Shown here: positions 1 through 64,000 of the stretch, piece after piece | How positions within the stretch are numbered: the first letter of the stretch is position 1 | How the letters are laid out: each line of letters begins with the position of its first letter | NCBI GenBank assembly: GCA_013178165.1 | Contig: JABLXG010000015.1 | Location: forward strand, 1-64,000 | Direction: 5' to 3' | DNA length: 64,000 nt | From: Anaerolineae bacterium | GTDB taxonomy: Bacteria; Chloroflexota; Anaerolineae; Aggregatilineales; Ch27 | Translations under genes and position numbers: made by a program | Notes under the pieces: model-generated | What the model saw: only the letters and a program-made list of their open reading frames with translations | The model's database searches: none | What the model was told of the DNA's origin: nothing

Positions 1-57
1 CATCGTTCGCAGGTACTTGCGTCGTTCATCAATGGTCATCTGTTCGTCGCTGGACAT
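1..57 (-). CDS. Transposase/integrase N-terminus, cut by window edge
   Basis: The minus strand reads from an ATG at 57 to the window edge without a stop. It gives 19 residues beginning MSSDEQMTIDERRKYLRTM. From memory of the family, a start like MTxxERRKYL is typical of DDE (integrase-core) transposases common in environmental bacteria; this assignment is inference from a short stretch. The GGTAACAT direct repeats just upstream (61-120) look like the matching element end and support an insertion-sequence origin. The rest of the gene lies outside the window, so intactness cannot be judged. Confidence 0.6.
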   Translation of the reverse strand, partial: MSSDEQMTIDERRKYLRTM

Positions 58-60
58 GGT

Positions 61-120
61 TCCCTCGGTAACATTATCTTTTGAGTGAACCATACCCCCT
101 CGGTAACATTTTGCGTGAAA
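61..120 (-). repeat. Upstream terminal region of the edge insertion sequence
   Basis: Two direct copies of a CCCTCGGTAACATT unit lie here, with GGTAACAT at 67-74 and 102-109, exactly 35 bp apart. They sit immediately upstream of the transposase start at 57. The same architecture (two GGTAAYAT units 35 bp apart, GAACCA between them) recurs at 54161-54221. The units are probably transposase-binding repeats at the IS end. That function is inferred; the repeats themselves are visible. Confidence 0.6.
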
Positions 121-207
121 GAATACGGCGGCTTTCCCTTTCAGCAGTTCGGGCTATAATGCGGGATATCACACCCGCCTGCTGGATAATGAGGGATACA
201 CACCGGA

Positions 208-1245
208 ATGGGCCGCTGGGGTTTGCGCGAGATCGCCATGCTCTGTGTGCTCGTCTGGGTGATGGCCGCCTGCGCCCCCACATTGCCCCCCTTGCCGCTG
301 GAAGTCCCTACCACCGCTGAGGCCACCCTCATTCTGCGCACCCTGGCCTCGCCCGCGGCTACCCCGCGCACCCCCGGAACAGCTACCCCCGCCCCGGCAA
401 CCCCTTCGGCGGCAGCCACCAGCGCCGCCCCTGCGCCCTCGGCCACGCCGTTTTACTACACCGTTACCGAAAGCGATACGCTGGCCCGCATTGCTGAGCG
501 CTTCGGCGTAAGCATCGCTGCGTTGCAGGCCGCCAACGGCGATTTGCCCGCCCGGCTGGTCTACCCCGGCCAGGTGCTGCTGATCCCGGCGGAACGGGAT
601 AGACCCGCCACCGCCACACTGGCCCGCTACCTGCTAACCGCGACGCCGGGCATCCAGCCGCTGCCCGCCCCTGTCTGCTACCGCACGCCGGCTGACGAGG
701 TAGTTTGCCTGGGCTGGGCCGTCAACGCGGAATCCGCCGCGCCGCTGACTGGCGTCAACATCCAGGTGGAGTTGATCGATGCTGCAGGGCGGGTGGCGGC
801 CCGGCGCGCCGCCAGTCTGCCCCAGGCGGCCATCCTGCCCGGCCAGCGGGCCGCCTATGCTGTCCGCTTTCAGGCCCCGCCTTCCTTCGCTTCCGCCCGC
901 GCCGGGCTGCTGGGCGATAGCCTGCCGGGGGAAGCATCCCTGCCGGTTGTCTCTCTGACTGTCAGCGAGCCGACCCTGACGATCGACGGCGGGCTGATCC
1001 GGCTGGCCGGACAGGTGCGCCATGATGGGCTGCTCCCGGTAGGCGATCTGCTGGTGATCGGTGTCCTGTACGATGACGCCGATCGGATCACGGGCCTGCG
1101 TATCGAGCGCCCCGCGGGAGCGCTGGCCCCCGGTGCGGCGCTGGCGGTGGATATGCTGATCACACCGCTGGCCACCGGGACAACCCGCGCCGTCCTCTAT
1201 GCGGAAGGCAGACCGATCCTCGCGCCAGACACAGATGGGGAATAG
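208..1245 (+). CDS. LysM-domain lipoprotein
   Basis: 345 aa. An N-terminal hydrophobic segment ends in a lipobox-like VMAAC with the lipidated Cys at residue 22, so the protein is probably anchored to the outer face of the membrane. Residues 30-82 form a Pro/Ala/Thr-rich linker. Residues 83-127 (YYTVTESDTL... to ...GQVLLIP) are one LysM domain, a peptidoglycan or glycan-binding fold. The remaining ~215 residues look beta-rich and have no family I recognise. A TATAAT -10 box lies at 155-160. The gene stands alone between the IS end and the sugar isomerase. Likely a cell-wall-associated protein; its specific task is unknown. Confidence 0.8.
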   Translation: MGRWGLREIAMLCVLVWVMAACAPTLPPLPLEVPTTAEATLILRTLASPAATPRTPGTATPAPATPSAAATSAAPAPSATPFYYTVTESDTLARIAERFGVSIAALQAANGDLPARLVYPGQVLLIPAERDRPATATLARYLLTATPGIQPLPAPVCYRTPADEVVCLGWAVNAESAAPLTGVNIQVELIDAAGRVAARRAASLPQAAILPGQRAAYAVRFQAPPSFASARAGLLGDSLPGEASLPVVSLTVSEPTLTIDGGLIRLAGQVRHDGLLPVGDLLVIGVLYDDADRITGLRIERPAGALAPGAALAVDMLITPLATGTTRAVLYAEGRPILAPDTDGE

Positions 1246-1348
1246 GAAACCGGGAACAGGCAGTGGGGCCGATTTCCCGGACTCCTGGATTCTTGCCCTG
1301 CCATTTGCCGCCTGCCTCGTCATTCCCGGTCTCCCGGCCTTCTGGCTT

Positions 1349-1377
1349 TTGCGCCCGGCGTAGCTTGGCTCTACACT
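1349..1377 (+). promoter_or_regulatory. Putative promoter for the sugar isomerase/oxidoreductase pair
   Basis: TTGCGC at 1349-1354 and TACACT at 1372-1377 are separated by 17 bp, about 40 bp upstream of the ATG at 1417. Each hexamer matches the sigma-70-type consensus at four or five of six positions. Assigned by inspection only. Confidence 0.4.
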
Positions 1378-1416
1378 ACCGGGCACTGGCAGTAGCATCG
1401 GCAGGAGGAAACCCGC

Positions 1417-2250
1417 ATGAAGTTCAGTATTTGTTCCTACAGCTTTCACCGCCTGCTGCAGGACGGCAAGCAGGACATCTTCAAGTACATCACGGACTGC
1501 AAGGAACTGGGCGCGGCGGAACTGGACGCCTGGAACGGGCACTTCGGCCCGATCCGCGCCCGCGACGATGTGATCAGGGCGAGCGGCGACCCGGCCAGCG
1601 CCGCCCTGACCGCTGACGAGCTGGCCTTCCTGGCGCGGGTCAAAGCGGCGGCGGAACAGGCCGGGATGCCCTTTGGTTGCGTGGCCGTTGACGGGGCGCA
1701 CATCTATGAGCCAACGCCGGAGGCGCGGGCCATCAACCGCGCTATCGCCTATCGCTATCTGGATGCGGCGGCGCGGCTCGGCGCCCGCCAGATCCGCATC
1801 GACTCCGGCGGTACAGCGGACTTCCCCGCTGAGCAGTTCCAGATCGTCGTCGAAGGCTATCATGACCTGATCCCGCGCGCCCGCGCCCTGGGCATTGAAC
1901 TGCTGATCGAGAACCACTGGGGCGCTTCCAACGTGCCGGAGAACGTCGTCCGGATGCTGGAAGCCATCGACGGCCTGGGCCTGCTCTTTGACACCAATAA
2001 CTGGGCTGAAGGGATGCGTGAGCGCGGCTGGGCGCTCTGCGCACGCTACGCCCGCGCCACCCATATCAAGACCTTCGCCTTCGACGAGGCGGGCAACGAG
2101 ATCACCGCCGACATCCCCCGCATCATCCGCCTGTTGCGCGACAGTGGCTACAATGGCGTGTGGGGGATCGAGAGCGTCCCGCGCGACGGCGATGAATACG
2201 CCGGTGTGCGCAAGACCAGCGCCCTGATCGCCCGTGTCCTGGGCGAATAG
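1417..2250 (+). CDS. Sugar phosphate isomerase/epimerase (AP-endonuclease-2-type TIM barrel)
   Basis: 277 aa, the usual length for the family. A strong GCAGGAGG ribosome site precedes the ATG. Acidic and histidine residues typical of the divalent-metal site are present: IENHWG near residue 165, LLFDTNNW near 188, THIKTF near 213, WGIESV near 248. The family (xylose-isomerase-like, IolE/IolI-type) interconverts keto and aldo sugars or dehydrates inosose-type compounds. The substrate cannot be read from sequence. It is followed after 54 bp by a Gfo/Idh/MocA oxidoreductase, a frequent partner in inositol, keto-sugar or glucoside catabolism, so the two probably form an operon. Cytoplasmic. Confidence 0.85.
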   Translation: MKFSICSYSFHRLLQDGKQDIFKYITDCKELGAAELDAWNGHFGPIRARDDVIRASGDPASAALTADELAFLARVKAAAEQAGMPFGCVAVDGAHIYEPTPEARAINRAIAYRYLDAAARLGARQIRIDSGGTADFPAEQFQIVVEGYHDLIPRARALGIELLIENHWGASNVPENVVRMLEAIDGLGLLFDTNNWAEGMRERGWALCARYARATHIKTFAFDEAGNEITADIPRIIRLLRDSGYNGVWGIESVPRDGDEYAGVRKTSALIARVLGE

Positions 2251-2304
2251 GGCGGTTCCGATTCGGTGCTTCGACCGGGCAGCACCCGGTCAGGAGGGTA
2301 AGCT

Positions 2305-3426
2305 GTGACGATCAGCAGTTCTGCAGCGGAACCGATCCGCCTGGGTATCATCGGCGTGGGGCAGATCGGCAAGCATCACATTCGTGAATACGCCAGAGTC
2401 CCCGGCGCCCAGATCGTCGCCGTGGCCGACATCAACGAGGCCGAAGCGCGGCGTGTGGCCGCCGAGCACAACATCCCCGCCGTGTACACCGACTTCCGCG
2501 CCCTGCTGGCGCGGGACGACATCCAGGCTGTCGATGTTTGCCTGCACAATAACCTGCATATGCCGGTCACCGTGGCCGCGCTGGAAGCGGGCAAAGACGT
2601 CTACTGCGAAAAACCGATGGCCGGGGCGTATATCGACGCACTGCGGATGTATGAGACGGCGCGTCAGACCGGGCGGCGACTGAGCATCCAGCTTAGCACC
2701 CTGTTCAAAGACGAGACACTGGCCGCCCGCCGCCTGATCGACGCCGGGGAACTGGGGCGGCTTTACCACGCCCGTTCAACCGGCCACCGCCGTCGGGGGC
2801 GTCCCTATGTGGACGGCTACGGCACGCCCGCCTTCGTACAAAAGGCGCAGGCCAGCGGCGGCGCGCTCTACGACATGGGCGTCTACCACATCGCCCGGAT
2901 GCTTTACCTGCTGGACAACCCGGATGTGCTGACCATCAGCGGCAAGACCTACCAGGAAACGCCAATGGACCTGCAGCGCCAGGCCCTCAGCGGCTATGAC
3001 GTGGAGGAGCTGGGGCTGGGCTTTGTACGGCTGGCGGGCGGCGTGACACTGGACATCATCGAAGCCTGGGCCGTGCATCTGGATCGCTTCGACGGTTCGA
3101 TCGTGCTGGGATCGCTGGGCGGCATCCGCCTGGAACCATTCGGGTTCTACCGCAACGCGGGTGACCTGCAACTGGATTGCACAGCGGATATGGGCGCGTT
3201 CAACTGGCGGCGGCACAATGTTTACCCCGACGGCGATGTCTACGATAGCCCGCAGCATCACTGGATCGCCGCGTTACAGGGGCGCGTGGACCTGCTGCCC
3301 ACTGACGCGCTGGCGCTCAACACCATGCTGATCTCGGAGGGCATCTACCTCTCCGAACGCCTGGGACGGGAGGTCAGGGCGGAGGAAGTGCGCGCCCGGT
3401 CGGTCTCCACCGCGGCAGCGGTCTGA
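2305..3426 (+). CDS. Gfo/Idh/MocA-family NAD(P)-dependent oxidoreductase
   Basis: 373 aa, starting at GTG 2305 behind AGGAGGG. An N-terminal Rossmann fold shows [12 protein letters not shown] (GxGxxG, residues ~13-18). The YCEKPMAG motif near residue 104 carries the EKP lysine used for sugar dehydrogenation. The C-terminal domain is the usual Gfo/Idh alpha/beta sheet dimerisation domain. Reactions in this family are NAD(P)-linked oxidation or reduction of sugars or inositols. The upstream sugar isomerase suggests a shared pathway. A GC-rich hairpin follows the stop. Confidence 0.88.
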
Positions 3427-3436
3427 GCCGGTCAGG

Positions 3437-3470
3437 CCCGGCGGGGGGAGATTCCTTCCTTCCCGCCGGG
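3437..3470 (+). terminator. Hairpin after the Gfo/Idh gene
   Basis: CCCGGCGGG at 3437-3445 pairs perfectly with CCCGCCGGG at 3462-3470 across a 16-nt loop. No T-run follows, so it may be a weak or factor-assisted terminator that insulates lexA from the upstream operon. Confidence 0.45.
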
Positions 3471-3515
3471 TCCCACCAGATCAGGGAAAAAAGTTGCGAT
3501 AATTTGGGAAAAGAC

Positions 3516-3544
3516 TTGACATCGAACTGCTGTTCGCCTATACT
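3516..3544 (+). promoter_or_regulatory. lexA promoter with LexA operator (SOS box) in the spacer
   Basis: A perfect -35 TTGACA (3516-3521) and a TATACT -10 (3539-3544) are separated by 17 bp. Inside the spacer, 3523-3536 reads CGAACTGCTGTTCG. This matches the CGAAC-N4-GTTCG LexA operator known from Bacillus-type SOS systems. LexA bound there would cover the promoter, so the gene is expected to repress itself. The architecture is directly visible; LexA binding is inferred. Confidence 0.9.
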
Positions 3545-3582
3545 GTGGGCAATTCATAGAACTGATGTGCGAGGTGCCGTCC

Positions 3583-4293
3583 ATGATCACCAGCGACCAG
3601 CCAAACCCTTTTGAAGAACTTTCCGAGCGCCAGCGGAATATCCTTCTGTTCATCGAGAAATTCTCCGACCAGAAAGGCTTCCCGCCGACTATCCGCGAGA
3701 TCGGCGAAGCCTGTGACATCGCCTCAACGTCGGTGGTCAACTACAATCTGAATAAGCTGGTTGAAGCGGGCTGGCTGGAGCGCACGCGGGAGAAATCGCG
3801 TGGCATCCGCCTGCTGCGGCGGCGCACCGGCGTCCCGCTGATCGAGCAGCCCGTGCGCGCCTACGAGCCGGCCAATGTCGCCCTGGTGCCACTAGTCGGG
3901 CGCATAGTCGCCAGCGAACCGGTGTTGCTGCCGGGCAGTGACTTCGGCCAGTATTACGACCCCGACATTGACGTGATTGAGGTGTCGCGCACCATGTTGC
4001 GCGGCCTGGACCCCGGCGAGGTCTTCGCCCTCAAGGTGCAGGGCGACTCGATGATCGACGCTCTGATCGACGATGGCGATATCGTCATCCTGCGCAAGCA
4101 ACAGACCTGCCAGGATGGCGACCTGGTGGCCGTCTGGCTGCCGGATGATAGCACCACCACCCTCAAGGAGTTCCACGACGAAGGGACGCGCATTCGCCTG
4201 CAGCCGCGCAACCCCAACATGAAGCCGATTTACGTCCATCCCAACAACTGCCAGATTCAGGGCAAGGTGCTGGGCGTAGTGCGCATGCTCTGA
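3583..4293 (+). CDS. lexA: LexA SOS repressor
   Basis: 236 aa from ATG 3583, chosen because GAGGTG sits 6 bp upstream; an in-frame ATG at 3565 would overlap that ribosome site. Residues 10-75 are the winged-helix DNA-binding domain (FPPTIREIGEACDIASTSVV). The C-terminal S24 peptidase domain has catalytic Ser156 in KVQGDSMID and Lys195 in TTTLKEF. The protein represses DNA-damage genes and cleaves itself when RecA filaments form. One oddity: the expected Ala-Gly scissile bond aligns with Ala110-Ser111 (IVASEP), so cleavage kinetics could differ. Its operator lies in its own promoter, and a second LexA-like site precedes the small gene at 58413. Confidence 0.95.
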   Translation: MITSDQPNPFEELSERQRNILLFIEKFSDQKGFPPTIREIGEACDIASTSVVNYNLNKLVEAGWLERTREKSRGIRLLRRRTGVPLIEQPVRAYEPANVALVPLVGRIVASEPVLLPGSDFGQYYDPDIDVIEVSRTMLRGLDPGEVFALKVQGDSMIDALIDDGDIVILRKQQTCQDGDLVAVWLPDDSTTTLKEFHDEGTRIRLQPRNPNMKPIYVHPNNCQIQGKVLGVVRML

Positions 4294-4319
4294 TCGTCTC
4301 AGGCAACGAACAACTCTGC

Positions 4320-4352
4320 GCCGGGCGGCCTCCAGGCTGGCCCGGTTTGTTA
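4320..4352 (+). terminator. Putative lexA terminator
   Basis: A CCGGGC arm and a GCCCGG arm flank a GGCCTCCAGGCTG loop and are followed by TTTGTT, about 30 bp after the lexA stop. It is a plausible intrinsic terminator with a short T-run. Confidence 0.55.
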
Positions 4353-4443
4353 TGCCTCCCTTGGGGCTATCCGCGCCCTTCCCGGCGCTGTTTCAGGTAT
4401 AATCCCGCCATACTGCGCCGGATTTGCCCTGCTGGAGGCCCCT

Positions 4444-5502
4444 GTGACGGACCTGACGATCCCTGTTGATGCGCTGGTTGACTTCCTGGTCGGCCTGTTG
4501 AACACGCCCAGCCCGACCGGCTATCACGTGGAAGCGATGCAGTATGTAGAAGATGCCTTTGCCGCGCTGCAGATGCCCGGCCTGAGCACGTCCCGCACGC
4601 GCAAAGGGGCACTGCTGATCCGGGTGGCGGGCAGGGCTGCTGACGCGCCGCGCGGCCTGACCGCCCACGCCGATACGCTCGGCCTGATGGTCAAGGAGAT
4701 CAAGAGCAGCGGACGGCTACGTGCCACCAACATCGGGGGGATCATGTGGAGCGGCATCGAATTTGAGGGCGTTACCGTCCGCACGCATGATAACCGCCGC
4801 TACCGGGGCAGTGTAATCCCGGTCAACCCCGGCGTGCATGTTAACCGCGGCGTCCACACCACCGAACGCAACGAGGAGACGATGGAAATCCGCCTGGACG
4901 AGCGGGTGACCAGCGCTGACGACGTGCGGGTGCTGGGTATCGAGGTCGGCGACTTCATCTTCCTTGACCCGCGCGTGGAACTATCGCCCAGCGGTTTTGT
5001 TCGTTCCCGCTTTCTGGATGACAAGGCGGGCGTAGCCTGTATTTACGGCGGGCTGGCCGCGCTACAGGCGGCGGGCGCTGTCCCCGCCCAGGACACGTAC
5101 ATCCTGATCACCAACTACGAGGAAGTCGGGCATGGCGGCGCGGCGGGCTGGCCGGACGATCTGGCGGAGATGGTCGTGGTGGATATGGCTGCGCTGGGCG
5201 ACGGGCAAAACTCCGACGAATTCCACACCACCATCTGCGTCAAGGATAGCGGCGGGCCATACCACTTCGAGGTTAATAACCGGCTGCGCCGCCTGGCGGA
5301 AACCTTCAGCATCCCGTACCGGGTGGACATCTACCCGCACTACGCCTCAGATGGTACGGCCTACTGGCGGGCGGGGGGTGACGCACGGGTCGGTTTGATC
5401 GGGCCGGGCGTGGACGCCTCGCACTCCTACGAGCGCACCCACCGCGAGGCGCTGGAACATTCCGCGCACCTGATCGCCCGTTACTTGCTGGATGAGGGGT
5501 AA
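4444..5502 (+). CDS. M42-family metallo-aminopeptidase (glutamyl aminopeptidase/endoglucanase M-like)
   Basis: 352 aa from GTG 4444, with GGAGG upstream and a TATAAT at 4398-4403. All expected di-metal ligands are visible: TAHAD (His75, Asp77), FLDDKAG (Asp192/193), NYEEVGHGG (catalytic Glu226, ligand Glu227), VDMAALG (Asp247), and SHSYERTH near the C-terminus. M42 enzymes form large tetrahedral dodecamers that trim peptides from the N-terminus in the cytoplasm. The substrate preference is unknown. It is expressed as a single gene between lexA and a convergent YtxH gene. Confidence 0.9.
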   Translation: MTDLTIPVDALVDFLVGLLNTPSPTGYHVEAMQYVEDAFAALQMPGLSTSRTRKGALLIRVAGRAADAPRGLTAHADTLGLMVKEIKSSGRLRATNIGGIMWSGIEFEGVTVRTHDNRRYRGSVIPVNPGVHVNRGVHTTERNEETMEIRLDERVTSADDVRVLGIEVGDFIFLDPRVELSPSGFVRSRFLDDKAGVACIYGGLAALQAAGAVPAQDTYILITNYEEVGHGGAAGWPDDLAEMVVVDMAALGDGQNSDEFHTTICVKDSGGPYHFEVNNRLRRLAETFSIPYRVDIYPHYASDGTAYWRAGGDARVGLIGPGVDASHSYERTHREALEHSAHLIARYLLDEG

Positions 5503-5551
5503 GTCGGCTCATAAAAAGCCCGGCACAGACCATCACCGGGACGCACCCAAC

Positions 5552-5581
5552 AAAAAAGGCCGTGGCTTCACCGCCACGGCC
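5552..5581 (-). terminator. Intrinsic terminator for the YtxH gene
   Basis: GGCCGTGGC (5558-5566) and GCCACGGCC (5573-5581) form a perfect 9-bp stem. On the minus strand the stem is followed by a run of six T (5552-5557). This is the right orientation and distance, about 20 bp, for the gene ending at 5603. Confidence 0.85.
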
Positions 5582-5602
5582 CCGGGGTTATCAGGTGTGC
5601 GG

Positions 5603-5827
5603 TCAGGCGGGGCTATCCGCGCCGCCGGTCATGTCCCGCAGTTCCAGCTCAAGCTGCCGGCGGCGGGCCTCGGCGGCCTGCCGTGCCTCGGCGAGGAGCT
5701 GCTCGTAGTAGGCCTGCGCTTCCTTGCGCATCTTCTCGCCGGAGGCGGGCGTCAGCAAAGCCGCCAGCACCACCCCGACCAGCGCCCCCAGCGCCACCCC
5801 CAGTATGAACATCCCTATTCGGCGCAT
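5603..5827 (-). CDS. YtxH-domain small membrane protein
   Basis: 74 aa. Start placed at ATG 5827 (MRRIGMFILG...), preceded by GGGAGG 9 bp upstream; a longer open frame upstream has no ribosome site. One transmembrane helix (residues ~4-27, Gly/Ala/Val-rich) runs into LLTPASGEKMRKE, the hallmark of YtxH/gas-vesicle-GvpP-like proteins. A charged coiled-coil-like tail follows. The family is linked to general stress in Firmicutes, but the molecular function is not known. It lies alone between convergent or divergent neighbours. Confidence 0.75.
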   Translation of the reverse strand: MRRIGMFILGVALGALVGVVLAALLTPASGEKMRKEAQAYYEQLLAEARQAAEARRRQLELELRDMTGGADSPA

Positions 5828-5971
5828 TCGCTCCTGCCTCCCTGCCACATCCAATTCCTCACGTGTGCCCCAGTATACCACATCCCGGCCCGCGCTGGCT
5901 GGCAGGAGCGTCAATTGTGGCATTACGCATTACAATGTAGGCAGAAGGTCGTTCAACCGGAGAGAGTGCCG

Positions 5972-6565
5972 ATGGCCCTGATTTACCTGATCCGTCACCC
6001 GCACACCCAGATCAACCTGGAGACTCCGGCCTCAAGCTGGGGCCTCAGCGAGATCGGGCAGGCGCAAACAGCGGCCCTCCTCAACGCGCCCTTCTGGCCG
6101 CACATCAGTGCCGTCTACCCCAGCCGCGAGCCAAAAGCGGTCACGGCAGCCAAAGAAGCGGCCCTGCGCTACAACATCCCGGTTGTCCCCCGCTCGGCCT
6201 TTGGCGAACTGGACCGCAGCGCCTATACCGCCCCGGACGAACACAGCTATGAAGCGGCTGTCGCCGCCTGCTTCGCCAACCCGGCGGAAAGCCCGCACGG
6301 TTGGGAACCAGCCGCCGCCGCGCTGCACCGCTTCAAGCGAGAAATGGCCCAGGTGCTTTCCTGGCACCCATCAGAAGAATCGATCGCGGTTATCTCGCAT
6401 GGGCTGGTGCTGACGCTTTACCTGGCTCACCTGCGCGGCCAGCTTCCCACCCTCAGCGCCTGGCGGGCGGTGGGCTTCGCGGCGGTCGCCGCGGTAGATC
6501 GGGCCAGTCTGCGCCCGCTTTGCGCCTTCCTGACCGCCCCATACCCCAACCTGCCCCTGCCCTGA
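5972..6565 (+). CDS. Histidine phosphatase (phosphoglycerate-mutase-like) family protein
   Basis: 197 aa from ATG 5972; the longer open frame upstream runs antisense through the YtxH gene and is not used. The N-terminal RHPHT (residues 8-12) matches the catalytic RHG motif with Pro in place of Gly. SHG in AVISHGL near residue 141 supplies the second histidine. TACAAT at 5931-5936 may be its -10. The family removes phosphate from sugars, nucleotides or proteins. The RHP variant suggests a phosphatase rather than a true mutase, which is inference. Confidence 0.75.
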   Translation: MALIYLIRHPHTQINLETPASSWGLSEIGQAQTAALLNAPFWPHISAVYPSREPKAVTAAKEAALRYNIPVVPRSAFGELDRSAYTAPDEHSYEAAVAACFANPAESPHGWEPAAAALHRFKREMAQVLSWHPSEESIAVISHGLVLTLYLAHLRGQLPTLSAWRAVGFAAVAAVDRASLRPLCAFLTAPYPNLPLP

Positions 6566-6568
6566 ACG

Positions 6569-7960
6569 ATGCCGCCTGGCGGGAAACGTACTGTGTCCGG
6601 ACGACCGATCGCCGTTGCTACCTTGCTCACCCTGCTGGTGATCGCCACTGGCGGCATGCTGGCCGGGGATGGGCCGTCCACCAGCGACCTGCGCGCCTTG
6701 CTGGAGGCGCACGGCGTGGAAGCACTGCCGGCGCTCCCGCCACCGGATCCGGCGCGCTACGCGCTGGGGGAGGCGCTTTTCTTCGACCCGATTCTCAGCG
6801 GCAACCGGGATATCGCCTGCGCCACCTGTCACCACCCGCTGCTGGCCACCGGCGACGGGGTGTCGCTGGGCCTGGGCACGGGCACGAGCGGACTTGGCCC
6901 GGCCCGCTTCCATATGCCCGGTCGCCCCTTCATCGCCCGTCACGCGCCGGAACTGTTCAACCGGGGGCAGCCCGCCTGGCAGGTGATGTTCTGGGATGGG
7001 CGGGTGATGCAGGAGGCCGATGGCCGCTTTAGCACCCCGGCGGGGGAGGCGCTGCCGGGCGGGCTATCAGGCGTCCTGGCGGCCCAGGCCATGTTTCCGG
7101 TCACCTCCCCGGCGGAGATGCGCGGTTTCCCCGGCGACGTCGACATCGATGGTGCAGAGAATACGCTGGCCCTGCTGGACGACCCGGCACTTGACCCCGA
7201 CTACGCCGCGATCTGGGCGGCGCTGACCGATCGGCTGCTGGCCGTGCCGGGCTATGTTGACCTGTTCCGGGCGGCATTCCCGGACATGCCGCCGGAGCAG
7301 ATCGGCTTCCAGCATGCGGCAGAGGCCATCGCCGCTTACGAGGCGGCGGCCTTCGCCTTCGCGGACAGCCCCTTTGATCGCTTCCTGGCCGGGGACGATA
7401 CCGCCCTGAGCAACAAGGCGCGGCAAGGCGCCTGGCTGTTCTACGGCGCGGCGGGCTGCGCCCGCTGCCATGCCGGGCCGCTGCTGACCGACCAGGCATT
7501 TCACAACGTGGCCGCGCCCCAGCTGGGTCCTGGCCAGGAGGAGGAAGGACCGCTCGACTATGGGCGCGGGCGGCGCACCCATAACCCGGCGGAGCACTTC
7601 GCCTTCCGTACCCCGCCGCTGCGTAATGTTGCCCTGACCGCGCCGTACCTGCACAATGGGGCCTACACGACGCTGGAAGGCGCAGTGCGGCACATGATCG
7701 CCCCGCTGGATGAGCTGCGCGGCTATGATCCGGGGCAACTCACGCCGGAACTGGCGGCTAATATCTGGAACGATCCGCTAACGCTGGAAGCGATCCTGAG
7801 CACGCTCGACCCGCTGGCCGGATCCCCTATGCCACTGACAGACGAGGATATAGCGGCGCTGCTGGCCTTCCTGGAGGCGCTGACCGATCCCGCCGCCGCT
7901 GACCTGAGCGACCTGATCCCGCCTGCCGTGCCCAGCGGCCTGCCCGTCGGTGGGTATTGA
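6569..7960 (+). CDS. Di-haem cytochrome c peroxidase (MauG/CcpA family)
   Basis: 463 aa. A signal or anchor helix occupies residues ~13-32, so the protein is exported. Two haem c sites are visible: CATCH (84-88) and CARCH (297-301), the spacing expected for bacterial di-haem peroxidases. A C-terminal low-potential region with FRTPPLRNVALTAPYLHNG is typical of the family. These enzymes reduce hydrogen peroxide with electrons from small cytochromes, or act as MauG-type oxidases on proteins. It starts 3 bp after the phosphatase-like gene and its stop abuts the first GNAT gene, so these genes are probably co-transcribed. Confidence 0.9.
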   Translation: MPPGGKRTVSGRPIAVATLLTLLVIATGGMLAGDGPSTSDLRALLEAHGVEALPALPPPDPARYALGEALFFDPILSGNRDIACATCHHPLLATGDGVSLGLGTGTSGLGPARFHMPGRPFIARHAPELFNRGQPAWQVMFWDGRVMQEADGRFSTPAGEALPGGLSGVLAAQAMFPVTSPAEMRGFPGDVDIDGAENTLALLDDPALDPDYAAIWAALTDRLLAVPGYVDLFRAAFPDMPPEQIGFQHAAEAIAAYEAAAFAFADSPFDRFLAGDDTALSNKARQGAWLFYGAAGCARCHAGPLLTDQAFHNVAAPQLGPGQEEEGPLDYGRGRRTHNPAEHFAFRTPPLRNVALTAPYLHNGAYTTLEGAVRHMIAPLDELRGYDPGQLTPELAANIWNDPLTLEAILSTLDPLAGSPMPLTDEDIAALLAFLEALTDPAAADLSDLIPPAVPSGLPVGGY

Positions 7961-7983
7961 CGCTGCATCTGCGAGGGATGTTG

Positions 7984-8502
7984 ATGCCAGAAATCACCAC
8001 TACCGTCTATGCTGACGCCGACCTGCCGGAAGCGCTGCGCCCGCTGCTCGCCGTGTGGGAGAAAGCCTGCTTCACCCCCAATGAGTACACCTGGAGCCGG
8101 GCGCAATGGCGGGTGATCGTGTGGGATGGCGGCATGCCGGTCAGCCACGCCGGTGTCGTCGCCCGCCGCTGCGCGCTGGACGGCCAGCCGTTGCCCCTGG
8201 CCGGGCTGAGCACGGTGATGACCCCGCCTGAGTTTCGACGGCGGGGGTATGCCTCGGCTGCTGTCGCTCGTGCTGGCGAGTTCATGCGGGAAGCCCTGCG
8301 CGCTCCGTTTGGTCTGCTGGTGACCGGCCCCGATCGCGCCCCGCTGTATGCCCGCCACGGCTGGCAGCAGGTCGACGATCCGCTGCTGGTAGCCATGCCG
8401 GATGGGAGCAAGCGCCAGATGAAGGCCGTGGTTATGATTCTGCCGCTGGCGGGCCGCCCCTGGCCGGGCGGGACAATCGACCTGTGCGGCCTGCCCTGGT
8501 GA
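7984..8502 (+). CDS. GNAT-family N-acetyltransferase, copy 1
   Basis: 172 aa from ATG 7984 behind GCGAGGG; upstream TTG 7957 and ATG 7978 are alternatives. The acetyl-CoA loop reads FRRRGYASAAVARA (R/Q-x-x-G-x-A type). The C-terminus GGTIDLCGLPW is nearly identical to that of the next gene (PGEIDLCGLPW), and the two have the same length. They are therefore sister genes from a tandem duplication. The acceptor substrate is unknown. It sits in one run with the peroxidase and the second GNAT gene, 10 bp before the latter. Confidence 0.8.
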   Translation: MPEITTTVYADADLPEALRPLLAVWEKACFTPNEYTWSRAQWRVIVWDGGMPVSHAGVVARRCALDGQPLPLAGLSTVMTPPEFRRRGYASAAVARAGEFMREALRAPFGLLVTGPDRAPLYARHGWQQVDDPLLVAMPDGSKRQMKAVVMILPLAGRPWPGGTIDLCGLPW

Positions 8503-8512
8503 GGCGTCGCCG

Positions 8513-9031
8513 ATGCAGCCAGTGATCACGCTCTGGCGGGCGGGGGATGTGCCCCGGCTATGGCTTGACCAGATCGCGGCCTGGTTTCTTCATGAATTCC
8601 ACTGGCCGATGGCGCACACCGCGCCCGCTGACTGGCGCGTGCTGGCCACCATCGGCGGTGACCTGATCGGTCACCTGAGCATCACGGAGCGGGAAGCTAC
8701 CGTCGGGGGGGAGCCGGTGGCGCTGGCCGGGATCGGGGCAGTGATCGTCCAGCCGGGCTGGCGCGGGCGCGGCGTAGGGCGGGCGCTGCTGGCCCGCGCC
8801 GAAGCTGCCATGCGAGAAGAGACAGCAGCGGACTTCGGCCTGCTCATCTGTGAGGCACACCGTCTGACATTTTACACGGCCCTGGGCTGGCAACCGGTGG
8901 CGGGGCCGCTGTTTTTCACCAGCTGGCGCGGGGAACGCCAGCAAGCCAGCCAGCACGTCCTGATCCTGCCGCTGCGGGAGGGATTGACCTGGCCGCCGGG
9001 CGAGATCGATCTGTGCGGGCTGCCCTGGTGA
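8513..9031 (+). CDS. GNAT-family N-acetyltransferase, copy 2
   Basis: 172 aa. The acetyl-CoA motif GWRGRGVGRALLARAEA (residues ~82-98) is canonical. It shares length, overall layout and the unusual IDLCGLPW tail with the preceding gene. It ends 7 bp before the convergent guaA stop. No visible residue identifies the acceptor; small-molecule or antibiotic N-acetylation is possible but unproven. Confidence 0.8.
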   Translation: MQPVITLWRAGDVPRLWLDQIAAWFLHEFHWPMAHTAPADWRVLATIGGDLIGHLSITEREATVGGEPVALAGIGAVIVQPGWRGRGVGRALLARAEAAMREETAADFGLLICEAHRLTFYTALGWQPVAGPLFFTSWRGERQQASQHVLILPLREGLTWPPGEIDLCGLPW

Positions 9032-9038
9032 GCGCCCC

Positions 9039-10595
9039 TCACTCCCATTCGATCGTGGCCGGAGGCTTGGGGGTGATGTCGTAGACCACCCGGTTGACGC
9101 CCGGCACTTCGCTGACGATCCGGCTGACGATGCGCCCCAGCAGATCGTAGGGCAGGCGCGCCCAGTCAGCGGTCATGAAGTCCTGTGTGGTCACCGCCCG
9201 CAGGGCAACCACCTCGCCATAGGTGCGCTGGTCGCCCATCACGCCCACACTGCGTACCGGCAACAGCACGGCGAAAGCCTGAGCCGTCTCCCCGCGTAGC
9301 ATGTCCGCTGCCGCCAGCTCCTGGCGGAGGATGGCGTCGGCCTTGCGGAGCGTTTCCAGCCGCTCCCAGGTGACTTCGCCCAGGCAGCGGACGGCCAGCC
9401 CCGGCCCGGGGAAGGGCTGCCGCCAGAGGATCGCCTCCGGCAGGCCCAGCGCCGCCCCCACCCGCCGTACCTCATCCTTGAACAGGTCACGCAGTGGCTC
9501 CACCAGGCGCTCCCGCATCCGCTCCGGCAGGCCGCCAACGTTGTGATGGCTTTTGATCACGTGGGCGCCGGGCCGCCCGGTGCCCGCGCTCTCGATCACA
9601 TCCGGGTAGATCGTCCCCTGGGCCAGCCAGTCCAGCGCCCCGGAACGCTCCGCCGCCTGTTCGAAGACCTCCACAAACACCCGCCCGATGATCTGCCGCT
9701 TCTGTTCCGGATCGGTCACACCGCTGAGCGCCTCCAGAAAGGTTTCTGTCGCGTCAATGGCCAGCAGGTTATGCAGGCCCTGCTCGTCGCGAAAGGTGCG
9801 GATGACCTCCTCGGCCTCATTGAGGCGCAGCAGGCCGTTGTTGACGAAAATCGGCAGCAGACGGTCGCCGATGGCCCGCCGCAGCAAAGCAGCAGCCACC
9901 GCCGAATCTACGCCGCCGCTGAGTCCCAGCACGACGCGCCCCCCGCCGACACGCTCCTGAATGGCTGCTATCGCCTGGGTAATGAACGCTTCCGGTTGCC
10001 AGCGCGGTTCACAGCCACAGATGCCCAGGGCGAAGTTGCGCAACATCTCGGCGCCAGCGGGGGTATGGGTAACTTCCGGGTGGAACTGCACGCCATACAG
10101 GCGGCGCGTTTCGTCGCCGATGGCGGCGTAGGGTGAATTCTCCGAACGGGCCAATACCCGAAAGCCCGGCGGAAGCGCCTCCAGGCGGTCGCCGTGGCTC
10201 ATCCACACCGGCTGTTGCGGCTCCAGCCCGGCAAAAAGCGGGCCGGGCGCAGCGATGGCAATCGTGGCCGGGCCATACTCGCGTTCACGGGCCGGGGCTA
10301 CCCGCCCGCCGAGGGCCTGGGTGAGCAATTGCAGGCCGTAGCAGATGCCCAGGACGGGCAGGCCGCTGGCCAGCACCCAGCGCGGCAGGTCCGGCGCGCC
10401 CGCCTCATAGACACTGGCCGGCCCTCCGGAGAGGATGATCCCGGCAGGGCGGTGTTCCAGCGCCTGTTCGGCGCTGGCGGTATAGGGCACCAGCGCGGCA
10501 TAGACACCCTGCTCCCGCACCCGGCGGGCGATCAGCTGGGTGTACTGCGACCCGTAATCGACGATCACCAGGCCGCCCTGCTTGAGATCGGTCAT
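9039..10595 (-). CDS. guaA: GMP synthase (glutamine-hydrolysing)
   Basis: 518 aa from ATG 10595 (MTDLKQGG...). An in-frame start at 10661 would overlap the end of xpt. The enzyme converts XMP, glutamine and ATP to GMP. The class-I amidotransferase domain has nucleophile Cys85 (GICYG) and His172/Glu174 (FHPEV). The ATP pyrophosphatase P-loop GLSGGVDS is at 224-231. The C-terminal dimerisation domain ends in the typical [12 protein letters not shown]. It follows xpt by 37 bp on the same strand, making a short pathway from xanthine to XMP to GMP. Confidence 0.97.
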
Positions 10596-10632
10596 CGGGG
10601 TGCGCACAGGTGCTGTGGCGTCCCTAGGGTGC

Positions 10633-11208
10633 TCAGTTGGCAAAGATGATGCGCCCGTCATCGGTCATCTCGCTGATGCTGACCAGTACTTCGATCGGTA
10701 CGCCATACTTGGCCATGCGCTCGCGCCCGCCTTCAAAGAGCTTCTCGATCACCGCCGCGATCCCGACCAGGTTGGCTTTGGCGCTGAAAACCATGCGCAC
10801 CAGCTTTTCGATCGTCTGCCCGGAGGCCAGAAAGTCATCCAGGACGAGCACGTTCTCGCCAGCGTGCAGAAATTCAGCGGAGACGAGCAGCAACACTTCG
10901 CCGCCTTTGGTATGGCTGGGCGCAACTTCCAGGTAGACGGGGCCGGACATAGTCAGCGGTTTCTGTTTGCGGGCGTAAACCACCGGCACGTTCATCACCA
11001 GGCCGGTCATCAGGGCCGGGCCAATACCGGAAACTTCCGCCGTCAGGATGCGCTGCACATGCCTGTCGGCAAAGCGGCGGGCGAATTCCTCGCCCATACG
11101 CTTCATCAGGAGGGGGTCCATCTGGTGGTTGAGGATGCTGTCGATCTTGAGAATGCCATGGCCGAGGTTTTGCCCCTCGGCCAGAATGCGCGCCTTCAAT
11201 TCGTCCAC
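10633..11208 (-). CDS. xpt: Xanthine phosphoribosyltransferase
   Basis: 191 aa from GTG 11208. The PRPP-binding loop [13 protein letters not shown] occupies ~120-132. The N-terminus ([20 protein letters not shown]) and the length match Bacillus-type Xpt. It makes XMP from xanthine and PRPP, feeding guaA immediately downstream. I looked upstream for a purine riboswitch but found none; that space holds the DnaA-box-like array instead. Confidence 0.93.
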
Positions 11209-11337
11209 GGGGGTTGTCCTTTCGCTGCGCCCATGCCTTGCCGGTCATTGTAGCGCGGAAGGCGCGGCCCTTGTATGGGCACATTGCCGCAAAAAGCGGC
11301 GGAGCGCGCGGCACGCCCGATGGACAAACGCTCTAAC

Positions 11338-11483
11338 CATATCCCAACATATCTCTAATTTTTCCCAAATCAGCGGGGATAACCCCCGGTTTTCCCAAGC
11401 CCGGCAGAGTTATCCCAAATTCCGGCGGCTTATCCACAGGTCTTCCAGCCCTTATCCACAATCGGAGCGTGGGGTTATCCCGT
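11338..11483 (+). other. Candidate replication origin: array of DnaA-box-like sites
   Basis: Two perfect TTATCCACA boxes lie at 11430-11438 and 11452-11460. Related sites in the same orientation lie at 11340 (TATCCCAA), 11361 (TTTCCCAA), 11391 (TTTCCCAA), 11411 (TATCCCAA) and 11475 (TTATCCCGT). A reverse TTATCCCCG lies at 11374-11382. Steps between successive sites are about 21, 30, 20, 20, 22 and 23 bp, close to two helical turns. Most of the 357-bp gap (11209-11565) is taken up by this array. xpt-guaA and rlmI are transcribed away from it on either side, as expected near an origin. No dnaA or dnaN is in the window, so oriC is a hypothesis. Confidence 0.6.
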
Positions 11484-11565
11484 CGGTTGTCCCCGATCTC
11501 CCTTTTCGCCCGCACCCAACACTTTGCGGCTGGTCACCGCCCGCGCCTTCTGCTATGCTAGGCCC

Positions 11566-12798
11566 ATGCTAGATTCACCAGTACTCCCCACGGTTGTCCT
11601 GCACGCCGGGCGGGAAAAGGCCGTTCTCAACCGTCACCCCTGGGTCTTTTCCGGGGCGGTGGCGGCGGTTCACGGCGACCCGGCCCCCGGCGATCTGGTG
11701 CGCGTGGTCGATTCCAGCGGCGCCTTCCTGGCGACCGGCTACTGGAACCCCCATTCGCAGATCAAAGTCCGCCTGCTGAGCTGGGATGCCTCCGAGCGCG
11801 TGGACGCTGCCTTCTGGCGAGAGCGACTCCGCCGGGCGATCGACGCCCGCGTTGAGGACAACCTGGCTTACGCCGGCGGCATCCCCCGGGCCTATCGCCT
11901 GGTCAACGCTGAGAACGACTACCTGCCCGGCTTGATCGTCGATCGCTATGGCGACTGGCTCGTCCTGCAGGCGCTCACGCTGGGCATTGATGTGCGCAAG
12001 GCTGAGATTGTTGCCTTGCTGATGGACGATCTACAGCCACGTGGCATCTATGAACGCAGTGACGCTGACGTACGTGATAAGGAAGGGCTGGAACCGGCGG
12101 TCGGGTTGCTGGCCGGCGAAGAGCCACCCGACCTGATCGAGATCGACGAGCACGGGCGGCGCTTTCTGGTGGACATCCGGCGCGGACACAAGACCGGCTT
12201 CTACCTGGACCAGCGGGCCAACCGCCTGCTACTGGGCAACCTGCTCCGTCATGACCCTGAAGCGCCCCAGCGGATCGTACTCAACGCCTTCGGCTACACC
12301 GGCGGCTTTAGCGTCTACGCCCTGGATGGACTGGCCCGGCGGGTGGTCACGGTTGACATCTCCGCGGAGGCGATCGCGCTGGCCCGGCGCAACGTGACCC
12401 TCAACGGCTTCCCGGTGGCGGACGACGACTTCGTGGTGGCCGATGTTTTCCAGTACCTGCGGGCCTGCCGCGACGCACGCCAGTGGTTCGATCTGATCGT
12501 CCTCGATCCGCCCAAGTTCGCCCCGACGGCCCGCCAGGTGGAAAGCGCCGCACGCGGCTACAAGGACATCAACCTGCTGGCCTTCAAGTTGCTGCGACCG
12601 GGCGGCTTGTTGCTGACTTTCTCCTGTTCCGGTGGCGTCAGCGCTGATCTGTTCCGCAAGATCGTCTTCGGGGCGCTCATCGACGCCGGGCGCGACGCCC
12701 AGGTGCTGGCGACGCTCGGCGCCGCGCCGGATCATCCGGTCGCCCTGACCTTCCCGGAAGGGGAGTACCTCAAGGGCCTGCTGCTGCGCGTATACTGA
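11566..12798 (+). CDS. rlmI: 23S rRNA m5C methyltransferase, RlmI family
   Basis: 410 aa from ATG 11566. A TATGCT -10 at 11554-11559 leaves only about 6 bp before the start, suggesting a leaderless transcript. The N-terminal ~75 residues form a PUA-type RNA-binding domain (LHAGREKAVLNRHPWVFSGA). The central domain contains DRYGDWLVLQ. The C-terminal SAM-dependent methyltransferase domain shows FGYTGGFSVYAL, the LDPPKFAP motif, and FSCSGG with a conserved Cys. RlmI methylates C1962 of 23S rRNA in E. coli; the equivalent target here is inferred. Confidence 0.9.
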   Translation: MLDSPVLPTVVLHAGREKAVLNRHPWVFSGAVAAVHGDPAPGDLVRVVDSSGAFLATGYWNPHSQIKVRLLSWDASERVDAAFWRERLRRAIDARVEDNLAYAGGIPRAYRLVNAENDYLPGLIVDRYGDWLVLQALTLGIDVRKAEIVALLMDDLQPRGIYERSDADVRDKEGLEPAVGLLAGEEPPDLIEIDEHGRRFLVDIRRGHKTGFYLDQRANRLLLGNLLRHDPEAPQRIVLNAFGYTGGFSVYALDGLARRVVTVDISAEAIALARRNVTLNGFPVADDDFVVADVFQYLRACRDARQWFDLIVLDPPKFAPTARQVESAARGYKDINLLAFKLLRPGGLLLTFSCSGGVSADLFRKIVFGALIDAGRDAQVLATLGAAPDHPVALTFPEGEYLKGLLLRVY

Positions 12799-12950
12799 AC
12801 TACTGCCCGGCATCGGCAAACGATGTCAGCGATACGATTGCCGGACGGTGCGGTGTCTTCCGGCCTCCCGGCAGCAAACCATGCTCCGGTTCATCCCATG
12901 ATCGGGTATAGTAGAGGCAACGTCCTGTCATCTCCCCGGGAGCCGATGCC

Positions 12951-15776
12951 ATGACCCTCCTCACCCTCACCGTCAACGGACGCCCCTACACCCTGGACGT
13001 GCCCGAATCGCGCACCCTGGCCGAAGTGCTGCGCTACGACCTTGGCCTGACCGGCACCAAAATCGGCTGCAACGAATCGGAGTGCGGCATCTGCACCGTG
13101 CATGTGGATGGCGTGCCGGTGCTTTCCTGCAACTATCCAGCTTTCAAGGCCCAGGGACGCGCCGTCGTCACTGTTGAAGGGCTGGCCAGGCGCGATCCGG
13201 ATGGGGTGGAGCAGCTCCACCCGCTGCAGGAGGCGTTCATCCTCCACGGCGCGGTGCAGTGCGGTTTCTGTACACCCGGCCTGCTGATGACCGCCGCTGC
13301 GCTGCTGGCTGAAAATCCAAACCCGACCGACCATGACATCCGGGTGGCGCTCAAGGATACCTACTGCCGCTGCACCGGCTATACCAGCATCATCCGCGCC
13401 ATTCATTCCGCGGCCAGCGCCCTGCGCGGGGAAGGTCACCTGCCGCCCGCCGTCCCTGCCGTCGAGGAGCCGCTGCGGCATGTCAGCGTCAGCGAGCCAG
13501 TGCCGGAGATTGCCGACCGCGTGACCGGGCGGGCCAGATACACCGACGACTACACTTTCCCCGGCATGCTCCATGGCGCGACACTGCGGGCAAAGTATCC
13601 CCACGCCCGTATCCTGGCCATCGATACCGCGCGGGCACGGGCGCTGCCCGGCGTGCGGGCTGTCCTGACCGCTGAAGACATCCCCGGCGAAAATATCCAC
13701 GGCCTGGTGCATCTGGACTGGCCGGTGCTCTGCGCGGTAGGGGATAAAGTGCGCTACATGGGCGATGCGGTGGCGCTGGTCGCCGCCGATACCGCCGCCA
13801 TTGCCAGGGAAGCGCTGACGCTGATCGAGGTGGCATACGAGCCGCTGCCGGTCGTCGGCGACCCCATCTACGCCCGTTCGCCTGAGGCGCCGCTGGTGCA
13901 TGAGGGCCGCCCGGAAGGCAACCTGCTCAAGCATATCAAGGTGCGTCATGGCGATGTCGAGGCGGGTTTTGCCCAGGCCGATGTAATCATCGAGCGTGTT
14001 TACCACACGCCAACGGTCGAGCATGCCTTCCTGGAGCCGGAATGCAGCATCGCCGTCCCGGCTGGCTATGACGCCGCGCACCCCAAACTGACGGTCTACG
14101 TCGGCTCGCAGATCCCCTACCAGGATCGCAGCCAGATCGCGCGGGCGATGGGTCTGCGGGAGGAAGACGTGCGCGTGCGCGGGACGCTGATCGGCGGTGG
14201 CTTCGGCGGCAAGGAGGACATCGTCAGCCAGATCCACGCCGCGTTGCTGGCGACCGCTACCGGGCGACCGGTCAAAATCCTGCTCTCGCGCCAGGAGTCG
14301 CTGCTGGTGCATCCCAAGCGCCACGCCACGCAGATCCGGATCAAGACCGGGGCGAAACGCGACGGGACACTGACCGCCGTGGAAGCCGAACTCTACGGCG
14401 ACGGTGGCGCATATGCCAGCCTTTCCGATAAGGTGATGACCCGCGCCACCACCCATGCCACCGGTCCCTATGCCGTCCCCAACGCCAAAATCGACTGCTA
14501 CGTGATGTACACCAACAACCCGCCCAGCGGCGCGTTCCGGGGCTTCGGCGTCACCCAGAGTGCCTTCGCCGTGGAGCAGAACATGGACCTGCTGGCGGAG
14601 GCGCTGGGCATGGATCCGCTGGAATTGCGGCGCAAGAACGCCCAGACCGTCGGCGTGACCACCGCTACCGGCCAGGTGCTGCGGGAGAGCGTCGGCCTGC
14701 TGGAGACGATCGACCGGGTGGAAGCCGATATGCGGGCCGGGGGCGATTTCCGCTGGGCCTGGCGGGAAGGGAATCTTGCCTATGGCTGGGGCGTGGCCTG
14801 CGCTTACAAGAACACTGGCCTCGGCGGCGGCGCGCCGGACCGGGCCGAGGCCGAGGTAGAAGCCTTTGAGGATGGCACGGTGGAGGTTCGCATCTCCTCG
14901 GCGGATATGGGCCAGGGTCTGCGGGCGGTGCTGGCCCAGATCGCGGCGGAGGAGCTTGGCCTGCGCTACGAGCAGGTACGTGTACTGCTTTCCGACACCG
15001 ATCTGACGCCCGACGGCGGCCCGACCACCGCCAGCCGCCAGACGTACATGAGCGGCAACGCCGTCAAGGGCGCCGCTGCCAGCCTGCGGGAGGCGCTCAG
15101 CCGCGCCGTGGCCGAGGAACACGACGTGCCACCGGAGCGCCTGCGCTTTGAAGAAGGGCTGGTGCGCTTCAACGGATCGGCGGTGCAGTTTGGCGATGTC
15201 GTCCGTCTGCTCAAGCAACAGGGCTACGAGGCCCGCTCCCTGCACGAATACTGGGCGCCGCGCACGCAGCCGCTGGGCACGGGCGGGGATATGCACTTTG
15301 GCTTTTCGTATGCCACTCAGGCTGCCCTGGTGAGCGTCGATCTAGACACGGGCACGGTGCATGTCCACCGTGTGATCGCCGGGACGGATGTCGGGCGGGC
15401 GATCAACCCCCTGCTGCTGCAGGGCCAGATCGAAGGCGGGATTGTCATGGCCCTGGGCAACGCCCTGACCGAGAGCTACATTGTCGAGGATGGCGTGCCC
15501 TGGTCGACGCTGCTGGCTCGCTACAAGATACCCAGTATCAAGCACGCGCCGGAGATCGTCAGCCACATCATCGAGCACCGGCTCTCAACCGGGCCGTACG
15601 GAGCCAAAGGCGTGGGGGAGATTCCGTCAATTAACACCATGCCGGCCATCGCCAACGCCATCGCCAAGGCAGTGGGTGTCCGCGTGTACAAGGTGCCAGT
15701 CGATCAGGACGCCCTGCTGCGGGCCATTCGCGCCGGGGAGCGTGAGCTGCACACCGCCTGGCAGGATGTGCGGTAA
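12951..15776 (+). CDS. Fused iron-sulfur/molybdopterin oxidoreductase (xanthine dehydrogenase/aldehyde oxidoreductase family)
   Basis: 941 aa. Residues 1-155 form the small subunit: plant-type [2Fe-2S] cysteines C40, C45, C48, C60, and the second cluster C104, C107, C139, C141. The molybdopterin cytosine dinucleotide domain starts near residue 178. It shows GGGFGGKED near 415, a Mo-loop FRGFGV near 530, and the catalytic Glu in AKGVGEIP near 889. The order 2Fe2S-2Fe2S-Mo without a FAD domain is that of Desulfovibrio-type aldehyde oxidoreductase (Mop). No FAD subunit or XdhC maturase lies nearby. The substrate may be a purine, an aldehyde or another heterocycle. A TATAGT lies at 12907-12912. 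Confidence 0.9.
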   Translation: MTLLTLTVNGRPYTLDVPESRTLAEVLRYDLGLTGTKIGCNESECGICTVHVDGVPVLSCNYPAFKAQGRAVVTVEGLARRDPDGVEQLHPLQEAFILHGAVQCGFCTPGLLMTAAALLAENPNPTDHDIRVALKDTYCRCTGYTSIIRAIHSAASALRGEGHLPPAVPAVEEPLRHVSVSEPVPEIADRVTGRARYTDDYTFPGMLHGATLRAKYPHARILAIDTARARALPGVRAVLTAEDIPGENIHGLVHLDWPVLCAVGDKVRYMGDAVALVAADTAAIAREALTLIEVAYEPLPVVGDPIYARSPEAPLVHEGRPEGNLLKHIKVRHGDVEAGFAQADVIIERVYHTPTVEHAFLEPECSIAVPAGYDAAHPKLTVYVGSQIPYQDRSQIARAMGLREEDVRVRGTLIGGGFGGKEDIVSQIHAALLATATGRPVKILLSRQESLLVHPKRHATQIRIKTGAKRDGTLTAVEAELYGDGGAYASLSDKVMTRATTHATGPYAVPNAKIDCYVMYTNNPPSGAFRGFGVTQSAFAVEQNMDLLAEALGMDPLELRRKNAQTVGVTTATGQVLRESVGLLETIDRVEADMRAGGDFRWAWREGNLAYGWGVACAYKNTGLGGGAPDRAEAEVEAFEDGTVEVRISSADMGQGLRAVLAQIAAEELGLRYEQVRVLLSDTDLTPDGGPTTASRQTYMSGNAVKGAAASLREALSRAVAEEHDVPPERLRFEEGLVRFNGSAVQFGDVVRLLKQQGYEARSLHEYWAPRTQPLGTGGDMHFGFSYATQAALVSVDLDTGTVHVHRVIAGTDVGRAINPLLLQGQIEGGIVMALGNALTESYIVEDGVPWSTLLARYKIPSIKHAPEIVSHIIEHRLSTGPYGAKGVGEIPSINTMPAIANAIAKAVGVRVYKVPVDQDALLRAIRAGERELHTAWQDVR

Positions 15777-15822
15777 GTCCCCGGCTTCTGGCCAGGCCAG
15801 ACTCTCCTGCGGCAAAAGCAAG

Positions 15823-15846
15823 GGGCCAGCCATGCCCGGCTGGCCC
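15823..15846. terminator. Bidirectional hairpin between convergent genes
   Basis: GGGCCAGCC (15823-15831) pairs with GGCTGGCCC (15838-15846). On the minus strand it is followed by CCTTGCTTTTG. It lies between the oxidoreductase stop (15776) and the ugpE stop (15873) and could end both transcripts. Confidence 0.65.
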
Positions 15847-15872
15847 ATCTCATCAGCGGTTGCCGGTGCAGG

Positions 15873-16754
<882 letters not shown>

Positions 16755-16758
16755 CAGC

Positions 16759-17955
16759 TTACGCTCCGTAGGTGACACGCTGACCCGTGGTCCGGAACTG
16801 GAGGACCGTCAGGCCGATAACGAGCAGGAACAGCACAATCGACTGCGCGGCGGCTTTGCCCAGGTCATACTCCAGGATGCCCAGCTCGTAGATTTCGTAG
16901 ATCATGACTTTGGTCGCGCCTGCCGGGCCGCCTTTGGTCAGGAAGTCGATCGTGCCGAAGATGTCGAAGAAAGCGTAGGTCACGTTGGTGACAATCAGGA
17001 AGAAGGTGATCGGCGAGAGCGAAGGGATCGTCACCCGGCGGAAGCGCTGCCAGGCATTGGCGCCGTCGATGGCCGCCGCTTCCAGTAAATCCTTGGGGAC
17101 GTTCTGCAGGCCGGCCAGGTAGAACAGCACGTTGTAGCCCAGCATCTTCCAGACGCTGGCGGCGACGATAGTGAACCGCCCCAGCCAGGGGTCTTTGATC
17201 CACTGCAGGCCAGTCCCGCCAAGCAACTCGATGAAGTGATTGATCACGCCAGCGACGGGATCGAACATGACCAGAAAGATGATGCCCGCCACCGCCGGCG
17301 AAACCGCATAAGGCCAGATCAACAGCGTACGGTAGATGCCGATCCCGGTCACCTGCTGGAAGGCCAGGTAAGCAATCGCCAGGGAAATCAGCAGTCCAAA
17401 GATGACAATGCCGCTGGAGATCACCAGGGTATTGAAGACAACCTGGTAGTAATCCTCCTGGAACAGGCGGGTGAAGTTATCCACGCACACAAAGGCGGTG
17501 CGCGGCGTACCCAGCCGGGCCAGCAGGGTGGAGAGCCGGAAGTTATCGATCGCCGGGTAGTACAGGAAGAGCACCAGGATAACCAGCGTCGGCGCCAGCA
17601 GCAGGAATGGCGTCAACCAGCCCCGGAAGACGCCCTGCTGCTGATGCTGGGTTTCCGCCAGCGCCCTGGGCGTGAAACGCATGCGCACAACATATTTGAC
17701 GGCTTCCAGCGCCAGGGCAGCCCCGGCGGCCACCAGCACGCCCCCGATCAGCATGTCGAGCGGTTTGCGGCCTGCCTCAAAAGTGCAGAAATTGAGCGGC
17801 AACATGAAGATCAGCGGGCCGAGCGCCCCGGTCGCTGCGCCGATTGCAGCGCCCCAGGTAGCTGGCCGGCCCAGCCGCTGGAATTCGTAGGCCAGGTATC
17901 CCGCGCCGATCAGCCCCGGAATGGCGAGGAGCAAAAGTAGACTTGGATCAGGCAT
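16759..17955 (-). CDS. Sugar/glycerol-phosphate ABC transporter permease, UgpA/MalF type, with N-terminal extension
   Basis: 398 aa from ATG 17955 (CAGGGGGG ribosome site). The core permease (residues ~115-398) has six helices and the EAA loop LLEAAAIDGANAWQRFRRV near 300-318. The first ~110 residues are extra compared with UgpA (about 295 aa): two or three more hydrophobic helices and a short basic linker. It overlaps or abuts ugpE, so expression is probably coupled. Together with UgpE it should form the membrane channel of the importer fed by the binding protein upstream. Confidence 0.85.
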   Translation of the reverse strand: MPDPSLLLLLAIPGLIGAGYLAYEFQRLGRPATWGAAIGAATGALGPLIFMLPLNFCTFEAGRKPLDMLIGGVLVAAGAALALEAVKYVVRMRFTPRALAETQHQQQGVFRGWLTPFLLLAPTLVILVLFLYYPAIDNFRLSTLLARLGTPRTAFVCVDNFTRLFQEDYYQVVFNTLVISSGIVIFGLLISLAIAYLAFQQVTGIGIYRTLLIWPYAVSPAVAGIIFLVMFDPVAGVINHFIELLGGTGLQWIKDPWLGRFTIVAASVWKMLGYNVLFYLAGLQNVPKDLLEAAAIDGANAWQRFRRVTIPSLSPITFFLIVTNVTYAFFDIFGTIDFLTKGGPAGATKVMIYEIYELGILEYDLGKAAAQSIVLFLLVIGLTVLQFRTTGQRVTYGA

Positions 17956-18440
17956 GGCACCCCCCTGCCAGGTAGCTTCCATCTATTACAGAGACCGCCT
18001 GCCGGCCAGGACTTTGCGCGATCGGCAAGCGGCTCAGGCAGCTTACCAGATCACCCACCTAACCGGCAATGCCGCCACTACCCTTATTGAAGCGTTAATC
18101 GGGCCTGCGAACAAGGGCAAACCGGGGCACAGCCATACAACGGCCTTAAGCCTCTTGCCGTTTACCCATCCCCTGGCTGCTCTCTGGCGCTCTCTGCCAG
18201 TAGCTGACTTTGCCCGGTCGCCACGGTTTCCCCCTGCTTGTGCCCGGCCCTCTGGCGGCAACCCTCACCGGCAGATTGATCCGCAAGGGGCATTGTACCA
18301 ATGTTATGCGATTCCCTTACAGGCGCATCTTGAGCCAGGGCGGGCAAGCGGGAAGTGCTTCCCGGAGGCAACAACACTCCGGGAAGCACCGCTTGCCGCT
18401 TCATGCCCGTCCTGATCGTCAGGCCGGGTGAAGGACGGAT
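17956..18440. other. Gene-free spacer inside the ugp operon
   Basis: 485 bp between ugpB and ugpA. Only the long hairpin at 18343-18397 stands out. The rest shows no convincing coding frame on either strand and no repeat that I can see. Short open frames here lack ribosome sites. Confidence 0.5.
18343..18397 (-). repeat. Long imperfect inverted repeat downstream of ugpB
   Basis: The arm at 18343-18367 pairs with 18377-18397: 21 base pairs with one 4-nt bulge and a 9-nt loop. It lies 44-98 bp after the ugpB stop and before ugpA on the same transcript. No T-run follows. Similar hairpins in operons of this type protect the binding-protein mRNA and reduce read-through to the permeases, giving excess binding protein. 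That role is inferred. Confidence 0.7.
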
Positions 18441-19811
18441 TTACTCCTCAGGCGCGTTCAGCAGGTTGTACTCCGCCAGCAGCTCATTGGCGTTTTCGTT
18501 CGCCTTGGTGAAGGCCACCAGCGGATCGGTGCCGTTGATGAGGATATCCTCCATCGCCGCGGTCATCTCATTACGGATGGCCGGGAAGGCGCCGATCAGC
18601 GCGCCGGCAGTTGCCGGGGTAGCCTTGGCGGCGGCCAGCTGGTCGGAGGCCACGCGGGAGTTGGGGCTTTCCTCGTACCAGCCAGCAGCCTCAAGCATCT
18701 CAACCGCGCTGGTCCGGATCGGGATATAGCCGGTGAACTTGTGCCAGTCCGCGGCGTTTTCCGTGTTGGTGAACCACAGCAGCCAGGTCAGGGCGCCCTC
18801 TTCCACCTCGGGGGCCAGGCCGTTGGTCAGCCACAGGCTGGCGCCGCCGATCAGGTTGCCGACATACTCGACTTCCTGGTTGTAGGGCATAAAGCCGGCC
18901 TTGACTTCAAAACCATTTTCCTTGCCAGTGGCCGTGATGGAGGTCACGTCGGAGCTGCTGGTGACGATCATGGCGACCTGCTGGGCAAAGAAAGCGTTGT
19001 TGACGCCATCCCAGTCGCGCTGGAGGCCGGTATAGACGTAGTAGCCCTTATCGGCCATGTCCTTCCACCAGTTGACGTAAGCCATCATGGCGTCGCTGGT
19101 CAGGTAGACCTCGGTCGCACGGGCTTCGCGGCCATTGCCGTTGTTGGCCAGCAAAGCGCCCTGCTGGGCCACCGACTGCTCGAAGAACCAGCCGTAATTC
19201 GGCCAGGTGATGCAGTTCTTGGGCGCATTGTCCATGGCCAGGACTTTCTCGCAGGCAGCCTCGACCTCAGCCCATGTCCTGGGCAGTTCGGTTACGCCAG
19301 CGGCCTCGAGCATATTCATGTTGGCATAGAAGATAGCCGAAGAAGTGTTCCAGGGCATCGAGGTCCACTTGCCGTCCAGGGTGTAGTAGTTGGAGACGGC
19401 GGGCACGATGTCCTCAAAGTTGACCGGCTGGCCGTTGATCTCGGTGCGGTCGCCAATCGCCTCGGAGATCGGCTTGAACCAGGGCGTGCCATCCGCCAGG
19501 CGGCCGTCGCGGGCGTTCTGCGTGGCAACTTCAAAGTACTGGACGATGGCCGGCGGATTGCCCTGCTCGAAGGCCAGTGCTGTAGCGCTGAACAGCTCTT
19601 CGTAGTTGTTGTAGCCCTCGATAATCACATTGTACTGGGGGTAAAGCTCATTGAAGGCGGCAGCCTTCTGCCGCGCCCAATCCAGCCGGGCATCGGTGAA
19701 GGCGATCCACATGCGGATATCGATGGGGGTCGCCTGTGCCAGCGCAGGGACTACCCCCGCCAACAGAAGAGCGACGACGAGCAGCAGAACAACCGGTTTG
19801 GTGCGATTCAT
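18441..19811 (-). CDS. Extracellular sugar/glycerol-phosphate-binding protein, UgpB type
   Basis: 456 aa. A clear Sec signal peptide (residues 1-26, basic then hydrophobic, ending ALAQA) is followed by a family-1 solute-binding protein. Motifs include MWIAFTDARLDW and PWNTSSAIFYANMNMLEAAGV, typical of UgpB-like and maltose-type receptors. AAAGGAGAG precedes the ATG. No lipobox Cys is visible, so it may be soluble or tethered by an uncleaved signal. It delivers ligand to the permeases encoded downstream. Glycerol-3-phosphate or an oligosaccharide are candidate ligands. Confidence 0.85.
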   Translation of the reverse strand: MNRTKPVVLLLVVALLLAGVVPALAQATPIDIRMWIAFTDARLDWARQKAAAFNELYPQYNVIIEGYNNYEELFSATALAFEQGNPPAIVQYFEVATQNARDGRLADGTPWFKPISEAIGDRTEINGQPVNFEDIVPAVSNYYTLDGKWTSMPWNTSSAIFYANMNMLEAAGVTELPRTWAEVEAACEKVLAMDNAPKNCITWPNYGWFFEQSVAQQGALLANNGNGREARATEVYLTSDAMMAYVNWWKDMADKGYYVYTGLQRDWDGVNNAFFAQQVAMIVTSSSDVTSITATGKENGFEVKAGFMPYNQEVEYVGNLIGGASLWLTNGLAPEVEEGALTWLLWFTNTENAADWHKFTGYIPIRTSAVEMLEAAGWYEESPNSRVASDQLAAAKATPATAGALIGAFPAIRNEMTAAMEDILINGTDPLVAFTKANENANELLAEYNLLNAPEE

Positions 19812-19862
19812 TGCTCTCTCCTTTAACCTGCAGAACTTGACACAACTATTCGGCTACTATGG

Positions 19863-19876
19863 TTCGCTAAAGCGAA
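19863..19876. promoter_or_regulatory. Palindrome upstream of ugpB, possible operator
   Basis: TTCGCTAAAGCGAA is a perfect inverted repeat (TTCGC/GCGAA around TAAA) about 52 bp upstream of the ugpB start. Its size and position suit a repressor site, possibly of the LacI or GntR type. The regulator is not in the adjacent DNA. Confidence 0.45.
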
Positions 19877-20216
19877 GCCGCCTTTCTCCGGCAGAACTGC
19901 AGACCGGCAGCAAAGACGGTACCCCGCTTCAGTTAACCGGCTGCAAGAATACCCTGAAATTCTGGTTAGCATACTGTTAAGCGAGTGTGGAACACTCTAC
20001 AGCGCGCCAGATGTCGCTCCGCCCGCCAGAGCGCGCCGATCCCGGCTCAGGATCGGGCCGATCCCTGATCGGGATCGGTTGGGCAGGCTGCACATAGTTT
20101 AACATGGATTTAATACAGATGCACCAATTCGACGCCGGACCTTCCCCGTGACGACGAACAGGCCATGGCCCGATGCGACGGGTTCTCCCGGCGCTCCGGG
20201 AGGTAGCCTGTGTCAT

Positions 20217-20244
20217 TTGCCCTGGCTACCGGCTTCCCTATAAT
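20217..20244 (+). promoter_or_regulatory. Promoter of the GlsB-like gene
   Basis: TTGCCC (20217-20222) and TATAAT (20239-20244) are separated by 16 bp, 45 bp before the ATG at 20290. The -10 box is a perfect consensus. Confidence 0.65.
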
Positions 20245-20289
20245 AAAGGTAGCAGTTCCTGTGCGGCAAAGCGTAAAGGAAGCGGTACG

Positions 20290-20550
20290 ATGATTGGTAA
20301 CCTTATTTCCTGGATCGTCGTCGGCGCAATTGCGGGCTGGCTGGCCAGCATCGTTATGAAAACCAATCGTGAACAGGGCCTGATCACCGACATCATTGTC
20401 GGCGTGGTCGGCGGGTTCGTGGGTGGCTTCGTGCTCAATCTGCTGGATGTCAATGCTGGTGTCAGCGGCATTAACATTCAAAGCATCCTGGTCGCCTTCA
20501 TTGGTGCGGTGATCTTCCTGGCCGCGCTGCGTTTCCTGCGCCGGCGATAG
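20290..20550 (+). CDS. GlsB/YeaQ/YmgE-family small membrane protein
   Basis: 86 aa from ATG 20290 with AAAGGAAG upstream. The start follows the promoter at 20217-20244. Three hydrophobic helices and the glycine-rich signature (WIVVGAIAGWLAS, DIIVGVVGGFVGGFV) identify the transglycosylase-associated/GlsB family, general-stress proteins of unknown mechanism. It ends in basic RFLRRR. Confidence 0.85.
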   Translation: MIGNLISWIVVGAIAGWLASIVMKTNREQGLITDIIVGVVGGFVGGFVLNLLDVNAGVSGINIQSILVAFIGAVIFLAALRFLRRR

Positions 20551-20583
20551 CGGGTTTGTACTCCTGACTTCCAGCGCGGAAGA

Positions 20584-20623
20584 ACAACGGTCGCTACTGG
20601 CCCGGGCTAGCAGTGACCGTTGT
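20584..20623. terminator. Bidirectional terminator hairpin
   Basis: ACAACGGTC (20584-20592) pairs with GACCGTTGT (20615-20623), and the stem extends inward through ACTG/CAGT. It lies between the convergent GlsB-like gene and the MFS gene. Confidence 0.6.
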
Positions 20624-20655
20624 GTATGGCAGCGCTTCTGGCAAAACGCCCTGTG

Positions 20656-21978
20656 CTAGCCTGCCGGCCCGGCAACGGGCGCCGGTTCCGTTTCAGCGGG
20701 GGCCGGGCGCGGTGTGGGGATGTAGTGCATCACCACGTAGAATGCCCCCAGCGCCATCGCCAGGGCAACGGCGAAAACCGCCTCGTAGCCAACCGCCTCC
20801 GCCAGTGTGCCGCCGATCAGCGGCGCGGTGAGCAGCGTCACCGCCGCCACAGTATTGAACAGGCCGGTGTAGATCGGGCGCTGTTCCGGCGTGGCGTGCA
20901 TGATGATCCAGTTCAGATAACTGGCAAAGAGGTTGCTGAGGGCCAGCCCGGCGGCGAAGAATCCTGCATACAGCGGCAACGGCCCGGCAACCCGCGCCAG
21001 CAACGCGCTGGCTGGCAACACAGCGACCAGCAGCAGCGCCAGCCGGATGTAGAGCAGGTTGTGGCGGGCACCCATCCAGGCATAAACCAGCGCCCCGCTG
21101 ATCGTCCCGATGGTCTGCATAGCCAGCAGCGTCGGGACGGCTACCTCGCTAGATAGCCCCAGGCGCACTGTGGCAAAACCAATGTAGAACGGCCCACCCA
21201 TCATGAACAGGCTGGAGAGCATCCGCACGATGATCATGGCCCGGAAGGCCCGGTCATCGCGCAGCACCCGCCCCAGCTGGGGGATGTACTCCCTGAAGGG
21301 GAGGATGGTTTCCGTCGCCTTGCCGCTGGGCAGTTCCTTCAGAAACAGCGGCGGCACGATCGAGATCAGAAAGAGTGCGCCGGCAATGCCGAACAGCAGA
21401 GCATAGTTCCCCGGAAAGCCCGGCCCGCGTTCGCTGAGGATCAGGCCAACCAGCGGGGCGACGCCAAGCATGATCACGCCGGAGATGGCCGTCATAAAGC
21501 CGAACAGGCGGGCGCGACGGTGGTCGTCCAGGCTGCTGCCGACCAGGTCCACCCACGGGACGCCGACAATGCCATCCCCCACTGCTGCGATACCATAGCA
21601 GATCAGGAAAGCGAGCAGGATTGCCCCGCGCCGTTCCGCCCCCAGCAGCAGGATGATCACGGCAAAGACCGGGATGGCAAAGCGCACAACGATATTTGGC
21701 CCGGCGAACCACCACTTCTTCCTCGCCACGCGCACCAGGTAACGGGCCATGAATAACTGCGGCAGCATCCAGCCGATATCGAACAGGCTGCTGGAAAGGC
21801 CGATCAGGACTTCGGAATCCGTCAGGCGGCGGATGAAGTCAGGGATGACCGTCGACGGGCCGATGATGCCCATCGCCACCGTGAACATGATGGCGTCAAC
21901 CAGGAACAGGCGGAAGTTGCGCCGATAAGCGGCTTCGCGCTCAATGGGGGAGAGCGTCCTCACCTCAGAGTCAGTCAT
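20656..21978 (-). CDS. MFS transporter
   Basis: 440 aa from ATG 21978 (MTDSEVRTLS), 30 bp inside a longer open frame. About twelve hydrophobic segments are apparent. The cytoplasmic loop DDHRRARLFGFMTAISG near residues 155-171 has the basic/acidic character of MFS loop 2-3. The C-terminal tail is Pro/Ala-rich. It resembles the uncharacterised MFS exporters of Chloroflexota and cyanobacteria. The substrate and direction are unknown. It is divergent from nuoN. Confidence 0.8.
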   Translation of the reverse strand: MTDSEVRTLSPIEREAAYRRNFRLFLVDAIMFTVAMGIIGPSTVIPDFIRRLTDSEVLIGLSSSLFDIGWMLPQLFMARYLVRVARKKWWFAGPNIVVRFAIPVFAVIILLLGAERRGAILLAFLICYGIAAVGDGIVGVPWVDLVGSSLDDHRRARLFGFMTAISGVIMLGVAPLVGLILSERGPGFPGNYALLFGIAGALFLISIVPPLFLKELPSGKATETILPFREYIPQLGRVLRDDRAFRAMIIVRMLSSLFMMGGPFYIGFATVRLGLSSEVAVPTLLAMQTIGTISGALVYAWMGARHNLLYIRLALLLVAVLPASALLARVAGPLPLYAGFFAAGLALSNLFASYLNWIIMHATPEQRPIYTGLFNTVAAVTLLTAPLIGGTLAEAVGYEAVFAVALAMALGAFYVVMHYIPTPRPAPAETEPAPVAGPAG

Positions 21979-22243
21979 GGCGTCCCCACAGGGTGATCCG
22001 GCAAACACTGGCTATTCTACGGGGCGGGCGCCCTTCCGTCCAGTGCGGCGCGGAGGGGGCCTGCGCCCGCCTGTGAAACGGCGCTTCGGGCTTCTGGCGC
22101 ATTGCGCGGCGACGGGATACAATACTGCCCGTCATAGACAGGTTTGGTAGAGTTTCTGGCGCCTGGGCCATGGCGTCATGCCCGCGCTCCCGGGAGCCAT
22201 GCTGCGCTGCGTTCTTAGCGATCCTGACCAACCAGGGGCGATT

Positions 22244-23752
22244 ATGTTCGAACTGCCAACCTTGGAAAGCCTCAATATGGGCGCGGCGCTCCCGGCGCTG
22301 GCGCTGGTGATCGGCACGATCGTATTGCTGGTGATCGAGCTGCTATTGCCGCAGCGACGTCAGTGGTGGATTGCCTGGCTGGCCTTGCTGATCACACTGA
22401 TCAGCCTGGGGGTCGCTCTGGTCAACTTCGATGTGCGCGGGGAAGCCTTCGGCGGGATGCTCCGCGCTGATCCCTTCGCCAGTCTGGTCAACGTGACCGT
22501 CCTGATCGCCGCCGCGATCGGCATCCTGCTGGCGATCGACTATCTCAAGCGCGCTCAGATCGAGCACCGCACGGAATACTACCTGTTGCTGCTGTTCACC
22601 ACCTGGGGGATGATGTTGATGGGCGCGGCCAACGACCTGATCATCATCTTCATCGCCCTGGAGCTGGTGAGCATCCCCCTGTACGTGCTGAGCGGCATCC
22701 GCCGGCCAGACCTGCGGAGCGAAGAAGCGGCGCTGAAGTACTTCCTGCTGGGCGCATTTGCCAGCGGGTTCATCGTCTTCGGCATCGCCCTGATCTATGG
22801 CGCGACCGGCTCCACCCGTCTGCCCGCTATCTGGCAGGCGGTGAGCGCGATTGTGGAGGGCGGCTCGTCAACGGTGTACCTGCTGTTGCTGGGCGTGGGG
22901 CTGGTTGCCGTCTCGCTGAGCTTCAAGGTGGCCGCCGTGCCCTTCCACATGTGGACGCCAGACGTCTACGAAGGGGCGCCCACACCGGTCACTGCGTTTA
23001 TGAGCGTGGGAACCAAGACGGCCAGCTTTGCCGCGCTGCTGCGCATCCTGCTGGTGGGATTGCCCACCCTGGTCGTGGCGGAAGGTACACGGGCTGCCTG
23101 GGTGGACGCGCTGGCGGTCATGGCGGCACTGACGATGATCCTGGGCAACCTGGCCGCGATCTGGCAGAGCAACCTTAAGCGCCTGCTGGCCTATTCATCC
23201 ATCGCGCATGCGGGCTATGTGCTGGTAGCGGTGGCGGCGGCAGGGCACCCGGGGGTGGCCGATCGCGGCGTGCAGGCGGCATTGCTTTACCTGCTGGCCT
23301 ATACCTTCACCAACCTGGGCGCTTTCGCCGTCGTGATTGCCGTGGAGCGCAATGATGGCAGCGGCGTTGAACTGGAAAACTTCACCGGCCTGGGGCGGCA
23401 ACATCCCCTGCTGGCCCTGCTGATGACCCTCTTCCTGCTCAGCCTGACCGGCATCCCGCTGACGGCGGGCTTTGTCGGGAAGTGGTACGTTTTCCTGAGC
23501 GCGGTGGACGCCGGGCTGGTCTGGCTGGCTGTGCTGGGCGTGGTGACCAGCGTGTTCGGGGCGTACTACTATTTGCGGGTGGTGGTGGCCATGTTCCTGC
23601 AGGAAGGGCCAGCCACCATCGGGATGCCGCGGCTACCACGCTCGCTGACGGTCGCCCTGGCCATTGCCATGCTGGGAACGTTGATCCTGGGCGTCTTCCC
23701 CGATCTGCTGGCCGGGGTATCCGGCGGGGTGACCCTGGCGCTGGGTGGTTGA
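22244..23752 (+). CDS. nuoN: NADH-quinone oxidoreductase subunit N (antiporter-like)
   Basis: 502 aa from ATG 22244, with a TACAAT at 22118-22123. About fourteen transmembrane helices. Hallmarks of the proton-pumping antiporter-like subunit are present: EYYLLLLFTTWGMMLM, IALELVSIPLYVLSG (the key Glu of helix 5), and SFKVAAVPFHMWTPDVYEGAPTPVT (Lys and His of the pumping path). In complex I this subunit follows NuoM at the operon end. Here it is single, with unrelated genes on both sides, so the other subunits must be encoded elsewhere. Confidence 0.93.
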   Translation: MFELPTLESLNMGAALPALALVIGTIVLLVIELLLPQRRQWWIAWLALLITLISLGVALVNFDVRGEAFGGMLRADPFASLVNVTVLIAAAIGILLAIDYLKRAQIEHRTEYYLLLLFTTWGMMLMGAANDLIIIFIALELVSIPLYVLSGIRRPDLRSEEAALKYFLLGAFASGFIVFGIALIYGATGSTRLPAIWQAVSAIVEGGSSTVYLLLLGVGLVAVSLSFKVAAVPFHMWTPDVYEGAPTPVTAFMSVGTKTASFAALLRILLVGLPTLVVAEGTRAAWVDALAVMAALTMILGNLAAIWQSNLKRLLAYSSIAHAGYVLVAVAAAGHPGVADRGVQAALLYLLAYTFTNLGAFAVVIAVERNDGSGVELENFTGLGRQHPLLALLMTLFLLSLTGIPLTAGFVGKWYVFLSAVDAGLVWLAVLGVVTSVFGAYYYLRVVVAMFLQEGPATIGMPRLPRSLTVALAIAMLGTLILGVFPDLLAGVSGGVTLALGG

Positions 23753-24038
23753 GCGCCATATCGTGGGCTGCCGCCGATCCATCGAAAGCTCGCTCACGCC
23801 GCTTCCGGCATGGAGGCGGCGTGATTTTTGTCGTGGATGGCAGGGGGTGGCTGTGTCTATCCCTGCCACCTGGACACCTACCAGTGGATCGCTACATCGG
23901 CGACCCTGGGGGAGGCGTTTGCATGCTACAATGGGGTTGGTTCTCACGGGATAGATCGCGAGGATGGATTGCACTATCAGCCATGTCCGCAATATTATTG
24001 TTGCGGAAGGGCTTACGGGCAGCGTGGAGCGTGAAAGC

Positions 24039-25658
24039 ATGAGCAGTGAAAGCACCGCCGTCCTGCTGGTAGAAGATGATCCCGGCTATGCGCGCCTGAT
24101 CGCGACGGCGCTGCGGCGCTCCCGCGGGCGGCAGTACGAGCTGGTGCATGTCGACTACCTCAGTGACGCCCTGGTGGAGATCAAACAGCGCACGTTTGAC
24201 GCTGTGTTGCTGGACCTGACCCTGCCCGACGCGCGGGGGTTGGAGACTTTCCTCCGCCTGCACAAGGCCGATCCGGAATTGCCGATTGTGGTGCTCAGCG
24301 GGCTGGATGATGAGCAGATCGCGCTCAGCGCCGTGCAGAACGGGGCGCAAGATTATCTGGTTAAGGGCCACACCGACATGCGCGCCCTGGCCCAATCGAT
24401 CGCCTATGCCATCGAGCGCCAGCGCGTCCAGGCCGATCGCAGCCGTCAGAATATGCGCCTGGCCATCCTGCGCGATATTGACGAGGAACTGACCCGTCAC
24501 CTGGACCTTGATTACGTCCTGACCATGGCCCTGGATACCGCTGTGCGCCTGAGCGTGGCCAGCGCCGGCCTGATCGGCTTGCTGCAGGATGAGCACTTGC
24601 GGCTGGTCCGGGATATCAACTACAACGTCGCCGAACTGAAAGATGAGTCGATTCTCACGAGCGGCGTGGTAGGGCGTGCCCTGCGGGAGCGCAAGGCCCA
24701 GCGCGTGCTGGATGTCAGCGCCGACCCGGATTACCTGCCGCTGCTGCCCCAGACCCGCGCCCAGATCGCCATCCCGCTGCTGTCCCAGGATCGTCTGGTT
24801 GGCTTTTTGAACCTGGAGACCACCGATCCCAACCGCTTCACCGAAGAAACTTTCGATTTCCTCAAGCTGCTGGCCGCCCGGATCGCCACGGCAGTCGACA
24901 ACGCCCGGCTGTATGAAAAATCCCGCAGCCAGCTGGCCAAGCTTCAGGAGCTATACAACCAGGTGCGCAACCTGGAGCAGATGAAGACGGATATGATCCG
25001 CATCGCTACGCACGACCTGCGCGCCCCGCTCAACAACATCATCGGTTTTGTCTACCTGCTGCGCCGTGAACTGGACCCGGCCACCCAGCCGCAGGCGCTG
25101 GAATACCTCGACTTCATCGAGCGCTCCGCCGAACGGATGCAGAAGATCACGACCGACATCCTCTCCCTGGAGCGGCTGGACGAATCGGGCGCCCTGCGGA
25201 CTGAACTGCTGGATCTGCAGGCGCTGGTTGAGCAGGCCTACCGCGACTACCAGGAGCAGGCCCGCCGCAAGGAGCAACGCTTCGAGCTGACGCTTGCCCC
25301 GGGTCCGGTGATGGTACAGGGGGAGCCATCGCTGCTGTATGAGGCCATCTCCAACCTGGTCGGCAATGCCATCAAGTACACCCCGGCGGGTGGGGCCGTG
25401 CAATTGCAGATGCAGATCAACGGTGATAAAGCCCGCTTTGAGGTCATCGATACCGGCTACGGCATCCCTGAAGATCAGCAGAAGCGGCTGTTCCAGCCGT
25501 TCTTCCGGGCCAGGAGCAGCGAGGTTTCCGCGGTGGAAGGCTCCGGGCTGGGGTTGCATCTGGTGCGCAATATCATCACCCGCCATAACGGGGAGATGGT
25601 GTTCAACAGCGTCTATGGCCAGGGCAGCACATTCGGGTTCATCCTGCCACTGGCCTGA
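24039..25658 (+). CDS. Response regulator-GAF-histidine kinase hybrid
   Basis: 539 aa from ATG 24039 (GGAG 10 bp upstream); TACAAT at 23927-23932 is a likely -10. An earlier in-frame ATG at 23964 is a weaker candidate. Domain order: receiver (VEDD near 11-14, phospho-acceptor Asp59, Lys near 109), GAF-like sensor (~150-295), coiled coil, HisKA with His325 in ATHDLRAPLNN, and HATPase with NLVGNAIKYTP, DTGYGIP and GSGLGLHLV boxes. No transmembrane segment, so it is a cytoplasmic phosphorelay kinase controlled by the N-terminal receiver and a small-molecule or redox signal at the GAF domain. No partner regulator is adjacent. Confidence 0.9.
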   Translation: MSSESTAVLLVEDDPGYARLIATALRRSRGRQYELVHVDYLSDALVEIKQRTFDAVLLDLTLPDARGLETFLRLHKADPELPIVVLSGLDDEQIALSAVQNGAQDYLVKGHTDMRALAQSIAYAIERQRVQADRSRQNMRLAILRDIDEELTRHLDLDYVLTMALDTAVRLSVASAGLIGLLQDEHLRLVRDINYNVAELKDESILTSGVVGRALRERKAQRVLDVSADPDYLPLLPQTRAQIAIPLLSQDRLVGFLNLETTDPNRFTEETFDFLKLLAARIATAVDNARLYEKSRSQLAKLQELYNQVRNLEQMKTDMIRIATHDLRAPLNNIIGFVYLLRRELDPATQPQALEYLDFIERSAERMQKITTDILSLERLDESGALRTELLDLQALVEQAYRDYQEQARRKEQRFELTLAPGPVMVQGEPSLLYEAISNLVGNAIKYTPAGGAVQLQMQINGDKARFEVIDTGYGIPEDQQKRLFQPFFRARSSEVSAVEGSGLGLHLVRNIITRHNGEMVFNSVYGQGSTFGFILPLA

Positions 25659-25734
25659 TCCCCCGGTTGCCCGCCATGAGCGGCCATACTAGAATGAGGG
25701 GCAACTCGCCCGGTGTGAACCAGGAGCGTGCCCC

Positions 25735-26325
25735 ATGCCCCCCGATGACGATCGCAGTATCCTCGAGGTTCGCCGTCACATCCCGTGGGAGGAAAACCCT
25801 TCGGAGCAATGGGCCTACGCTCTGGAGCATATGGATCGGGGTGAGTGGGACAACGCCATCAGGCATTGCCGGCGGGCGATCGCCATCTGGCCGACCTACT
25901 TTGACGCCTGGCTGTTGCTGGGCGGGGCGCTGGAAGAGCAGGGCGATCATGACGAGGCGCTGGCCGCCGTCCAGCGGGCCAGCGAGATCGCCATCCTCGA
26001 GCTGAGCCAGGCCTGGAACAACCTGGCCTCACTGCATTTGATCCGCCAGGAATGGGAAGAAGCCCTGACGGTTGACCGCGTGCTGGACACCATCGACCCC
26101 AGCCGCCACGGCATCATCTGTTACCGCATGGCTGTCTGCTACACCCAGCTTGGCCAGCGGGATACCGCCCGCAAATGGCTGCTGGAAGCGATCCGCTGCC
26201 GGTCCGATCTGCTCGACCGCGCCCTGGGGGAAAGCTGGTTGAAGCCTCACCACCGGGCGCTACGGCGGCTCAAGGCGGCTGCCGGGCGATCGCCAACCGG
26301 CATCAGCGAAGGTGATGCCGGCTAA
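25735..26325 (+). CDS. TPR-repeat protein
   Basis: 196 aa. Three to four tetratricopeptide units span residues ~27-150, for example WAYALEHMDRGEWDNAIRHC, AWLLLGGALEEQGDHDEAL and AWNNLASLHLIRQEWEEAL. It has no signal peptide and is probably a cytoplasmic scaffold. It begins 76 bp after the hybrid kinase and may be co-transcribed, so an accessory role in that signalling pathway is possible but unproven. Confidence 0.75.
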   Translation: MPPDDDRSILEVRRHIPWEENPSEQWAYALEHMDRGEWDNAIRHCRRAIAIWPTYFDAWLLLGGALEEQGDHDEALAAVQRASEIAILELSQAWNNLASLHLIRQEWEEALTVDRVLDTIDPSRHGIICYRMAVCYTQLGQRDTARKWLLEAIRCRSDLLDRALGESWLKPHHRALRRLKAAAGRSPTGISEGDAG

Positions 26326-26419
26326 CGCGCCGGGCCATACCCACCGCTATCCCCACGTTTGCCCAACGCACTGCCGCCGCGCCAGTTCCGGCGGTCTGTT
26401 TTTCCTGTACTCTGTAAGT

Positions 26420-26440
26420 GAAGACAGTCTTCTTAAGAAG
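26420..26440. promoter_or_regulatory. Two overlapping palindromes before the large lipoprotein gene
   Basis: GAAGACAGTCTTC (26420-26432) and CTTCTTAAGAAG (26429-26440) are both perfect inverted repeats that share four bases, ending at the ribosome site of the gene at 26453. They could be an operator or a small RNA structure that gates translation. Confidence 0.35.
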
Positions 26441-26452
26441 GAGCGGGAGATT

Positions 26453-28549
26453 ATGTGTCACTGGACGAAGCGCGTCGCCGTCCTGCTGGCCGGCGTGCTG
26501 GCGCTGGCGGGCTGCAATGGGGGCGGTACGCCACCGATGACGACCGGCACGATCCCGGCGACGGCCACGGAAACGCTGGTGACCGCACCCGGGCCGACCA
26601 ACACCCCCCTGAGCCTGGCCGCGCTGCGTGCCAGCCCGACGGCCACCCATACCGCTCTGCCCACCGCTACCCCGCCGCCGACGCTCACGCCTGCGCTCTA
26701 CACCCTGGTTCCGACGGTGATAGACCTGGGCATCATCGCCACGCCCATCCCATCAGCCACCTTCACGCCCTCGCCCACCAATACCCTGGTGCCGCCCGTG
26801 ATCACGCGCTTTGCCACCGACACCATCGGCGTAGACGCCCTGGACCTGGCCCTGGGACGGGCAGAAGTGGCGCTGAACTGGCGGGTGGACAACCGCGCAC
26901 CGGGTACTAATCTGGTCTTTGAGCAGGTTTTCCCCGACGGCCGCACCTTCAATGTTGAGCGGCCCCGCCACTTTGTGGAAGTGCCGTCCGAAGGCAACGG
27001 AAGCGTGATCCCGATCCTGCCCGGCGGAGACGCGACCGAGGTCCGCTTGCAGTTACGTGTGATCGTCATGGGCACTGGTGCGACACTGGCCCGCGCCGAG
27101 TTGCGTATCCCGATCAATCCTCTGCCAGCAGGCGGCTTTGCTACGGCCAGCGGCGACGCCTGCTACCAGCCGCCCTACATCCCCAGCACCGGCGTCCAGA
27201 TCGGCGCGCGTGGCATCGTCAGCCAGCAGTTGCCGGCGGGCCTACCCATGACGGCCATCAGCGGCGTAGGCGGGCGTGTAGTGGGCTACCTGCCGCGCGG
27301 GGAGACGTTTGTCGTGCTGGAGGGGCCGTTCTGTTACCGCGCACCGGGCAGCAACGAAGGCCATCGTCAGTGGCGGGTACGGGTGGAGCGCTCCGGGCTG
27401 GAAGGCTGGGTTCACGAGTATAGCGGGACGTTCACCGATTACCGCCTGTACTTCGGTGTGTTCCGCGGCTACCGCATCTACGACCCGGCGCAGTGTTACA
27501 GCGCGCCGTTCCTGCCCGATCGCGGCATCCGTGTTGGCTTCGGGGCGCGGCTCTCCGACACGATGCAGTACGGCCTGAGCCTGATGGGGGATACGGCGGA
27601 TAAGCCCGGCGGCAGCCAGACCACCGGCAGCCTGCAGGCGGGCGAAACCTTCACCGTGATCGAAGGCCCCTACTGCCTGCGCATCGAACCCGCTACCCAG
27701 GAGACGCTCGGCCACCGCCAGTGGAAGGTGCGCTCTGAGGTCAGTGGTGCCACCGGCTGGGTCTATGAGTATTCCGATGAGCGGCTGTCATACATTGTCC
27801 CGGTGGGCGAAGCGCCGGGCGGCCTGGTGATCCACGCCTTTGATGTGCAGCCGCGTACGGTGGCCGCGGGCGGGCCGCTGACGCTCACCTGGCAGGTCAG
27901 CGGCGTCAACGGCGTCAGCCTGTGGATGTGGCATGAGGCCCTGCCGGCCCGCCGCGTCTCGCTGAGCGGGACGGGCGCGTTGTTGCCGCTTTCCGGCTCG
28001 CTGACGATCAGCGCCCCGACAGAGGTGACTTCCGCCCGTTTCACGATCTTCGGGCAGGACGGGACCGGCCAGGAGGGCATCCCGGTCACGATCCTCTGCA
28101 CTTACCCCTGGTTTGCTGCGGGGGAACGGCAAACCTTCTGCCCCAACGCCCCGGCCCGCCTTGCCCAGGCCGCTTACCAGCCGTTTGAGCGCGGCCTGAT
28201 GGTCTGGTTTGAGGGGCGGATCTGGTGGCTGGACGCCAACGGCAATGGCCGCATTGATCCGGATCGCTGGGCAGGCGGCGATGTCGTGTATAGCGAGACG
28301 CCGCCGCAAGGGTTATTCCAGCCGATCCGGGGTTTTGGCACGCTGTGGGTTTCCGATCCCGGGGTGCGGAGCGCCCTGGGCTGGGCTACCGCCCCGGAGC
28401 AGGGCTATACCGTTCAGGTGCAAGAGACCAATGATTTCGCTCGACCGGGCCAGCGCGGATCGTACTATGCTTCCGAAGTTGTGCTAACCCTGCCGGATGG
28501 CCGTGTCCTTTCCCTGACGCGCATCGGCACCACGCTTCGTCAGCGCTAG
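26453..28549 (+). CDS. Large lipoprotein with two SH3-like repeats
   Basis: 698 aa from ATG 26453 (AAGAAGGAG ribosome site). The lipobox LAGC places the lipidated Cys at residue 21. A Thr/Pro-rich linker of about 95 residues follows. Two related ~95-residue units begin with CYQPPYIPSTGVQIG and CYSAPFLPDRGIRVG, and each contains GETF.V.EGP.C and HRQW(R/K)VR...GW.(H/Y)EYS. They look like paired SH3b domains. An Ig-like segment follows (VQPRTVAAGGPLTLTWQVSG), then a C-terminal region with WWLDANGNGRIDP. Likely a surface-attached wall-binding protein; no enzyme motif is seen. Confidence 0.75.
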   Translation: MCHWTKRVAVLLAGVLALAGCNGGGTPPMTTGTIPATATETLVTAPGPTNTPLSLAALRASPTATHTALPTATPPPTLTPALYTLVPTVIDLGIIATPIPSATFTPSPTNTLVPPVITRFATDTIGVDALDLALGRAEVALNWRVDNRAPGTNLVFEQVFPDGRTFNVERPRHFVEVPSEGNGSVIPILPGGDATEVRLQLRVIVMGTGATLARAELRIPINPLPAGGFATASGDACYQPPYIPSTGVQIGARGIVSQQLPAGLPMTAISGVGGRVVGYLPRGETFVVLEGPFCYRAPGSNEGHRQWRVRVERSGLEGWVHEYSGTFTDYRLYFGVFRGYRIYDPAQCYSAPFLPDRGIRVGFGARLSDTMQYGLSLMGDTADKPGGSQTTGSLQAGETFTVIEGPYCLRIEPATQETLGHRQWKVRSEVSGATGWVYEYSDERLSYIVPVGEAPGGLVIHAFDVQPRTVAAGGPLTLTWQVSGVNGVSLWMWHEALPARRVSLSGTGALLPLSGSLTISAPTEVTSARFTIFGQDGTGQEGIPVTILCTYPWFAAGERQTFCPNAPARLAQAAYQPFERGLMVWFEGRIWWLDANGNGRIDPDRWAGGDVVYSETPPQGLFQPIRGFGTLWVSDPGVRSALGWATAPEQGYTVQVQETNDFARPGQRGSYYASEVVLTLPDGRVLSLTRIGTTLRQR

Positions 28550-28595
28550 CGTTGTTCCGGCCCTGATCATGTAGCCTGCGTTACGATTCTTCTGT

Positions 28596-28626
28596 AACCG
28601 CCGCCAATTCCCGGCGGCGGTTTGCT
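28596..28626 (+). terminator. Intrinsic terminator of the lipoprotein gene
   Basis: AACCGCCGCC (28596-28605) pairs perfectly with GGCGGCGGTT (28613-28622), followed by TTTGCTTG. It lies 47 bp after the stop. Confidence 0.8.
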
Positions 28627-28741
28627 TGTGGCCGCCCGCCCACCGATGGTATATATGTGTACACGGCAGGCTCCGCCGGGGCCAGCCGATCGTTCAGCGC
28701 CCGCCACCATCCTGTGGCGACCAGCCGTAAGGGGTCCGACG

Positions 28742-30310
28742 ATGTCCTCAGGCGTAACCCTTCCCTCCGGCCACACCCGCATTGATAGCGCCGAGATGCG
28801 CAATATCGTCAAACGCTTCCCCGGCGTCCTGGCTAACGATCATGTCAACTTCGATGTCAAAGCGGGCGAGATTCACGCCCTGCTGGGCGAAAACGGCGCG
28901 GGCAAGAGCACCCTGATGAAAATCCTCTACGGCCTTTACCACCCGGACGAGGGCGAGATTCTGATCAACGGCCGGCCTGTGCGGCTGGAATCGCCATCGG
29001 ATGCGCTGGCGCAGGGCATTGGCATGATCCACCAGCACTTCATGCTCGTCCAGACGCTGACTGTCGCCGAAAACGTGGCCCTGGGGATGCAGCCGGCGGG
29101 GACGGTGCTCAACCTGGCTGAGGTGCGGGAGCGCCTGCTGGAGCTTTCTGCAATCTACGGGCTGAAGGTTAACCCGGACGCTTACATCTGGCAGCTTTCC
29201 GTGGGGGAACAGCAGCGGGTGGAGATCATCAAGGCGCTCTACCGCGGCGGGGCGTTGATCATCCTCGACGAGCCGACCGCCGTCCTGACCCCGCAGGAGG
29301 TCGACGAGCTGTTCGGCACGCTGCGCCAGATGCGCGACCAGGGTCATGCCCTGATCTTCATCTCCCACAAGCTGTACGAGGTACAGGCGCTGTGCGACCG
29401 GATCACGGTCATGCGCGACGGGCGGGTGGTGGATACCGTGCCCAACAACGGGATCGAGCAGCGCACCCTGGCGCGGATGATGGTCGGGCGCGACGTCAAG
29501 CTCCAGCCCGACCGGCCACAGGTTGAGCCGGGCGAGGTGCGGCTGGCGCTGGAAAACCTGACCGTGCTCAGCGACCAGGGCCTGCCCGCCCTGCAGGGGG
29601 TATCCCTGAACGTCCGCGCCGGGGAGATCGTCGGTATCGCCGGTGTTTCCGGCAACGGGCAACGCGAACTGGCGGAGTCGATCGCCGGGCTGCGGCCGGT
29701 CAGCGGCGGAACCATCCGCCTGGCCGGGCGGGAGATCAGCCACGCCCCGGTCAGCGAGCGGCTGGCTGCCGGGCTGTCCTTCATCCCGGAGGAGCGCAAC
29801 CGCCACGGCACGATCGGTGTCTTTTCCGTGGCGGAGAATCTGATCCTGCAGACCCACGCCAGCGAACCGTTCGCCCGCGGCATCTTCCTCGATTTCGGCG
29901 CGATCGCCGCGCACACGCGCGGGCTGATCAGCCGCTTCAATATCAAAACACCTTCGGCGGAAACGCCGGTCAAGAACCTTTCCGGCGGCAACGTGCAGAA
30001 ATTGATCCTGGCCCGTGAGCTTTCCCGCCAGCCGGTTGTCCTGATCGCTTCCCAGCCGACGCGCGGCGTGGACATCAGCGCCACGGAGTACATCCGCCAG
30101 GTGCTGATGGAGCAGCGCAGCGCCGGCGTGGCCATCCTGCTGATCTCAGAAGACCTGGACGAGATCATGGCCCTCTCCGACCGGATTGTGGTGCTCTACG
30201 AGGGGCGGTTCATGGGCGAGCTGGCCCGCGAGGACGCCGACGTGGAGACGCTGGGGCTGATGATGGCCGGGTCGACACTGGAACAGGCGCGGGCGCACGC
30301 CAGGGCGTGA
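28742..30310 (+). CDS. ABC transporter ATPase with two nucleotide-binding domains (nucleoside/simple sugar type)
   Basis: 522 aa from ATG 28742. The first NBD is complete: Walker A GENGAGKST (49-57), signature LSVGEQQRVE, Walker B ALIILDEPTA. The second NBD has the degenerate Walker A GVSGNGQRE and signature LSGGNVQK, as in YufO/NupA and RbsA-type proteins. It most resembles the ATPase of BmpA-type purine nucleoside importers. In such loci two permease genes normally follow. Here the next DNA, 38 bp on, is the low-GC restriction-modification island on the other strand, so this ATPase appears orphaned. Confidence 0.88.
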   Translation: MSSGVTLPSGHTRIDSAEMRNIVKRFPGVLANDHVNFDVKAGEIHALLGENGAGKSTLMKILYGLYHPDEGEILINGRPVRLESPSDALAQGIGMIHQHFMLVQTLTVAENVALGMQPAGTVLNLAEVRERLLELSAIYGLKVNPDAYIWQLSVGEQQRVEIIKALYRGGALIILDEPTAVLTPQEVDELFGTLRQMRDQGHALIFISHKLYEVQALCDRITVMRDGRVVDTVPNNGIEQRTLARMMVGRDVKLQPDRPQVEPGEVRLALENLTVLSDQGLPALQGVSLNVRAGEIVGIAGVSGNGQRELAESIAGLRPVSGGTIRLAGREISHAPVSERLAAGLSFIPEERNRHGTIGVFSVAENLILQTHASEPFARGIFLDFGAIAAHTRGLISRFNIKTPSAETPVKNLSGGNVQKLILARELSRQPVVLIASQPTRGVDISATEYIRQVLMEQRSAGVAILLISEDLDEIMALSDRIVVLYEGRFMGELAREDADVETLGLMMAGSTLEQARAHARA

Positions 30311-30347
30311 AGAGAAGCGGCGGGACTACACCCGAATATTGGTGTGA

Positions 30348-31214
30348 CTAGACAGCTAGATCGAACGGTAGATCACTAATATCTCTTAAGCGCCTTCCTT
30401 CAATCATAGTACAAAGCATATCCCATTGATCTTCAGTGTTATGGGTTTCCTTTACAGCTTGGCTTAGTTCTGGAAGTGCAAAATGATAGACACAATCCAA
30501 ATCTCCTGTCCCAAGTGCGAGAGTGGCAATTCGCGTTGGAAGTGGCTCAGCAGTTACCGCAACAACATGAGGTAGATGGCCCTTACGATTACGAATTAAG
30601 TTAAGAGCCTCTGTGCGTGTATTCTGTGATCTATCACTGCGTATAGTCCATTTGCACGAAATGCTGGCATGCAAGATGGGCGAAGGTTGCTGACGGTTGC
30701 ATTCTCGAAGAGGTGTGAAACTTACAATGCCTACCGTATCGTCCACAAGTGCCTCCCTACTATTAATCTCCTTATCTGAGACTGAGTATCTGGCAATAAT
30801 AATGTCTGGTTTCACAACATAGTCGCTTCCAAGAGCAGAGGCCAAATCCTTATTTGATTTCAGGATAGCTGCCACGCTAGCAAGATGTTCATACTGTTCA
30901 AAAGTGGAGATGTCCGTATCCGTGGTTTTGTACAGCCAATGCCCTGGTCGTAGATGAGAAAGGCTTCGAAAGGCTTGCTCAAGGAAATCACACGTTGCTT
31001 GCTCAAAAAGCCTTCCGGCGCTCTGTTCAGACAGTTCTGTTTCATTGGTAGTATACCTCAATTGTCTCATAATACTAAATGATATGCTAATACTTCTAGG
31101 ATTGCTTACATCAGCAAAATTAGGATATTTCTCCCCTGTCTTACTAATTCTTATTCGAATAATTTCATCGCTAATTCGCTGGTGATACTTTCGGCGTAGA
31201 TCACTTATGGTCAT
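30348..31214 (-). CDS. Type II restriction endonuclease, NgoMIV-like
   Basis: 288 aa from ATG 31214, whose first 14 bp overlap the methyltransferase end; a longer frame to 31295 would overlap by 95 bp. NgoMIV is about 286 aa with active-site residues Glu70, Asp140, Ser185, Lys187, Glu201 (recalled, not looked up). Here Glu71, Asp137 (KPDIII), Ser186-Cys187-Lys188 (SISCKW) and Glu202 (RTEALNLIRNRKG) fall at almost the same spacing. NgoMIV cuts GCCGGC to leave 4-nt ends; the target here is inferred. Codon use and base composition are much more AT-rich than the flanks, indicating horizontal transfer. Confidence 0.82.
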   Translation of the reverse strand: MTISDLRRKYHQRISDEIIRIRISKTGEKYPNFADVSNPRSISISFSIMRQLRYTTNETELSEQSAGRLFEQATCDFLEQAFRSLSHLRPGHWLYKTTDTDISTFEQYEHLASVAAILKSNKDLASALGSDYVVKPDIIIARYSVSDKEINSREALVDDTVGIVSFTPLRECNRQQPSPILHASISCKWTIRSDRSQNTRTEALNLIRNRKGHLPHVVAVTAEPLPTRIATLALGTGDLDCVYHFALPELSQAVKETHNTEDQWDMLCTMIEGRRLRDISDLPFDLAV

Positions 31215-32619
31215 TGTTGCCCTGTCCTGATATTGGTTTGTAAAAGCCAATGATAAATTCCTCATGCATTCTCTGTTCGATTTGTGAGTTACCATCTATA
31301 GTGGCGCCAGCTGGTAACATGCGTCGATTGCGATCCAGATTCCTTACGCCAATCGCAGGAATCTCAAATCCAATGTGCTTACCAATCTCTGCTAAACACA
31401 GGTCAATTTGCGTGTCGATCTCCCTGATAACAGAAGTACCTACAACTACAATTGCCGCTTTGCCAGGGCGCAAAACGCGGTACATCTCTTTCAGTACAAG
31501 AGTCATTTCCGAATAGTAGCGATGAACAGCTTGCGCCTTTTTCCTGTCAAGTTGGCCGACGCTGTGCACTACCTGATGGACAACACTAGGCAAGTCAAGC
31601 AGTGTCGTGTCCGAAACTGCTTCCCCGCCGATATACGCTTTTCGCTTGTTTCCAAGCTCTTGAATTGGGTAGCCTAACCATACCAATGAGAACTTATGCG
31701 CACGCATATAGTCGATCGCATTTGATATATAAGGGGGTGAAGTCACAATCAAATCTACCGTCTCATTGTCTAGCGGTAACTGCTGTGCATCGGCGAATTG
31801 TATCCTTGGAGAAATCATGTCCGGTGTGTATCGAATGAGACCTGACAGGTTGCGCTGTAACCGCTTTTCAAACTCCTCTATAGGTGAATGCAAAGTCTTG
31901 GTTAGCAATCTCACACGTCGCGAATCGCTGCGAGCGGTATCTTCCCCCAGAATAATCTCTCCACTCTGAGACAAAACTACCTTTGCTCTATGTGGACGTG
32001 TATGTGCCAGGTCAAAAGCTAGAGATACACCACCCGATTTTGTAATGATAATGCTTGAAAGAATTACTGAAAAGAAATTCCTAAGTTCAAGATCAGTTAA
32101 CTTCTCTATCTGAATTACCAAAGCAACAAGCTCAAGTTGGGTTGGGGGCGCAAACCAGTAGTCAATAAATTCTCTTGTTTTATTGTCAAACCGTGTAGCC
32201 AATTCACCTAAAAGCATCTCCCGATTGTTCAAAGCTAATGATGCTTGATGAATAATTCGTTGACCGGCACCTTTGATCTGTTCAATATCTACTTTAGACG
32301 TTTTCACTTTAGAAAGACGAACAGCCAAAGGATCAATATCAAACCCAATCGGCTTGCGTCCAGACAGTAAAGCCTCGACCACTGTCGTTCCTGATCCCAT
32401 CATTGGATCAAGAACAATGTCGCCTGGTTCTGTAAGTCCTTCAATAAACTTCCGAGGTAACTGAGGAGGAAACTTTGCAGGAAAAGCGTGAAAGTTGTGT
32501 GACGCATAATTACTAGGCTGATCATGAAAATTCAGATCGCCTTTTAATAGGCTGATTAGCTTCTCACGATAAGCTAATCCAAGAGATATCGCCGCTGTAT
32601 TATGAATTTTGCTTGGCAT
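31201..32619 (-). CDS. DNA methyltransferase of the restriction-modification pair (TSPPY, N4-cytosine or N6-adenine type)
   Basis: 472 aa from ATG 32619. An upstream in-frame start at 32685 is less likely because a TATAAT -10 (minus strand, 32648-32653) lies inside that extension. The SAM motif LDPMMGSGTT is at 70-79, preceded by FPAKFPPQLPRKFI. The catalytic TSPPY motif is near residue 291, separated by a ~200-residue region that may hold target recognition. TSPPY is usual for exocyclic-amine methylation, mostly N4-cytosine. It protects host DNA from the endonuclease encoded downstream and overlapping. Confidence 0.87.
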   Translation of the reverse strand: MPSKIHNTAAISLGLAYREKLISLLKGDLNFHDQPSNYASHNFHAFPAKFPPQLPRKFIEGLTEPGDIVLDPMMGSGTTVVEALLSGRKPIGFDIDPLAVRLSKVKTSKVDIEQIKGAGQRIIHQASLALNNREMLLGELATRFDNKTREFIDYWFAPPTQLELVALVIQIEKLTDLELRNFFSVILSSIIITKSGGVSLAFDLAHTRPHRAKVVLSQSGEIILGEDTARSDSRRVRLLTKTLHSPIEEFEKRLQRNLSGLIRYTPDMISPRIQFADAQQLPLDNETVDLIVTSPPYISNAIDYMRAHKFSLVWLGYPIQELGNKRKAYIGGEAVSDTTLLDLPSVVHQVVHSVGQLDRKKAQAVHRYYSEMTLVLKEMYRVLRPGKAAIVVVGTSVIREIDTQIDLCLAEIGKHIGFEIPAIGVRNLDRNRRMLPAGATIDGNSQIEQRMHEEFIIGFYKPISGQGNNDHK

Positions 32620-32704
32620 ATTCAGTGTATTTGTATACCTTTCTAGTATTATAACAAACAGATTACAGTCTGCACACGAAACCAATGTTCGCCAGGAAGG
32701 TTAA

Positions 32705-32725
32705 CTGTATAGGTTAACTATACAG
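32705..32725. promoter_or_regulatory. Perfect inverted repeat upstream of the restriction-modification operon
   Basis: CTGTATAG (32705-32712) and CTATACAG (32718-32725) form a perfect 8-bp dyad around GTTAA. It lies 86 bp upstream of the methyltransferase start and marks the AT-rich island edge. It may be an operator that times expression, or a boundary remnant. Confidence 0.4.
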
Positions 32726-32761
32726 GCAGAGTTTACCGAGGATATGAGACAGCGGTGAAGG

Positions 32762-33172
32762 TTAGCCCCGCCAGGCGGCCAGCGCCAGCAGCGCCCAACC
32801 AGCCACGAACGCCATCCCGCCCAGCGGCGCCACCGCACCCAGCCAGCGCAACCCGGTCAGGCTCAGGACGTACAGGCTGCCGGAGAAGAGGATCACCCCG
32901 GCCACGAACAGCCAGCCTGCCCAGGGCAGTAGCGGGCTGCTCCAGCGGGTAGCCGCCCAGGCCACCGCCAGCAGCGCCAGGGCATGCGCCATGTGGTAGC
33001 GGTTGGCCGTCTCGTAAGGTCCCTGCAGGTCAGGCCGGGCGGCGAAGTGCGCCGCCAACCCGTGCGATCCGAAGGCTCCCAGCGCCACCGCCAGGACGCC
33101 CAGCACCCCCGCGATTACGGTGAATATTCGTTCCACTGCTGCCGCGTTCCTCATCGCCTGTTTGCCGCGCAT
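32762..33172 (-). CDS. DUF423 family membrane protein
   Basis: 136 aa. Four hydrophobic helices with the family signature LGAFGSHGLAAH (residues ~31-42) and YHMAHALALLAV. Start taken as ATG 33172 because TACAAT on the minus strand (33183-33188) lies about 10 bp upstream, fitting a nearly leaderless transcript; ATG 33154 is the alternative. The family (YwdK/YgdD) is widespread and its function is unknown. Confidence 0.85.
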   Translation of the reverse strand: MRGKQAMRNAAAVERIFTVIAGVLGVLAVALGAFGSHGLAAHFAARPDLQGPYETANRYHMAHALALLAVAWAATRWSSPLLPWAGWLFVAGVILFSGSLYVLSLTGLRWLGAVAPLGGMAFVAGWALLALAAWRG

Positions 33173-33380
33173 CTATCCGGCCATTGTACCTCGCCTGCCG
33201 CCCCGGCTCCACGGCCTACGCCGCTCTGTACTCCTGGCCCTTTTTTATGAAAAATTTAGCCCCTCCGCTCAAAAATAGATTGCACAGTCTACCCTAGCCA
33301 GTAATAATGAAAGCAGAAGCCATGCTGTTTTCTGAGAACCGAATTATGTATGGCTTAACCAGCGGTAAAGCAAACACACC

Positions 33381-34079
33381 ATGAACCAGGTCCTGAAGGT
33401 GCGCATCCTTTTTATCGCAGATGAACCCGAAAGCGGGCAGCTCTGGACGCATCTGCTCCAGTCGAAGGACTACGAAGTTACGCTCCTCCATTCCCTGCAG
33501 GAAGCGGTTAATTGGTGGGCTGGCCAGGCCAGCGAGTTGATCATCGTGGATGTGTGCGGGCCATACCGGGGTGGGATCGAGATCGTGCGCCCACTCCGGG
33601 CTATCGTGACCGTCCCCATTCTGCTGCTGCTGAGCGACTACAGCGAAGCGCACGCCCTGGAAGCCTACCAGGCCGGGGCCAGTGAGTGCGTCGGTAAGCC
33701 GCTCGACCCCCGGCTCTTCCTGGCGAAAGTCCGGGTCTGGGCGGCACATTCGTGGCATGTCCCGACGGAGGCGCTCGATTCGTTCCAGATCGGTCCGCTG
33801 CGACTGGATACCCGCCAGCGCCAGCTCGTGATGGAGAACGGGGCGACAGTTAAGCTGACCAACCTGGAACTACGCCTGTTGCATTTGCTGGTGGCCCACG
33901 CCGGGCAGGTATTGCCGACCAGCGTGATTGTCGACCGGGTATGGGGCTACATGGGCGTGGGGGATGGCACGCTGGTGAAGAACGTGGTGTACCGCCTGCG
34001 CCGCAAGATCGAGCCGAACCCCGCCCGACCACGCCACATTGTGGCTGTAGCAGGCGAAGGGTACACGTTCTACCCCTAG
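33381..34079 (+). CDS. OmpR/PhoB-type response regulator
   Basis: 232 aa. The receiver domain (residues ~6-120) keeps the phospho-acceptor Asp in LIIVDVCG, a Ser in LLLLSDY at the switch position, and Lys in VGKPLD. The first acidic pocket reads ADEPE rather than the common DDE. The winged-helix output domain (residues ~135-232) shows LTNLELRLLHLLVAHAGQVL and YRLRRKIEP. No histidine kinase is adjacent, so the partner is unlinked. It controls transcription after phosphorylation; the neighbouring secreted repeat protein is a possible target by position only. Confidence 0.88.
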   Translation: MNQVLKVRILFIADEPESGQLWTHLLQSKDYEVTLLHSLQEAVNWWAGQASELIIVDVCGPYRGGIEIVRPLRAIVTVPILLLLSDYSEAHALEAYQAGASECVGKPLDPRLFLAKVRVWAAHSWHVPTEALDSFQIGPLRLDTRQRQLVMENGATVKLTNLELRLLHLLVAHAGQVLPTSVIVDRVWGYMGVGDGTLVKNVVYRLRRKIEPNPARPRHIVAVAGEGYTFYP

Positions 34080-34182
34080 AGCGCCCGACCCATCCGGCGT
34101 GTTTCCAACGGTCTTCAAACCAATTTCTACCTACAAGGGCGGCGCCCCGGTCGATTTGTGACTGCGGGCGCATGTTTTGCGA

Positions 34183-34212
34183 CCCGGCGGTGTTTTTTCA
34201 ACACCGGGTTTA
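34183..34212 (+). terminator. Hairpin after the response regulator
   Basis: A CCCGG..GTGTT arm (34183-34194, with a 2-nt bulge) and AACACCGGG (34200-34208) are followed by TTTACG. It is a plausible intrinsic terminator about 100 bp after the stop. Confidence 0.5.
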
Positions 34213-34284
34213 CGACCGCCATGTTGTAACTTATCTTTGCTGCATTATGTATTGTCTATTTATGGCTCATATGGAGGGACTATC

Positions 34285-36675
34285 ATGACGCAAAGGCAGC
34301 GATTGAACAGGTTTTGGCTACCGTTGATGGCGCTGGCGATTGTGGCGGTGCTGACCGCGTCCGTCGTGCTGGCGGACAATGTTCAGAACGATGTGGTTGC
34401 CGGCGGCAACGACACATTTACTCTTGGCAGCTCAACGAGCGTAAACTACAAAATCACTGCTAACAGTGGTGATGGGCAGGCGGGCTGCAATGCCGCAGAT
34501 ACCTCCCCTGCCACAGTAACCATCAACATCCCGCCAGGGGTCACGGCCACACCGGGCAGCCTGACGTTTACATCGTGTGGCAATTGGCAGTCAGTTGTTT
34601 TTACCGCAAGTGCCGTGGGTGACTACTCGATCACAGTCAGTGTAAGTGACAGCGGTCCTGGCACCTACAACACCAATCCCGCCACCTTCACCCTGCACGT
34701 CCTCCCACCACCCGACACCACCCCGCCCGTGATCACGCCCAGCGTCAGCGGCACATCAGGCAACAATGGCTGGTATAAAAGCGATGTGACGGTCAGCTGG
34801 ACTGTCTCCGATTCTGAATCGGCGATCTCGTCGTCCTCCGGCTGCGGCACAACCACCATCAACTACGATACCAGCGGCGTTACCCTGACCTGCACCGCGA
34901 CCAGCGCCGGCGGCACCAGCTCACAGTCGGTGACGATCAAACGTGACGCGACCCCACCAACCATTAGCGGGGCAGCAGCGCCTGCGCCTGTTGGTGGCTG
35001 GAACAACACGGACGTGACCGTATCGTTCACGTGTGGGGATGAAATGTCAGGTGTTGCCTCCTGTGGCCCGAACGTGACCCTGAGCGCTGAAGGTGCAGGG
35101 CAGTCTGTAACAGGCACGGCAGTTGATAACGCAGGTAACAGCGCCTCGGCTACCGTGTCCGGCATCAACATCGACAAGACCGCGCCGGTGATCACACCTA
35201 CAGTCAGCGGCACATCAGGCAACAATGGTTGGTACGTGAGCGATGTGGCGGTCAGCTGGGCATATGCCGATATTTCCCCCGTAACCGTTACTGGCTGCGA
35301 CTCAACAACCATCAGCGCCGATACAGCCGGCACGACCCTGACCTGCACCGCGACCAGCGCCGGCGGCACCAGCTCACAGTCGGTGACGATCAAACGTGAC
35401 GCGACCCCACCGACTATTACCGGGTCACGTTCACCTGTTGCGAACAGCTATGGGTGGAATAATGAGGACGTGACCGTATCGTTCACGTGTACCGACGCAA
35501 CATCAGGTCTTGCATCCTGCACGTCTGACACCACACTCAGCAGCGAAGGTGCAGGGCAGTTTGTTACCGGCAACGCGACTGACAATGCAGGTAACAGCGC
35601 CACCGCGACCGTGTCCGACATCAACATCGACAAGACCGCGCCGACCATTACCGGGTCACGTTCACCTGCTGCGAACAGCTACGGGTGGAACAATGAGGAC
35701 GTGACCGTATCGTTCACGTGTGGGGATAATCTGTCGGGTGTGGCCTCCTGCTCCGACCCGACCACAGTGAGCACCGAGGGCGAGAACCAGTCGGTGACCG
35801 GCAACGTGACCGACAAGGCTGGCAACAGCGCCACCGCGACCGTGTCCGACATCAACATCGACAAGACCGCGCCCTCGATTACCGCCTCCTATCCTGCACC
35901 CAACAGCAATGGCTGGTATAACACGAACGTCACCATCCACTTCGCGTGTGAGGATAGCCTGTCCGGCATTGTTTCCTGCCCCGCTGATATCACTCTTGGC
36001 GCGATCGAGGGGAGCAATCTCGGAGCATCAGGCACAGTGGCTGATAAGGCTGGTAACGGCGCCACCGCGACCGTGTCCGACATCAACATCGACAAGACCG
36101 CGCCTGTGGTCAGCGTAACCGGTGTTGTTGACGGCGCGACCTACACCCTCGGCTCTGTGCCGGTGGCGGGTTGCAGCACTGATGATGCGCTGTCCGGTGT
36201 AGCAACTCCGGCAAGCCTGGAGAGCAGCTATCCCGGTGGTGTGGGGACGTTCACCGCGACCTGCAGCGGGGCGCTGGATTACGCAGGCAACCCCGGCAGC
36301 GCCAGCGTCACCTACCGCGTGATCTACGACTGGAACGGCTTCTTCCGCCCGGTGGATAACCTGCCGGTCGTGAATCGGGTCAAGGCAGGCAGCGCTATCC
36401 CGATCAAATTCAGCCTTAGCGGGTATCAGGGCATGAGCATCTTCGCGGCGAGGTCTCCTGCTTCTGGAACCGTTCCTTGTGACTCGACAGCGCAGGTCGA
36501 CCTCGTGGAAGAAACAGTGACAGCTGGTGGTAGCAGCCTGAACTATGACCCACTCGCTGACCAGTATATCTACGTCTGGAAGACCGAACGGAGCTGGGGT
36601 GGTACCTGCCGGCAGCTTGTCGTCAGGCTGAATGACGGCACGGAGCACAGGGCCAACTTCAACTTCACCCGTTAA
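34285..36675 (+). CDS. Secreted repeat protein with Ig-like units and a C-terminal PxKF domain
   Basis: 796 aa from ATG 34285 (GGAGGGAC ribosome site). A signal peptide spans residues 1-~30. A calx-beta/Ig-like N-domain is followed by seven units that each start D(T/A/K)T.P.I and run about 80 residues, with NGWY/GWNN..DVTVSF.C and GNSATATVSDINIDK phrases. The C-terminal ~130 residues contain NGFFRPVDNLPVVN and GSAIPIKFSLSG, the PxKF domain common at the ends of bacterial surface proteins. Paired cysteines in most units suggest disulfides outside the cell. DNA copies of adjacent units are nearly identical over tens of bases, so the repeat number may vary. Confidence 0.85.
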   Translation: MTQRQRLNRFWLPLMALAIVAVLTASVVLADNVQNDVVAGGNDTFTLGSSTSVNYKITANSGDGQAGCNAADTSPATVTINIPPGVTATPGSLTFTSCGNWQSVVFTASAVGDYSITVSVSDSGPGTYNTNPATFTLHVLPPPDTTPPVITPSVSGTSGNNGWYKSDVTVSWTVSDSESAISSSSGCGTTTINYDTSGVTLTCTATSAGGTSSQSVTIKRDATPPTISGAAAPAPVGGWNNTDVTVSFTCGDEMSGVASCGPNVTLSAEGAGQSVTGTAVDNAGNSASATVSGINIDKTAPVITPTVSGTSGNNGWYVSDVAVSWAYADISPVTVTGCDSTTISADTAGTTLTCTATSAGGTSSQSVTIKRDATPPTITGSRSPVANSYGWNNEDVTVSFTCTDATSGLASCTSDTTLSSEGAGQFVTGNATDNAGNSATATVSDINIDKTAPTITGSRSPAANSYGWNNEDVTVSFTCGDNLSGVASCSDPTTVSTEGENQSVTGNVTDKAGNSATATVSDINIDKTAPSITASYPAPNSNGWYNTNVTIHFACEDSLSGIVSCPADITLGAIEGSNLGASGTVADKAGNGATATVSDINIDKTAPVVSVTGVVDGATYTLGSVPVAGCSTDDALSGVATPASLESSYPGGVGTFTATCSGALDYAGNPGSASVTYRVIYDWNGFFRPVDNLPVVNRVKAGSAIPIKFSLSGYQGMSIFAARSPASGTVPCDSTAQVDLVEETVTAGGSSLNYDPLADQYIYVWKTERSWGGTCRQLVVRLNDGTEHRANFNFTR

Positions 36676-36708
36676 CCGCTCCGACACGCCTCAAAGAGAC
36701 CAATCACA

Positions 36709-36740
36709 GGGGCCAGCCTGCAGGGGCTGGCCCCCTTTGT
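36709..36740 (+). terminator. Intrinsic terminator of the PxKF gene
   Basis: GGGGCCAGCC (36709-36718) pairs perfectly with GGCTGGCCCC (36725-36734), followed by CTTTGTT. It lies 33 bp after the stop and separates this gene from the phage-like module. Confidence 0.8.
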
Positions 36741-36897
36741 TGCGGGGGCCAGCGCCGCACCCCTACCCGACCTCTTTTTTCACAACCCGGCCACATCCGT
36801 TCGCACTCCGGCCAATTCCGTCGCCCACGCCTTAGAACATACGTGCTACCCTGAAAGCAACACGGAGCCGATCCGGAGCGCAAGGAGGGCCGCGTTG

Positions 36898-38790
36898 ATG
36901 AGTCACACCGCCAGCACCGCCGCCGTCAAGGCGATCGACGGGGATCGCATCGGCGGCTACCTGATCGTCTGGGGCGACTCCGCCCATCCCGACCTGCACG
37001 GCGAATACTTCACGCCGGAGACCGACCTGGCGCTGGACTGGTACCCGCGCCGCCCGGTGCTCTACCAGCACGGGCTGGATGGCGCGGTCGGGCCGGCGCT
37101 GGTCGGGGTCATCGACACCCTGCGCGCTGATACAACCGGGCTGTGGGCAGAAGCGCAGCTTGCGCCGCGCCGGGAAGGGCTGGGCGAGGCCCTCCGCGCC
37201 CTGATTGCGCGCGGAATTCTGGCCTGGAGCAGCGGCAGCCTGCCCCACCTGGTCGAAGTCGCTGCCGATGGGCGTATCCTGCGCTGGCCCATCGTCGAGG
37301 GCAGCCTGACTCCGACGCCCGCCGAGCCGCGCCGCACCTCCGTGCGGGCGATCAAGGACGCCTACGCGGCCCTGGGCCTCAGCCTGGAGCGGCTGACGCC
37401 CGGCGGCGCGTCCCCTGATCCCCGTGCTGACCTGACCCTGACTCGAAAGGAGCATCCTCCTGTGAACCGCGAGATGAAGACTCACGAGGATATTCTGGCG
37501 GCGGTCAATGCCGCTCTTGATGAGCGGGCCGCTCTGAACGAGCGGGCCGCTCAGGACGATCCGCCCGCCGAGCGCCGCGCACTCAAGCGCCTGCCGACCG
37601 GCGATCCGGTGGAGGCGGCCAAAGCCCTGGCTGCGATCGAGGTCGGCAGCCCTTACGATGGCCTGAGCGCGCTGGACATGGCGCACGGCTACGTCATGCT
37701 GCGGGCGGTCAAAGGGTTCCGCGGGGTTTCCGAGCGTTATGCCAACGCTCTGGCCTACAAGGTACGCCGGGCCGGGCTGAGCGCGATCAAAGCCGACGAG
37801 CTGAGCTATAGCACGCAGTCCGGCTACGGCGACGAATGGGTGCCCGACCTGTGGAGCGCCGAGTTATGGCGGCAGGCTCGCCTGGACAACGTGATCCTGC
37901 CCCTGCTGCGGGCGGTGGAGATGCCCTCCAACCCCTACGAACTGCCGATCGAAGGCGCAGACCCGACCGTCTACTACGTGCCGGAGACGACCGACGAGGC
38001 CGAGCTGGTGCTGGGCAGCGGTAACCCGATCCCGGATAGCAAGATCGGCTCCGCCAAGGTCACCCTGGCGGCGAAGAAGCTGGCCCTGCGCGTCGGCTTC
38101 AGCGCGGAACTGGCGGAGGATAGCCTGGTGCCCGTGCTGAGCATGTACCGCGAGCAGGCCATGCGTGCCCTGGCCGCCGCTATCGACAGTGTGATCCTCA
38201 ACGGCGACACGACCACCGCCGCCACTGGCAACATCAACAGCGATAACGCCGCGCCGCCCGCCGGAGCTACCTACCTGGCCTTTGACGGCCTGCGTAAGCT
38301 GCCGCTGGTGACGACCACGGCCAACGCTATCAGCGCCGGGGGCGATCCTACCCTGGCCCTGCTGCGCCAGGCACGCTTCAGCATGGCCCACCGCTACAGC
38401 GTCAATCCGCGTCACCTGGCCTGGATCGTCGACGGTGGGACATACGCCAAACTGCTGGGCCTGAGCGAGTTCCTGACGATGGACAAGGCCGGGCCGGGAG
38501 CTACCGCCCTGACCGGCCAGATCGGCTTTGTGGATGGGATTCCGGTGCTGGTCTCGGCGGAAATGCCGCTGACCATGGCCGACGGCAAGGTGGACACGAC
38601 CGGCAACAGCAAGGGTCAGGCGCTGTGCGTCTACCGTCCCGGCTGGATCGTGGGCTACCGCCGCCGGATCGCCGCCTCGGTGGACTACCTGCCGTACTAT
38701 GACGCCTACCAGATGACGGCCACCGTCCGGCTGGGGCTGGCCCGGCTGGATAACGACGTCGCCGCCGTGCTCTACAACATCACGGTTTAG
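36898..38790 (+). CDS. Prohead protease fused to HK97-type major capsid protein
   Basis: 630 aa from ATG 36898, with AGGAGG 10 bp upstream (TTG 36895 is possible). Residues 1-~155 are an S78-type prohead protease: YLIVWGD..HPDLHGEYFT, catalytic His58 in LYQHG, probable nucleophile Ser112 in LAWSSGSLPH, then WPIVEGSLTPTPAEPR. Residues ~185-260 are a charged scaffold-like (delta) segment. Residues ~265-630 match an HK97-fold capsid: YSTQSGYGDEWVPDLWS, PIEGADPTVYYVPE, AKKLALRVGFSAELAEDS, and a C-terminal GYRRRIAASVDYLPYYDAYQ. Fusion of the two is uncommon but known in some tailed phages. No portal or terminase precedes it. Base composition resembles the host. Confidence 0.85.
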   Translation: MSHTASTAAVKAIDGDRIGGYLIVWGDSAHPDLHGEYFTPETDLALDWYPRRPVLYQHGLDGAVGPALVGVIDTLRADTTGLWAEAQLAPRREGLGEALRALIARGILAWSSGSLPHLVEVAADGRILRWPIVEGSLTPTPAEPRRTSVRAIKDAYAALGLSLERLTPGGASPDPRADLTLTRKEHPPVNREMKTHEDILAAVNAALDERAALNERAAQDDPPAERRALKRLPTGDPVEAAKALAAIEVGSPYDGLSALDMAHGYVMLRAVKGFRGVSERYANALAYKVRRAGLSAIKADELSYSTQSGYGDEWVPDLWSAELWRQARLDNVILPLLRAVEMPSNPYELPIEGADPTVYYVPETTDEAELVLGSGNPIPDSKIGSAKVTLAAKKLALRVGFSAELAEDSLVPVLSMYREQAMRALAAAIDSVILNGDTTTAATGNINSDNAAPPAGATYLAFDGLRKLPLVTTTANAISAGGDPTLALLRQARFSMAHRYSVNPRHLAWIVDGGTYAKLLGLSEFLTMDKAGPGATALTGQIGFVDGIPVLVSAEMPLTMADGKVDTTGNSKGQALCVYRPGWIVGYRRRIAASVDYLPYYDAYQMTATVRLGLARLDNDVAAVLYNITV

Positions 38791-38809
38791 GCGTCCGGCT
38801 TAACCACCA

Positions 38810-38877
38810 TAACGCGGCGGGCGCCAGTTTGCTGCGCTCCTGCCGGATTGACCACCGCTGGTTGCTCGCCGCGTTTT
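38810..38877 (+). repeat. Long-loop inverted repeat between capsid and connector genes
   Basis: AACGCGGCGGGC (left arm, starting near 38810) pairs with GCTCGCCGCGTT (ending near 38876) with one mismatch. The stem may extend inward through CCAG/CTGG. A T-run (GTTTTCC) follows. It may attenuate transcription so that capsid is made in excess of connector and tail proteins. Confidence 0.5.
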
Positions 38878-38943
38878 CCTGATCGCCCGGCTACCTGTCA
38901 CTTGCTGCTGCCCCTGTCTCTATCCTGACCGGAGGAGAACCTC

Positions 38944-39768
38944 ATGATCACCTACGCCACCCTGACCCAGTTCCGGGCGCGGCTGGGCCTGCCCGCCGGG
39001 GACGCCGAAACGGATGCCCGGCTGCTCGTCGCCCTGCGCCAGGCCACCGCCCAGATCGATCGCTTCACCGCCCGCCGCTTCGCCCCGGTCGTCCAGACCC
39101 GGCGCTACGCCTTTCACGATCCGTACAGCCTGCGCCTGGACCTTGACCTGCTGGAGTTGCTGGCAATCACCAACGGCGACGGGCAGGCCATCCCGCCGGA
39201 AGCGGCCCTGCTCCTGCCGGAAGGCGACGGTCCCAGGCACGCCATCCTGCTCCAGCCAGCGGCGGGGGTGTGGTTTGTGCCGGGGGAGAACCCGGCGGCG
39301 GCCATCGCCGTGCGTGGCATCTGGGGAACGCATGACGCCTGGTCAGAAGCCTGGCGCAGCTCCGGGGATGCCCTGGCCGCCGCGGTAGAGGCAGACACAG
39401 GCCAGATCGCGGTCGGCGACGCGGATGGCGCCGACGCGGCGGGCGTATCGCCGCGCTTCCAGGCCGGGCAACTCCTGCGCCTGGGTGACGAATACCTGCA
39501 CGTCACCGCCGTCGACGTAACGACGGACACGCTGAGCGTCATCCGGGGCGTGCGCGGCACGACCGCCGCCAGCCATGCCGCGGGCGCGTCACTGGCGATC
39601 TATCTGCCGCCGGAGGACGTGACGGCGCTGTGTCTGCGCTGGGCGGCCTGGCTCTACCAGCAGGCTGACGCCGCTATCGGGGCCGGGGCGGACTGGCTCT
39701 ACCCGCCTGACCTGCCCGACGATCTGCACCGCCTGGCCGCGCCGCTGCGCTACGTCCGCGTGGCCTGA
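38944..39768 (+). CDS. Phage head-tail connector (gp6-like) protein
   Basis: 274 aa with a strong GGAGGAG ribosome site. The N-terminal ~110 residues (ATLTQFRARLGLP..., VALRQATAQIDRFTARRFAPV) look like the helical gp6/adaptor fold that closes the capsid portal ring. The middle (~125-215) contains LLRLGDEYLHVTAV and LSVIRGVRGTTAASHAAG, phrases seen in phage structural proteins. The C-terminus returns to helices (EDVTALCLRWAAWLYQQADA). It is about twice the length of simple gp6 adaptors, so a domain has been inserted. Position directly after the capsid gene supports the call. Confidence 0.7.
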   Translation: MITYATLTQFRARLGLPAGDAETDARLLVALRQATAQIDRFTARRFAPVVQTRRYAFHDPYSLRLDLDLLELLAITNGDGQAIPPEAALLLPEGDGPRHAILLQPAAGVWFVPGENPAAAIAVRGIWGTHDAWSEAWRSSGDALAAAVEADTGQIAVGDADGADAAGVSPRFQAGQLLRLGDEYLHVTAVDVTTDTLSVIRGVRGTTAASHAAGASLAIYLPPEDVTALCLRWAAWLYQQADAAIGAGADWLYPPDLPDDLHRLAAPLRYVRVA

Positions 39769-39842
39769 GCGACTTCAGCCCTTTTTCCCCCGGCCCCTTT
39801 CCTCTCTCCATTAGCCGATGGGGAATGGGTGAAGCAGGAGGC

Positions 39843-41390
39843 ATGATGAGCGTGCTCTATCACATCCAGGTGGACTGGGACGACGACGGTGACTTTGACC
39901 GGCCCGACGAGACGCTTGACCGGGACGTGATCGGTGCGGAATGGGCGCTGGGCCTCGATGCGCCGGACGACTGCCTGGCCGCGCCCTCGCGGGCGACGAT
40001 CACGGTGCGCGATCCGGGCGGGCGCTACCGCCCGGAGAACATCGCCGGACCGCTCTATGGCGCGCTTGTTCCGCGCAAGAAGGTCGTCATCAGCAGCAGT
40101 GCAAGCGGCGTGACGCGGGCGCACTTCACCGGTTGGATCGAGACTATCGCACCGGGACGTGACCGCACTACCGCGATCGCCTGCTCTGGCGTGGAGGATC
40201 TGCTGCACCGCGCCGAGGTCTTCCTCCCGCCGGCAACCGATTGCAGCGCCGACGGGCTGATTGCCGCTGTACTGGAACAGGTTGACCATCCCCCGGCTTT
40301 GCTCGGCTACTGGCGGCTGGGGCTGGCCCGGCTGGGCGTCGATACACGCCTGCCCGACCTGACGACCGGCGCTGACCTGGAGCCAGGCCGCACAATCTTC
40401 CCGTACACAGGCGATTCCTGGGCCGCTGGCCTGAACGCCTGGGAAGTGATCCGGGCAGCGGTCGAGGCGGAGCGCGGGCTGTGTTTCGTCAGCCGCGAAG
40501 GGCGGCTGATCTTCTGGAACCGCCACCACCTGGTGGGGCCGGTCACGCCTGTCCTGACACTTGGCAGGCGGGAGGCGGCTTTCACGTCGCCGGTGGCCGG
40601 GGCGCGGATGATCAACCGGGCGGAGGTTACCTGCCACCCGCGCGAGGTCGGCGGCAGCCCAGAGACGCTGTGGACGCTGTGCGCCCCGCTGCGGCTGCCG
40701 CCGGGCGAAGCGCGGACGATCCGCGCCCGCTACGCTGATGAGGTCGGCGCACCGCTCGGCGCGCTGTCGCTGCTTGCGCCTGTCGCGGGGACGGATTACA
40801 GCGCCAACGACCAGCGCGACGGCTCCGGCCAGGATTGCACCGCCGCCGTGACCGTCGCGGTGGAAGCCGGGGCAGGTAGCGCCCGCCTGACCTTTTACAA
40901 CAGCCATCCAGCGGCGGTTTACGTGCTGCCGGGGGCGCGCCTGCGCGGGATCGCCATCCGCGACCGGGGCCGGATCACCGCCGCTGCTGAGGACGGGGCC
41001 AGCATCCTGCGCTACGGGCGGCGTGTCCGGCGGTTGGACCTGCCGCTGCTCGGCCAGCCTGACGCGGCGGCCAGCCTCGCCCGCCATCTGGTCAACGAAG
41101 GGAGCGCCCCGCGTGGTCTGGTCGCGACAGTGACGGTGCACGGGGAGACTAACGCTGCCCTGCTGGACGCCATCCTGGGCCTGACCATCGGCGACGCCAT
41201 CCGCCTGGCCGATCCGGGGAACGGCCACGACGGCCTGTACCATATCGTTGGAGAGTGCCATACGCTTTCCGGCGGAGGGGCACACCACGCCGTCACCTGG
41301 ACGCTGCGCCCGGTCTCCCCGCTGGTCTACTGGCGACTGGGTATGCCGGGCGCGGGTGAGCTGGGAGAGGCTACGCGGGTGATCTACTAG
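39843..41390 (+). CDS. Phage tail-like structural protein
   Basis: 515 aa from ATG 39843 (GCAGGAGG). It starts LYHIQVDWDDDGDFD, an Asp-rich start I associate with phage tail proteins. The motifs ATITVRDPGGRYRPEN and GWIETIAPG resemble the hub or distal-tail fold found in siphovirus tail tips. No catalytic motif is evident. It lies 74 bp after the connector gene on the same strand and closes the phage-like module; the next gene is a metabolic oxidoreductase with its own promoter. A tail-tip or baseplate role is inferred from these patterns and context. Confidence 0.6.
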   Translation: MMSVLYHIQVDWDDDGDFDRPDETLDRDVIGAEWALGLDAPDDCLAAPSRATITVRDPGGRYRPENIAGPLYGALVPRKKVVISSSASGVTRAHFTGWIETIAPGRDRTTAIACSGVEDLLHRAEVFLPPATDCSADGLIAAVLEQVDHPPALLGYWRLGLARLGVDTRLPDLTTGADLEPGRTIFPYTGDSWAAGLNAWEVIRAAVEAERGLCFVSREGRLIFWNRHHLVGPVTPVLTLGRREAAFTSPVAGARMINRAEVTCHPREVGGSPETLWTLCAPLRLPPGEARTIRARYADEVGAPLGALSLLAPVAGTDYSANDQRDGSGQDCTAAVTVAVEAGAGSARLTFYNSHPAAVYVLPGARLRGIAIRDRGRITAAAEDGASILRYGRRVRRLDLPLLGQPDAAASLARHLVNEGSAPRGLVATVTVHGETNAALLDAILGLTIGDAIRLADPGNGHDGLYHIVGECHTLSGGGAHHAVTWTLRPVSPLVYWRLGMPGAGELGEATRVIY

Positions 41391-41477
41391 CGGACGGGCG
41401 TCAACCCGGAGGCCACGGCAGAGCTGATGTACAATCAACCCTGCCCGGCAGGAGCTGACCGCAGGAGGATCGCTGCC

Positions 41478-42485
41478 ATGAAGACCATCCGCTGGGGGAT
41501 CATCGGCGTCGGGAATGTGTGCGAGGTCAAGAGCGGCCCTGCCCTGCAGAAGGCCGACCACTCGGCGCTGGTTGCCGTCATGCGCCGCACCGCTCACCTG
41601 GCGGAGGACTACGCCCGGCGGCACGGTGTTCCGCGCTGGACGGACGAGGCCAACGCCCTGATCCACGATCCAGAAGTGGACGCGGTTTACATCGCGACTC
41701 CGCCAGACACACATCTCTCCTACACCCTGCAGGTGGCTGCGGCGGGCAAGCCGGTCTACGTGGAGAAGCCGATGGCCCGCACCTATGAGGAATGCCAGGC
41801 GATGATCCGCGCCTGCCAGGACGCTGGCGTGCCGCTTTTTGTGGCCTACTACCGCCGCGCTTTGCCGCGCTTCGCCAAAGCTCGTGAGCTGATTGCCGCC
41901 GGAGCGCTGGGCGAGGTGCGCGCTGTCCATGTGACCATGCACCAGCCACCCCCCGCCGACCTGGACCAAGCCCGGCTGCCCTGGCGCTTCCTCCCGAACG
42001 TCGCCGGGGGCGGGCTGTTCGTCGATTTAGGCTCACACGTGCTGGACTGGCTGGACTACGCCCTGGGGCCGATCGTGGCTGCGCGCGGGCTGGCCGCCAA
42101 CCAGGCCGGGCTATACCCTGCCGAGGACATCGTCACCGCGACATGGCGGCATGACTCCGGCGTGCAGGGTACGGGGGTGTGGTGTTTCACCGCCGACCGC
42201 CGCCAGGACGAAATCCTGATCATCGGCAGCCGGGGTCGACTGGCCTTCCCCTGCTTCCGCGACGACCCGCTGTTGCTGACCACGCCGGAGGGCACGACCG
42301 CGTTGCCGATCCCCAACCCGCCGCACATCCAGCAGCCGCTGATCCAGACCATCGTCGACGCCCTCAACGGGCAAGGGACGTGCCCCAGCACCGGCGAGAG
42401 CGCCGCCCGCACCAGCCGCATCATCGACGAGATTCTGGCCGACTGGCGGCAACAGACCGGCGTGACGTTTCTACTCCTCTCCTGA
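41478..42485 (+). CDS. Gfo/Idh/MocA-family oxidoreductase
   Basis: 335 aa from ATG 41478 (CAGGAGGAT), with TACAAT at 41430-41435. The Rossmann motif GIIGVGNVCEVKSGP is near residues 7-21. VYVEKPMAR near residue 97 carries the catalytic Lys. GGGLFVDLGSHVLDWLDY includes the conserved GxHxxD-type active-site region. An NAD(P)-dependent sugar dehydrogenase is expected. It runs toward the GH94 phosphorylase gene and ends 11 bp from that gene's stop. Divergence from the first Gfo/Idh copy (2305) is high, so they likely use different substrates. Confidence 0.88.
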   Translation: MKTIRWGIIGVGNVCEVKSGPALQKADHSALVAVMRRTAHLAEDYARRHGVPRWTDEANALIHDPEVDAVYIATPPDTHLSYTLQVAAAGKPVYVEKPMARTYEECQAMIRACQDAGVPLFVAYYRRALPRFAKARELIAAGALGEVRAVHVTMHQPPPADLDQARLPWRFLPNVAGGGLFVDLGSHVLDWLDYALGPIVAARGLAANQAGLYPAEDIVTATWRHDSGVQGTGVWCFTADRRQDEILIIGSRGRLAFPCFRDDPLLLTTPEGTTALPIPNPPHIQQPLIQTIVDALNGQGTCPSTGESAARTSRIIDEILADWRQQTGVTFLLLS

Positions 42486-42496
42486 GTGGAGCCGCC

Positions 42497-44941
42497 TCAA
42501 CCCAGCATCACATCTACCGTATGCTCACCGTCAGCGAACACAGGGACGATATTGCCCGGCACAGGCACGCCATCAACGGTCATACGCCGCACACCTTTGC
42601 TGACTTGGTCAGGGTTATGGACGGTGATCCGGTACGTGGCGCCCCGGAAGCAGCGGGTCGCGGTGAAGCCCTCCCAGGCGGCGGGGATGCACGGATCGAT
42701 CCGCAGGCCGTCATACTCAGGCCGGATGCCCAGGATCCACTGGGTGATCGCCACGTAGTTCCAGGCGGCGGTGCCGGTCAACCAGGAGTTCTTGGCCTCG
42801 CCGTGCGTGGGTGCATCCCGCCCGGCGATCATCTGGGCGTAGACGTACGGCTCGCAGCGGTGCACCTCGCTGATCGCTTCCCGTGCGGAGGGGTTGATCC
42901 GGGCGTAGTAGTCGAAGGCCCGGTCGCCGCGCCCGACCATCGCCTCCGCGATCATGATCCAGGGATTGTTGTGGCAGAAGATACCCGCGTTCTCCTTGTA
43001 ACCGGGTGGGTAGGAACTGATCTCGCCCAGGTGGAGGTAGTAGCGGGTATAGGCGGGCTGCAGCAGGACGATGCCATGCGGCGTCGCCAGCCACTCCCGC
43101 ACGGAATCGAGCGCCTGGAAGGCGCGGCCATCGTCCAGGCCCATGCCACCCATCACACACATCCCCTGCGGCTCGATGTAGATCTTGCCTTCGTCGCATG
43201 CCTGCGATCCGACTGGCCGACCGAAATGATCATAGGCGCGGCGGAACCACGCCCCGTCCCAACCATGCACCCGGACGGCTTCGTCCATACGGGCAGCGGC
43301 TTCGCGGTAGCGGGCAGCAGAGGCGGTATCCCCGCGCCGTTCGGCCAGCGGGATCAGCTGCGCCGCCGCCAGGTTGAATAGCCCGGCGATGAAGACCGAT
43401 TCGGCGGTTTTGCCGTCCATGTTGGTCGTCGTCTGGAAGGATTCGCCCGGTTCGGCGGAGAAGGTGTTCAGGTTCAGACAGTCGTTCCAGTCAGCGCGGC
43501 CAATCAGCGGCAGGCCGTGCGGTCCCAGCCGCTCCAGGGTATAGGCCATGCTACGCTGGAGATGCTCGTACAGCGGGGCGGCCAGCGCCGGATCGTTGTC
43601 GAAAGGCACCATCTCATCCAGGATGCCCCAGTCGCCGGTTTCCTTGAGGTAAGCCGCTGTCGCCAGCACCAGCCAGAGCGGATCGTCATTAAAGTTAGCG
43701 CCAATGGCGTCATTGCCGCGCTTGGTCAGGGGCTGGTACTGGTGGTAGGCGCCGCCGTTCGGCAGCTGTGTGGCGGCGATGTCCAGGATGCGCTCGCGGG
43801 CGCGGGCGGGAACCATATGGACAAAGCCCAACAGATCCTGGCTGGAATCGCGGAAGCCCATCCCCCGCCCCACGCCGGATTCGTAAAACGAAGCCGAACG
43901 CGACATGTTGAACGTCACCATGCACTGGTAAGCGTTCCAGATGTTGACCAGGCGGTTGGTGTGCGTGTCCGGTGTGCTAACCTGCAGGGCGCCGAGCAGA
44001 TCATCCCAGTAAGCCCGCAGCCGGTCAAAGGCGGCGTCAACGACCGCCGGGGCCAGGTAGCGGGCGATCAGGGGCCTGACCGTCGCCTTGTTGAGGATTG
44101 ACGACTCCGGCGGGTCAAACTTGCGGTCGCGGGGATTCTCGTGGTAGCCCAGCAGGAAAGTGATCTGCTTGCTTTCGCCCGGCTGCAGGGTCAGCCGGAC
44201 ATGGTGGGAACCAATGGGCGCCCAGCCGTAGGCGATGCTATTCCCCGCTTCCCCGCGCTCCACGGCCAGCGGCGCGTCGAAGCCGCGGTACGGACCGAAG
44301 AAGGCTTCCCGCTGCGTGTCAAAGCCGGCCAGCAGCTCCGAACAGGCAAAGTAGGCAAAGTGATCGCGGCGTTCGCGGTACTCGGTTTTGTGGTAGATCA
44401 CGCCATCCTCGACCTCAACCTCGCCAGTGTTGAAGTTGCGCTGGAAGTTGGTGGCGTCATCCTGAGCGTCCCACAGGGCGAATTCCACCAATGAGAACAG
44501 CGAAAGCGCGGCAGCAGTCTGGCGGTGGTTGGTCAGCGTGAGTTGCCAGATCTCCAGCGTCTCACCCAGGGGGACAAAGTAGCGAACGGCGGCTTCAATG
44601 CCGCCGAAGGTGGATTCGATAACGGTATAGCCCAACCCGTGACGGCAGGTATAAGCTTCCAGCGGGCGGCGTACCGGCTGCCAGGTGGGCGACCAGTACA
44701 CGCCGCTGGCGTCGTCACGCAGGTAAATGTAGCGCCCGCCACAATCCAGGGGGACGTTGTTGTAACGGTAACGGGTCAGGCGGCGCAGACGGGCGTCGCG
44801 GTAAAAGGAATAGCCGCCAGCGGTATTGCTGATCAGACCAAAATAGGTCTGGCAGCCGAGGTAGTTGATCCAGGGCAGGGGTGTATCCGGGCGCGTGATC
44901 ACGTATTCGCGCCGGGCGTCGTCAAATGCGCCGTATCGCAT
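42497..44941 (-). CDS. GH94 glycoside phosphorylase (cellobiose/chitobiose phosphorylase family)
   Basis: 814 aa from ATG 44941 (AAAGGA upstream). The N-terminal beta-sandwich (~1-270) includes [23 protein letters not shown]. The (alpha/alpha)6 catalytic domain has [13 protein letters not shown] near 375, GADWND-like RADWNDCLN with catalytic acid at Asp484 or Asp487, and the phosphate-binding [12 protein letters not shown] region near 645. The family splits beta-linked disaccharides with phosphate to sugar-1-phosphate plus sugar; cellobiose is the commonest substrate. The LacI-family gene immediately upstream on the same strand, with a palindromic operator, probably controls it. Confidence 0.9.
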
Positions 44942-44975
44942 CCGCCGCCATCCTTTCCGCACTCACGTCCGGCAC

Positions 44976-45992
44976 CTAGAAGGTATTGGCCCCGCTGGAA
45001 GCGCGAATGACCAGCTGAGTGGGTAGCAGAATGTGGCGCGGCCCGCGGGCTTTTCCATCAAGCAGGTCCAGTAACAGGTGAGCGGCCTGGTAGCCTTTCT
45101 GGTGGATCGGCTGGCGGATCGTGGTCAGCGGCGGGTTGGCTTCCAGGGCGCGGGGCAGGTCATCAAAACCGACCAGCGCGACATCCTCCGGCACGCGTAC
45201 CCCGGCCTCGTGCAGGGCCTGCAGCGCGCCGTAAGCCGTGGTATCGCTGGCGGCAAAAACGGCGTCCACCCCCCGCTTGAGCAGCGCCTTCATCCCCAGG
45301 TAGCCGGAGCGGGAGGTGAAATGCCCTTCCACCACCAGATCGGGATCGTAGGGCAACCGCGCCCGCCGCAGGGCCAGCCGGTAACCCTCGACCCGCTCCA
45401 GGCCATCGGAGTTGTTGAGCGAGCCGGTGATATGCCCGATCCGCCGCCGCCCGACGTCGATCAGGTGGTTGACGGCATCCTGCGCCGCGGCGATGTTGTC
45501 GATGCTGACATAGTTGATCTGATCTTCCAGGGCAGCCGGGCGTTCGACCATCACGAACGGGATGTGGTGCTCCACCAGCCGGCGGGTGATGCCCATCTGG
45601 CGGGTGGCAGAAGCGATCAGCAGGCCGTCCATCAGGCGGTTCTGCAGCACGCGCTCATAGAGGCGATCTTCGTCCTCGCTGGAACTGCCCACCCACAGCA
45701 GGGTGGCGTAATCGCGTTCCTGCGCGGCCTCAGTAATGCCCTGGAGCAGCGTAGGGAAGTAGTAAGGGTCCTCAAAAACGGTGATCAGTTCGCGGGGAAT
45801 GACGACACCGATCACATAGGTACGGCGCGTGACCAGCATACGGGCGGCCGGGTTTGGGGCGTAACCCACTTCCTGGATCACGGCCATGACCTTAGCCCGT
45901 GTCCGGGCGCTAACGTATGGCTCGTTGTTGATCACCCGCGAGACGGTCGAGCGGGATACCCCGGCGCGTCTGGCGATGTCTTCCAGGTTCAT
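44976..45992 (-). CDS. LacI-family transcriptional repressor
   Basis: 338 aa from ATG 45992. The N-terminal helix-turn-helix MNLEDIARRAGVSRSTVSRV and hinge NPAARMLVTRR are textbook. The periplasmic-binding-protein-like effector domain contains DGLLIASA and AVFAASDTTAYGAL. The perfect palindrome TGGGAGCGCTCCCA lies 123-136 bp upstream of the start, a typical LacI-family operator. The gene is followed after 34 bp by GH94 phosphorylase on the same strand, so the repressor probably controls itself and the phosphorylase, with the disaccharide or its product as inducer. Confidence 0.92.
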   Translation of the reverse strand: MNLEDIARRAGVSRSTVSRVINNEPYVSARTRAKVMAVIQEVGYAPNPAARMLVTRRTYVIGVVIPRELITVFEDPYYFPTLLQGITEAAQERDYATLLWVGSSSEDEDRLYERVLQNRLMDGLLIASATRQMGITRRLVEHHIPFVMVERPAALEDQINYVSIDNIAAAQDAVNHLIDVGRRRIGHITGSLNNSDGLERVEGYRLALRRARLPYDPDLVVEGHFTSRSGYLGMKALLKRGVDAVFAASDTTAYGALQALHEAGVRVPEDVALVGFDDLPRALEANPPLTTIRQPIHQKGYQAAHLLLDLLDGKARGPRHILLPTQLVIRASSGANTF

Positions 45993-46114
45993 CCTGTCGG
46001 CCTCTGCCTGCCACCCGCGGAACGCGACTGCTGCCCCAGACTGACCCGCCGGATACGCCATACCAGGCGACGCCCGGGGACAATAGCACAAGCGGCAGCG
46101 CTACCCGACCTGAT

Positions 46115-46128
46115 TGGGAGCGCTCCCA
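46115..46128. promoter_or_regulatory. LacI-type operator, perfect 14-bp palindrome
   Basis: TGGGAGCGCTCCCA reads the same on both strands and has the central CG of LacI/PurR-family sites. It sits in the 387-bp region between the repressor gene (minus) and the radical SAM gene (plus), closer to the repressor. No second copy was noticed elsewhere in the window. Confidence 0.8.
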
Positions 46129-46379
46129 GAACTACCTGTAGTGTAGGAGCAAACGGCAGTCACTGTCAAGGGGAAGGCCGGGCGCGGATCGCCGGCACTC
46201 CCGGCCCGCCTCGCACGCCGCTGACCGCCGGCCCATTCCCTGCTTCCTGCGCGGCTGGCGGGCGCGCCAAAGCGGCGCAGCTTCGCCCTGTAGATTGACG
46301 CGCCCTGCGCTTGTTGCTACGCTTGAGTCAGAACAGGCTTCCTGCCTGTCTGCAGGACATCGAGTAGAAGGCGATCATC

Positions 46380-47438
46380 ATGGCCACCCTGCTGGATTAC
46401 CTGGACACATTGACCATCCCCGCCGAACTGGTGGAGGTGGTGGACGAAGGCGAAAAGACGCTCCGTTGCACGGCCTGCGCACACCGCTGCCTGCTCAAAC
46501 CCGGACGGCGCGGCATCTGCCAGGTGCGCTACCATGACGGCCAGGTGCTGCGTGTACCACATGGGTATGTCAGCGCGTTGCAGGTTGACCCGACGGAAAA
46601 GAAGCCGTTTTACCATGTGCTGCCCGGCAGCACCGCCCTGAGCTTCGGGATGCTCGGCTGCGACCTGCACTGCGCCTATTGCCAGAACTGGGACATCTCA
46701 CAGTTCGGGCGGGACGATCTGGCCGGGCGCGAGCCGCTGATCATCTCCGCCGAGGAGCTGATCCGCCTGGGCCGCGAGCGCCGGGCCAGGGTGGTCGCCA
46801 GCACCTACAATGAGCCGCTGATCACGACCGAATGGGCGGTCAGCGTCTTCAAGCTGGCCAGAGCTGCTGGGATGAAAACCGTCTATGTCTCCAACGGCAA
46901 TGCCACGCCAGAGGCGCTCGATTACCTGGCTCCCCACCTCGACGCCTACAAGATCGATCTCAAGTCCATGCGGGATAAGCCCTACCGTCAACTGGGCACG
47001 GTCCTGCAGCACGTGCTGGATACCATCGTGGCGGTGCATCAGCGCGGGCTGTGGCTGGAGGTAGTGACCCTGATTGTGCCCGGCTTCAATGACAGCACCG
47101 AGGAACTGTGGGATGCCGCCCGCTTCCTGGCCGGGGTTTCGCCGGATATCCCCTGGCATGTCACCGCCTTTCATCCCGACTACCATATGCTCGAACCCCC
47201 GCGCACGAGCATCGAGACGCTGCAGCGCGCCGCCGAGATCGGCACGGAGGCAGGATTGCACTATGTGTATGCCGGCAACCTGCCCGGCGTCGTTGGCGAA
47301 TGGGAGGATACGCGCTGTCCGACCTGCAGCACGCCGCTGATCCGCCGCTATGGCTTCCGCGTGCTGTCCAATCGGTTGGCCGCCACGGGCGGCCGGTGCC
47401 CGGAATGCGGGACGGCTATCCCCGGCATCTGGGCCTGA
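46380..47438 (+). CDS. amrS: AmmeMemoRadiSam-type radical SAM enzyme
   Basis: 352 aa. The radical SAM cluster motif C94-x3-C98-x2-C101 lies in GMLGCDLHCAYCQNWDIS. An N-terminal cysteine set (RCTACAHRCLLKPGRRGIC, residues ~29-47) is the usual AmrS/PflA-like feature. A C-terminal zinc-ribbon-like pair (CPTCS...CPECG) follows. In the AmmeMemoRadiSam group this enzyme is found with Memo and AMMECR1 homologues; neither is in the window. The product modified is unknown. It starts 251 bp after the operator region of the LacI gene. Confidence 0.88.
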   Translation: MATLLDYLDTLTIPAELVEVVDEGEKTLRCTACAHRCLLKPGRRGICQVRYHDGQVLRVPHGYVSALQVDPTEKKPFYHVLPGSTALSFGMLGCDLHCAYCQNWDISQFGRDDLAGREPLIISAEELIRLGRERRARVVASTYNEPLITTEWAVSVFKLARAAGMKTVYVSNGNATPEALDYLAPHLDAYKIDLKSMRDKPYRQLGTVLQHVLDTIVAVHQRGLWLEVVTLIVPGFNDSTEELWDAARFLAGVSPDIPWHVTAFHPDYHMLEPPRTSIETLQRAAEIGTEAGLHYVYAGNLPGVVGEWEDTRCPTCSTPLIRRYGFRVLSNRLAATGGRCPECGTAIPGIWA

Positions 47439-47525
47439 CCGGCGGCAGTTGCCCGGCGGATGGTATGGTGAAGTCGCGTCAGGTTGGATGTACTGGAAGA
47501 TCAGCCGGGGGAAGGAGAAGCAACG

Positions 47526-47846
47526 ATGGGACAGTTCATCAGGCCCAGATACAACGTGGTGCTCACGTACGACGTGATGCCTGAGCAGGAAGAGGAATAC
47601 TATCGCTTTGCGCTGGGCGAATTTGTGCCGGGTTTGCAGGAGCTAGGCCTGTACTTGGCCCGCGCCTGGCACACAGCCTACGGCGACTACCCCCTGCGCC
47701 AGTCTGAATTCGTGGCTGAGGATCTGGCCACCATCCGCAAAGCACTTTCCAGCGATGTCTTCCGCCGGCTGGAGGAACGCCTGCAGGAGTACGTGGTCAA
47801 CTACGACCGCAAGATCGTGCCCTTCAACGAAAGCTTCCAGCTATAG
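47526..47846 (+). CDS. Small hypothetical protein
   Basis: 106 aa from ATG 47526, preceded by GGGGGAAGGAGAAGC. The sequence YNVVLTYDVMPEQEEEYYRFALGEFVPGLQELGL suggests a compact alpha+beta fold like dimeric ferredoxin-like (ABM/NIPSNAP) proteins; this is a guess from pattern. No signal peptide or cysteines. Strong ribosome site and a perfect terminator mark it as a real gene. It may be co-transcribed with amrS, 87 bp upstream. Confidence 0.7.
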   Translation: MGQFIRPRYNVVLTYDVMPEQEEEYYRFALGEFVPGLQELGLYLARAWHTAYGDYPLRQSEFVAEDLATIRKALSSDVFRRLEERLQEYVVNYDRKIVPFNESFQL

Positions 47847-47891
47847 CAGGGCTGGGCGCAACATAACCCGCCCCTGCCCGCTGCCCACTAG

Positions 47892-47922
47892 CCCTGTGAA
47901 GCGGTTCTTCACAGGGTTTTTT
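47892..47922 (+). terminator. Strong intrinsic terminator
   Basis: CCCTGTGAAG (47892-47901) and CTTCACAGGG (47907-47916) form a perfect 10-bp stem with a 5-nt loop, followed by TTTTTT (47917-47922). It ends the amrS-small protein transcript. Confidence 0.95.
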
Positions 47923-47942
47923 GCCGGGGCGGGAGGCCGTTC

Positions 47943-48770
47943 TCATAGCTCCAGCCGGGAGACAATGTCATCCAGCCCATAGGTTTCTGGCCGCCGATCC
48001 TGAAAGACCGGGATGCGCCCGCGTACCTCGTCCACCCGTTCCAGGGCGATCTCGGCGGTATAAAGGCCCGGCATCCCGCCAGCCTCGAGCACCGTTTCCC
48101 CCCACGGGTCGATGATCATCGAGTGCCCGCCAAAACGGGTCGGGCCTTCGGCGGTCTGGGCCTCGCCAACACTGTTGCAGGCAGCGACAAAGTACTGGTT
48201 CTCAATAGCACGGGCGCGGATCAGCGCTCCCCAGTGATCGAGGCGTTGTTGTGGCCAAGCCGCTGGCAGCAGCACCAGCCGGGCGCCTTCGATCCCGTAG
48301 CGCCGGAACATCTCCGGGAAGCGCAGGTCGTAGCAGATGGCCAGCCCGGTCTTGCCCCAGGGCAGGTCCAGGTTCAGGGGGGCCAGCCCGCCGGCAAAGG
48401 CGCGATCTTCCCCCATTGGCCCGAAAAGGTGGATTTTACGGTAAACCCCCAGAATCTGCCCACCGGGGCCGAAGAACGCCGCCGAGTTGTTGATGCCTGC
48501 TCCCCGCTTTTCAGGCGCCGATCCGACCACGCAAATCTTGTTAGCGCGGGCCGCAGCCGCCATCTCGCTAAAAACGCCGGCATTGGTAGGGGCGGCAAAA
48601 GCGCTCAGGTTGTCATAACGGTAGCCGCACGACCACAGTTCCGGGAGAATCACCACCTGGGAACCGCGCCGGGCCGCTTCCGCCACCATTGCCCGCATCA
48701 TCTCCACATTGCGGTGTTCGTTGCCGGTGACCACGGTCATCTGGGCCAGGCTGATATTCAGTTTGGGCAT
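47943..48770 (-). CDS. Carbon-nitrogen hydrolase (nitrilase superfamily, omega-amidase-like)
   Basis: 275 aa. The catalytic triad is visible: Glu44 (ILPELWSCGY), Lys112 (GVYRKIHLFGPMGED), Cys146 (GLAICYDLRFPEMFR). The HLFGPMGED and CYDLRFPE phrases match the omega-amidase/NIT2 branch, which hydrolyses alpha-ketoglutaramate or similar omega-amides. Cytoplasmic. A short coding-like remnant and the 255-bp mobile repeat lie upstream, so its original promoter region may have been disturbed. Confidence 0.88.
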   Translation of the reverse strand: MPKLNISLAQMTVVTGNEHRNVEMMRAMVAEAARRGSQVVILPELWSCGYRYDNLSAFAAPTNAGVFSEMAAAARANKICVVGSAPEKRGAGINNSAAFFGPGGQILGVYRKIHLFGPMGEDRAFAGGLAPLNLDLPWGKTGLAICYDLRFPEMFRRYGIEGARLVLLPAAWPQQRLDHWGALIRARAIENQYFVAACNSVGEAQTAEGPTRFGGHSMIIDPWGETVLEAGGMPGLYTAEIALERVDEVRGRIPVFQDRRPETYGLDDIVSRLEL

Positions 48771-48830
48771 ACTGCTTCCTCTCCGCGAAATCCGTGCGCA
48801 TGTGGGAACACGCCGGGGGCTGGCGGGAGT

Positions 48831-48917
48831 CTACCGCGGAATCCGGCGGCGTGGTAATTCGTACAGTAAATCTTCTTCGCGGACAAAGTGATAATCAAAG
48901 GCGAAGGAGAGTATACC
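48831..48917 (-). pseudogene. Coding-like remnant abutting the mobile repeat
   Basis: On the minus strand 48917-48831 reads GILSFAFDYHFVREEDLLYE... and ends in a stop 60 bp upstream of the nitrilase gene. Its residue mix looks like real protein rather than noise. The frame begins exactly at the edge of the 255-bp element, as if the element had cut a gene. No family recognised. Confidence 0.35.
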
Positions 48918-49172
48918 TGTACTACCGGGCTTCTTGGCGAACAGTTGCCAGGTAGGCATTGACGGTCTCGATGGGGCGTTTGCACTCATAGAACTGCGTC
49001 CGCGACATCCCGCGCTGACGGCACGCTTCACTCCCATCGCCCGGCGCCTGGACCAGCTCCAGCACGCTCAACCGTCGGCGTGTTACTTGCGCTTCGGCAG
49101 TTATGCGCCTCTCTCCTTTTTGCCGCTGCTATTATCTATCCGATCTGTTCGGAGAGGAAACCTAGTCGCACA
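48918..49172 (-). mobile_element. Non-autonomous IS481-like element (MITE), copy 1
   Basis: 255 bp, 97-98% identical (six differences) to 53887-54141. Ends: TGTACTACCGGGCTTC on the left, and TGTGCGACTAGGTTTC read inward from the right. These are imperfect inverted repeats. Homology between copies stops exactly at these ends. The minus strand encodes ~60 codons: TRRRLSVLELVQ...CRQRGMSRTQFYECKR, a typical IS481 helix-turn-helix start. It is joined in frame to RPIETVNAYLATVRQEAR and a stop (48922-48924), a typical transposase C-terminus. The catalytic core is gone, so the unit must be moved in trans. No target-site duplication seen. Confidence 0.8.
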
Positions 49173-49224
49173 GGGTTTCCCCCCTCCGGAATGTCAGCAT
49201 ATCCTGGTGTTCGCGAGGAAGGAT

Positions 49225-50046
49225 TTAGCCGGGCGTTTCTACCACATCACCCACCCGAAGGATTCCACAGCTGCGATGCAGAGCGTTTTGTCCGAACATC
49301 GCCCCTCCGTTTTTCCCTCTACGGTATGTGGCCAGGGTCGCCAGCGGCTCCCCTACAACCGGGATTGTGCCGGAGGACTGGTCAACGGTGGTGATGACGC
49401 AACGAGCACAGGGCTTGACAATGTCAAAGCGAATGCCGGCAATGTGAATGTACTGCCACGTATCTTCGGCGTAGGGCAGGCAGCCGGCCAGGACCACGTT
49501 GGGGCGGAAGCGATCTATGGATACAGGCTCCTGGCCGCGTGCCAGGAGCCGCCTGTTCAGATCGTCCAGGCTGGCTTCCGAGATGAACAACAATGGATAC
49601 CCATCCGCAAAGCTCAATGTGCCGGGTTCAGGGGTATATTCGGTGCTCGTCAACCGTTCAAAATGGTCTGGCATTCGCACCAGACGAACGCGAGTCTTGA
49701 GCAAGCCAGAGAACCAGGCCCCTGCTGTATCCCCTTCATCGATCGCCAGACAGGTATCCCGCCAGACCACCACCTCGCTCAACTTGCCCTCGTGTTCCGC
49801 CAGCGGTACCGACAGCGGCGGCAAACCAGGAGCGGTGAGAACCAGGCTTTCATCGGATAGGGCAGTTTGTACCAGGGCAAGCTGTGAATATTCCCGCTGC
49901 GTCACGAACCTGTTTGTGTGATCGACCACCATCCACTGGCGATCGAACTTTGGCCCGCGCCTATCCAGTTCAACGCATTCGACGCGAATCCCGGCGCATG
50001 ACTTCACCGGGTAGATGTAGAGGGCAGAGATATGCGTACCGGTCAC
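49225..50046 (-). CDS. MOSC-domain protein (molybdenum cofactor sulfurase C-terminal-like)
   Basis: 273 aa. The N-terminal MOSC_N beta-barrel (ALYIYPVKSCAGIRVE, VTQREYSQLALV) is followed by the MOSC domain with IDRFRPNVVL and CARCVITTVDQSSG, which holds the conserved Cys near residue 213. Proteins of this type (YcbX-like) bind molybdenum cofactor and reduce N-hydroxylated compounds or transfer sulfur. The molybdopterin oxidoreductase at 12951 is a conceivable client but far away. The C-terminus looks complete. Confidence 0.88.
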   Translation of the reverse strand: MTGTHISALYIYPVKSCAGIRVECVELDRRGPKFDRQWMVVDHTNRFVTQREYSQLALVQTALSDESLVLTAPGLPPLSVPLAEHEGKLSEVVVWRDTCLAIDEGDTAGAWFSGLLKTRVRLVRMPDHFERLTSTEYTPEPGTLSFADGYPLLFISEASLDDLNRRLLARGQEPVSIDRFRPNVVLAGCLPYAEDTWQYIHIAGIRFDIVKPCARCVITTVDQSSGTIPVVGEPLATLATYRRGKNGGAMFGQNALHRSCGILRVGDVVETPG

Positions 50047-50137
50047 GGGCTTCCCTTACTTATGACTCTAGCCGGTTTGCGAAAGATACAACCGGCTTCC
50101 ATCAGGGCGCTCTACGGCGGGGTTAACGGAGAAAGCG

Positions 50138-50167
50138 GTGTGCCGCCCGTGCTTCCGGGCGGCACAC
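50138..50167 (-). terminator. Terminator of the peptide importer operon
   Basis: GTGTGCCGCCCG (50138-50149) and CGGGCGGCACAC (50156-50167) form a perfect 12-bp stem 18 bp beyond the binding-protein stop. On the minus strand CGCTTTCTCC follows, so the T-run is short. Confidence 0.75.
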
Positions 50168-50184
50168 AACGCGAATGCTGCGGG

Positions 50185-51777
50185 TTATTCGCTAACCCAT
50201 GTGTTGTTGCGGTCAGTGACCAGGTTCATCCACCAGTACATGCCGCCGAAGTCATGAACCCGACTGCTATACGCTGCGTAGCCTGTCTGGAAGCCGAGCG
50301 GAATCGCATAATAGCCGCCGAAGACGATCTGCTGCGCCTGGTAGATCAGCGGGTCGGTATCTTCCGGGTTCACCAGGGTGGCGGCTTCAGCCAGCAAGGC
50401 CTGTGCATCTTCCAGGATAATGCCGAAGCCCTCACCATAACCGCCAGGACCCCAGTAGCTGACCATGCCGCCGTAGCCGCCAAAGCCGCTGGAGGCCATG
50501 AGCTTCATCGGCCCTCTGGTGTAGTCGTCAATCCAGGTACCGAATTCTACGATCTCCAGGTCAGTGCCGATCCCGGCTGCATTCAACTGGGAGACCACCG
50601 CCTCCAGCACACGTGGCATCTCTGGCAGATTCCACCCCTCGATCGGGATGATCAGGTCTTCCCCATCCTTGTCATAGATGCCGTTGTTATTGCTGTCGGT
50701 GTATCCCAGCCCTTCCAGGATAGCTCTGGACTCTTCCGGATCGTAGTAGAAATACTTGTTGCACAGTTCCGGGTCGTAGCCCGGCCAGCCCGGCCCCGCC
50801 ATCCCGCAGCCATCAACTGCTGTCTGCGGGTACACAGCACGAATGATATTGTTGCCATCAATCGCCAGGGCGATGGCCTTCCGCAGGTCCTGATTCTGGA
50901 ACAGTTCGACGTTCAGATCGAAAACCAGAAACGCGGCGCTCCAGTAAATCTGTTGATCGTAGAGCGTGAACTCCGGATTATCGCGGAAACGAGGGATATC
51001 CAGATCGGACACCGTATGGATCAAGTCCACTTCGCCAGCTTCCAGGGCAAGCGCCTCCACGGAAGTATCTGGAATGATCTGGAAAATGACCTCGTCCAGG
51101 TAGGGCGTGATGTAGTAGTCCTCGTTACGCCGCAGGACCACGCGATCATCGGGTACGAACTCGACAAATTCAAAGGGGCCAGTACCGATGGGGTGATTGG
51201 AGAACTCCGCACCCAGCTGTTCCACCGCCTCACGCGGGTAGATTGCGGCTGAAGAAATGCCACGCCCTCCGGCAAAGAGCAGCCCGTCTGGTGCGCTCAG
51301 ATTCAGTTGCACAGTGTAATCGTCGATAGCTTCCACCGATTTATACACAGCGATGAAGTCGCTGGGGACGGCGGTACCCTCGGTGTTCACGAAACGCTCA
51401 ATCGAGTACACCACATCATCAGCGACCACTTCCCGGCTCTGGCCCTCCGGGAACACGACATTGCCATCGTGGAACATCACCCCATGACGCAGGTGGAAAG
51501 TGATCGTCGTGCCATCCTCGGAGACCTCCCAGGATTCGGCCAGGTCAGGGATCGTCTCGAACCCACCCCCTTCAGCCGCCGCCAAGCGCACCAGTGTGTT
51601 ATACACCTGCGAAGCTGCATAATACGACATGTCATCCTGGATGAAGGCCGGGTCTAGGGATGTGATCGATCCCACGGCAATGCGCAATGTACCGCCGGAT
51701 ACTGGCTCTTGGGCGGACACACTTAGCGCCATCGGTACCAGCAGCACAATGACCAACAACAAGGCGGTTTTTTTCAT
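50185..51777 (-). CDS. Dipeptide/oligopeptide-binding protein (SBP family 5)
   Basis: 530 aa. Signal peptide 1-~22 (KKTALLLVIVLLVPMALSVSAQ). The family-5 signature is present: TITFHLRHGVMFHDGN, DDVVYSIERFVN, and GTGPFEFVEFVPDDRVVL. It captures peptides, nickel or related solutes outside the membrane. It is the last gene of a dppB-dppC-binding protein operon, 75 bp after dppC. No ATPase genes (DppD/F) are in the window, so they are encoded elsewhere or shared. Confidence 0.9.
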   Translation of the reverse strand: MKKTALLLVIVLLVPMALSVSAQEPVSGGTLRIAVGSITSLDPAFIQDDMSYYAASQVYNTLVRLAAAEGGGFETIPDLAESWEVSEDGTTITFHLRHGVMFHDGNVVFPEGQSREVVADDVVYSIERFVNTEGTAVPSDFIAVYKSVEAIDDYTVQLNLSAPDGLLFAGGRGISSAAIYPREAVEQLGAEFSNHPIGTGPFEFVEFVPDDRVVLRRNEDYYITPYLDEVIFQIIPDTSVEALALEAGEVDLIHTVSDLDIPRFRDNPEFTLYDQQIYWSAAFLVFDLNVELFQNQDLRKAIALAIDGNNIIRAVYPQTAVDGCGMAGPGWPGYDPELCNKYFYYDPEESRAILEGLGYTDSNNNGIYDKDGEDLIIPIEGWNLPEMPRVLEAVVSQLNAAGIGTDLEIVEFGTWIDDYTRGPMKLMASSGFGGYGGMVSYWGPGGYGEGFGIILEDAQALLAEAATLVNPEDTDPLIYQAQQIVFGGYYAIPLGFQTGYAAYSSRVHDFGGMYWWMNLVTDRNNTWVSE

Positions 51778-51852
51778 GCTCTTGTCTCCCTGTTTCGAAA
51801 GCGGATCAGGAAATGGATGCCGGATCAGAGCATCAGCACATTGACACCTCCT

Positions 51853-52782
51853 TTACCTGGTTCTGGTGTACGGATCAAGGGCATCACGAAGGGCGTCACC
51901 GATCAGGTTGATCGACAGGACGACCAGCATAATGGCAACGCCAGGGGCGATGGTGAGGATGGGCATATCGCGCATGAACCGCTTTCCATCGCTAAGCATC
52001 GCCCCCCATTCAGGGGTGGGCGGTTGCGCCCCTAACCCCAGGAAGCTCAACGCTGCGGCGGAAAGTATGGCGCCCGCTACCCCAAACGTGGCCTGTACCA
52101 CCACGATGTTCACGAAATTGGGCACGATATGATGCACGATGATGTGCAGGTTGCTTGCTCCCAGCGCACGGCAGGCAGTGACATATTCCTGTTGCTTGAG
52201 CTGCAGAACCAGACCGCGCACCACTCTGGCGTATTCGATCCAGGCAATAGAAGCCAACACCAGCATGACATTGATTAAGCTCGCGCCAAGGATGCCTACA
52301 ATGGCAATAGCCAGAATAATAAAGGGGAAGGCATACAACAGATCGACCAGGCGCATGATCACCATGTCCACCACGCCGCCAAAGTAGCCGGCCAGTACGC
52401 CCAGGGTGACGCCGATCGAGCCGGAAATGCCGACAACGATCAGTCCCACCACCATCGAGATTCGCCCACCGTAAATCAACCGCGAGAGCGTGTCCCGGCC
52501 TAGGTCATCCGTCCCCAGGAGATGGCCGTTGGTATTGGGCGGTAGCAGAGAGGCTGAGAAGTCAACCTCATACGGATCGTAGGGGCTGATCTGCGGTGCA
52601 AAAAGCGCCGCCAACCCCATGACGATCAGCAACCCGAAGCCCACCAGGGCGAGAGGGTTGCGGGCAAGCTGGGACACAATGGAGGCAAACAGTCCCCGTG
52701 AAGGCTCCCGCAGCTCACCTACCCAGTACTGCAGCGGTTGGCTGCGCTCTAGAGGAGCAGGTTTGTCAATAGCCACAGTCAA
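51853..52782 (-). CDS. dppC: Dipeptide/oligopeptide ABC permease, DppC type
   Basis: 309 aa from TTG 52782, one base after the dppB stop, so translation is coupled (GTG 52776 possible). The N-terminal OppC_N segment LARNPLALVGFGLLIVMGLA is followed by HLLGTDDLGRDTLSRLIYG, the classic DppC phrase. The EAA-like loop YVTACRALGASNLHIIVHHI is near residues 197-216. Five to six transmembrane helices. It pairs with dppB to form the channel. Confidence 0.92.
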   Translation of the reverse strand: MTVAIDKPAPLERSQPLQYWVGELREPSRGLFASIVSQLARNPLALVGFGLLIVMGLAALFAPQISPYDPYEVDFSASLLPPNTNGHLLGTDDLGRDTLSRLIYGGRISMVVGLIVVGISGSIGVTLGVLAGYFGGVVDMVIMRLVDLLYAFPFIILAIAIVGILGASLINVMLVLASIAWIEYARVVRGLVLQLKQQEYVTACRALGASNLHIIVHHIVPNFVNIVVVQATFGVAGAILSAAALSFLGLGAQPPTPEWGAMLSDGKRFMRDMPILTIAPGVAIMLVVLSINLIGDALRDALDPYTRTR

Positions 52783-52783
52783 T

Positions 52784-53731
52784 TTACTCCAGCCGGATGC
52801 GTGGATCGATCACCGAATACAGGATGTCTATGATCAGGTTGACGACGATGTAGATTGCCGAGAAGAAAATGGTGGTGCCCAGGATGATGGGGTAGTCCCG
52901 CCGGAAAACAGCATTGACGGCCAGGCGTCCGATGCCCGGCCAGGCGAAGATCATCTCGATGATCACCGCCCCACCCAGAAGGCCGGCAAACTGCAGGCCA
53001 AGCACAGTCACAATAGGGATCAACACATTGGGCAAGATATGACGGAACAGCACCTGGCGCTCTTTAAGCCCCTTGCTACGCGCCGTCATCACATAGTCCA
53101 TGTTCTGCACTTCCAGCACCGCAGAGCGCACAATACGGGCATTGTAGCCGATCAGCCCCAGTGAAAGGGTTAGCGTTGGCAGGACCAGGTGATTCAGACG
53201 GTTAAGGATGATCCCTTCTCCCCGGCCAGAGGTGGGCAGCACATTGAACTGGATAGAGAACAACAGAATGAACATGATCCCCAGCCAGAAGCTTGGCATG
53301 GAGAAGCCCACCAGGGCGAGACTCGTCGTGGCGTTATCCAAGATGGAGCCACGCCAGGTGGCCGCCATGAACCCCAGGGGAACAGACAATAAGGTCACCA
53401 GCAGGATCGAAGTCAGCGCCAGTTCCAGGGTGGCTGGCATGCGGGACAGGATTTCCTCAAGCACCGGGCGACGGGACGTGATAGAAATGCCCAGGTCGCC
53501 CCGCATGAGATTGCCAATGTAGCGGAAGTACTGGACGGGTATGGGGTCATTCAAGCCCAGGTCCTCGCGCATACGTTCGAGTTGCGCCGGGCTGAAATCG
53601 CTGATACGCAGGCCAAAACGCGCGGAAATGGGGTCGCCCGGCGTGAACTGGAACAGGATGAACACCACCGTGGCGACGCCAACGAGAAGGAATGGGATCA
53701 TGACTAACCGGAGGGTAATATATTTGAGCAT
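52784..53731 (-). CDS. dppB: Dipeptide/oligopeptide ABC permease, DppB type
   Basis: 315 aa from ATG 53731; no clear ribosome site precedes it. Six helices with the DppB start (LKYITLRLVMIPFLLVGVATVVFIL), FQFTPGDPIS, and the EAA loop YVMTARSKGLKERQVLFRH near 218-236. It is the first gene of the operon. The 150 bp upstream contain a CACCTT/AAGGTG inverted repeat (53751-53770) and IS debris, so the promoter may partly derive from inserted DNA. Confidence 0.92.
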   Translation of the reverse strand: MLKYITLRLVMIPFLLVGVATVVFILFQFTPGDPISARFGLRISDFSPAQLERMREDLGLNDPIPVQYFRYIGNLMRGDLGISITSRRPVLEEILSRMPATLELALTSILLVTLLSVPLGFMAATWRGSILDNATTSLALVGFSMPSFWLGIMFILLFSIQFNVLPTSGRGEGIILNRLNHLVLPTLTLSLGLIGYNARIVRSAVLEVQNMDYVMTARSKGLKERQVLFRHILPNVLIPIVTVLGLQFAGLLGGAVIIEMIFAWPGIGRLAVNAVFRRDYPIILGTTIFFSAIYIVVNLIIDILYSVIDPRIRLE

Positions 53732-53825
53732 GGTTGTTGTTTGAAGAGCACACCTTGTTAGTTAAAGGTGTTCATACTGCACTCCCTGAAATGAACCCCG
53801 CCAAACGACCTTCGGAGGAGGCGGC

Positions 53826-53886
53826 ATGAACAACACCTATATTGTAACGGTATATGGCGTCCTTGATGATCTATTGCTTGGTTCTG
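53826..53886 (+). pseudogene. Transposase N-terminus cut by the second MITE
   Basis: After a strong GGAGGAGGCGGC ribosome site, an ATG at 53826 opens MNNTYIVTVYGVLDDLLLGS and runs into the left end of the 255-bp element at 53887. The N-terminal phrase resembles starts of IS982/IS4-like transposases (from memory, so tentative). Only about 20 codons survive. The remainder is not found downstream of the element, so a deletion probably accompanied or followed insertion. Confidence 0.5.
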
Positions 53887-54141
53887 TGTACTACCGGGCT
53901 TCTTGGCAAACAGTTGCCAGGCAGGCATTGACGGTCTCGATGGGGCGTTTGCACTCATAGAACTGCGTCCGCGACATCCCGCGCTGACGGCACGCTTCAC
54001 TCCCATCGCCCGGCGCCTGGACCAGCTCCAGTACGCTCAACCGTCGGCGTGTTACTTGCGCTTCGGCAGCTATGTGCCTCTCTCCTTTTTGCCGCTGCTA
54101 TTATCTATCCGATCTGTTCGGAGAGGAAACCTAGTCGTACA
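53887..54141 (-). mobile_element. Non-autonomous IS481-like element (MITE), copy 2
   Basis: 255 bp in the same orientation as copy 1, with six base differences. Ends: TGTACTACCGGGCTTC and, read inward from the right, TGTACGACTAGGTTTC (12 of 16 positions match). It has the same internally deleted transposase frame on the minus strand, with helix-turn-helix start fused in frame to the C-terminal RPIETVNAYL region. It sits inside the transposase remnant at 53826. The pair brackets the dpp operon and MOSC gene, about 5 kb, in direct orientation, so recombination between copies could delete that segment. Confidence 0.82.
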
Positions 54142-54160
54142 CCTGAAAGAAGGGAACAAC

Positions 54161-54221
54161 CCGGTAATATTATCAAATAAACGAACCACCCCCCTTTGGT
54201 AACATCATCTTTTGGTTTGAC
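54161..54221 (-). repeat. Solo end of the same IS type as at the window start
   Basis: GGTAATAT (54163-54170) and GGTAACAT (54198-54205) lie 35 bp apart, with GAACCA and a C-run between them and ATC(W)4T-type sequence after each. The arrangement and spacing equal those at 61-120. No transposase is next to it; the MITE end is 19 bp to the left. It is a relic of an element otherwise lost. Confidence 0.6.
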
Positions 54222-54296
54222 AGCCAGGGCGGCCAGGACATCATCCCTACTTCCAGCAGATGAGACGCTGACAGCCCTGGCTGGCGCCCGGCCAGC

Positions 54297-54323
54297 AAAA
54301 AAAGCCGTCCTTCATCGGACGGC
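54297..54323 (-). terminator. Terminator of the secreted Cys-rich gene
   Basis: GCCGTCC (54304-54310) pairs with GGACGGC (54317-54323). On the minus strand seven T follow (54297-54303). It lies 31 bp after the stop at 54354. Confidence 0.9.
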
Positions 54324-54353
54324 CAGCAGCATCCTATTGTCGGCGCAGGGCAG

Positions 54354-54962
54354 CTAATCGAGCAGCCCGCAGGGCACACCATCGCAGATGTCATCGCACC
54401 ACCACAGACCACCCTCCCATTCGCACAGCAGGTCGCAGTAGGTGGTGCCCCGCTGCTCATTGTAGGGGTTGATGTACTCACATAGAGGTTCCGTTTCCTC
54501 CGGCTCCGGCACGCCGCAGGTGTCCTTCTCCCGGCTCAACCGCTCGCCCGTCAGCAGGGAGAAGACCTCCACCTCGGCGCTGTCACGCGGGCAATCCCAC
54601 CAGCGAGCCGTCCACAGCTCGTTTCCGTTAATCACGTTGACCTGGATCTGCCAGGTGTTGAGGATGTAAACACCAATACGACCGTCCAGCGTGCCGCCGA
54701 CTTTGGTATAGGTCTGCGGGCGGCTGATGTCCAGGTTATCGTAGGGGACAGTCAGTACCAGATCGACGCCACCGGGGCCGACGCCGTAAATGTCAATCCC
54801 GGTCTCGCCGCAATACAGGACAACCGGCGCGGCTTCGTCGCAGTTCAGCCGGCCATCGGGTCCCTGGCCAACGGCCACCCGCCCGTCGCTGAACAACGAA
54901 GCGCCCACCAGTACCACGGCCAGCGCCGCCAGCATGAGGATGGTCTTTCTGCGGATCAACAT
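54354..54962 (-). CDS. Secreted cysteine-rich hypothetical protein
   Basis: 202 aa. Signal peptide residues 1-~33 (RRKTILMLAALAVVLVGASL, ending AVGQG). The mature part is acidic with at least ten cysteines. Six of these lie in the last ~45 residues (CEYINPYNEQ..., CDLLCEWEGGLWWCDDIC), suggesting a disulfide-bonded extracytoplasmic protein. No family recognised. A clean terminator follows. Its neighbours, IS debris and an alpha/beta hydrolase, give no functional hint. Confidence 0.7.
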   Translation of the reverse strand: MLIRRKTILMLAALAVVLVGASLFSDGRVAVGQGPDGRLNCDEAAPVVLYCGETGIDIYGVGPGGVDLVLTVPYDNLDISRPQTYTKVGGTLDGRIGVYILNTWQIQVNVINGNELWTARWWDCPRDSAEVEVFSLLTGERLSREKDTCGVPEPEETEPLCEYINPYNEQRGTTYCDLLCEWEGGLWWCDDICDGVPCGLLD

Positions 54963-55145
54963 GGCTCCTGTAATCTCCCTTCGGTTCCAGTTTACGGGGT
55001 TGGGGGCCAGGCATGTCCTTCATTTTGTCGGCGCCCGGCATCAGTTACTTTCACTATAGTCGTATTTGGCCTCCCTGCGCCAGCGAATCGCGGTTCCGGC
55101 GCTATAATTTTAGAGCGAATTTATAATTCCCAGGAGGCTACCCCC

Positions 55146-56027
55146 ATGATCGATTTCTTCCGGGAACCGCTGGAACTGAATCCACAGACCCGCACCGCCC
55201 TGCCGGGCCAGTTTGTGACCCTGCCGGATGGCGTGACGCACTACGAACTGACCGGCCCGGAAGATGGCCAGGTAGTCGTGCTCATTCACGGCTTTTCCAC
55301 GCCCATGTTCCTCTGGGACCCGACCGTCCCCGCGCTGACAGCCGCCGGCCTGCGCGTCCTGCGTTATGACCTGTTGGGGCGCGGCTTTTCCGATCGCCCG
55401 CCCGTGAGCTACGATGCTGAGCTGTTCGACCGCCAGCTCCTCCATCTGCTTGACGCGCTGGGGTTGAGCGCGCCAGTTGACCTGCTGGGGTTGTCGATGG
55501 GCGGGGCGATCGCCGTCAACTTCACCGATCGCCACCCGGAGCGCGTCCGGCGGCTGGGGCTGGAGGGTCCAGCGGGCTTTTCCACAAGCGTGACGCTGCG
55601 GGCGCTGGCGCTCTTTGTGCCGGTGCTGGGCGAAGTGTTGATGAGCCTGGCCGGGAACTGGTTGATCGTCGGCGGGCTGCCGCGCGACTTTTACCGGCCA
55701 GAGCGTTATCCAGAGTACACGGAAAAATACCGGGCGCAGCTGCCCTATAAGGGCTTCAAACGGGCCATCCTCTCCACCATGCGCCACATGAAGCTCGCCG
55801 GCCTGGCGGATGCCTACGCCCGCGTGGGCCAGCAGGGCCGCCGGGTGCTGCTGATCTGGGGCCGCCAGGATATCACCGTGCCCTTCCCCGCCAGCCAACA
55901 GGTACTGGCAGCCATCCCGCAGGCCGAATTCCATCCCATCGACGAAGCCGGGCACATCCCGCACTACGAGCGCCCGGAGATCGTCAACCCGATTCTGGTC
56001 GCGTTCTTCGGGGGGGATGGCAGTTGA
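55146..56027 (+). CDS. Alpha/beta hydrolase
   Basis: 293 aa with CAGGAGG upstream and a TATAAT at 55103-55108. Oxyanion region VVLIHGFSTPMFLWD; nucleophile Ser117 in GLSMGG; acid Asp near 239 in LIWGRQDITVP; His near 267 in DEAGHIPHYE. The cap region is short and hydrophobic. Hydrolysis of an ester, lactone or C-C bond is expected; the substrate is unknown. Cytoplasmic (no signal peptide). Confidence 0.88.
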   Translation: MIDFFREPLELNPQTRTALPGQFVTLPDGVTHYELTGPEDGQVVVLIHGFSTPMFLWDPTVPALTAAGLRVLRYDLLGRGFSDRPPVSYDAELFDRQLLHLLDALGLSAPVDLLGLSMGGAIAVNFTDRHPERVRRLGLEGPAGFSTSVTLRALALFVPVLGEVLMSLAGNWLIVGGLPRDFYRPERYPEYTEKYRAQLPYKGFKRAILSTMRHMKLAGLADAYARVGQQGRRVLLIWGRQDITVPFPASQQVLAAIPQAEFHPIDEAGHIPHYERPEIVNPILVAFFGGDGS

Positions 56028-56182
56028 GAAACGGCACACGGCTCTGAGAGATCGAGTGCGGATCAACGCATTGTCATTCATGCGCCGATTTGCGGAGTGC
56101 CGCCGTGCACTCTGGCCAGGGGTTATACAGGGTAATGGGCCGCGCCAGCCCGGTGCGACCTGATCTGGAACGGGGGAAAACG

Positions 56183-56851
56183 ATGAGCCTGCTAGAAAAT
56201 ATCGAAGGGGCGCTGCGCGTTGGAGTCACGCTGATTCTTTCGCCGCTGCTGCGCGGCAGCTATAACCGCTGGGGAGCCACCGGCGAGGAGATCGCCCGCG
56301 CCCTGCCGGGCGACGATCTGGTTGCCGCGCCGAAGCTGGGTTACACGCGGGCGATCACCATCCGCGCCCCGGCGGCGGCCATCTGGCCCTGGCTGGCTCA
56401 GATCGGCCAGGGGCGCGGCGGCTTCTACAGCTACGACGGGCTGGAAAACCTGGCTGGCTGTAATATTCACAGCGCGGATCGCCTCCTGCCTGAGCATCAA
56501 GAGATCAGGCCCGGCGATGTGATCCGCCTGGGGCCGAAAGGCTACCCCTGCCAGCGGGTGGTGCGCGCCGATCCGCCGCATACGCTGCTGATGCTGGGCG
56601 CCGACCCCAAAACCGAGCAGGCTCCGGATTACCCCGCCCCGCGCTCGGAGAGCGACTCGATAGCCTCCTGGCTGTTTCATCTGGTCGAGCAGCCGGACGG
56701 CACAACCCGCCTGATCGTCCGCCAGCGCCTGGATTACGGCCGCAAGCTGGCCCTGCTCTGGCGGATCGTGGAACCGCTCAATTTTGTGATGGAGCGCAAG
56801 ATGTTGCTGGGAATCAAGCGCCGCGCTGAGGCCGACCCGCGCGGGGTCTGA
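56183..56851 (+). CDS. SRPBCC-family (START-like) protein
   Basis: 222 aa from ATG 56183. An N-terminal hydrophobic segment (VGVTLILSPLLRG) may contact the membrane. The following ~170 residues show the SRPBCC ligand-binding pattern: ITIRAPAAAIWPWLAQIGQGRGGFYSYDGLENL, then a beta-rich region ending in a long C-terminal helix. This variant, with WLxQIGQGRGGFYSYDxLE, is common in Actinobacteria and Chloroflexota as an uncharacterised protein. It probably binds a lipid or other hydrophobic ligand. Confidence 0.75.
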   Translation: MSLLENIEGALRVGVTLILSPLLRGSYNRWGATGEEIARALPGDDLVAAPKLGYTRAITIRAPAAAIWPWLAQIGQGRGGFYSYDGLENLAGCNIHSADRLLPEHQEIRPGDVIRLGPKGYPCQRVVRADPPHTLLMLGADPKTEQAPDYPAPRSESDSIASWLFHLVEQPDGTTRLIVRQRLDYGRKLALLWRIVEPLNFVMERKMLLGIKRRAEADPRGV

Positions 56852-56891
56852 CCCGCTGCGCCGCCACATACGCCCGTGCAAGGAGGATCAG

Positions 56892-58304
56892 ATGCCCACT
56901 GCTCATGAATACGCCCGCGCCAACGCGCCCCGCTTTGAGGCCGAACTGGTCGACCTGCTGCGCATCCCCAGCATCAGCACGCTCAGGGAACACGCTGTAG
57001 ACGTGGAACACGCCGCCGAGTGGATCGCCGCTGCGATGAAGGCCAGCGGTCTGCAGACGGCCCGTATTCTGCGCCAGGAGGGCAGCCTGCCGCTGGTTTA
57101 CGGCGAATGGTCGGGGGCCGGGCCAAAGGCGCCCACCCTGCTCGTTTATTGCCACTTCGATGTGCAACCCGCCGCCCTGGAAGACGGCTGGGAAACTGAC
57201 CCGTTTTCCCCGGTAGAACGCGAGGGGCGGCTGTACGCACGCGGCGCGCTGGACAGCAAATGCCACGTGGTGGCCTGGCTGAAAGCTGTTGAATCCCTGC
57301 TGGCAGCGGATGCGCCATGCCCGGTCAACTTCAAGCTGCTCTTTGAGGGCGAGGAAGAATCCGACTCCGGCCACATCACCGGCTTTGTGGCCACCCACCC
57401 TGACCGGCTGCACGCCGACGTAGTCATCATTTCCGATGGTTCCTTCCCGGATGAGCAGCAGCCGGTGCTGAACTATGGCCTGCGCGGGATCGTGGAGATG
57501 GAACTGACTGTCAGCGGCCCGCGCCGCGATGTGCATAGCGGCCACTATGGCGGCACCGTCCATAACCCGATCCAGGCGCTGGCGGAGATTCTGGCCGCGC
57601 TGCACGACGCCGATGGGCGGGTGACCGTCCCCGGTTTTTACGACGATGTCCGGCCCCTGGACGATGAGGAGCGCGCCCTGCTGGCCCGCGGCGCGGACTG
57701 GATCGCGGCGGAATGGGCGGCAGTGGCCGGCGCGCCACAGCCCTGGGGCGAACCGGAATACCCCTTGCATGAACGGATCGGGACGCGGCCCACCCTGGAA
57801 TTCAACGGCATCAGTGGCGGCTTCACCGGCGATGGATTTAAGACCATCATCCCGGCCCGCGCCTCGGCCAAGCTGAGCTGCCGCCTGGTGCCCAACCAGG
57901 ACCCGGCCCGCATCTATGCCCTGGTGCGCGACTACATTGCCGCCATCACCCCGCCCACGGTACAGGCCAGCCTGCGCCTGGTGGGTGCCGGGGCGCCGGG
58001 CATCGTGCTCCCGCGGGATACCCAGGCCATGCGTGCCGCTATCCAGGCGTATGAGTACGCCTGGGGTGTAACCCCAATTTTCAATCGGGAAGGGGGCAGC
58101 GTGCCGATCGCCACCGCCTTCCGTCAGCATCTCAGCGCGCCACTGCTGCTGATGCCTTTCGGCTTTAAAGGCGGCGGGGCGCACGGCCCCAACGAATATA
58201 TTCCCCTGCACATGTTCCACCGGGGCATTGCCGCGGCCATCCAGCTGGCCTACGAATACGCCGGGCTGACTGGCCTGAGCCGCATCTTTGAGGGGCAGCG
58301 CTAG
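56892..58304 (+). CDS. M20-family dipeptidase/peptidase
   Basis: 470 aa with AAGGAGGATC upstream. Metal ligands: His88 and Asp90 (YCHFDVQP), Asp121 (RGALDSKCH), catalytic Glu154 and ligand Glu155 (LFEGEEES), and a C-terminal His in GGGAHGPNEYIPL. A dimerisation (lid) domain lies between ~200 and 360 (SGPRRDVHSGHYGG). It matches the CNDP/carnosinase-like branch that cleaves dipeptides or acylated amino acids in the cytoplasm. It begins 40 bp after the SRPBCC gene. Confidence 0.9.
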   Translation: MPTAHEYARANAPRFEAELVDLLRIPSISTLREHAVDVEHAAEWIAAAMKASGLQTARILRQEGSLPLVYGEWSGAGPKAPTLLVYCHFDVQPAALEDGWETDPFSPVEREGRLYARGALDSKCHVVAWLKAVESLLAADAPCPVNFKLLFEGEEESDSGHITGFVATHPDRLHADVVIISDGSFPDEQQPVLNYGLRGIVEMELTVSGPRRDVHSGHYGGTVHNPIQALAEILAALHDADGRVTVPGFYDDVRPLDDEERALLARGADWIAAEWAAVAGAPQPWGEPEYPLHERIGTRPTLEFNGISGGFTGDGFKTIIPARASAKLSCRLVPNQDPARIYALVRDYIAAITPPTVQASLRLVGAGAPGIVLPRDTQAMRAAIQAYEYAWGVTPIFNREGGSVPIATAFRQHLSAPLLLMPFGFKGGGAHGPNEYIPLHMFHRGIAAAIQLAYEYAGLTGLSRIFEGQR

Positions 58305-58337
58305 GGCACAGACAGGGCAATTTTAAGGTTTTGCTGC

Positions 58338-58386
58338 TGGACAAAACAGAACATTCGTGCTATTCTGATATCAGAACATACGTTCG
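58338..58386 (+). promoter_or_regulatory. SOS-type promoter of the small gene at 58413
   Basis: TGGACA (58338-58343) and TATTCT (58361-58366) are spaced by 17 bp. AGAACATACGTTCG at 58373-58386 differs by one base from the CGAAC-N4-GTTCG LexA operator found in the lexA promoter. A weaker half-matching site, AGAACATTCGTGC, overlaps the spacer (58348-58360). LexA bound at one or both would block transcription. The sequence match is visible; regulation is inferred. Confidence 0.65.
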
Positions 58387-58412
58387 CGGATGGCCCACAA
58401 GGAGCAGCACGG

Positions 58413-58631
58413 ATGACCGCCATTGACCTCTCCCAACCCCACTGGCTGGCAACCGCGTGGCGCTGGCTGGGGCGGCTGATCCTCCCCGCCGGGCGGGCGC
58501 CAGCGACAGAATCAACGCCGCCTGCGCCGCCGGCAGCGGAGGCAAGCCTGGCCCTCGGTGTGGGCCGCCGCTTCCCCATCGCGCCGGAGCGCGCGCCCCT
58601 GTTTTACCGCGCCGCGGATGAGTCCTGGTGA
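58413..58631 (+). CDS. Small protein, probably SOS-controlled
   Basis: 72 aa. CAAGGAGCAGCACGG gives a good ribosome site. The sequence has an N-terminal amphipathic or hydrophobic stretch (WLATAWRWLGRLILPAG), a Pro/Ala/Glu linker, and a C-terminal GVGRRFPIAPERAPLFYRAADESW. No family recognised. The promoter carries a near-perfect LexA box, so it is likely induced by DNA damage. Small SOS proteins in other bacteria often delay cell division (SulA, YneA) or assist repair; nothing here proves either role. Confidence 0.65.
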   Translation: MTAIDLSQPHWLATAWRWLGRLILPAGRAPATESTPPAPPAAEASLALGVGRRFPIAPERAPLFYRAADESW

Positions 58632-58891
58632 CCTCGCTGGCACGGCCCCCGTCGTGGTGGGCGGGCTGACACGGCTGGCGGTGTACTGGTAGGTTATGGT
58701 TCCGCCGTGGCGGCCCGCCCGCCTGACCGTGGGGCGGCGTTCCCCTGGCCTGCGGCCGCAGCGATGCTGCGGGCGTAGCGATGCTGGGGGCGCAGCGCCC
58801 CGGCCATCCTGCCTCTTTTCTTTGCCGCCGTCTGCGGTACACTTGCCGCCGTTCTGCTGATCCGCACCTGCCCCCAAAAGAGCATCTACCC

Positions 58892-59806
58892 GTGATCGTT
58901 GCATACCTGGGCCATCTGGCCGCGTTGGGCACATCTGTTGCCTGGAGCTTTACCTCTGTTCTGTTCACGCTGGCGGGTCGGCGGGTAGGATCGCCGGTGG
59001 TCAACCGCACCCGCCTGTTGCTGGCGATCCTGCTGGTGGCCATCACCCACCGCCTGACTCTGGGTAGCTTCCTGCCGCTGGACGCAGAGCCATTCCGCTG
59101 GGGCTGGCTGGCGCTTTCCGGCCTGATCGGTTTCGTGCTGGGGGATACCTTTCTCTTTCAGGCGCTCGTGCTGATCGGCCCGCGCCTGTCGATGCTGCTG
59201 ATGGCCCTCTCGCCGGTGTTTTCCACCCTGCTGGCCTGGGTTCTGCTGGGCGAGAGGCTGACGGCCCTGGAACTGCTGGGCATTGCCCTGACGCTCGGCG
59301 GGGTGATGCTGGTCGTCGCCGACCGGCAGAACGGCGACTCGCGGGCGCTGGCGGTGGAGTCGCCGCGCCAGTACACCGTGGGCGTGCTGTATGGGCTGGG
59401 CGGCGCACTGGGCCAGGCGCTGGGCCTGTACGCCTCGCGGATGGGGCTGGTGGGGGACTTCCCGGCGCTCTCCGGCAACCTGATCCGCCTGATCACCGCC
59501 GCACTGGTGATGTGGCTGCTGGCGGCGGCGCGCGGGCAGGTGCGCGCCAGCCTCCAGGCATGGCAGGCGCGGCCAGACGCACTCAAGTTCGTCATCGGGG
59601 GCGCCGTCTTTGGGCCGTTTATCGGGGTGTGGCTATCGCTGCTGGCAGTCCAGCACGCCCCAATGGGCATCGCTTCCACGCTGATGAGCCTGGCCCCGGT
59701 GCTGCTGATCCCGATCAGCCGCGCCCTCTTCGGCGACCGGATCACCGGGCGGGCCATCCTGGGGACAGTGGTGGCCTTTGCGGGGACGGCCCTGCTGTTC
59801 CTGTGA
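58892..59806 (+). CDS. EamA-family (DMT) transporter
   Basis: 304 aa from GTG 58892 (VIVAYLGHLA); a longer upstream frame lacks a ribosome site. Ten transmembrane helices in two EamA repeats: the first includes GDTFLFQALVLIGPRLSMLLMALSPV near 90-115, and the second SLLAVQHAPMGIASTLMSLAPVLLIP near 249-274. Inner-membrane exporter or importer of small metabolites; the substrate is unknown. Confidence 0.85.
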   Translation: MIVAYLGHLAALGTSVAWSFTSVLFTLAGRRVGSPVVNRTRLLLAILLVAITHRLTLGSFLPLDAEPFRWGWLALSGLIGFVLGDTFLFQALVLIGPRLSMLLMALSPVFSTLLAWVLLGERLTALELLGIALTLGGVMLVVADRQNGDSRALAVESPRQYTVGVLYGLGGALGQALGLYASRMGLVGDFPALSGNLIRLITAALVMWLLAAARGQVRASLQAWQARPDALKFVIGGAVFGPFIGVWLSLLAVQHAPMGIASTLMSLAPVLLIPISRALFGDRITGRAILGTVVAFAGTALLFL

Positions 59807-59940
59807 GCCGGCCCACGTCGGGCACGGTCGGGGTCGCTGGCAGGGCTTCGCCTGCACGCGGGCTGATTGCACGCCAGCAGGCAGCGGGTTATCGTTATAT
59901 CCAGGTCAGCGGAACGTGCACAGAGATAAGGATGCCTGTC

Positions 59941-60738
59941 ATGCCGGGAACTGAGAAGTACCAGACCAGCCCTTATATCGCCGAACTCTACGACTATGTC
60001 GTGCCCTACCGCACCCGCGCCGATGTGAGCTTCTTTGTGGAGCTGGCCCAGCAGACGCATGGCCTGGTACTGGAAGTCGGTTGCGGGACGGGGCGCGTGC
60101 TGATCCCGACCGCCCGCGCCGGCGTGACCATCACCGGCCTGGATGTCTCCCGGCCTATGCTGGATGTCTGCCGTACCCGCCTGGCCAACGAAGCCGCTGA
60201 CGTGCAGGCGCGGGTCACGCTGGTGCAGTATGACATGCGCGACTTTGACCTGGGCCAGCAGTTCAGCCTGATCACCACGCCTTTTCGTTCCTTCCAGCAC
60301 ATGATCACCGTCGAAGATCAGCTGGTCAGCCTGGCCTGTATGCGCCGCCACCTGGTCGATGGCGGACAACTGGTGCTGGATCTGTTCAATCCCTCGCTGG
60401 CTTACCTGGTCGATGAAAACCGGCTGGGCGAATTTGGCGAAGAGCCGGCTTTTACCATGCCAGATGGCCGCCGCGTTGTCCGCCGGGCGCGTATTCTCTC
60501 CCGCGATCTCCTGCGCCAGGTGCAGGATGTCGAGATGATCTACGATGTCACCTACCCGGATGGCCATACTGAGCGCCACCTGGATCACTTCCCCATGCGC
60601 TACCTGTTCCGCTACGAGGCGGAACACCTGTTGGTGCGGGCCGGTTTCGCCGTGGAGGCCGTCTACGCGGATTACGACCGCAGCCCATATGGCTCCAAGT
60701 ATCCCGGCGAGTTGATCTTCCTGGCGCGGAAGCGTTGA
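59941..60738 (+). CDS. Class I SAM-dependent methyltransferase
   Basis: 265 aa from ATG 59941, with AAGG 9 bp upstream; ATG 59932 is the alternative. SAM-binding motif I VLEVGCGTGRVL near residues 42-53, motif II GLDVSRPMLDVC near 64-75, and a C-terminal FRYEAEHLLVRAGF typical of small-molecule methyltransferases (Methyltransf_25/11). The acceptor is unknown. It stands 134 bp after the EamA gene. Confidence 0.85.
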   Translation: MPGTEKYQTSPYIAELYDYVVPYRTRADVSFFVELAQQTHGLVLEVGCGTGRVLIPTARAGVTITGLDVSRPMLDVCRTRLANEAADVQARVTLVQYDMRDFDLGQQFSLITTPFRSFQHMITVEDQLVSLACMRRHLVDGGQLVLDLFNPSLAYLVDENRLGEFGEEPAFTMPDGRRVVRRARILSRDLLRQVQDVEMIYDVTYPDGHTERHLDHFPMRYLFRYEAEHLLVRAGFAVEAVYADYDRSPYGSKYPGELIFLARKR

Positions 60739-60902
60739 GGCAACGGGCGCGACAAGAGCCTTAAGCCTCCCAATCTGGCAATCTAGCCTTTGCATCCTGT
60801 GCAGGCACGCCGCCTGCCATGGCGAGTTGCACTGTGCGGTGGCTGGGGTATCCTTGGATGACGGCGGTTGCAGTCGGCGACTATTGGTCGCCAGGGCAGG
60901 CG

Positions 60903-61313
60903 ATGAACATGAGCGCAAATTCCGGGATGGAACGGCAAACACGGGTTGCCCGCAGCCTGGTCGATCGGGTTCTGGGCGGGGTGTGCGGTGGGCTGAGCGC
61001 GTACCTGGGCATCAATCCCTGGTGGGCGCGCGCCCTGACCGTGATCCTGACCGTGCTAACCGGCGGCGTGGCCGCCCTGCTCTATCTGATCCTGTGGTGG
61101 ACTTTGCCAGCCGACCTGACACCCGGCGAGCCAGTTCCGGGCCGTGACCTGGGGCGGCTGCTACTGGTCGGCCTGTTGATCGCCCTGGGCGGCGCGGTGG
61201 CGCTGGCGCGCGGCCTGGGCCTGCTCACCAGTCCGCAGGGCGCCGATCTGTTCTGGCCGGGTGTGATTGTGGTGGTGGGGTTGACCCTGCTCTGGCGCGA
61301 GTGGCGATCCTAG
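60903..61313 (+). CDS. PspC-domain membrane protein
   Basis: 136 aa from ATG 60903 (MNMSANSGMERQTRVARS). The PspC signature VDRVLGGVCGGLSAYLGINPWWARAL is at ~20-45. Three transmembrane helices follow. PspC-type proteins act in envelope-stress responses. It is 27 bp before the LiaF-like gene on the same strand, and both carry the same C-terminal helix style (WPGVIVVVGLTLLW / WPIVMVIVGLTLLL), so the pair likely works together at the membrane. Confidence 0.85.
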   Translation: MNMSANSGMERQTRVARSLVDRVLGGVCGGLSAYLGINPWWARALTVILTVLTGGVAALLYLILWWTLPADLTPGEPVPGRDLGRLLLVGLLIALGGAVALARGLGLLTSPQGADLFWPGVIVVVGLTLLWREWRS

Positions 61314-61340
61314 GCCGCTGCATACGGGAGTGAGCGAGAC

Positions 61341-62267
61341 GTGCAGAAAACGACAGCCCGCAACAGGCGCTTCTTCTGGCCGCTGCTGGTGATCGCGCTG
61401 GGCGCGGTTGCCCTGGCCCAGGCGCTGGCCGTCTTTCCGCCGACGGTGGCCGATCTGATCAACCGGGCCTGGCCGATCGTGATGGTGATTGTCGGCCTGA
61501 CGCTGCTGCTGGGGCAAGCCGGGCCGCTGGGGCGCTTCGCCCCGCTGATCGCCGTGATGGTCAGCGCGATTGTGCTGGGGGTGACGGTGGTGGTTGCCTA
61601 TTCCACCCGTGCCGCCACCGAACGCACCGATAACGTCGTCCGGGTCAGCCAGCCGCTGGAAGCGCCGGTCAGCTTGCTGCGGGTGGTTGTGCGCAGCCTG
61701 GATACCACTGTTGAAATCTCTCCCCGTGTGCCTGATGACCAGACGCTGATCACCGCCGAGTTCATCGGTAGTGCGGAGAGCGTGATCACCACTGACTTCA
61801 CGACCGATTCCGAGGGCGTTGCCACCTTCAGCCTGGCGGAAACACGTCCCAGCGCTATCCCTGCCCTGGAGACCATCGGGCGTGGACGGCTGCGGATCGA
61901 ACTACCGCTCGGCGTACCGATCGCCCTGGACTTCACCAACGGCAGCGGCACGGTCAGCCTGAACCTGCTCGGCCTGCAGGTGGCGCGGCTGGATGTGATC
62001 ATGCAGGAAGGCGACCTGCTGCTCAGCCTGCCCAGGGGTAGCTTTGAACGACCGGGCGAGGTGTACCTGGCCCGTGGCGACGCCAGCGTGTTCGTGCCGG
62101 ATGACATCGGCCTGGCGGTGATGGCCAATGGCAAAACGCCGCGCTTCGCCGAAGGCGAGTACCTGTTTGACCCCAGCAGCGGCGCTTACCTTTCCCGCCG
62201 GTTTGACGATTACGACCGGCAGATCACGCTCAACCTGAACATCGGCGGCGTCATCGACCTGCAATAA
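61341..62267 (+). CDS. LiaF-like membrane protein with C-terminal beta-helix domain
   Basis: 308 aa from GTG 61341. Three N-terminal helices (FFWPLLVIALGAVALAQAL, WPIVMVIVGLTLLLGQ, PLIAVMVSAIVLGVTVVVAY) match the LiaF/DUF5668 membrane unit. Residues ~100-308 are a beta-rich extracytoplasmic domain with repeated short strands (SLDTTVEIS, NGSGTVSLNLLG, GDLLLSLPRG, GDASVFVPDDIG), like LiaF/DUF4097 adhesin-like folds. In Bacillus LiaF inhibits the LiaRS envelope-stress system. No LiaRS-like pair is adjacent here. Confidence 0.8.
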   Translation: MQKTTARNRRFFWPLLVIALGAVALAQALAVFPPTVADLINRAWPIVMVIVGLTLLLGQAGPLGRFAPLIAVMVSAIVLGVTVVVAYSTRAATERTDNVVRVSQPLEAPVSLLRVVVRSLDTTVEISPRVPDDQTLITAEFIGSAESVITTDFTTDSEGVATFSLAETRPSAIPALETIGRGRLRIELPLGVPIALDFTNGSGTVSLNLLGLQVARLDVIMQEGDLLLSLPRGSFERPGEVYLARGDASVFVPDDIGLAVMANGKTPRFAEGEYLFDPSSGAYLSRRFDDYDRQITLNLNIGGVIDLQ

Positions 62268-62545
62268 GGCCGGGCTGCCCGCCAGGGTAACAGACAACAC
62301 CGCTAACGCGCGGCAAGCGTAGGGCAATCGTTAGCCGCACCGTCTTGAATCCTCTCCCGAATCGTCCGATACTGAGATCAGGAAAGCGCAATCCCTGCGC
62401 CCCAGGGTGGCGAACCGGCCCCGGCTACAGGGGTTGTTCCGGCCAATGGCGGATAGAAGAGGAGGGGATGTGGCCGGGCTGCCCCGCTTTTCCCCGGAGC
62501 CTGTTCAAACCCGGAACCGGGAAACATCTTAAGGAGGGTTAAGTC

Positions 62546-62815
62546 ATGTCTGAGAAGGGCAAACATGTCCATGCCTCTGCTGCCCGCCCGTACAGCATTT
62601 CGACGACCGTCCGTGATCTGCTGCAGCGCCGTCGGCCTCAGTTCTGGCGGCAGAACCAGCGCCTCCTTGGCTCTCCCCGGCGCTACTGGTTACGCGCTCA
62701 GCGCGCTTACTGCCGCAACCTGATCCGGGGCGATCTGGTCGCTCACCGCCGCATGTTCGGCGTCAGCCACAAGCACGTCCAGCCCGGTCAGACACCGCCT
62801 GAGCAGCAGGGCTAG
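62546..62815 (+). CDS. Small basic hypothetical protein
   Basis: 89 aa with an excellent AAGGAGGGTTAAGTC ribosome site. About 20 Arg/Lys/His residues, many in RRRPQFWRQNQRLLGSPRRY. No signal peptide or membrane helix. It could bind RNA or DNA, but no family is recognised. The 278 bp upstream have no gene; GGCCGGGCTGCC occurs twice there (near 62270 and 62471), which may reflect a small duplication. Confidence 0.6.
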   Translation: MSEKGKHVHASAARPYSISTTVRDLLQRRRPQFWRQNQRLLGSPRRYWLRAQRAYCRNLIRGDLVAHRRMFGVSHKHVQPGQTPPEQQG

Positions 62816-63107
62816 TTCCCACCAGTGCCCGGCCTGAGCGCGGGCAAGAACATCAAAATCGAGCCGCCGCGCGCCAACCGGACGCGCGGCGATATTTTTG
62901 CCCGGCGCCATTCCCGCCGGCCTCCTGATCACCCGGTTACTCGGCCTCTTCTGGCGCTTGCCGCGCCGCCGGCGGAATCGCTGGCGGACTTTGCCCGCGC
63001 CGTGTTCAAGGCCGTACGCCAGTCGCTCTGCCTGTGCTATAATTCCCCCGCGCGGCTCCCCTCCCGGCTCAGGCCGCCCTGTGATCCCGTAGATCGAGGT
63101 TACCGAC

Positions 63108-64000
63108 ATGGCGTCGCTCTCCTTTCAAGATGTCATCATGAAGCTTCACCGGTTCTGGGCTGACCAGGGCTGTGTGCTGTGGCAACCGTACAACATCCAG
63201 CTTGGCGCGGGCACCGGCAACCCGGCCACACTGCTGCGCGTGCTCGGCCCGGAGCCGTGGAATGTGGCCTATGTGGAGCCGTCCGTCCGCCCGGATGACG
63301 GCCGCTACGCCGAGAACCCCAACCGGATGCAGTACTTCTACCAGTATCAGGTGATCCTCAAGCCCGATCCCGGCAACCCCCAGGAGCTGTACCTGCAATC
63401 GCTGGCCGCGCTGGGCATCAACCCCCGCGAGCACGACATCCGCTTTGTGGAAGACAACTGGGAATCCCCGGCGCTGGGCGCCTGGGGGCTGGGCTGGGAA
63501 GTCTGGCTGGACGGCCAGGAAATCACCCAGTTCACTTACTTCCAGCAGGCCGGCGGGATCAACCTGGAGCCGGTTTCGGTGGAGATCACCTATGGCCTGG
63601 AGCGCATCGCCCTGGCCCTGCAGGACAAGGATCAGGTCTGGGATATTGAGTGGCTGCCGGGCATCAGGCTCTCCTATGGCGATATTTTCCGCCGCCAGGA
63701 AGTCGAGCATTGCACCTACTATTTTGAGGTCGCCGATGTGGAAGGCCTCAAGCAGACCTATGACGTCTACGAGCGGGAGAGTGCGCGGGCGCTGGAGCGC
63801 GGGCTGGTCATCCCGGCCTATGACTACGTGCTCAAGTGCTCCCACCTGTTCAACGTACTGGACGCACGCGGTGCGATCGGCGTGACCGAACGGGCCAAAT
63901 TCTTCCACCGCATGCGCAATATGACCCGCAGGGTGGCCCAGGCCTTTGCCGAGCAGCGCCAGGCGATGGAATACCCCCTGTTGAACAATGGCTGGATGGG
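63108..64000 (+). CDS. glyQ: Glycyl-tRNA synthetase alpha subunit, cut by window edge
   Basis: The frame opens at ATG 63108 (GAGG upstream; TATAAT at 63038-63043) and runs 297 codons to the window end without a stop. [57 protein letters not shown] and [10 protein letters not shown] are diagnostic for GlyQ. It charges tRNA-Gly with the beta subunit GlyS. Typical alpha subunits are about 290-305 aa, and the sequence near the edge ([11 protein letters not shown]) matches a normal alpha end. Whether it stops soon or continues as an alpha-beta fusion cannot be seen. Confidence 0.95.

Follow-up and report, generated by a model that had tools for sequence, protein, structure and literature searches.

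Gene transfer agents (GTAs) have been defined as elements whose caudoviricete-derived proteins form caudovirion-like particles that package mostly random host DNA and deliver it to other cells; such elements are endogenized at multiple loci, are inherited mostly vertically, co-diversify with their hosts and do not fit in full into one particle (PMC9662315). The TerS proteins of the GTA type lack an N-terminal helix-turn-helix (HTH) domain (PMC6854486, PMC11841831), and low side-chain carbon has been described, next to a bias in GC content, as the second signature of alphaproteobacterial GTAs (PMC7360931). No report of a GTA in Chloroflexota or Aggregatilineales came up in our literature search, which was of incomplete coverage; priority is uncertain.

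Here we describe three phage-derived genes from an Aggregatilineales genome that we believe, with a probability of roughly two in three, to form one part of a GTA-like viriform that is scattered over several loci, passed on vertically and descended from a tailed phage of the HK97 type. Chloroflexota, for which the literature searched describes no GTA, would then hold a GTA-like lineage that extends over several families of an order rich in uncultured members. Phototrophicus methaneseepsis has been reported as a cultured member of this wider group (PMC8941918).

Capsid, adaptor and hub genes in the window

The window (the whole stretch of DNA analysed, 64,000 nucleotides) is the start of a 126,323-bp contig, C15, of a 4.19-Mb source genome assembled in 52 contigs. 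Three open reading frames on its forward strand, all found intact and open, make up the locus. The first, CAP (positions 36,898–38,790, with AAGGAGG upstream), encodes a prohead protease domain (residues ∼1–170) and an HK97-fold major capsid domain (∼285–630), separated by a linker. The protein matches PF05065 (E-value 2.9e-11; the single PF05065 match in the source genome), phrog_10 (1e-19) and TIGR01554 (3e-13), and its N-terminus has a weak match to Peptidase_S78 (0.17). Across 14 orthologues the protease domain has invariant H58, S111–S114 and E134, residues that we take to correspond to the HK97 gp4 triad, while the linker varies freely; this pattern is in keeping with an active S78-type protease. 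Phage relatives (L032, L033, L035 and L036) carry the fusion as well, so it is no mark of domestication.

The second gene, GP6 (38,944–39,768, forward strand), is conserved in 11 orthologues and comprises a head-tail adaptor (residues ∼1–135; phrog_442, 3e-10) followed by a C-terminal tail-type domain (∼140–220; phrog_1101 tail protein, 2.5e-9). This extra half matches solved structures of tip-attachment J and minor-tail proteins (8rk3 and 8vjh), and the double length of GP6 is thus explained by the joining of an adaptor to a domain common to tail-tip proteins.

For the third gene, HUB (39,846–41,390, forward strand), the sole reliable match by sequence was phrog_5313. An AlphaFold model built from 35 sequences (pLDDT 85.7) was compared with known structures in Foldseek, where the best match was 7b5h (E-value 3.4e-14) and both Mu gp44 and T4 gp27 were among the matches. 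Judged by this predicted fold, the protein is a gp27-like baseplate or tail hub. Its frame is also open from an ATG at 39,825, but the start at 39,846 appears more likely, because AGGAGG precedes that ATG and the orthologues begin there.

Upstream of CAP, a terminator-like hairpin of the preceding gene (36,709–36,734, forward strand; an 11-bp stem followed by a T-containing tail, a consensus match only) would set the module apart from that gene. A Pfam check of the neighbouring genes saw no phage gene among them: they encode an ABC transporter, a restriction-modification pair, a DUF423 protein, a response regulator, an Ig-like protein and GFO/IDH, GH94, LacI and radical SAM proteins. No integrase was seen near the three genes. 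The original prediction had described this locus as a protease fused to an HK97 capsid, a gp6-like connector of double length and a tail-hub-like protein, and each part of that description is borne out: the frames are real and lie where it had put them, the fusion is supported by profile matches and by the invariant protease residues, the connector by its phrog_442 match plus the extra tail-type domain, and the hub by its fold. Its claim that base composition matches the host fails, because GC content is 69.5% across the three genes, the top value of all 4.5-kb windows, compared with 63.5% for the window as a whole.

Packaging and fibre genes at other loci

The survey of relatives covered 61 genomes from the order, which has the record titles Aggregatilineales or Anaerolineae, among them the families f1 (5 genomes, to which the source genome belongs), f2 (12) and f4 (11). 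Using TerL and portal of one relative (G222) as queries against the source genome, we found both genes on a second contig, C20, with TerL at 11,434–12,615 and the portal at 13,350–14,384 (the pair matching PF04860, 1.3e-65, and phrog_2, 3e-53); a small TerS (11,202–11,561) overlaps the TerL start. The locus had been described as being without packaging genes, which is correct for the window but not for the genome, and the search for terminase and portal elsewhere that had been proposed as a check yielded both. A fibre-like gene lies on a third contig (C10, 36,909–37,373) and is followed by one for a 119-residue protein, an adjacency that recurs in relatives. The element is therefore spread over at least three loci on three contigs of the source genome (C15, C20 and C10).

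In 24 TerL proteins, the Walker A (GRRxGKT) and Walker B (LDEAA) motifs and the nuclease residues D253, E306 and D386 are near-invariant. DNA packaging would follow from the terminase, portal and capsid genes, which form an intact and co-inherited set.

The arrangement of the loci differs among relatives. In G222, genes for TerL, portal, CAP, GP6, a 145-residue protein, HUB and a fibre-like protein occupy one stretch, broken up by host genes, and in G332 (family f4) all module genes lie within ∼15 kb. The capsid and terminase loci are ∼44 kb apart on a single 69-kb contig in G303 and ∼46 kb apart on one contig in G302. Packaging genes just outside a misassembled region had been named as a finding that would speak against the original prediction; misassembly is excluded, because G303 and G302 hold both loci ∼45 kb apart on one contig, and separate loci among host genes recur in independent assemblies. 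With loci tens of kilobases apart, it is unlikely that the whole element could be packaged in one particle.

No Pfam HTH domain was found in TerS of the four f1 members scanned, nor in that of G191, and in TerS of G055 the HTH segment is absent by eye. HTH-like segments are present in TerS of G222, G201, G178, G242 and G270, with Pfam scores ranging from above to well below the cut-off, and most f2 and f4 TerS proteins keep such a domain. The absence of the HTH therefore characterizes f1 and not the whole order; in f1, its predicted loss would represent the GTA-type state.

Distribution, descent and selection

CAP is present in all 28 genomes of families f1, f2 and f4, as is HUB, while the portal and a full-length TerL were each found in 25 of the 28, the gaps corresponding to assemblies of low completeness or many contigs. 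CAP also occurs in G299 and G336; in the other families of the order it is either absent or represented by distant, prophage-like copies. Each genome carries one copy of the module orthologues. A scan of named genomes yielded at least 98 loci, mostly from records titled Aggregatilineales, Anaerolineae or Chloroflexi.

Distances between module proteins track those between the RpoB proteins of their hosts (Mantel r = 0.76 for CAP, 0.86 for portal, 0.94 for TerL and 0.83 for HUB, each with 0 of 2000 permutations as high). Gene trees recovered f1 and f4 as clades and grouped f2 apart, and in the TerL tree all module TerLs form one clade (support 0.94) apart from those of phages. In the CAP tree, a phage (L032) and a further locus (L294) are sister to f1 plus f2, so the module may have been domesticated once and later exchanged with phages, or domesticated twice or more often. 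Prophage-like second copies, with capsids 30–47% identical, coexist with the module in G307, G335 and G332, so that these genomes hold true prophages with other capsids as an internal contrast to it.

Between two genomes of the same genus (G000 and G298; dS 0.24–0.43), dN/dS was 0.05 for TerL and portal, 0.092 for CAP, 0.144 for GP6 and 0.166 for HUB, compared with 0.19 for a neighbouring host gene. The dN/dS comparison across orthologues that had been suggested for this locus thus gave values of 0.05–0.17. Together with single-copy orthologues in three families and distances that track RpoB, these values uphold the proposal of a domesticated particle kept under selection, and we regard domestication under purifying selection as well supported.

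At every measured locus the head and tail genes, the fibre excepted, are richer in GC than their flanks (CAP in 23 of 23 cases, portal in 16 of 16, TerL in 15 of 15 and HUB in 13 of 13). The mean excess is 4.5 percentage points over 102 gene-locus pairs, with a p value (1.6e-17) that is optimistic because the pairs are related. The same kind of GC bias has been reported for alphaproteobacterial GTAs (PMC7360931). Carbon content per residue showed no consistent lowering in the module relative to phage homologues.

Tail genes and a proposed mechanism

Neither the fibre of the source genome nor a 152-residue protein, k4, could be named reliably from PHROGs, Pfam or NCBIfam; the modelled fold of k4 (pLDDT 85.4) resembles the lambda gpU tail terminator (Foldseek match to 3fz2, E-value 2.4e-4). 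All five f1 genomes gave no detectable copy of this terminator, which f2 and f4 conserve. The tape-measure profile (phrog_58) and those for the tail tube (phrog_9522 and our alignment A8) had no match in the source genome or in f1 and match few module carriers outside that family; these searches relied on named profiles, which diverged tube proteins may escape. Strong tail-tube matches were confined to G083 and G333, with weak ones elsewhere, and in G083 and at locus L231 the tail-tube-like gene belongs to a second cassette, which also encodes a separate fibre and another hub. The fibre itself has a constant N-terminus and an exchanged remainder, which in some genomes includes a tail-collar fibre domain.

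The mechanism that we propose begins with transcription by the host, under some condition, of locus A (CAP-GP6-HUB), locus B (TerS-TerL-portal) and locus C (fibre and its small partner). CAP would then assemble around the portal, with the protease domain of the fusion cutting away itself and the linker. The TerS-TerL motor would load host DNA, probably by a headful process and without sequence preference, as suggested by the loss of the DNA-binding domain from f1 TerS. The adaptor would close the head and bear the hub, the fibre of which would bind kin cells; after cell lysis, the particles would deliver their DNA. Non-specific packaging of host DNA, its release and its delivery are what we infer by analogy with GTAs; delivery would find its support in the hub and fibre genes. 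The tail tube, the tape measure and, in f1, the tail terminator might even have been lost, leaving a GTA made up of head, packaging motor, adaptor, hub and fibre in which the hub attaches straight to the enlarged adaptor and forms a stub tail; we consider this reading unlikely.

Alternative explanations

A domesticated capsid might instead package DNA for ends unrelated to gene transfer, such as to store or dispose of that DNA, to act as a decoy or to serve as a short-tailed weapon. Conservation of head, packaging, hub and fibre genes would be compatible with such a role, as would a source genome with no detected tail tube or tape measure and a family f1 with no detected terminator. The conserved hub and the fibre, with its constant N-terminus and interchangeable C-terminal domain, nevertheless suggest attachment to other cells, and we consider a capsid of this kind unlikely.

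Much less probable is a capsid-forming satellite, or a split-genome phage that borrows the tails of a helper. The set of TerS, TerL, portal, protease-capsid and connector presumably resembles that of capsid-forming phage-inducible islands (cf-PICIs), which are integrated and helper-dependent. The module, on the other hand, is present once per genome, split among host genes with no integrase seen nearby, and its co-descent with the host extends across families. Nor was a resident helper detected, given that the source genome lacks both a second PF05065 capsid and a phrog_58 tape measure.

Remnants of a decaying prophage that persist by chance are highly unlikely. An in-frame TAG in the portal of G055, a capsid split between contigs in G242 and the missing terminator of f1 could be read as decay; against this, frames are intact in almost all genomes, dN/dS lies between 0.05 and 0.17 and catalytic residues are near-invariant over family-level divergence. 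We rejected a decayed prophage on the dN/dS values and the intact catalytic residues; moreover, the genes are dispersed among those of the host, unlike those of a prophage, which would lie together in one element along with genes for integration, replication and lysis.

An encapsulin-like nanocompartment, to which the HK97 fold in a stand-alone locus might point and which had been offered earlier along with a secreted device, is almost certainly wrong: such an enzyme compartment is an HK97 shell that needs no fused protease, portal, TerL or TerS, whereas all of these are retained here and evolve with the capsid, and the conserved, co-inherited terminase and portal imply DNA packaging and leave both proposals unsupported.

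Comparison with known systems

Set against the published definition of GTAs (PMC9662315), the GTA-like viriform favoured here has homologues of TerL, portal, capsid, adaptor and hub; it is endogenized at multiple loci (three contigs in the source genome, and loci ∼45 kb apart in G303 and G302); and it appears vertically inherited (28 of 28 genomes, Mantel r 0.76–0.94), with the caveat of L032 and L294 in the CAP tree. We therefore call the module GTA-like, a designation short of a proven GTA.

Its core genes are so dispersed that prophage finders, or the reading of a single window, see orphan fragments. The clade also holds intermediate states (a 15-kb cluster in f4 genomes, G332 among them, scattered loci in families f1 and f2, and TerS proteins that either have or lack a DNA-binding domain), and the steps from phage to GTA are therefore open to comparison within it.

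The module resembles cf-PICIs in having a head and packaging set that lacks tail genes, but it forms no integrated island, and its scattered single-copy genes track host phylogeny. Related phages (L032–L036 from IMG/VR) and prophages (L056–L059) of Chloroflexota have homologous capsid, portal and adaptor proteins, and the phage capsids checked share the protease fusion with CAP; they differ in their dense blocks of phage genes, which in L056 and L057 include a major tail protein and/or a tape measure.

RcGTA (Rhodogtaviriformidae, Alphaproteobacteria) likewise carries head and packaging genes of caudoviricete origin at several loci of its host, descends vertically and has GC-rich genes. The module differs from it in phylum, in the capsid-protease fusion, in a hub that adjoins the capsid and in the splitting of the core head and packaging genes themselves over loci, and profile searches of the source genome gave no match for the tail tube and tape measure that a complete RcGTA-like head-tail cluster includes. 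From RcGTA, and from BaGTA, BhGTA/VSH-1, Dd1 and VTA, it is further set apart by the kind of evidence, which is genomic, and from the latter four by its place in Chloroflexota. It nonetheless shares with those four an independent domestication of a tailed phage, a distribution over several loci (in some of them) and a TerS with no detectable DNA-binding domain (PMC11841831).

Genes around the module in the window

Directly upstream of the module (capsid fusion, adaptor and hub) lies a gene encoding a large secreted protein with Ig-like repeats (window 34177-36675), for which no counterpart was found in the locus stretches of G298 (same genus) or of other genomes of the family, f1. The minus strand at 30348-32685 carries a restriction-modification pair, in which an N6/N4 DNA methylase accompanies an NgoMIV-type endonuclease (PF09015, E 3.9e-109). 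The GC content of this island is 43%, versus 63.5% for the whole window, and that GC-poor composition points to a recent horizontal gain. Two further ORFs have near-identical starts (48934-49050 and 53903-54000; ANSCQ[VA]GIDGLDGAFALIELRPRHPALTA), a shared stretch that is a dispersed repeat.

Variation among related loci

A second tail cassette is present in two locus stretches (L231:3-6124, minus strand; L366:7351-13378, plus strand), and contains a fibre with the same N-terminal anchor as the module's fibre, two tail-tube-like genes, and another hub that is separate from the module's own. The f5 genome G262 encodes a hub-fibre pair (L371:10923-14280), and a search of that genome for capsid, portal and TerL returned no match to any of them; the pair may be left over from the same system, or it may show the hub put to a different use.

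Capsid residues 4-352 and 348-630 of G242 are encoded on separate contigs (G242:C25:135542-136489 and G242:C34:20612-21454), reflecting either an assembly break or a rearrangement. The portal gene of G055 contains an in-frame TAG (L083:1759-1761), which is either a broken gene or a sequencing error.

In family f4, genes encoding TIR-like proteins with HEAT repeats and proteins with a zinc ribbon and FHA domain (sequences judged by eye) recur between portal and capsid or between capsid and adaptor, as at 5626-6408 and 8518-9066 of L136 and 6685-8160 and 10448-10981 of L138 (both numbered on the reverse complement of the stretch). These proteins may control or police the element; a case for comparison is the release of a gene transfer agent under the control of an immune system (PMC13236601).
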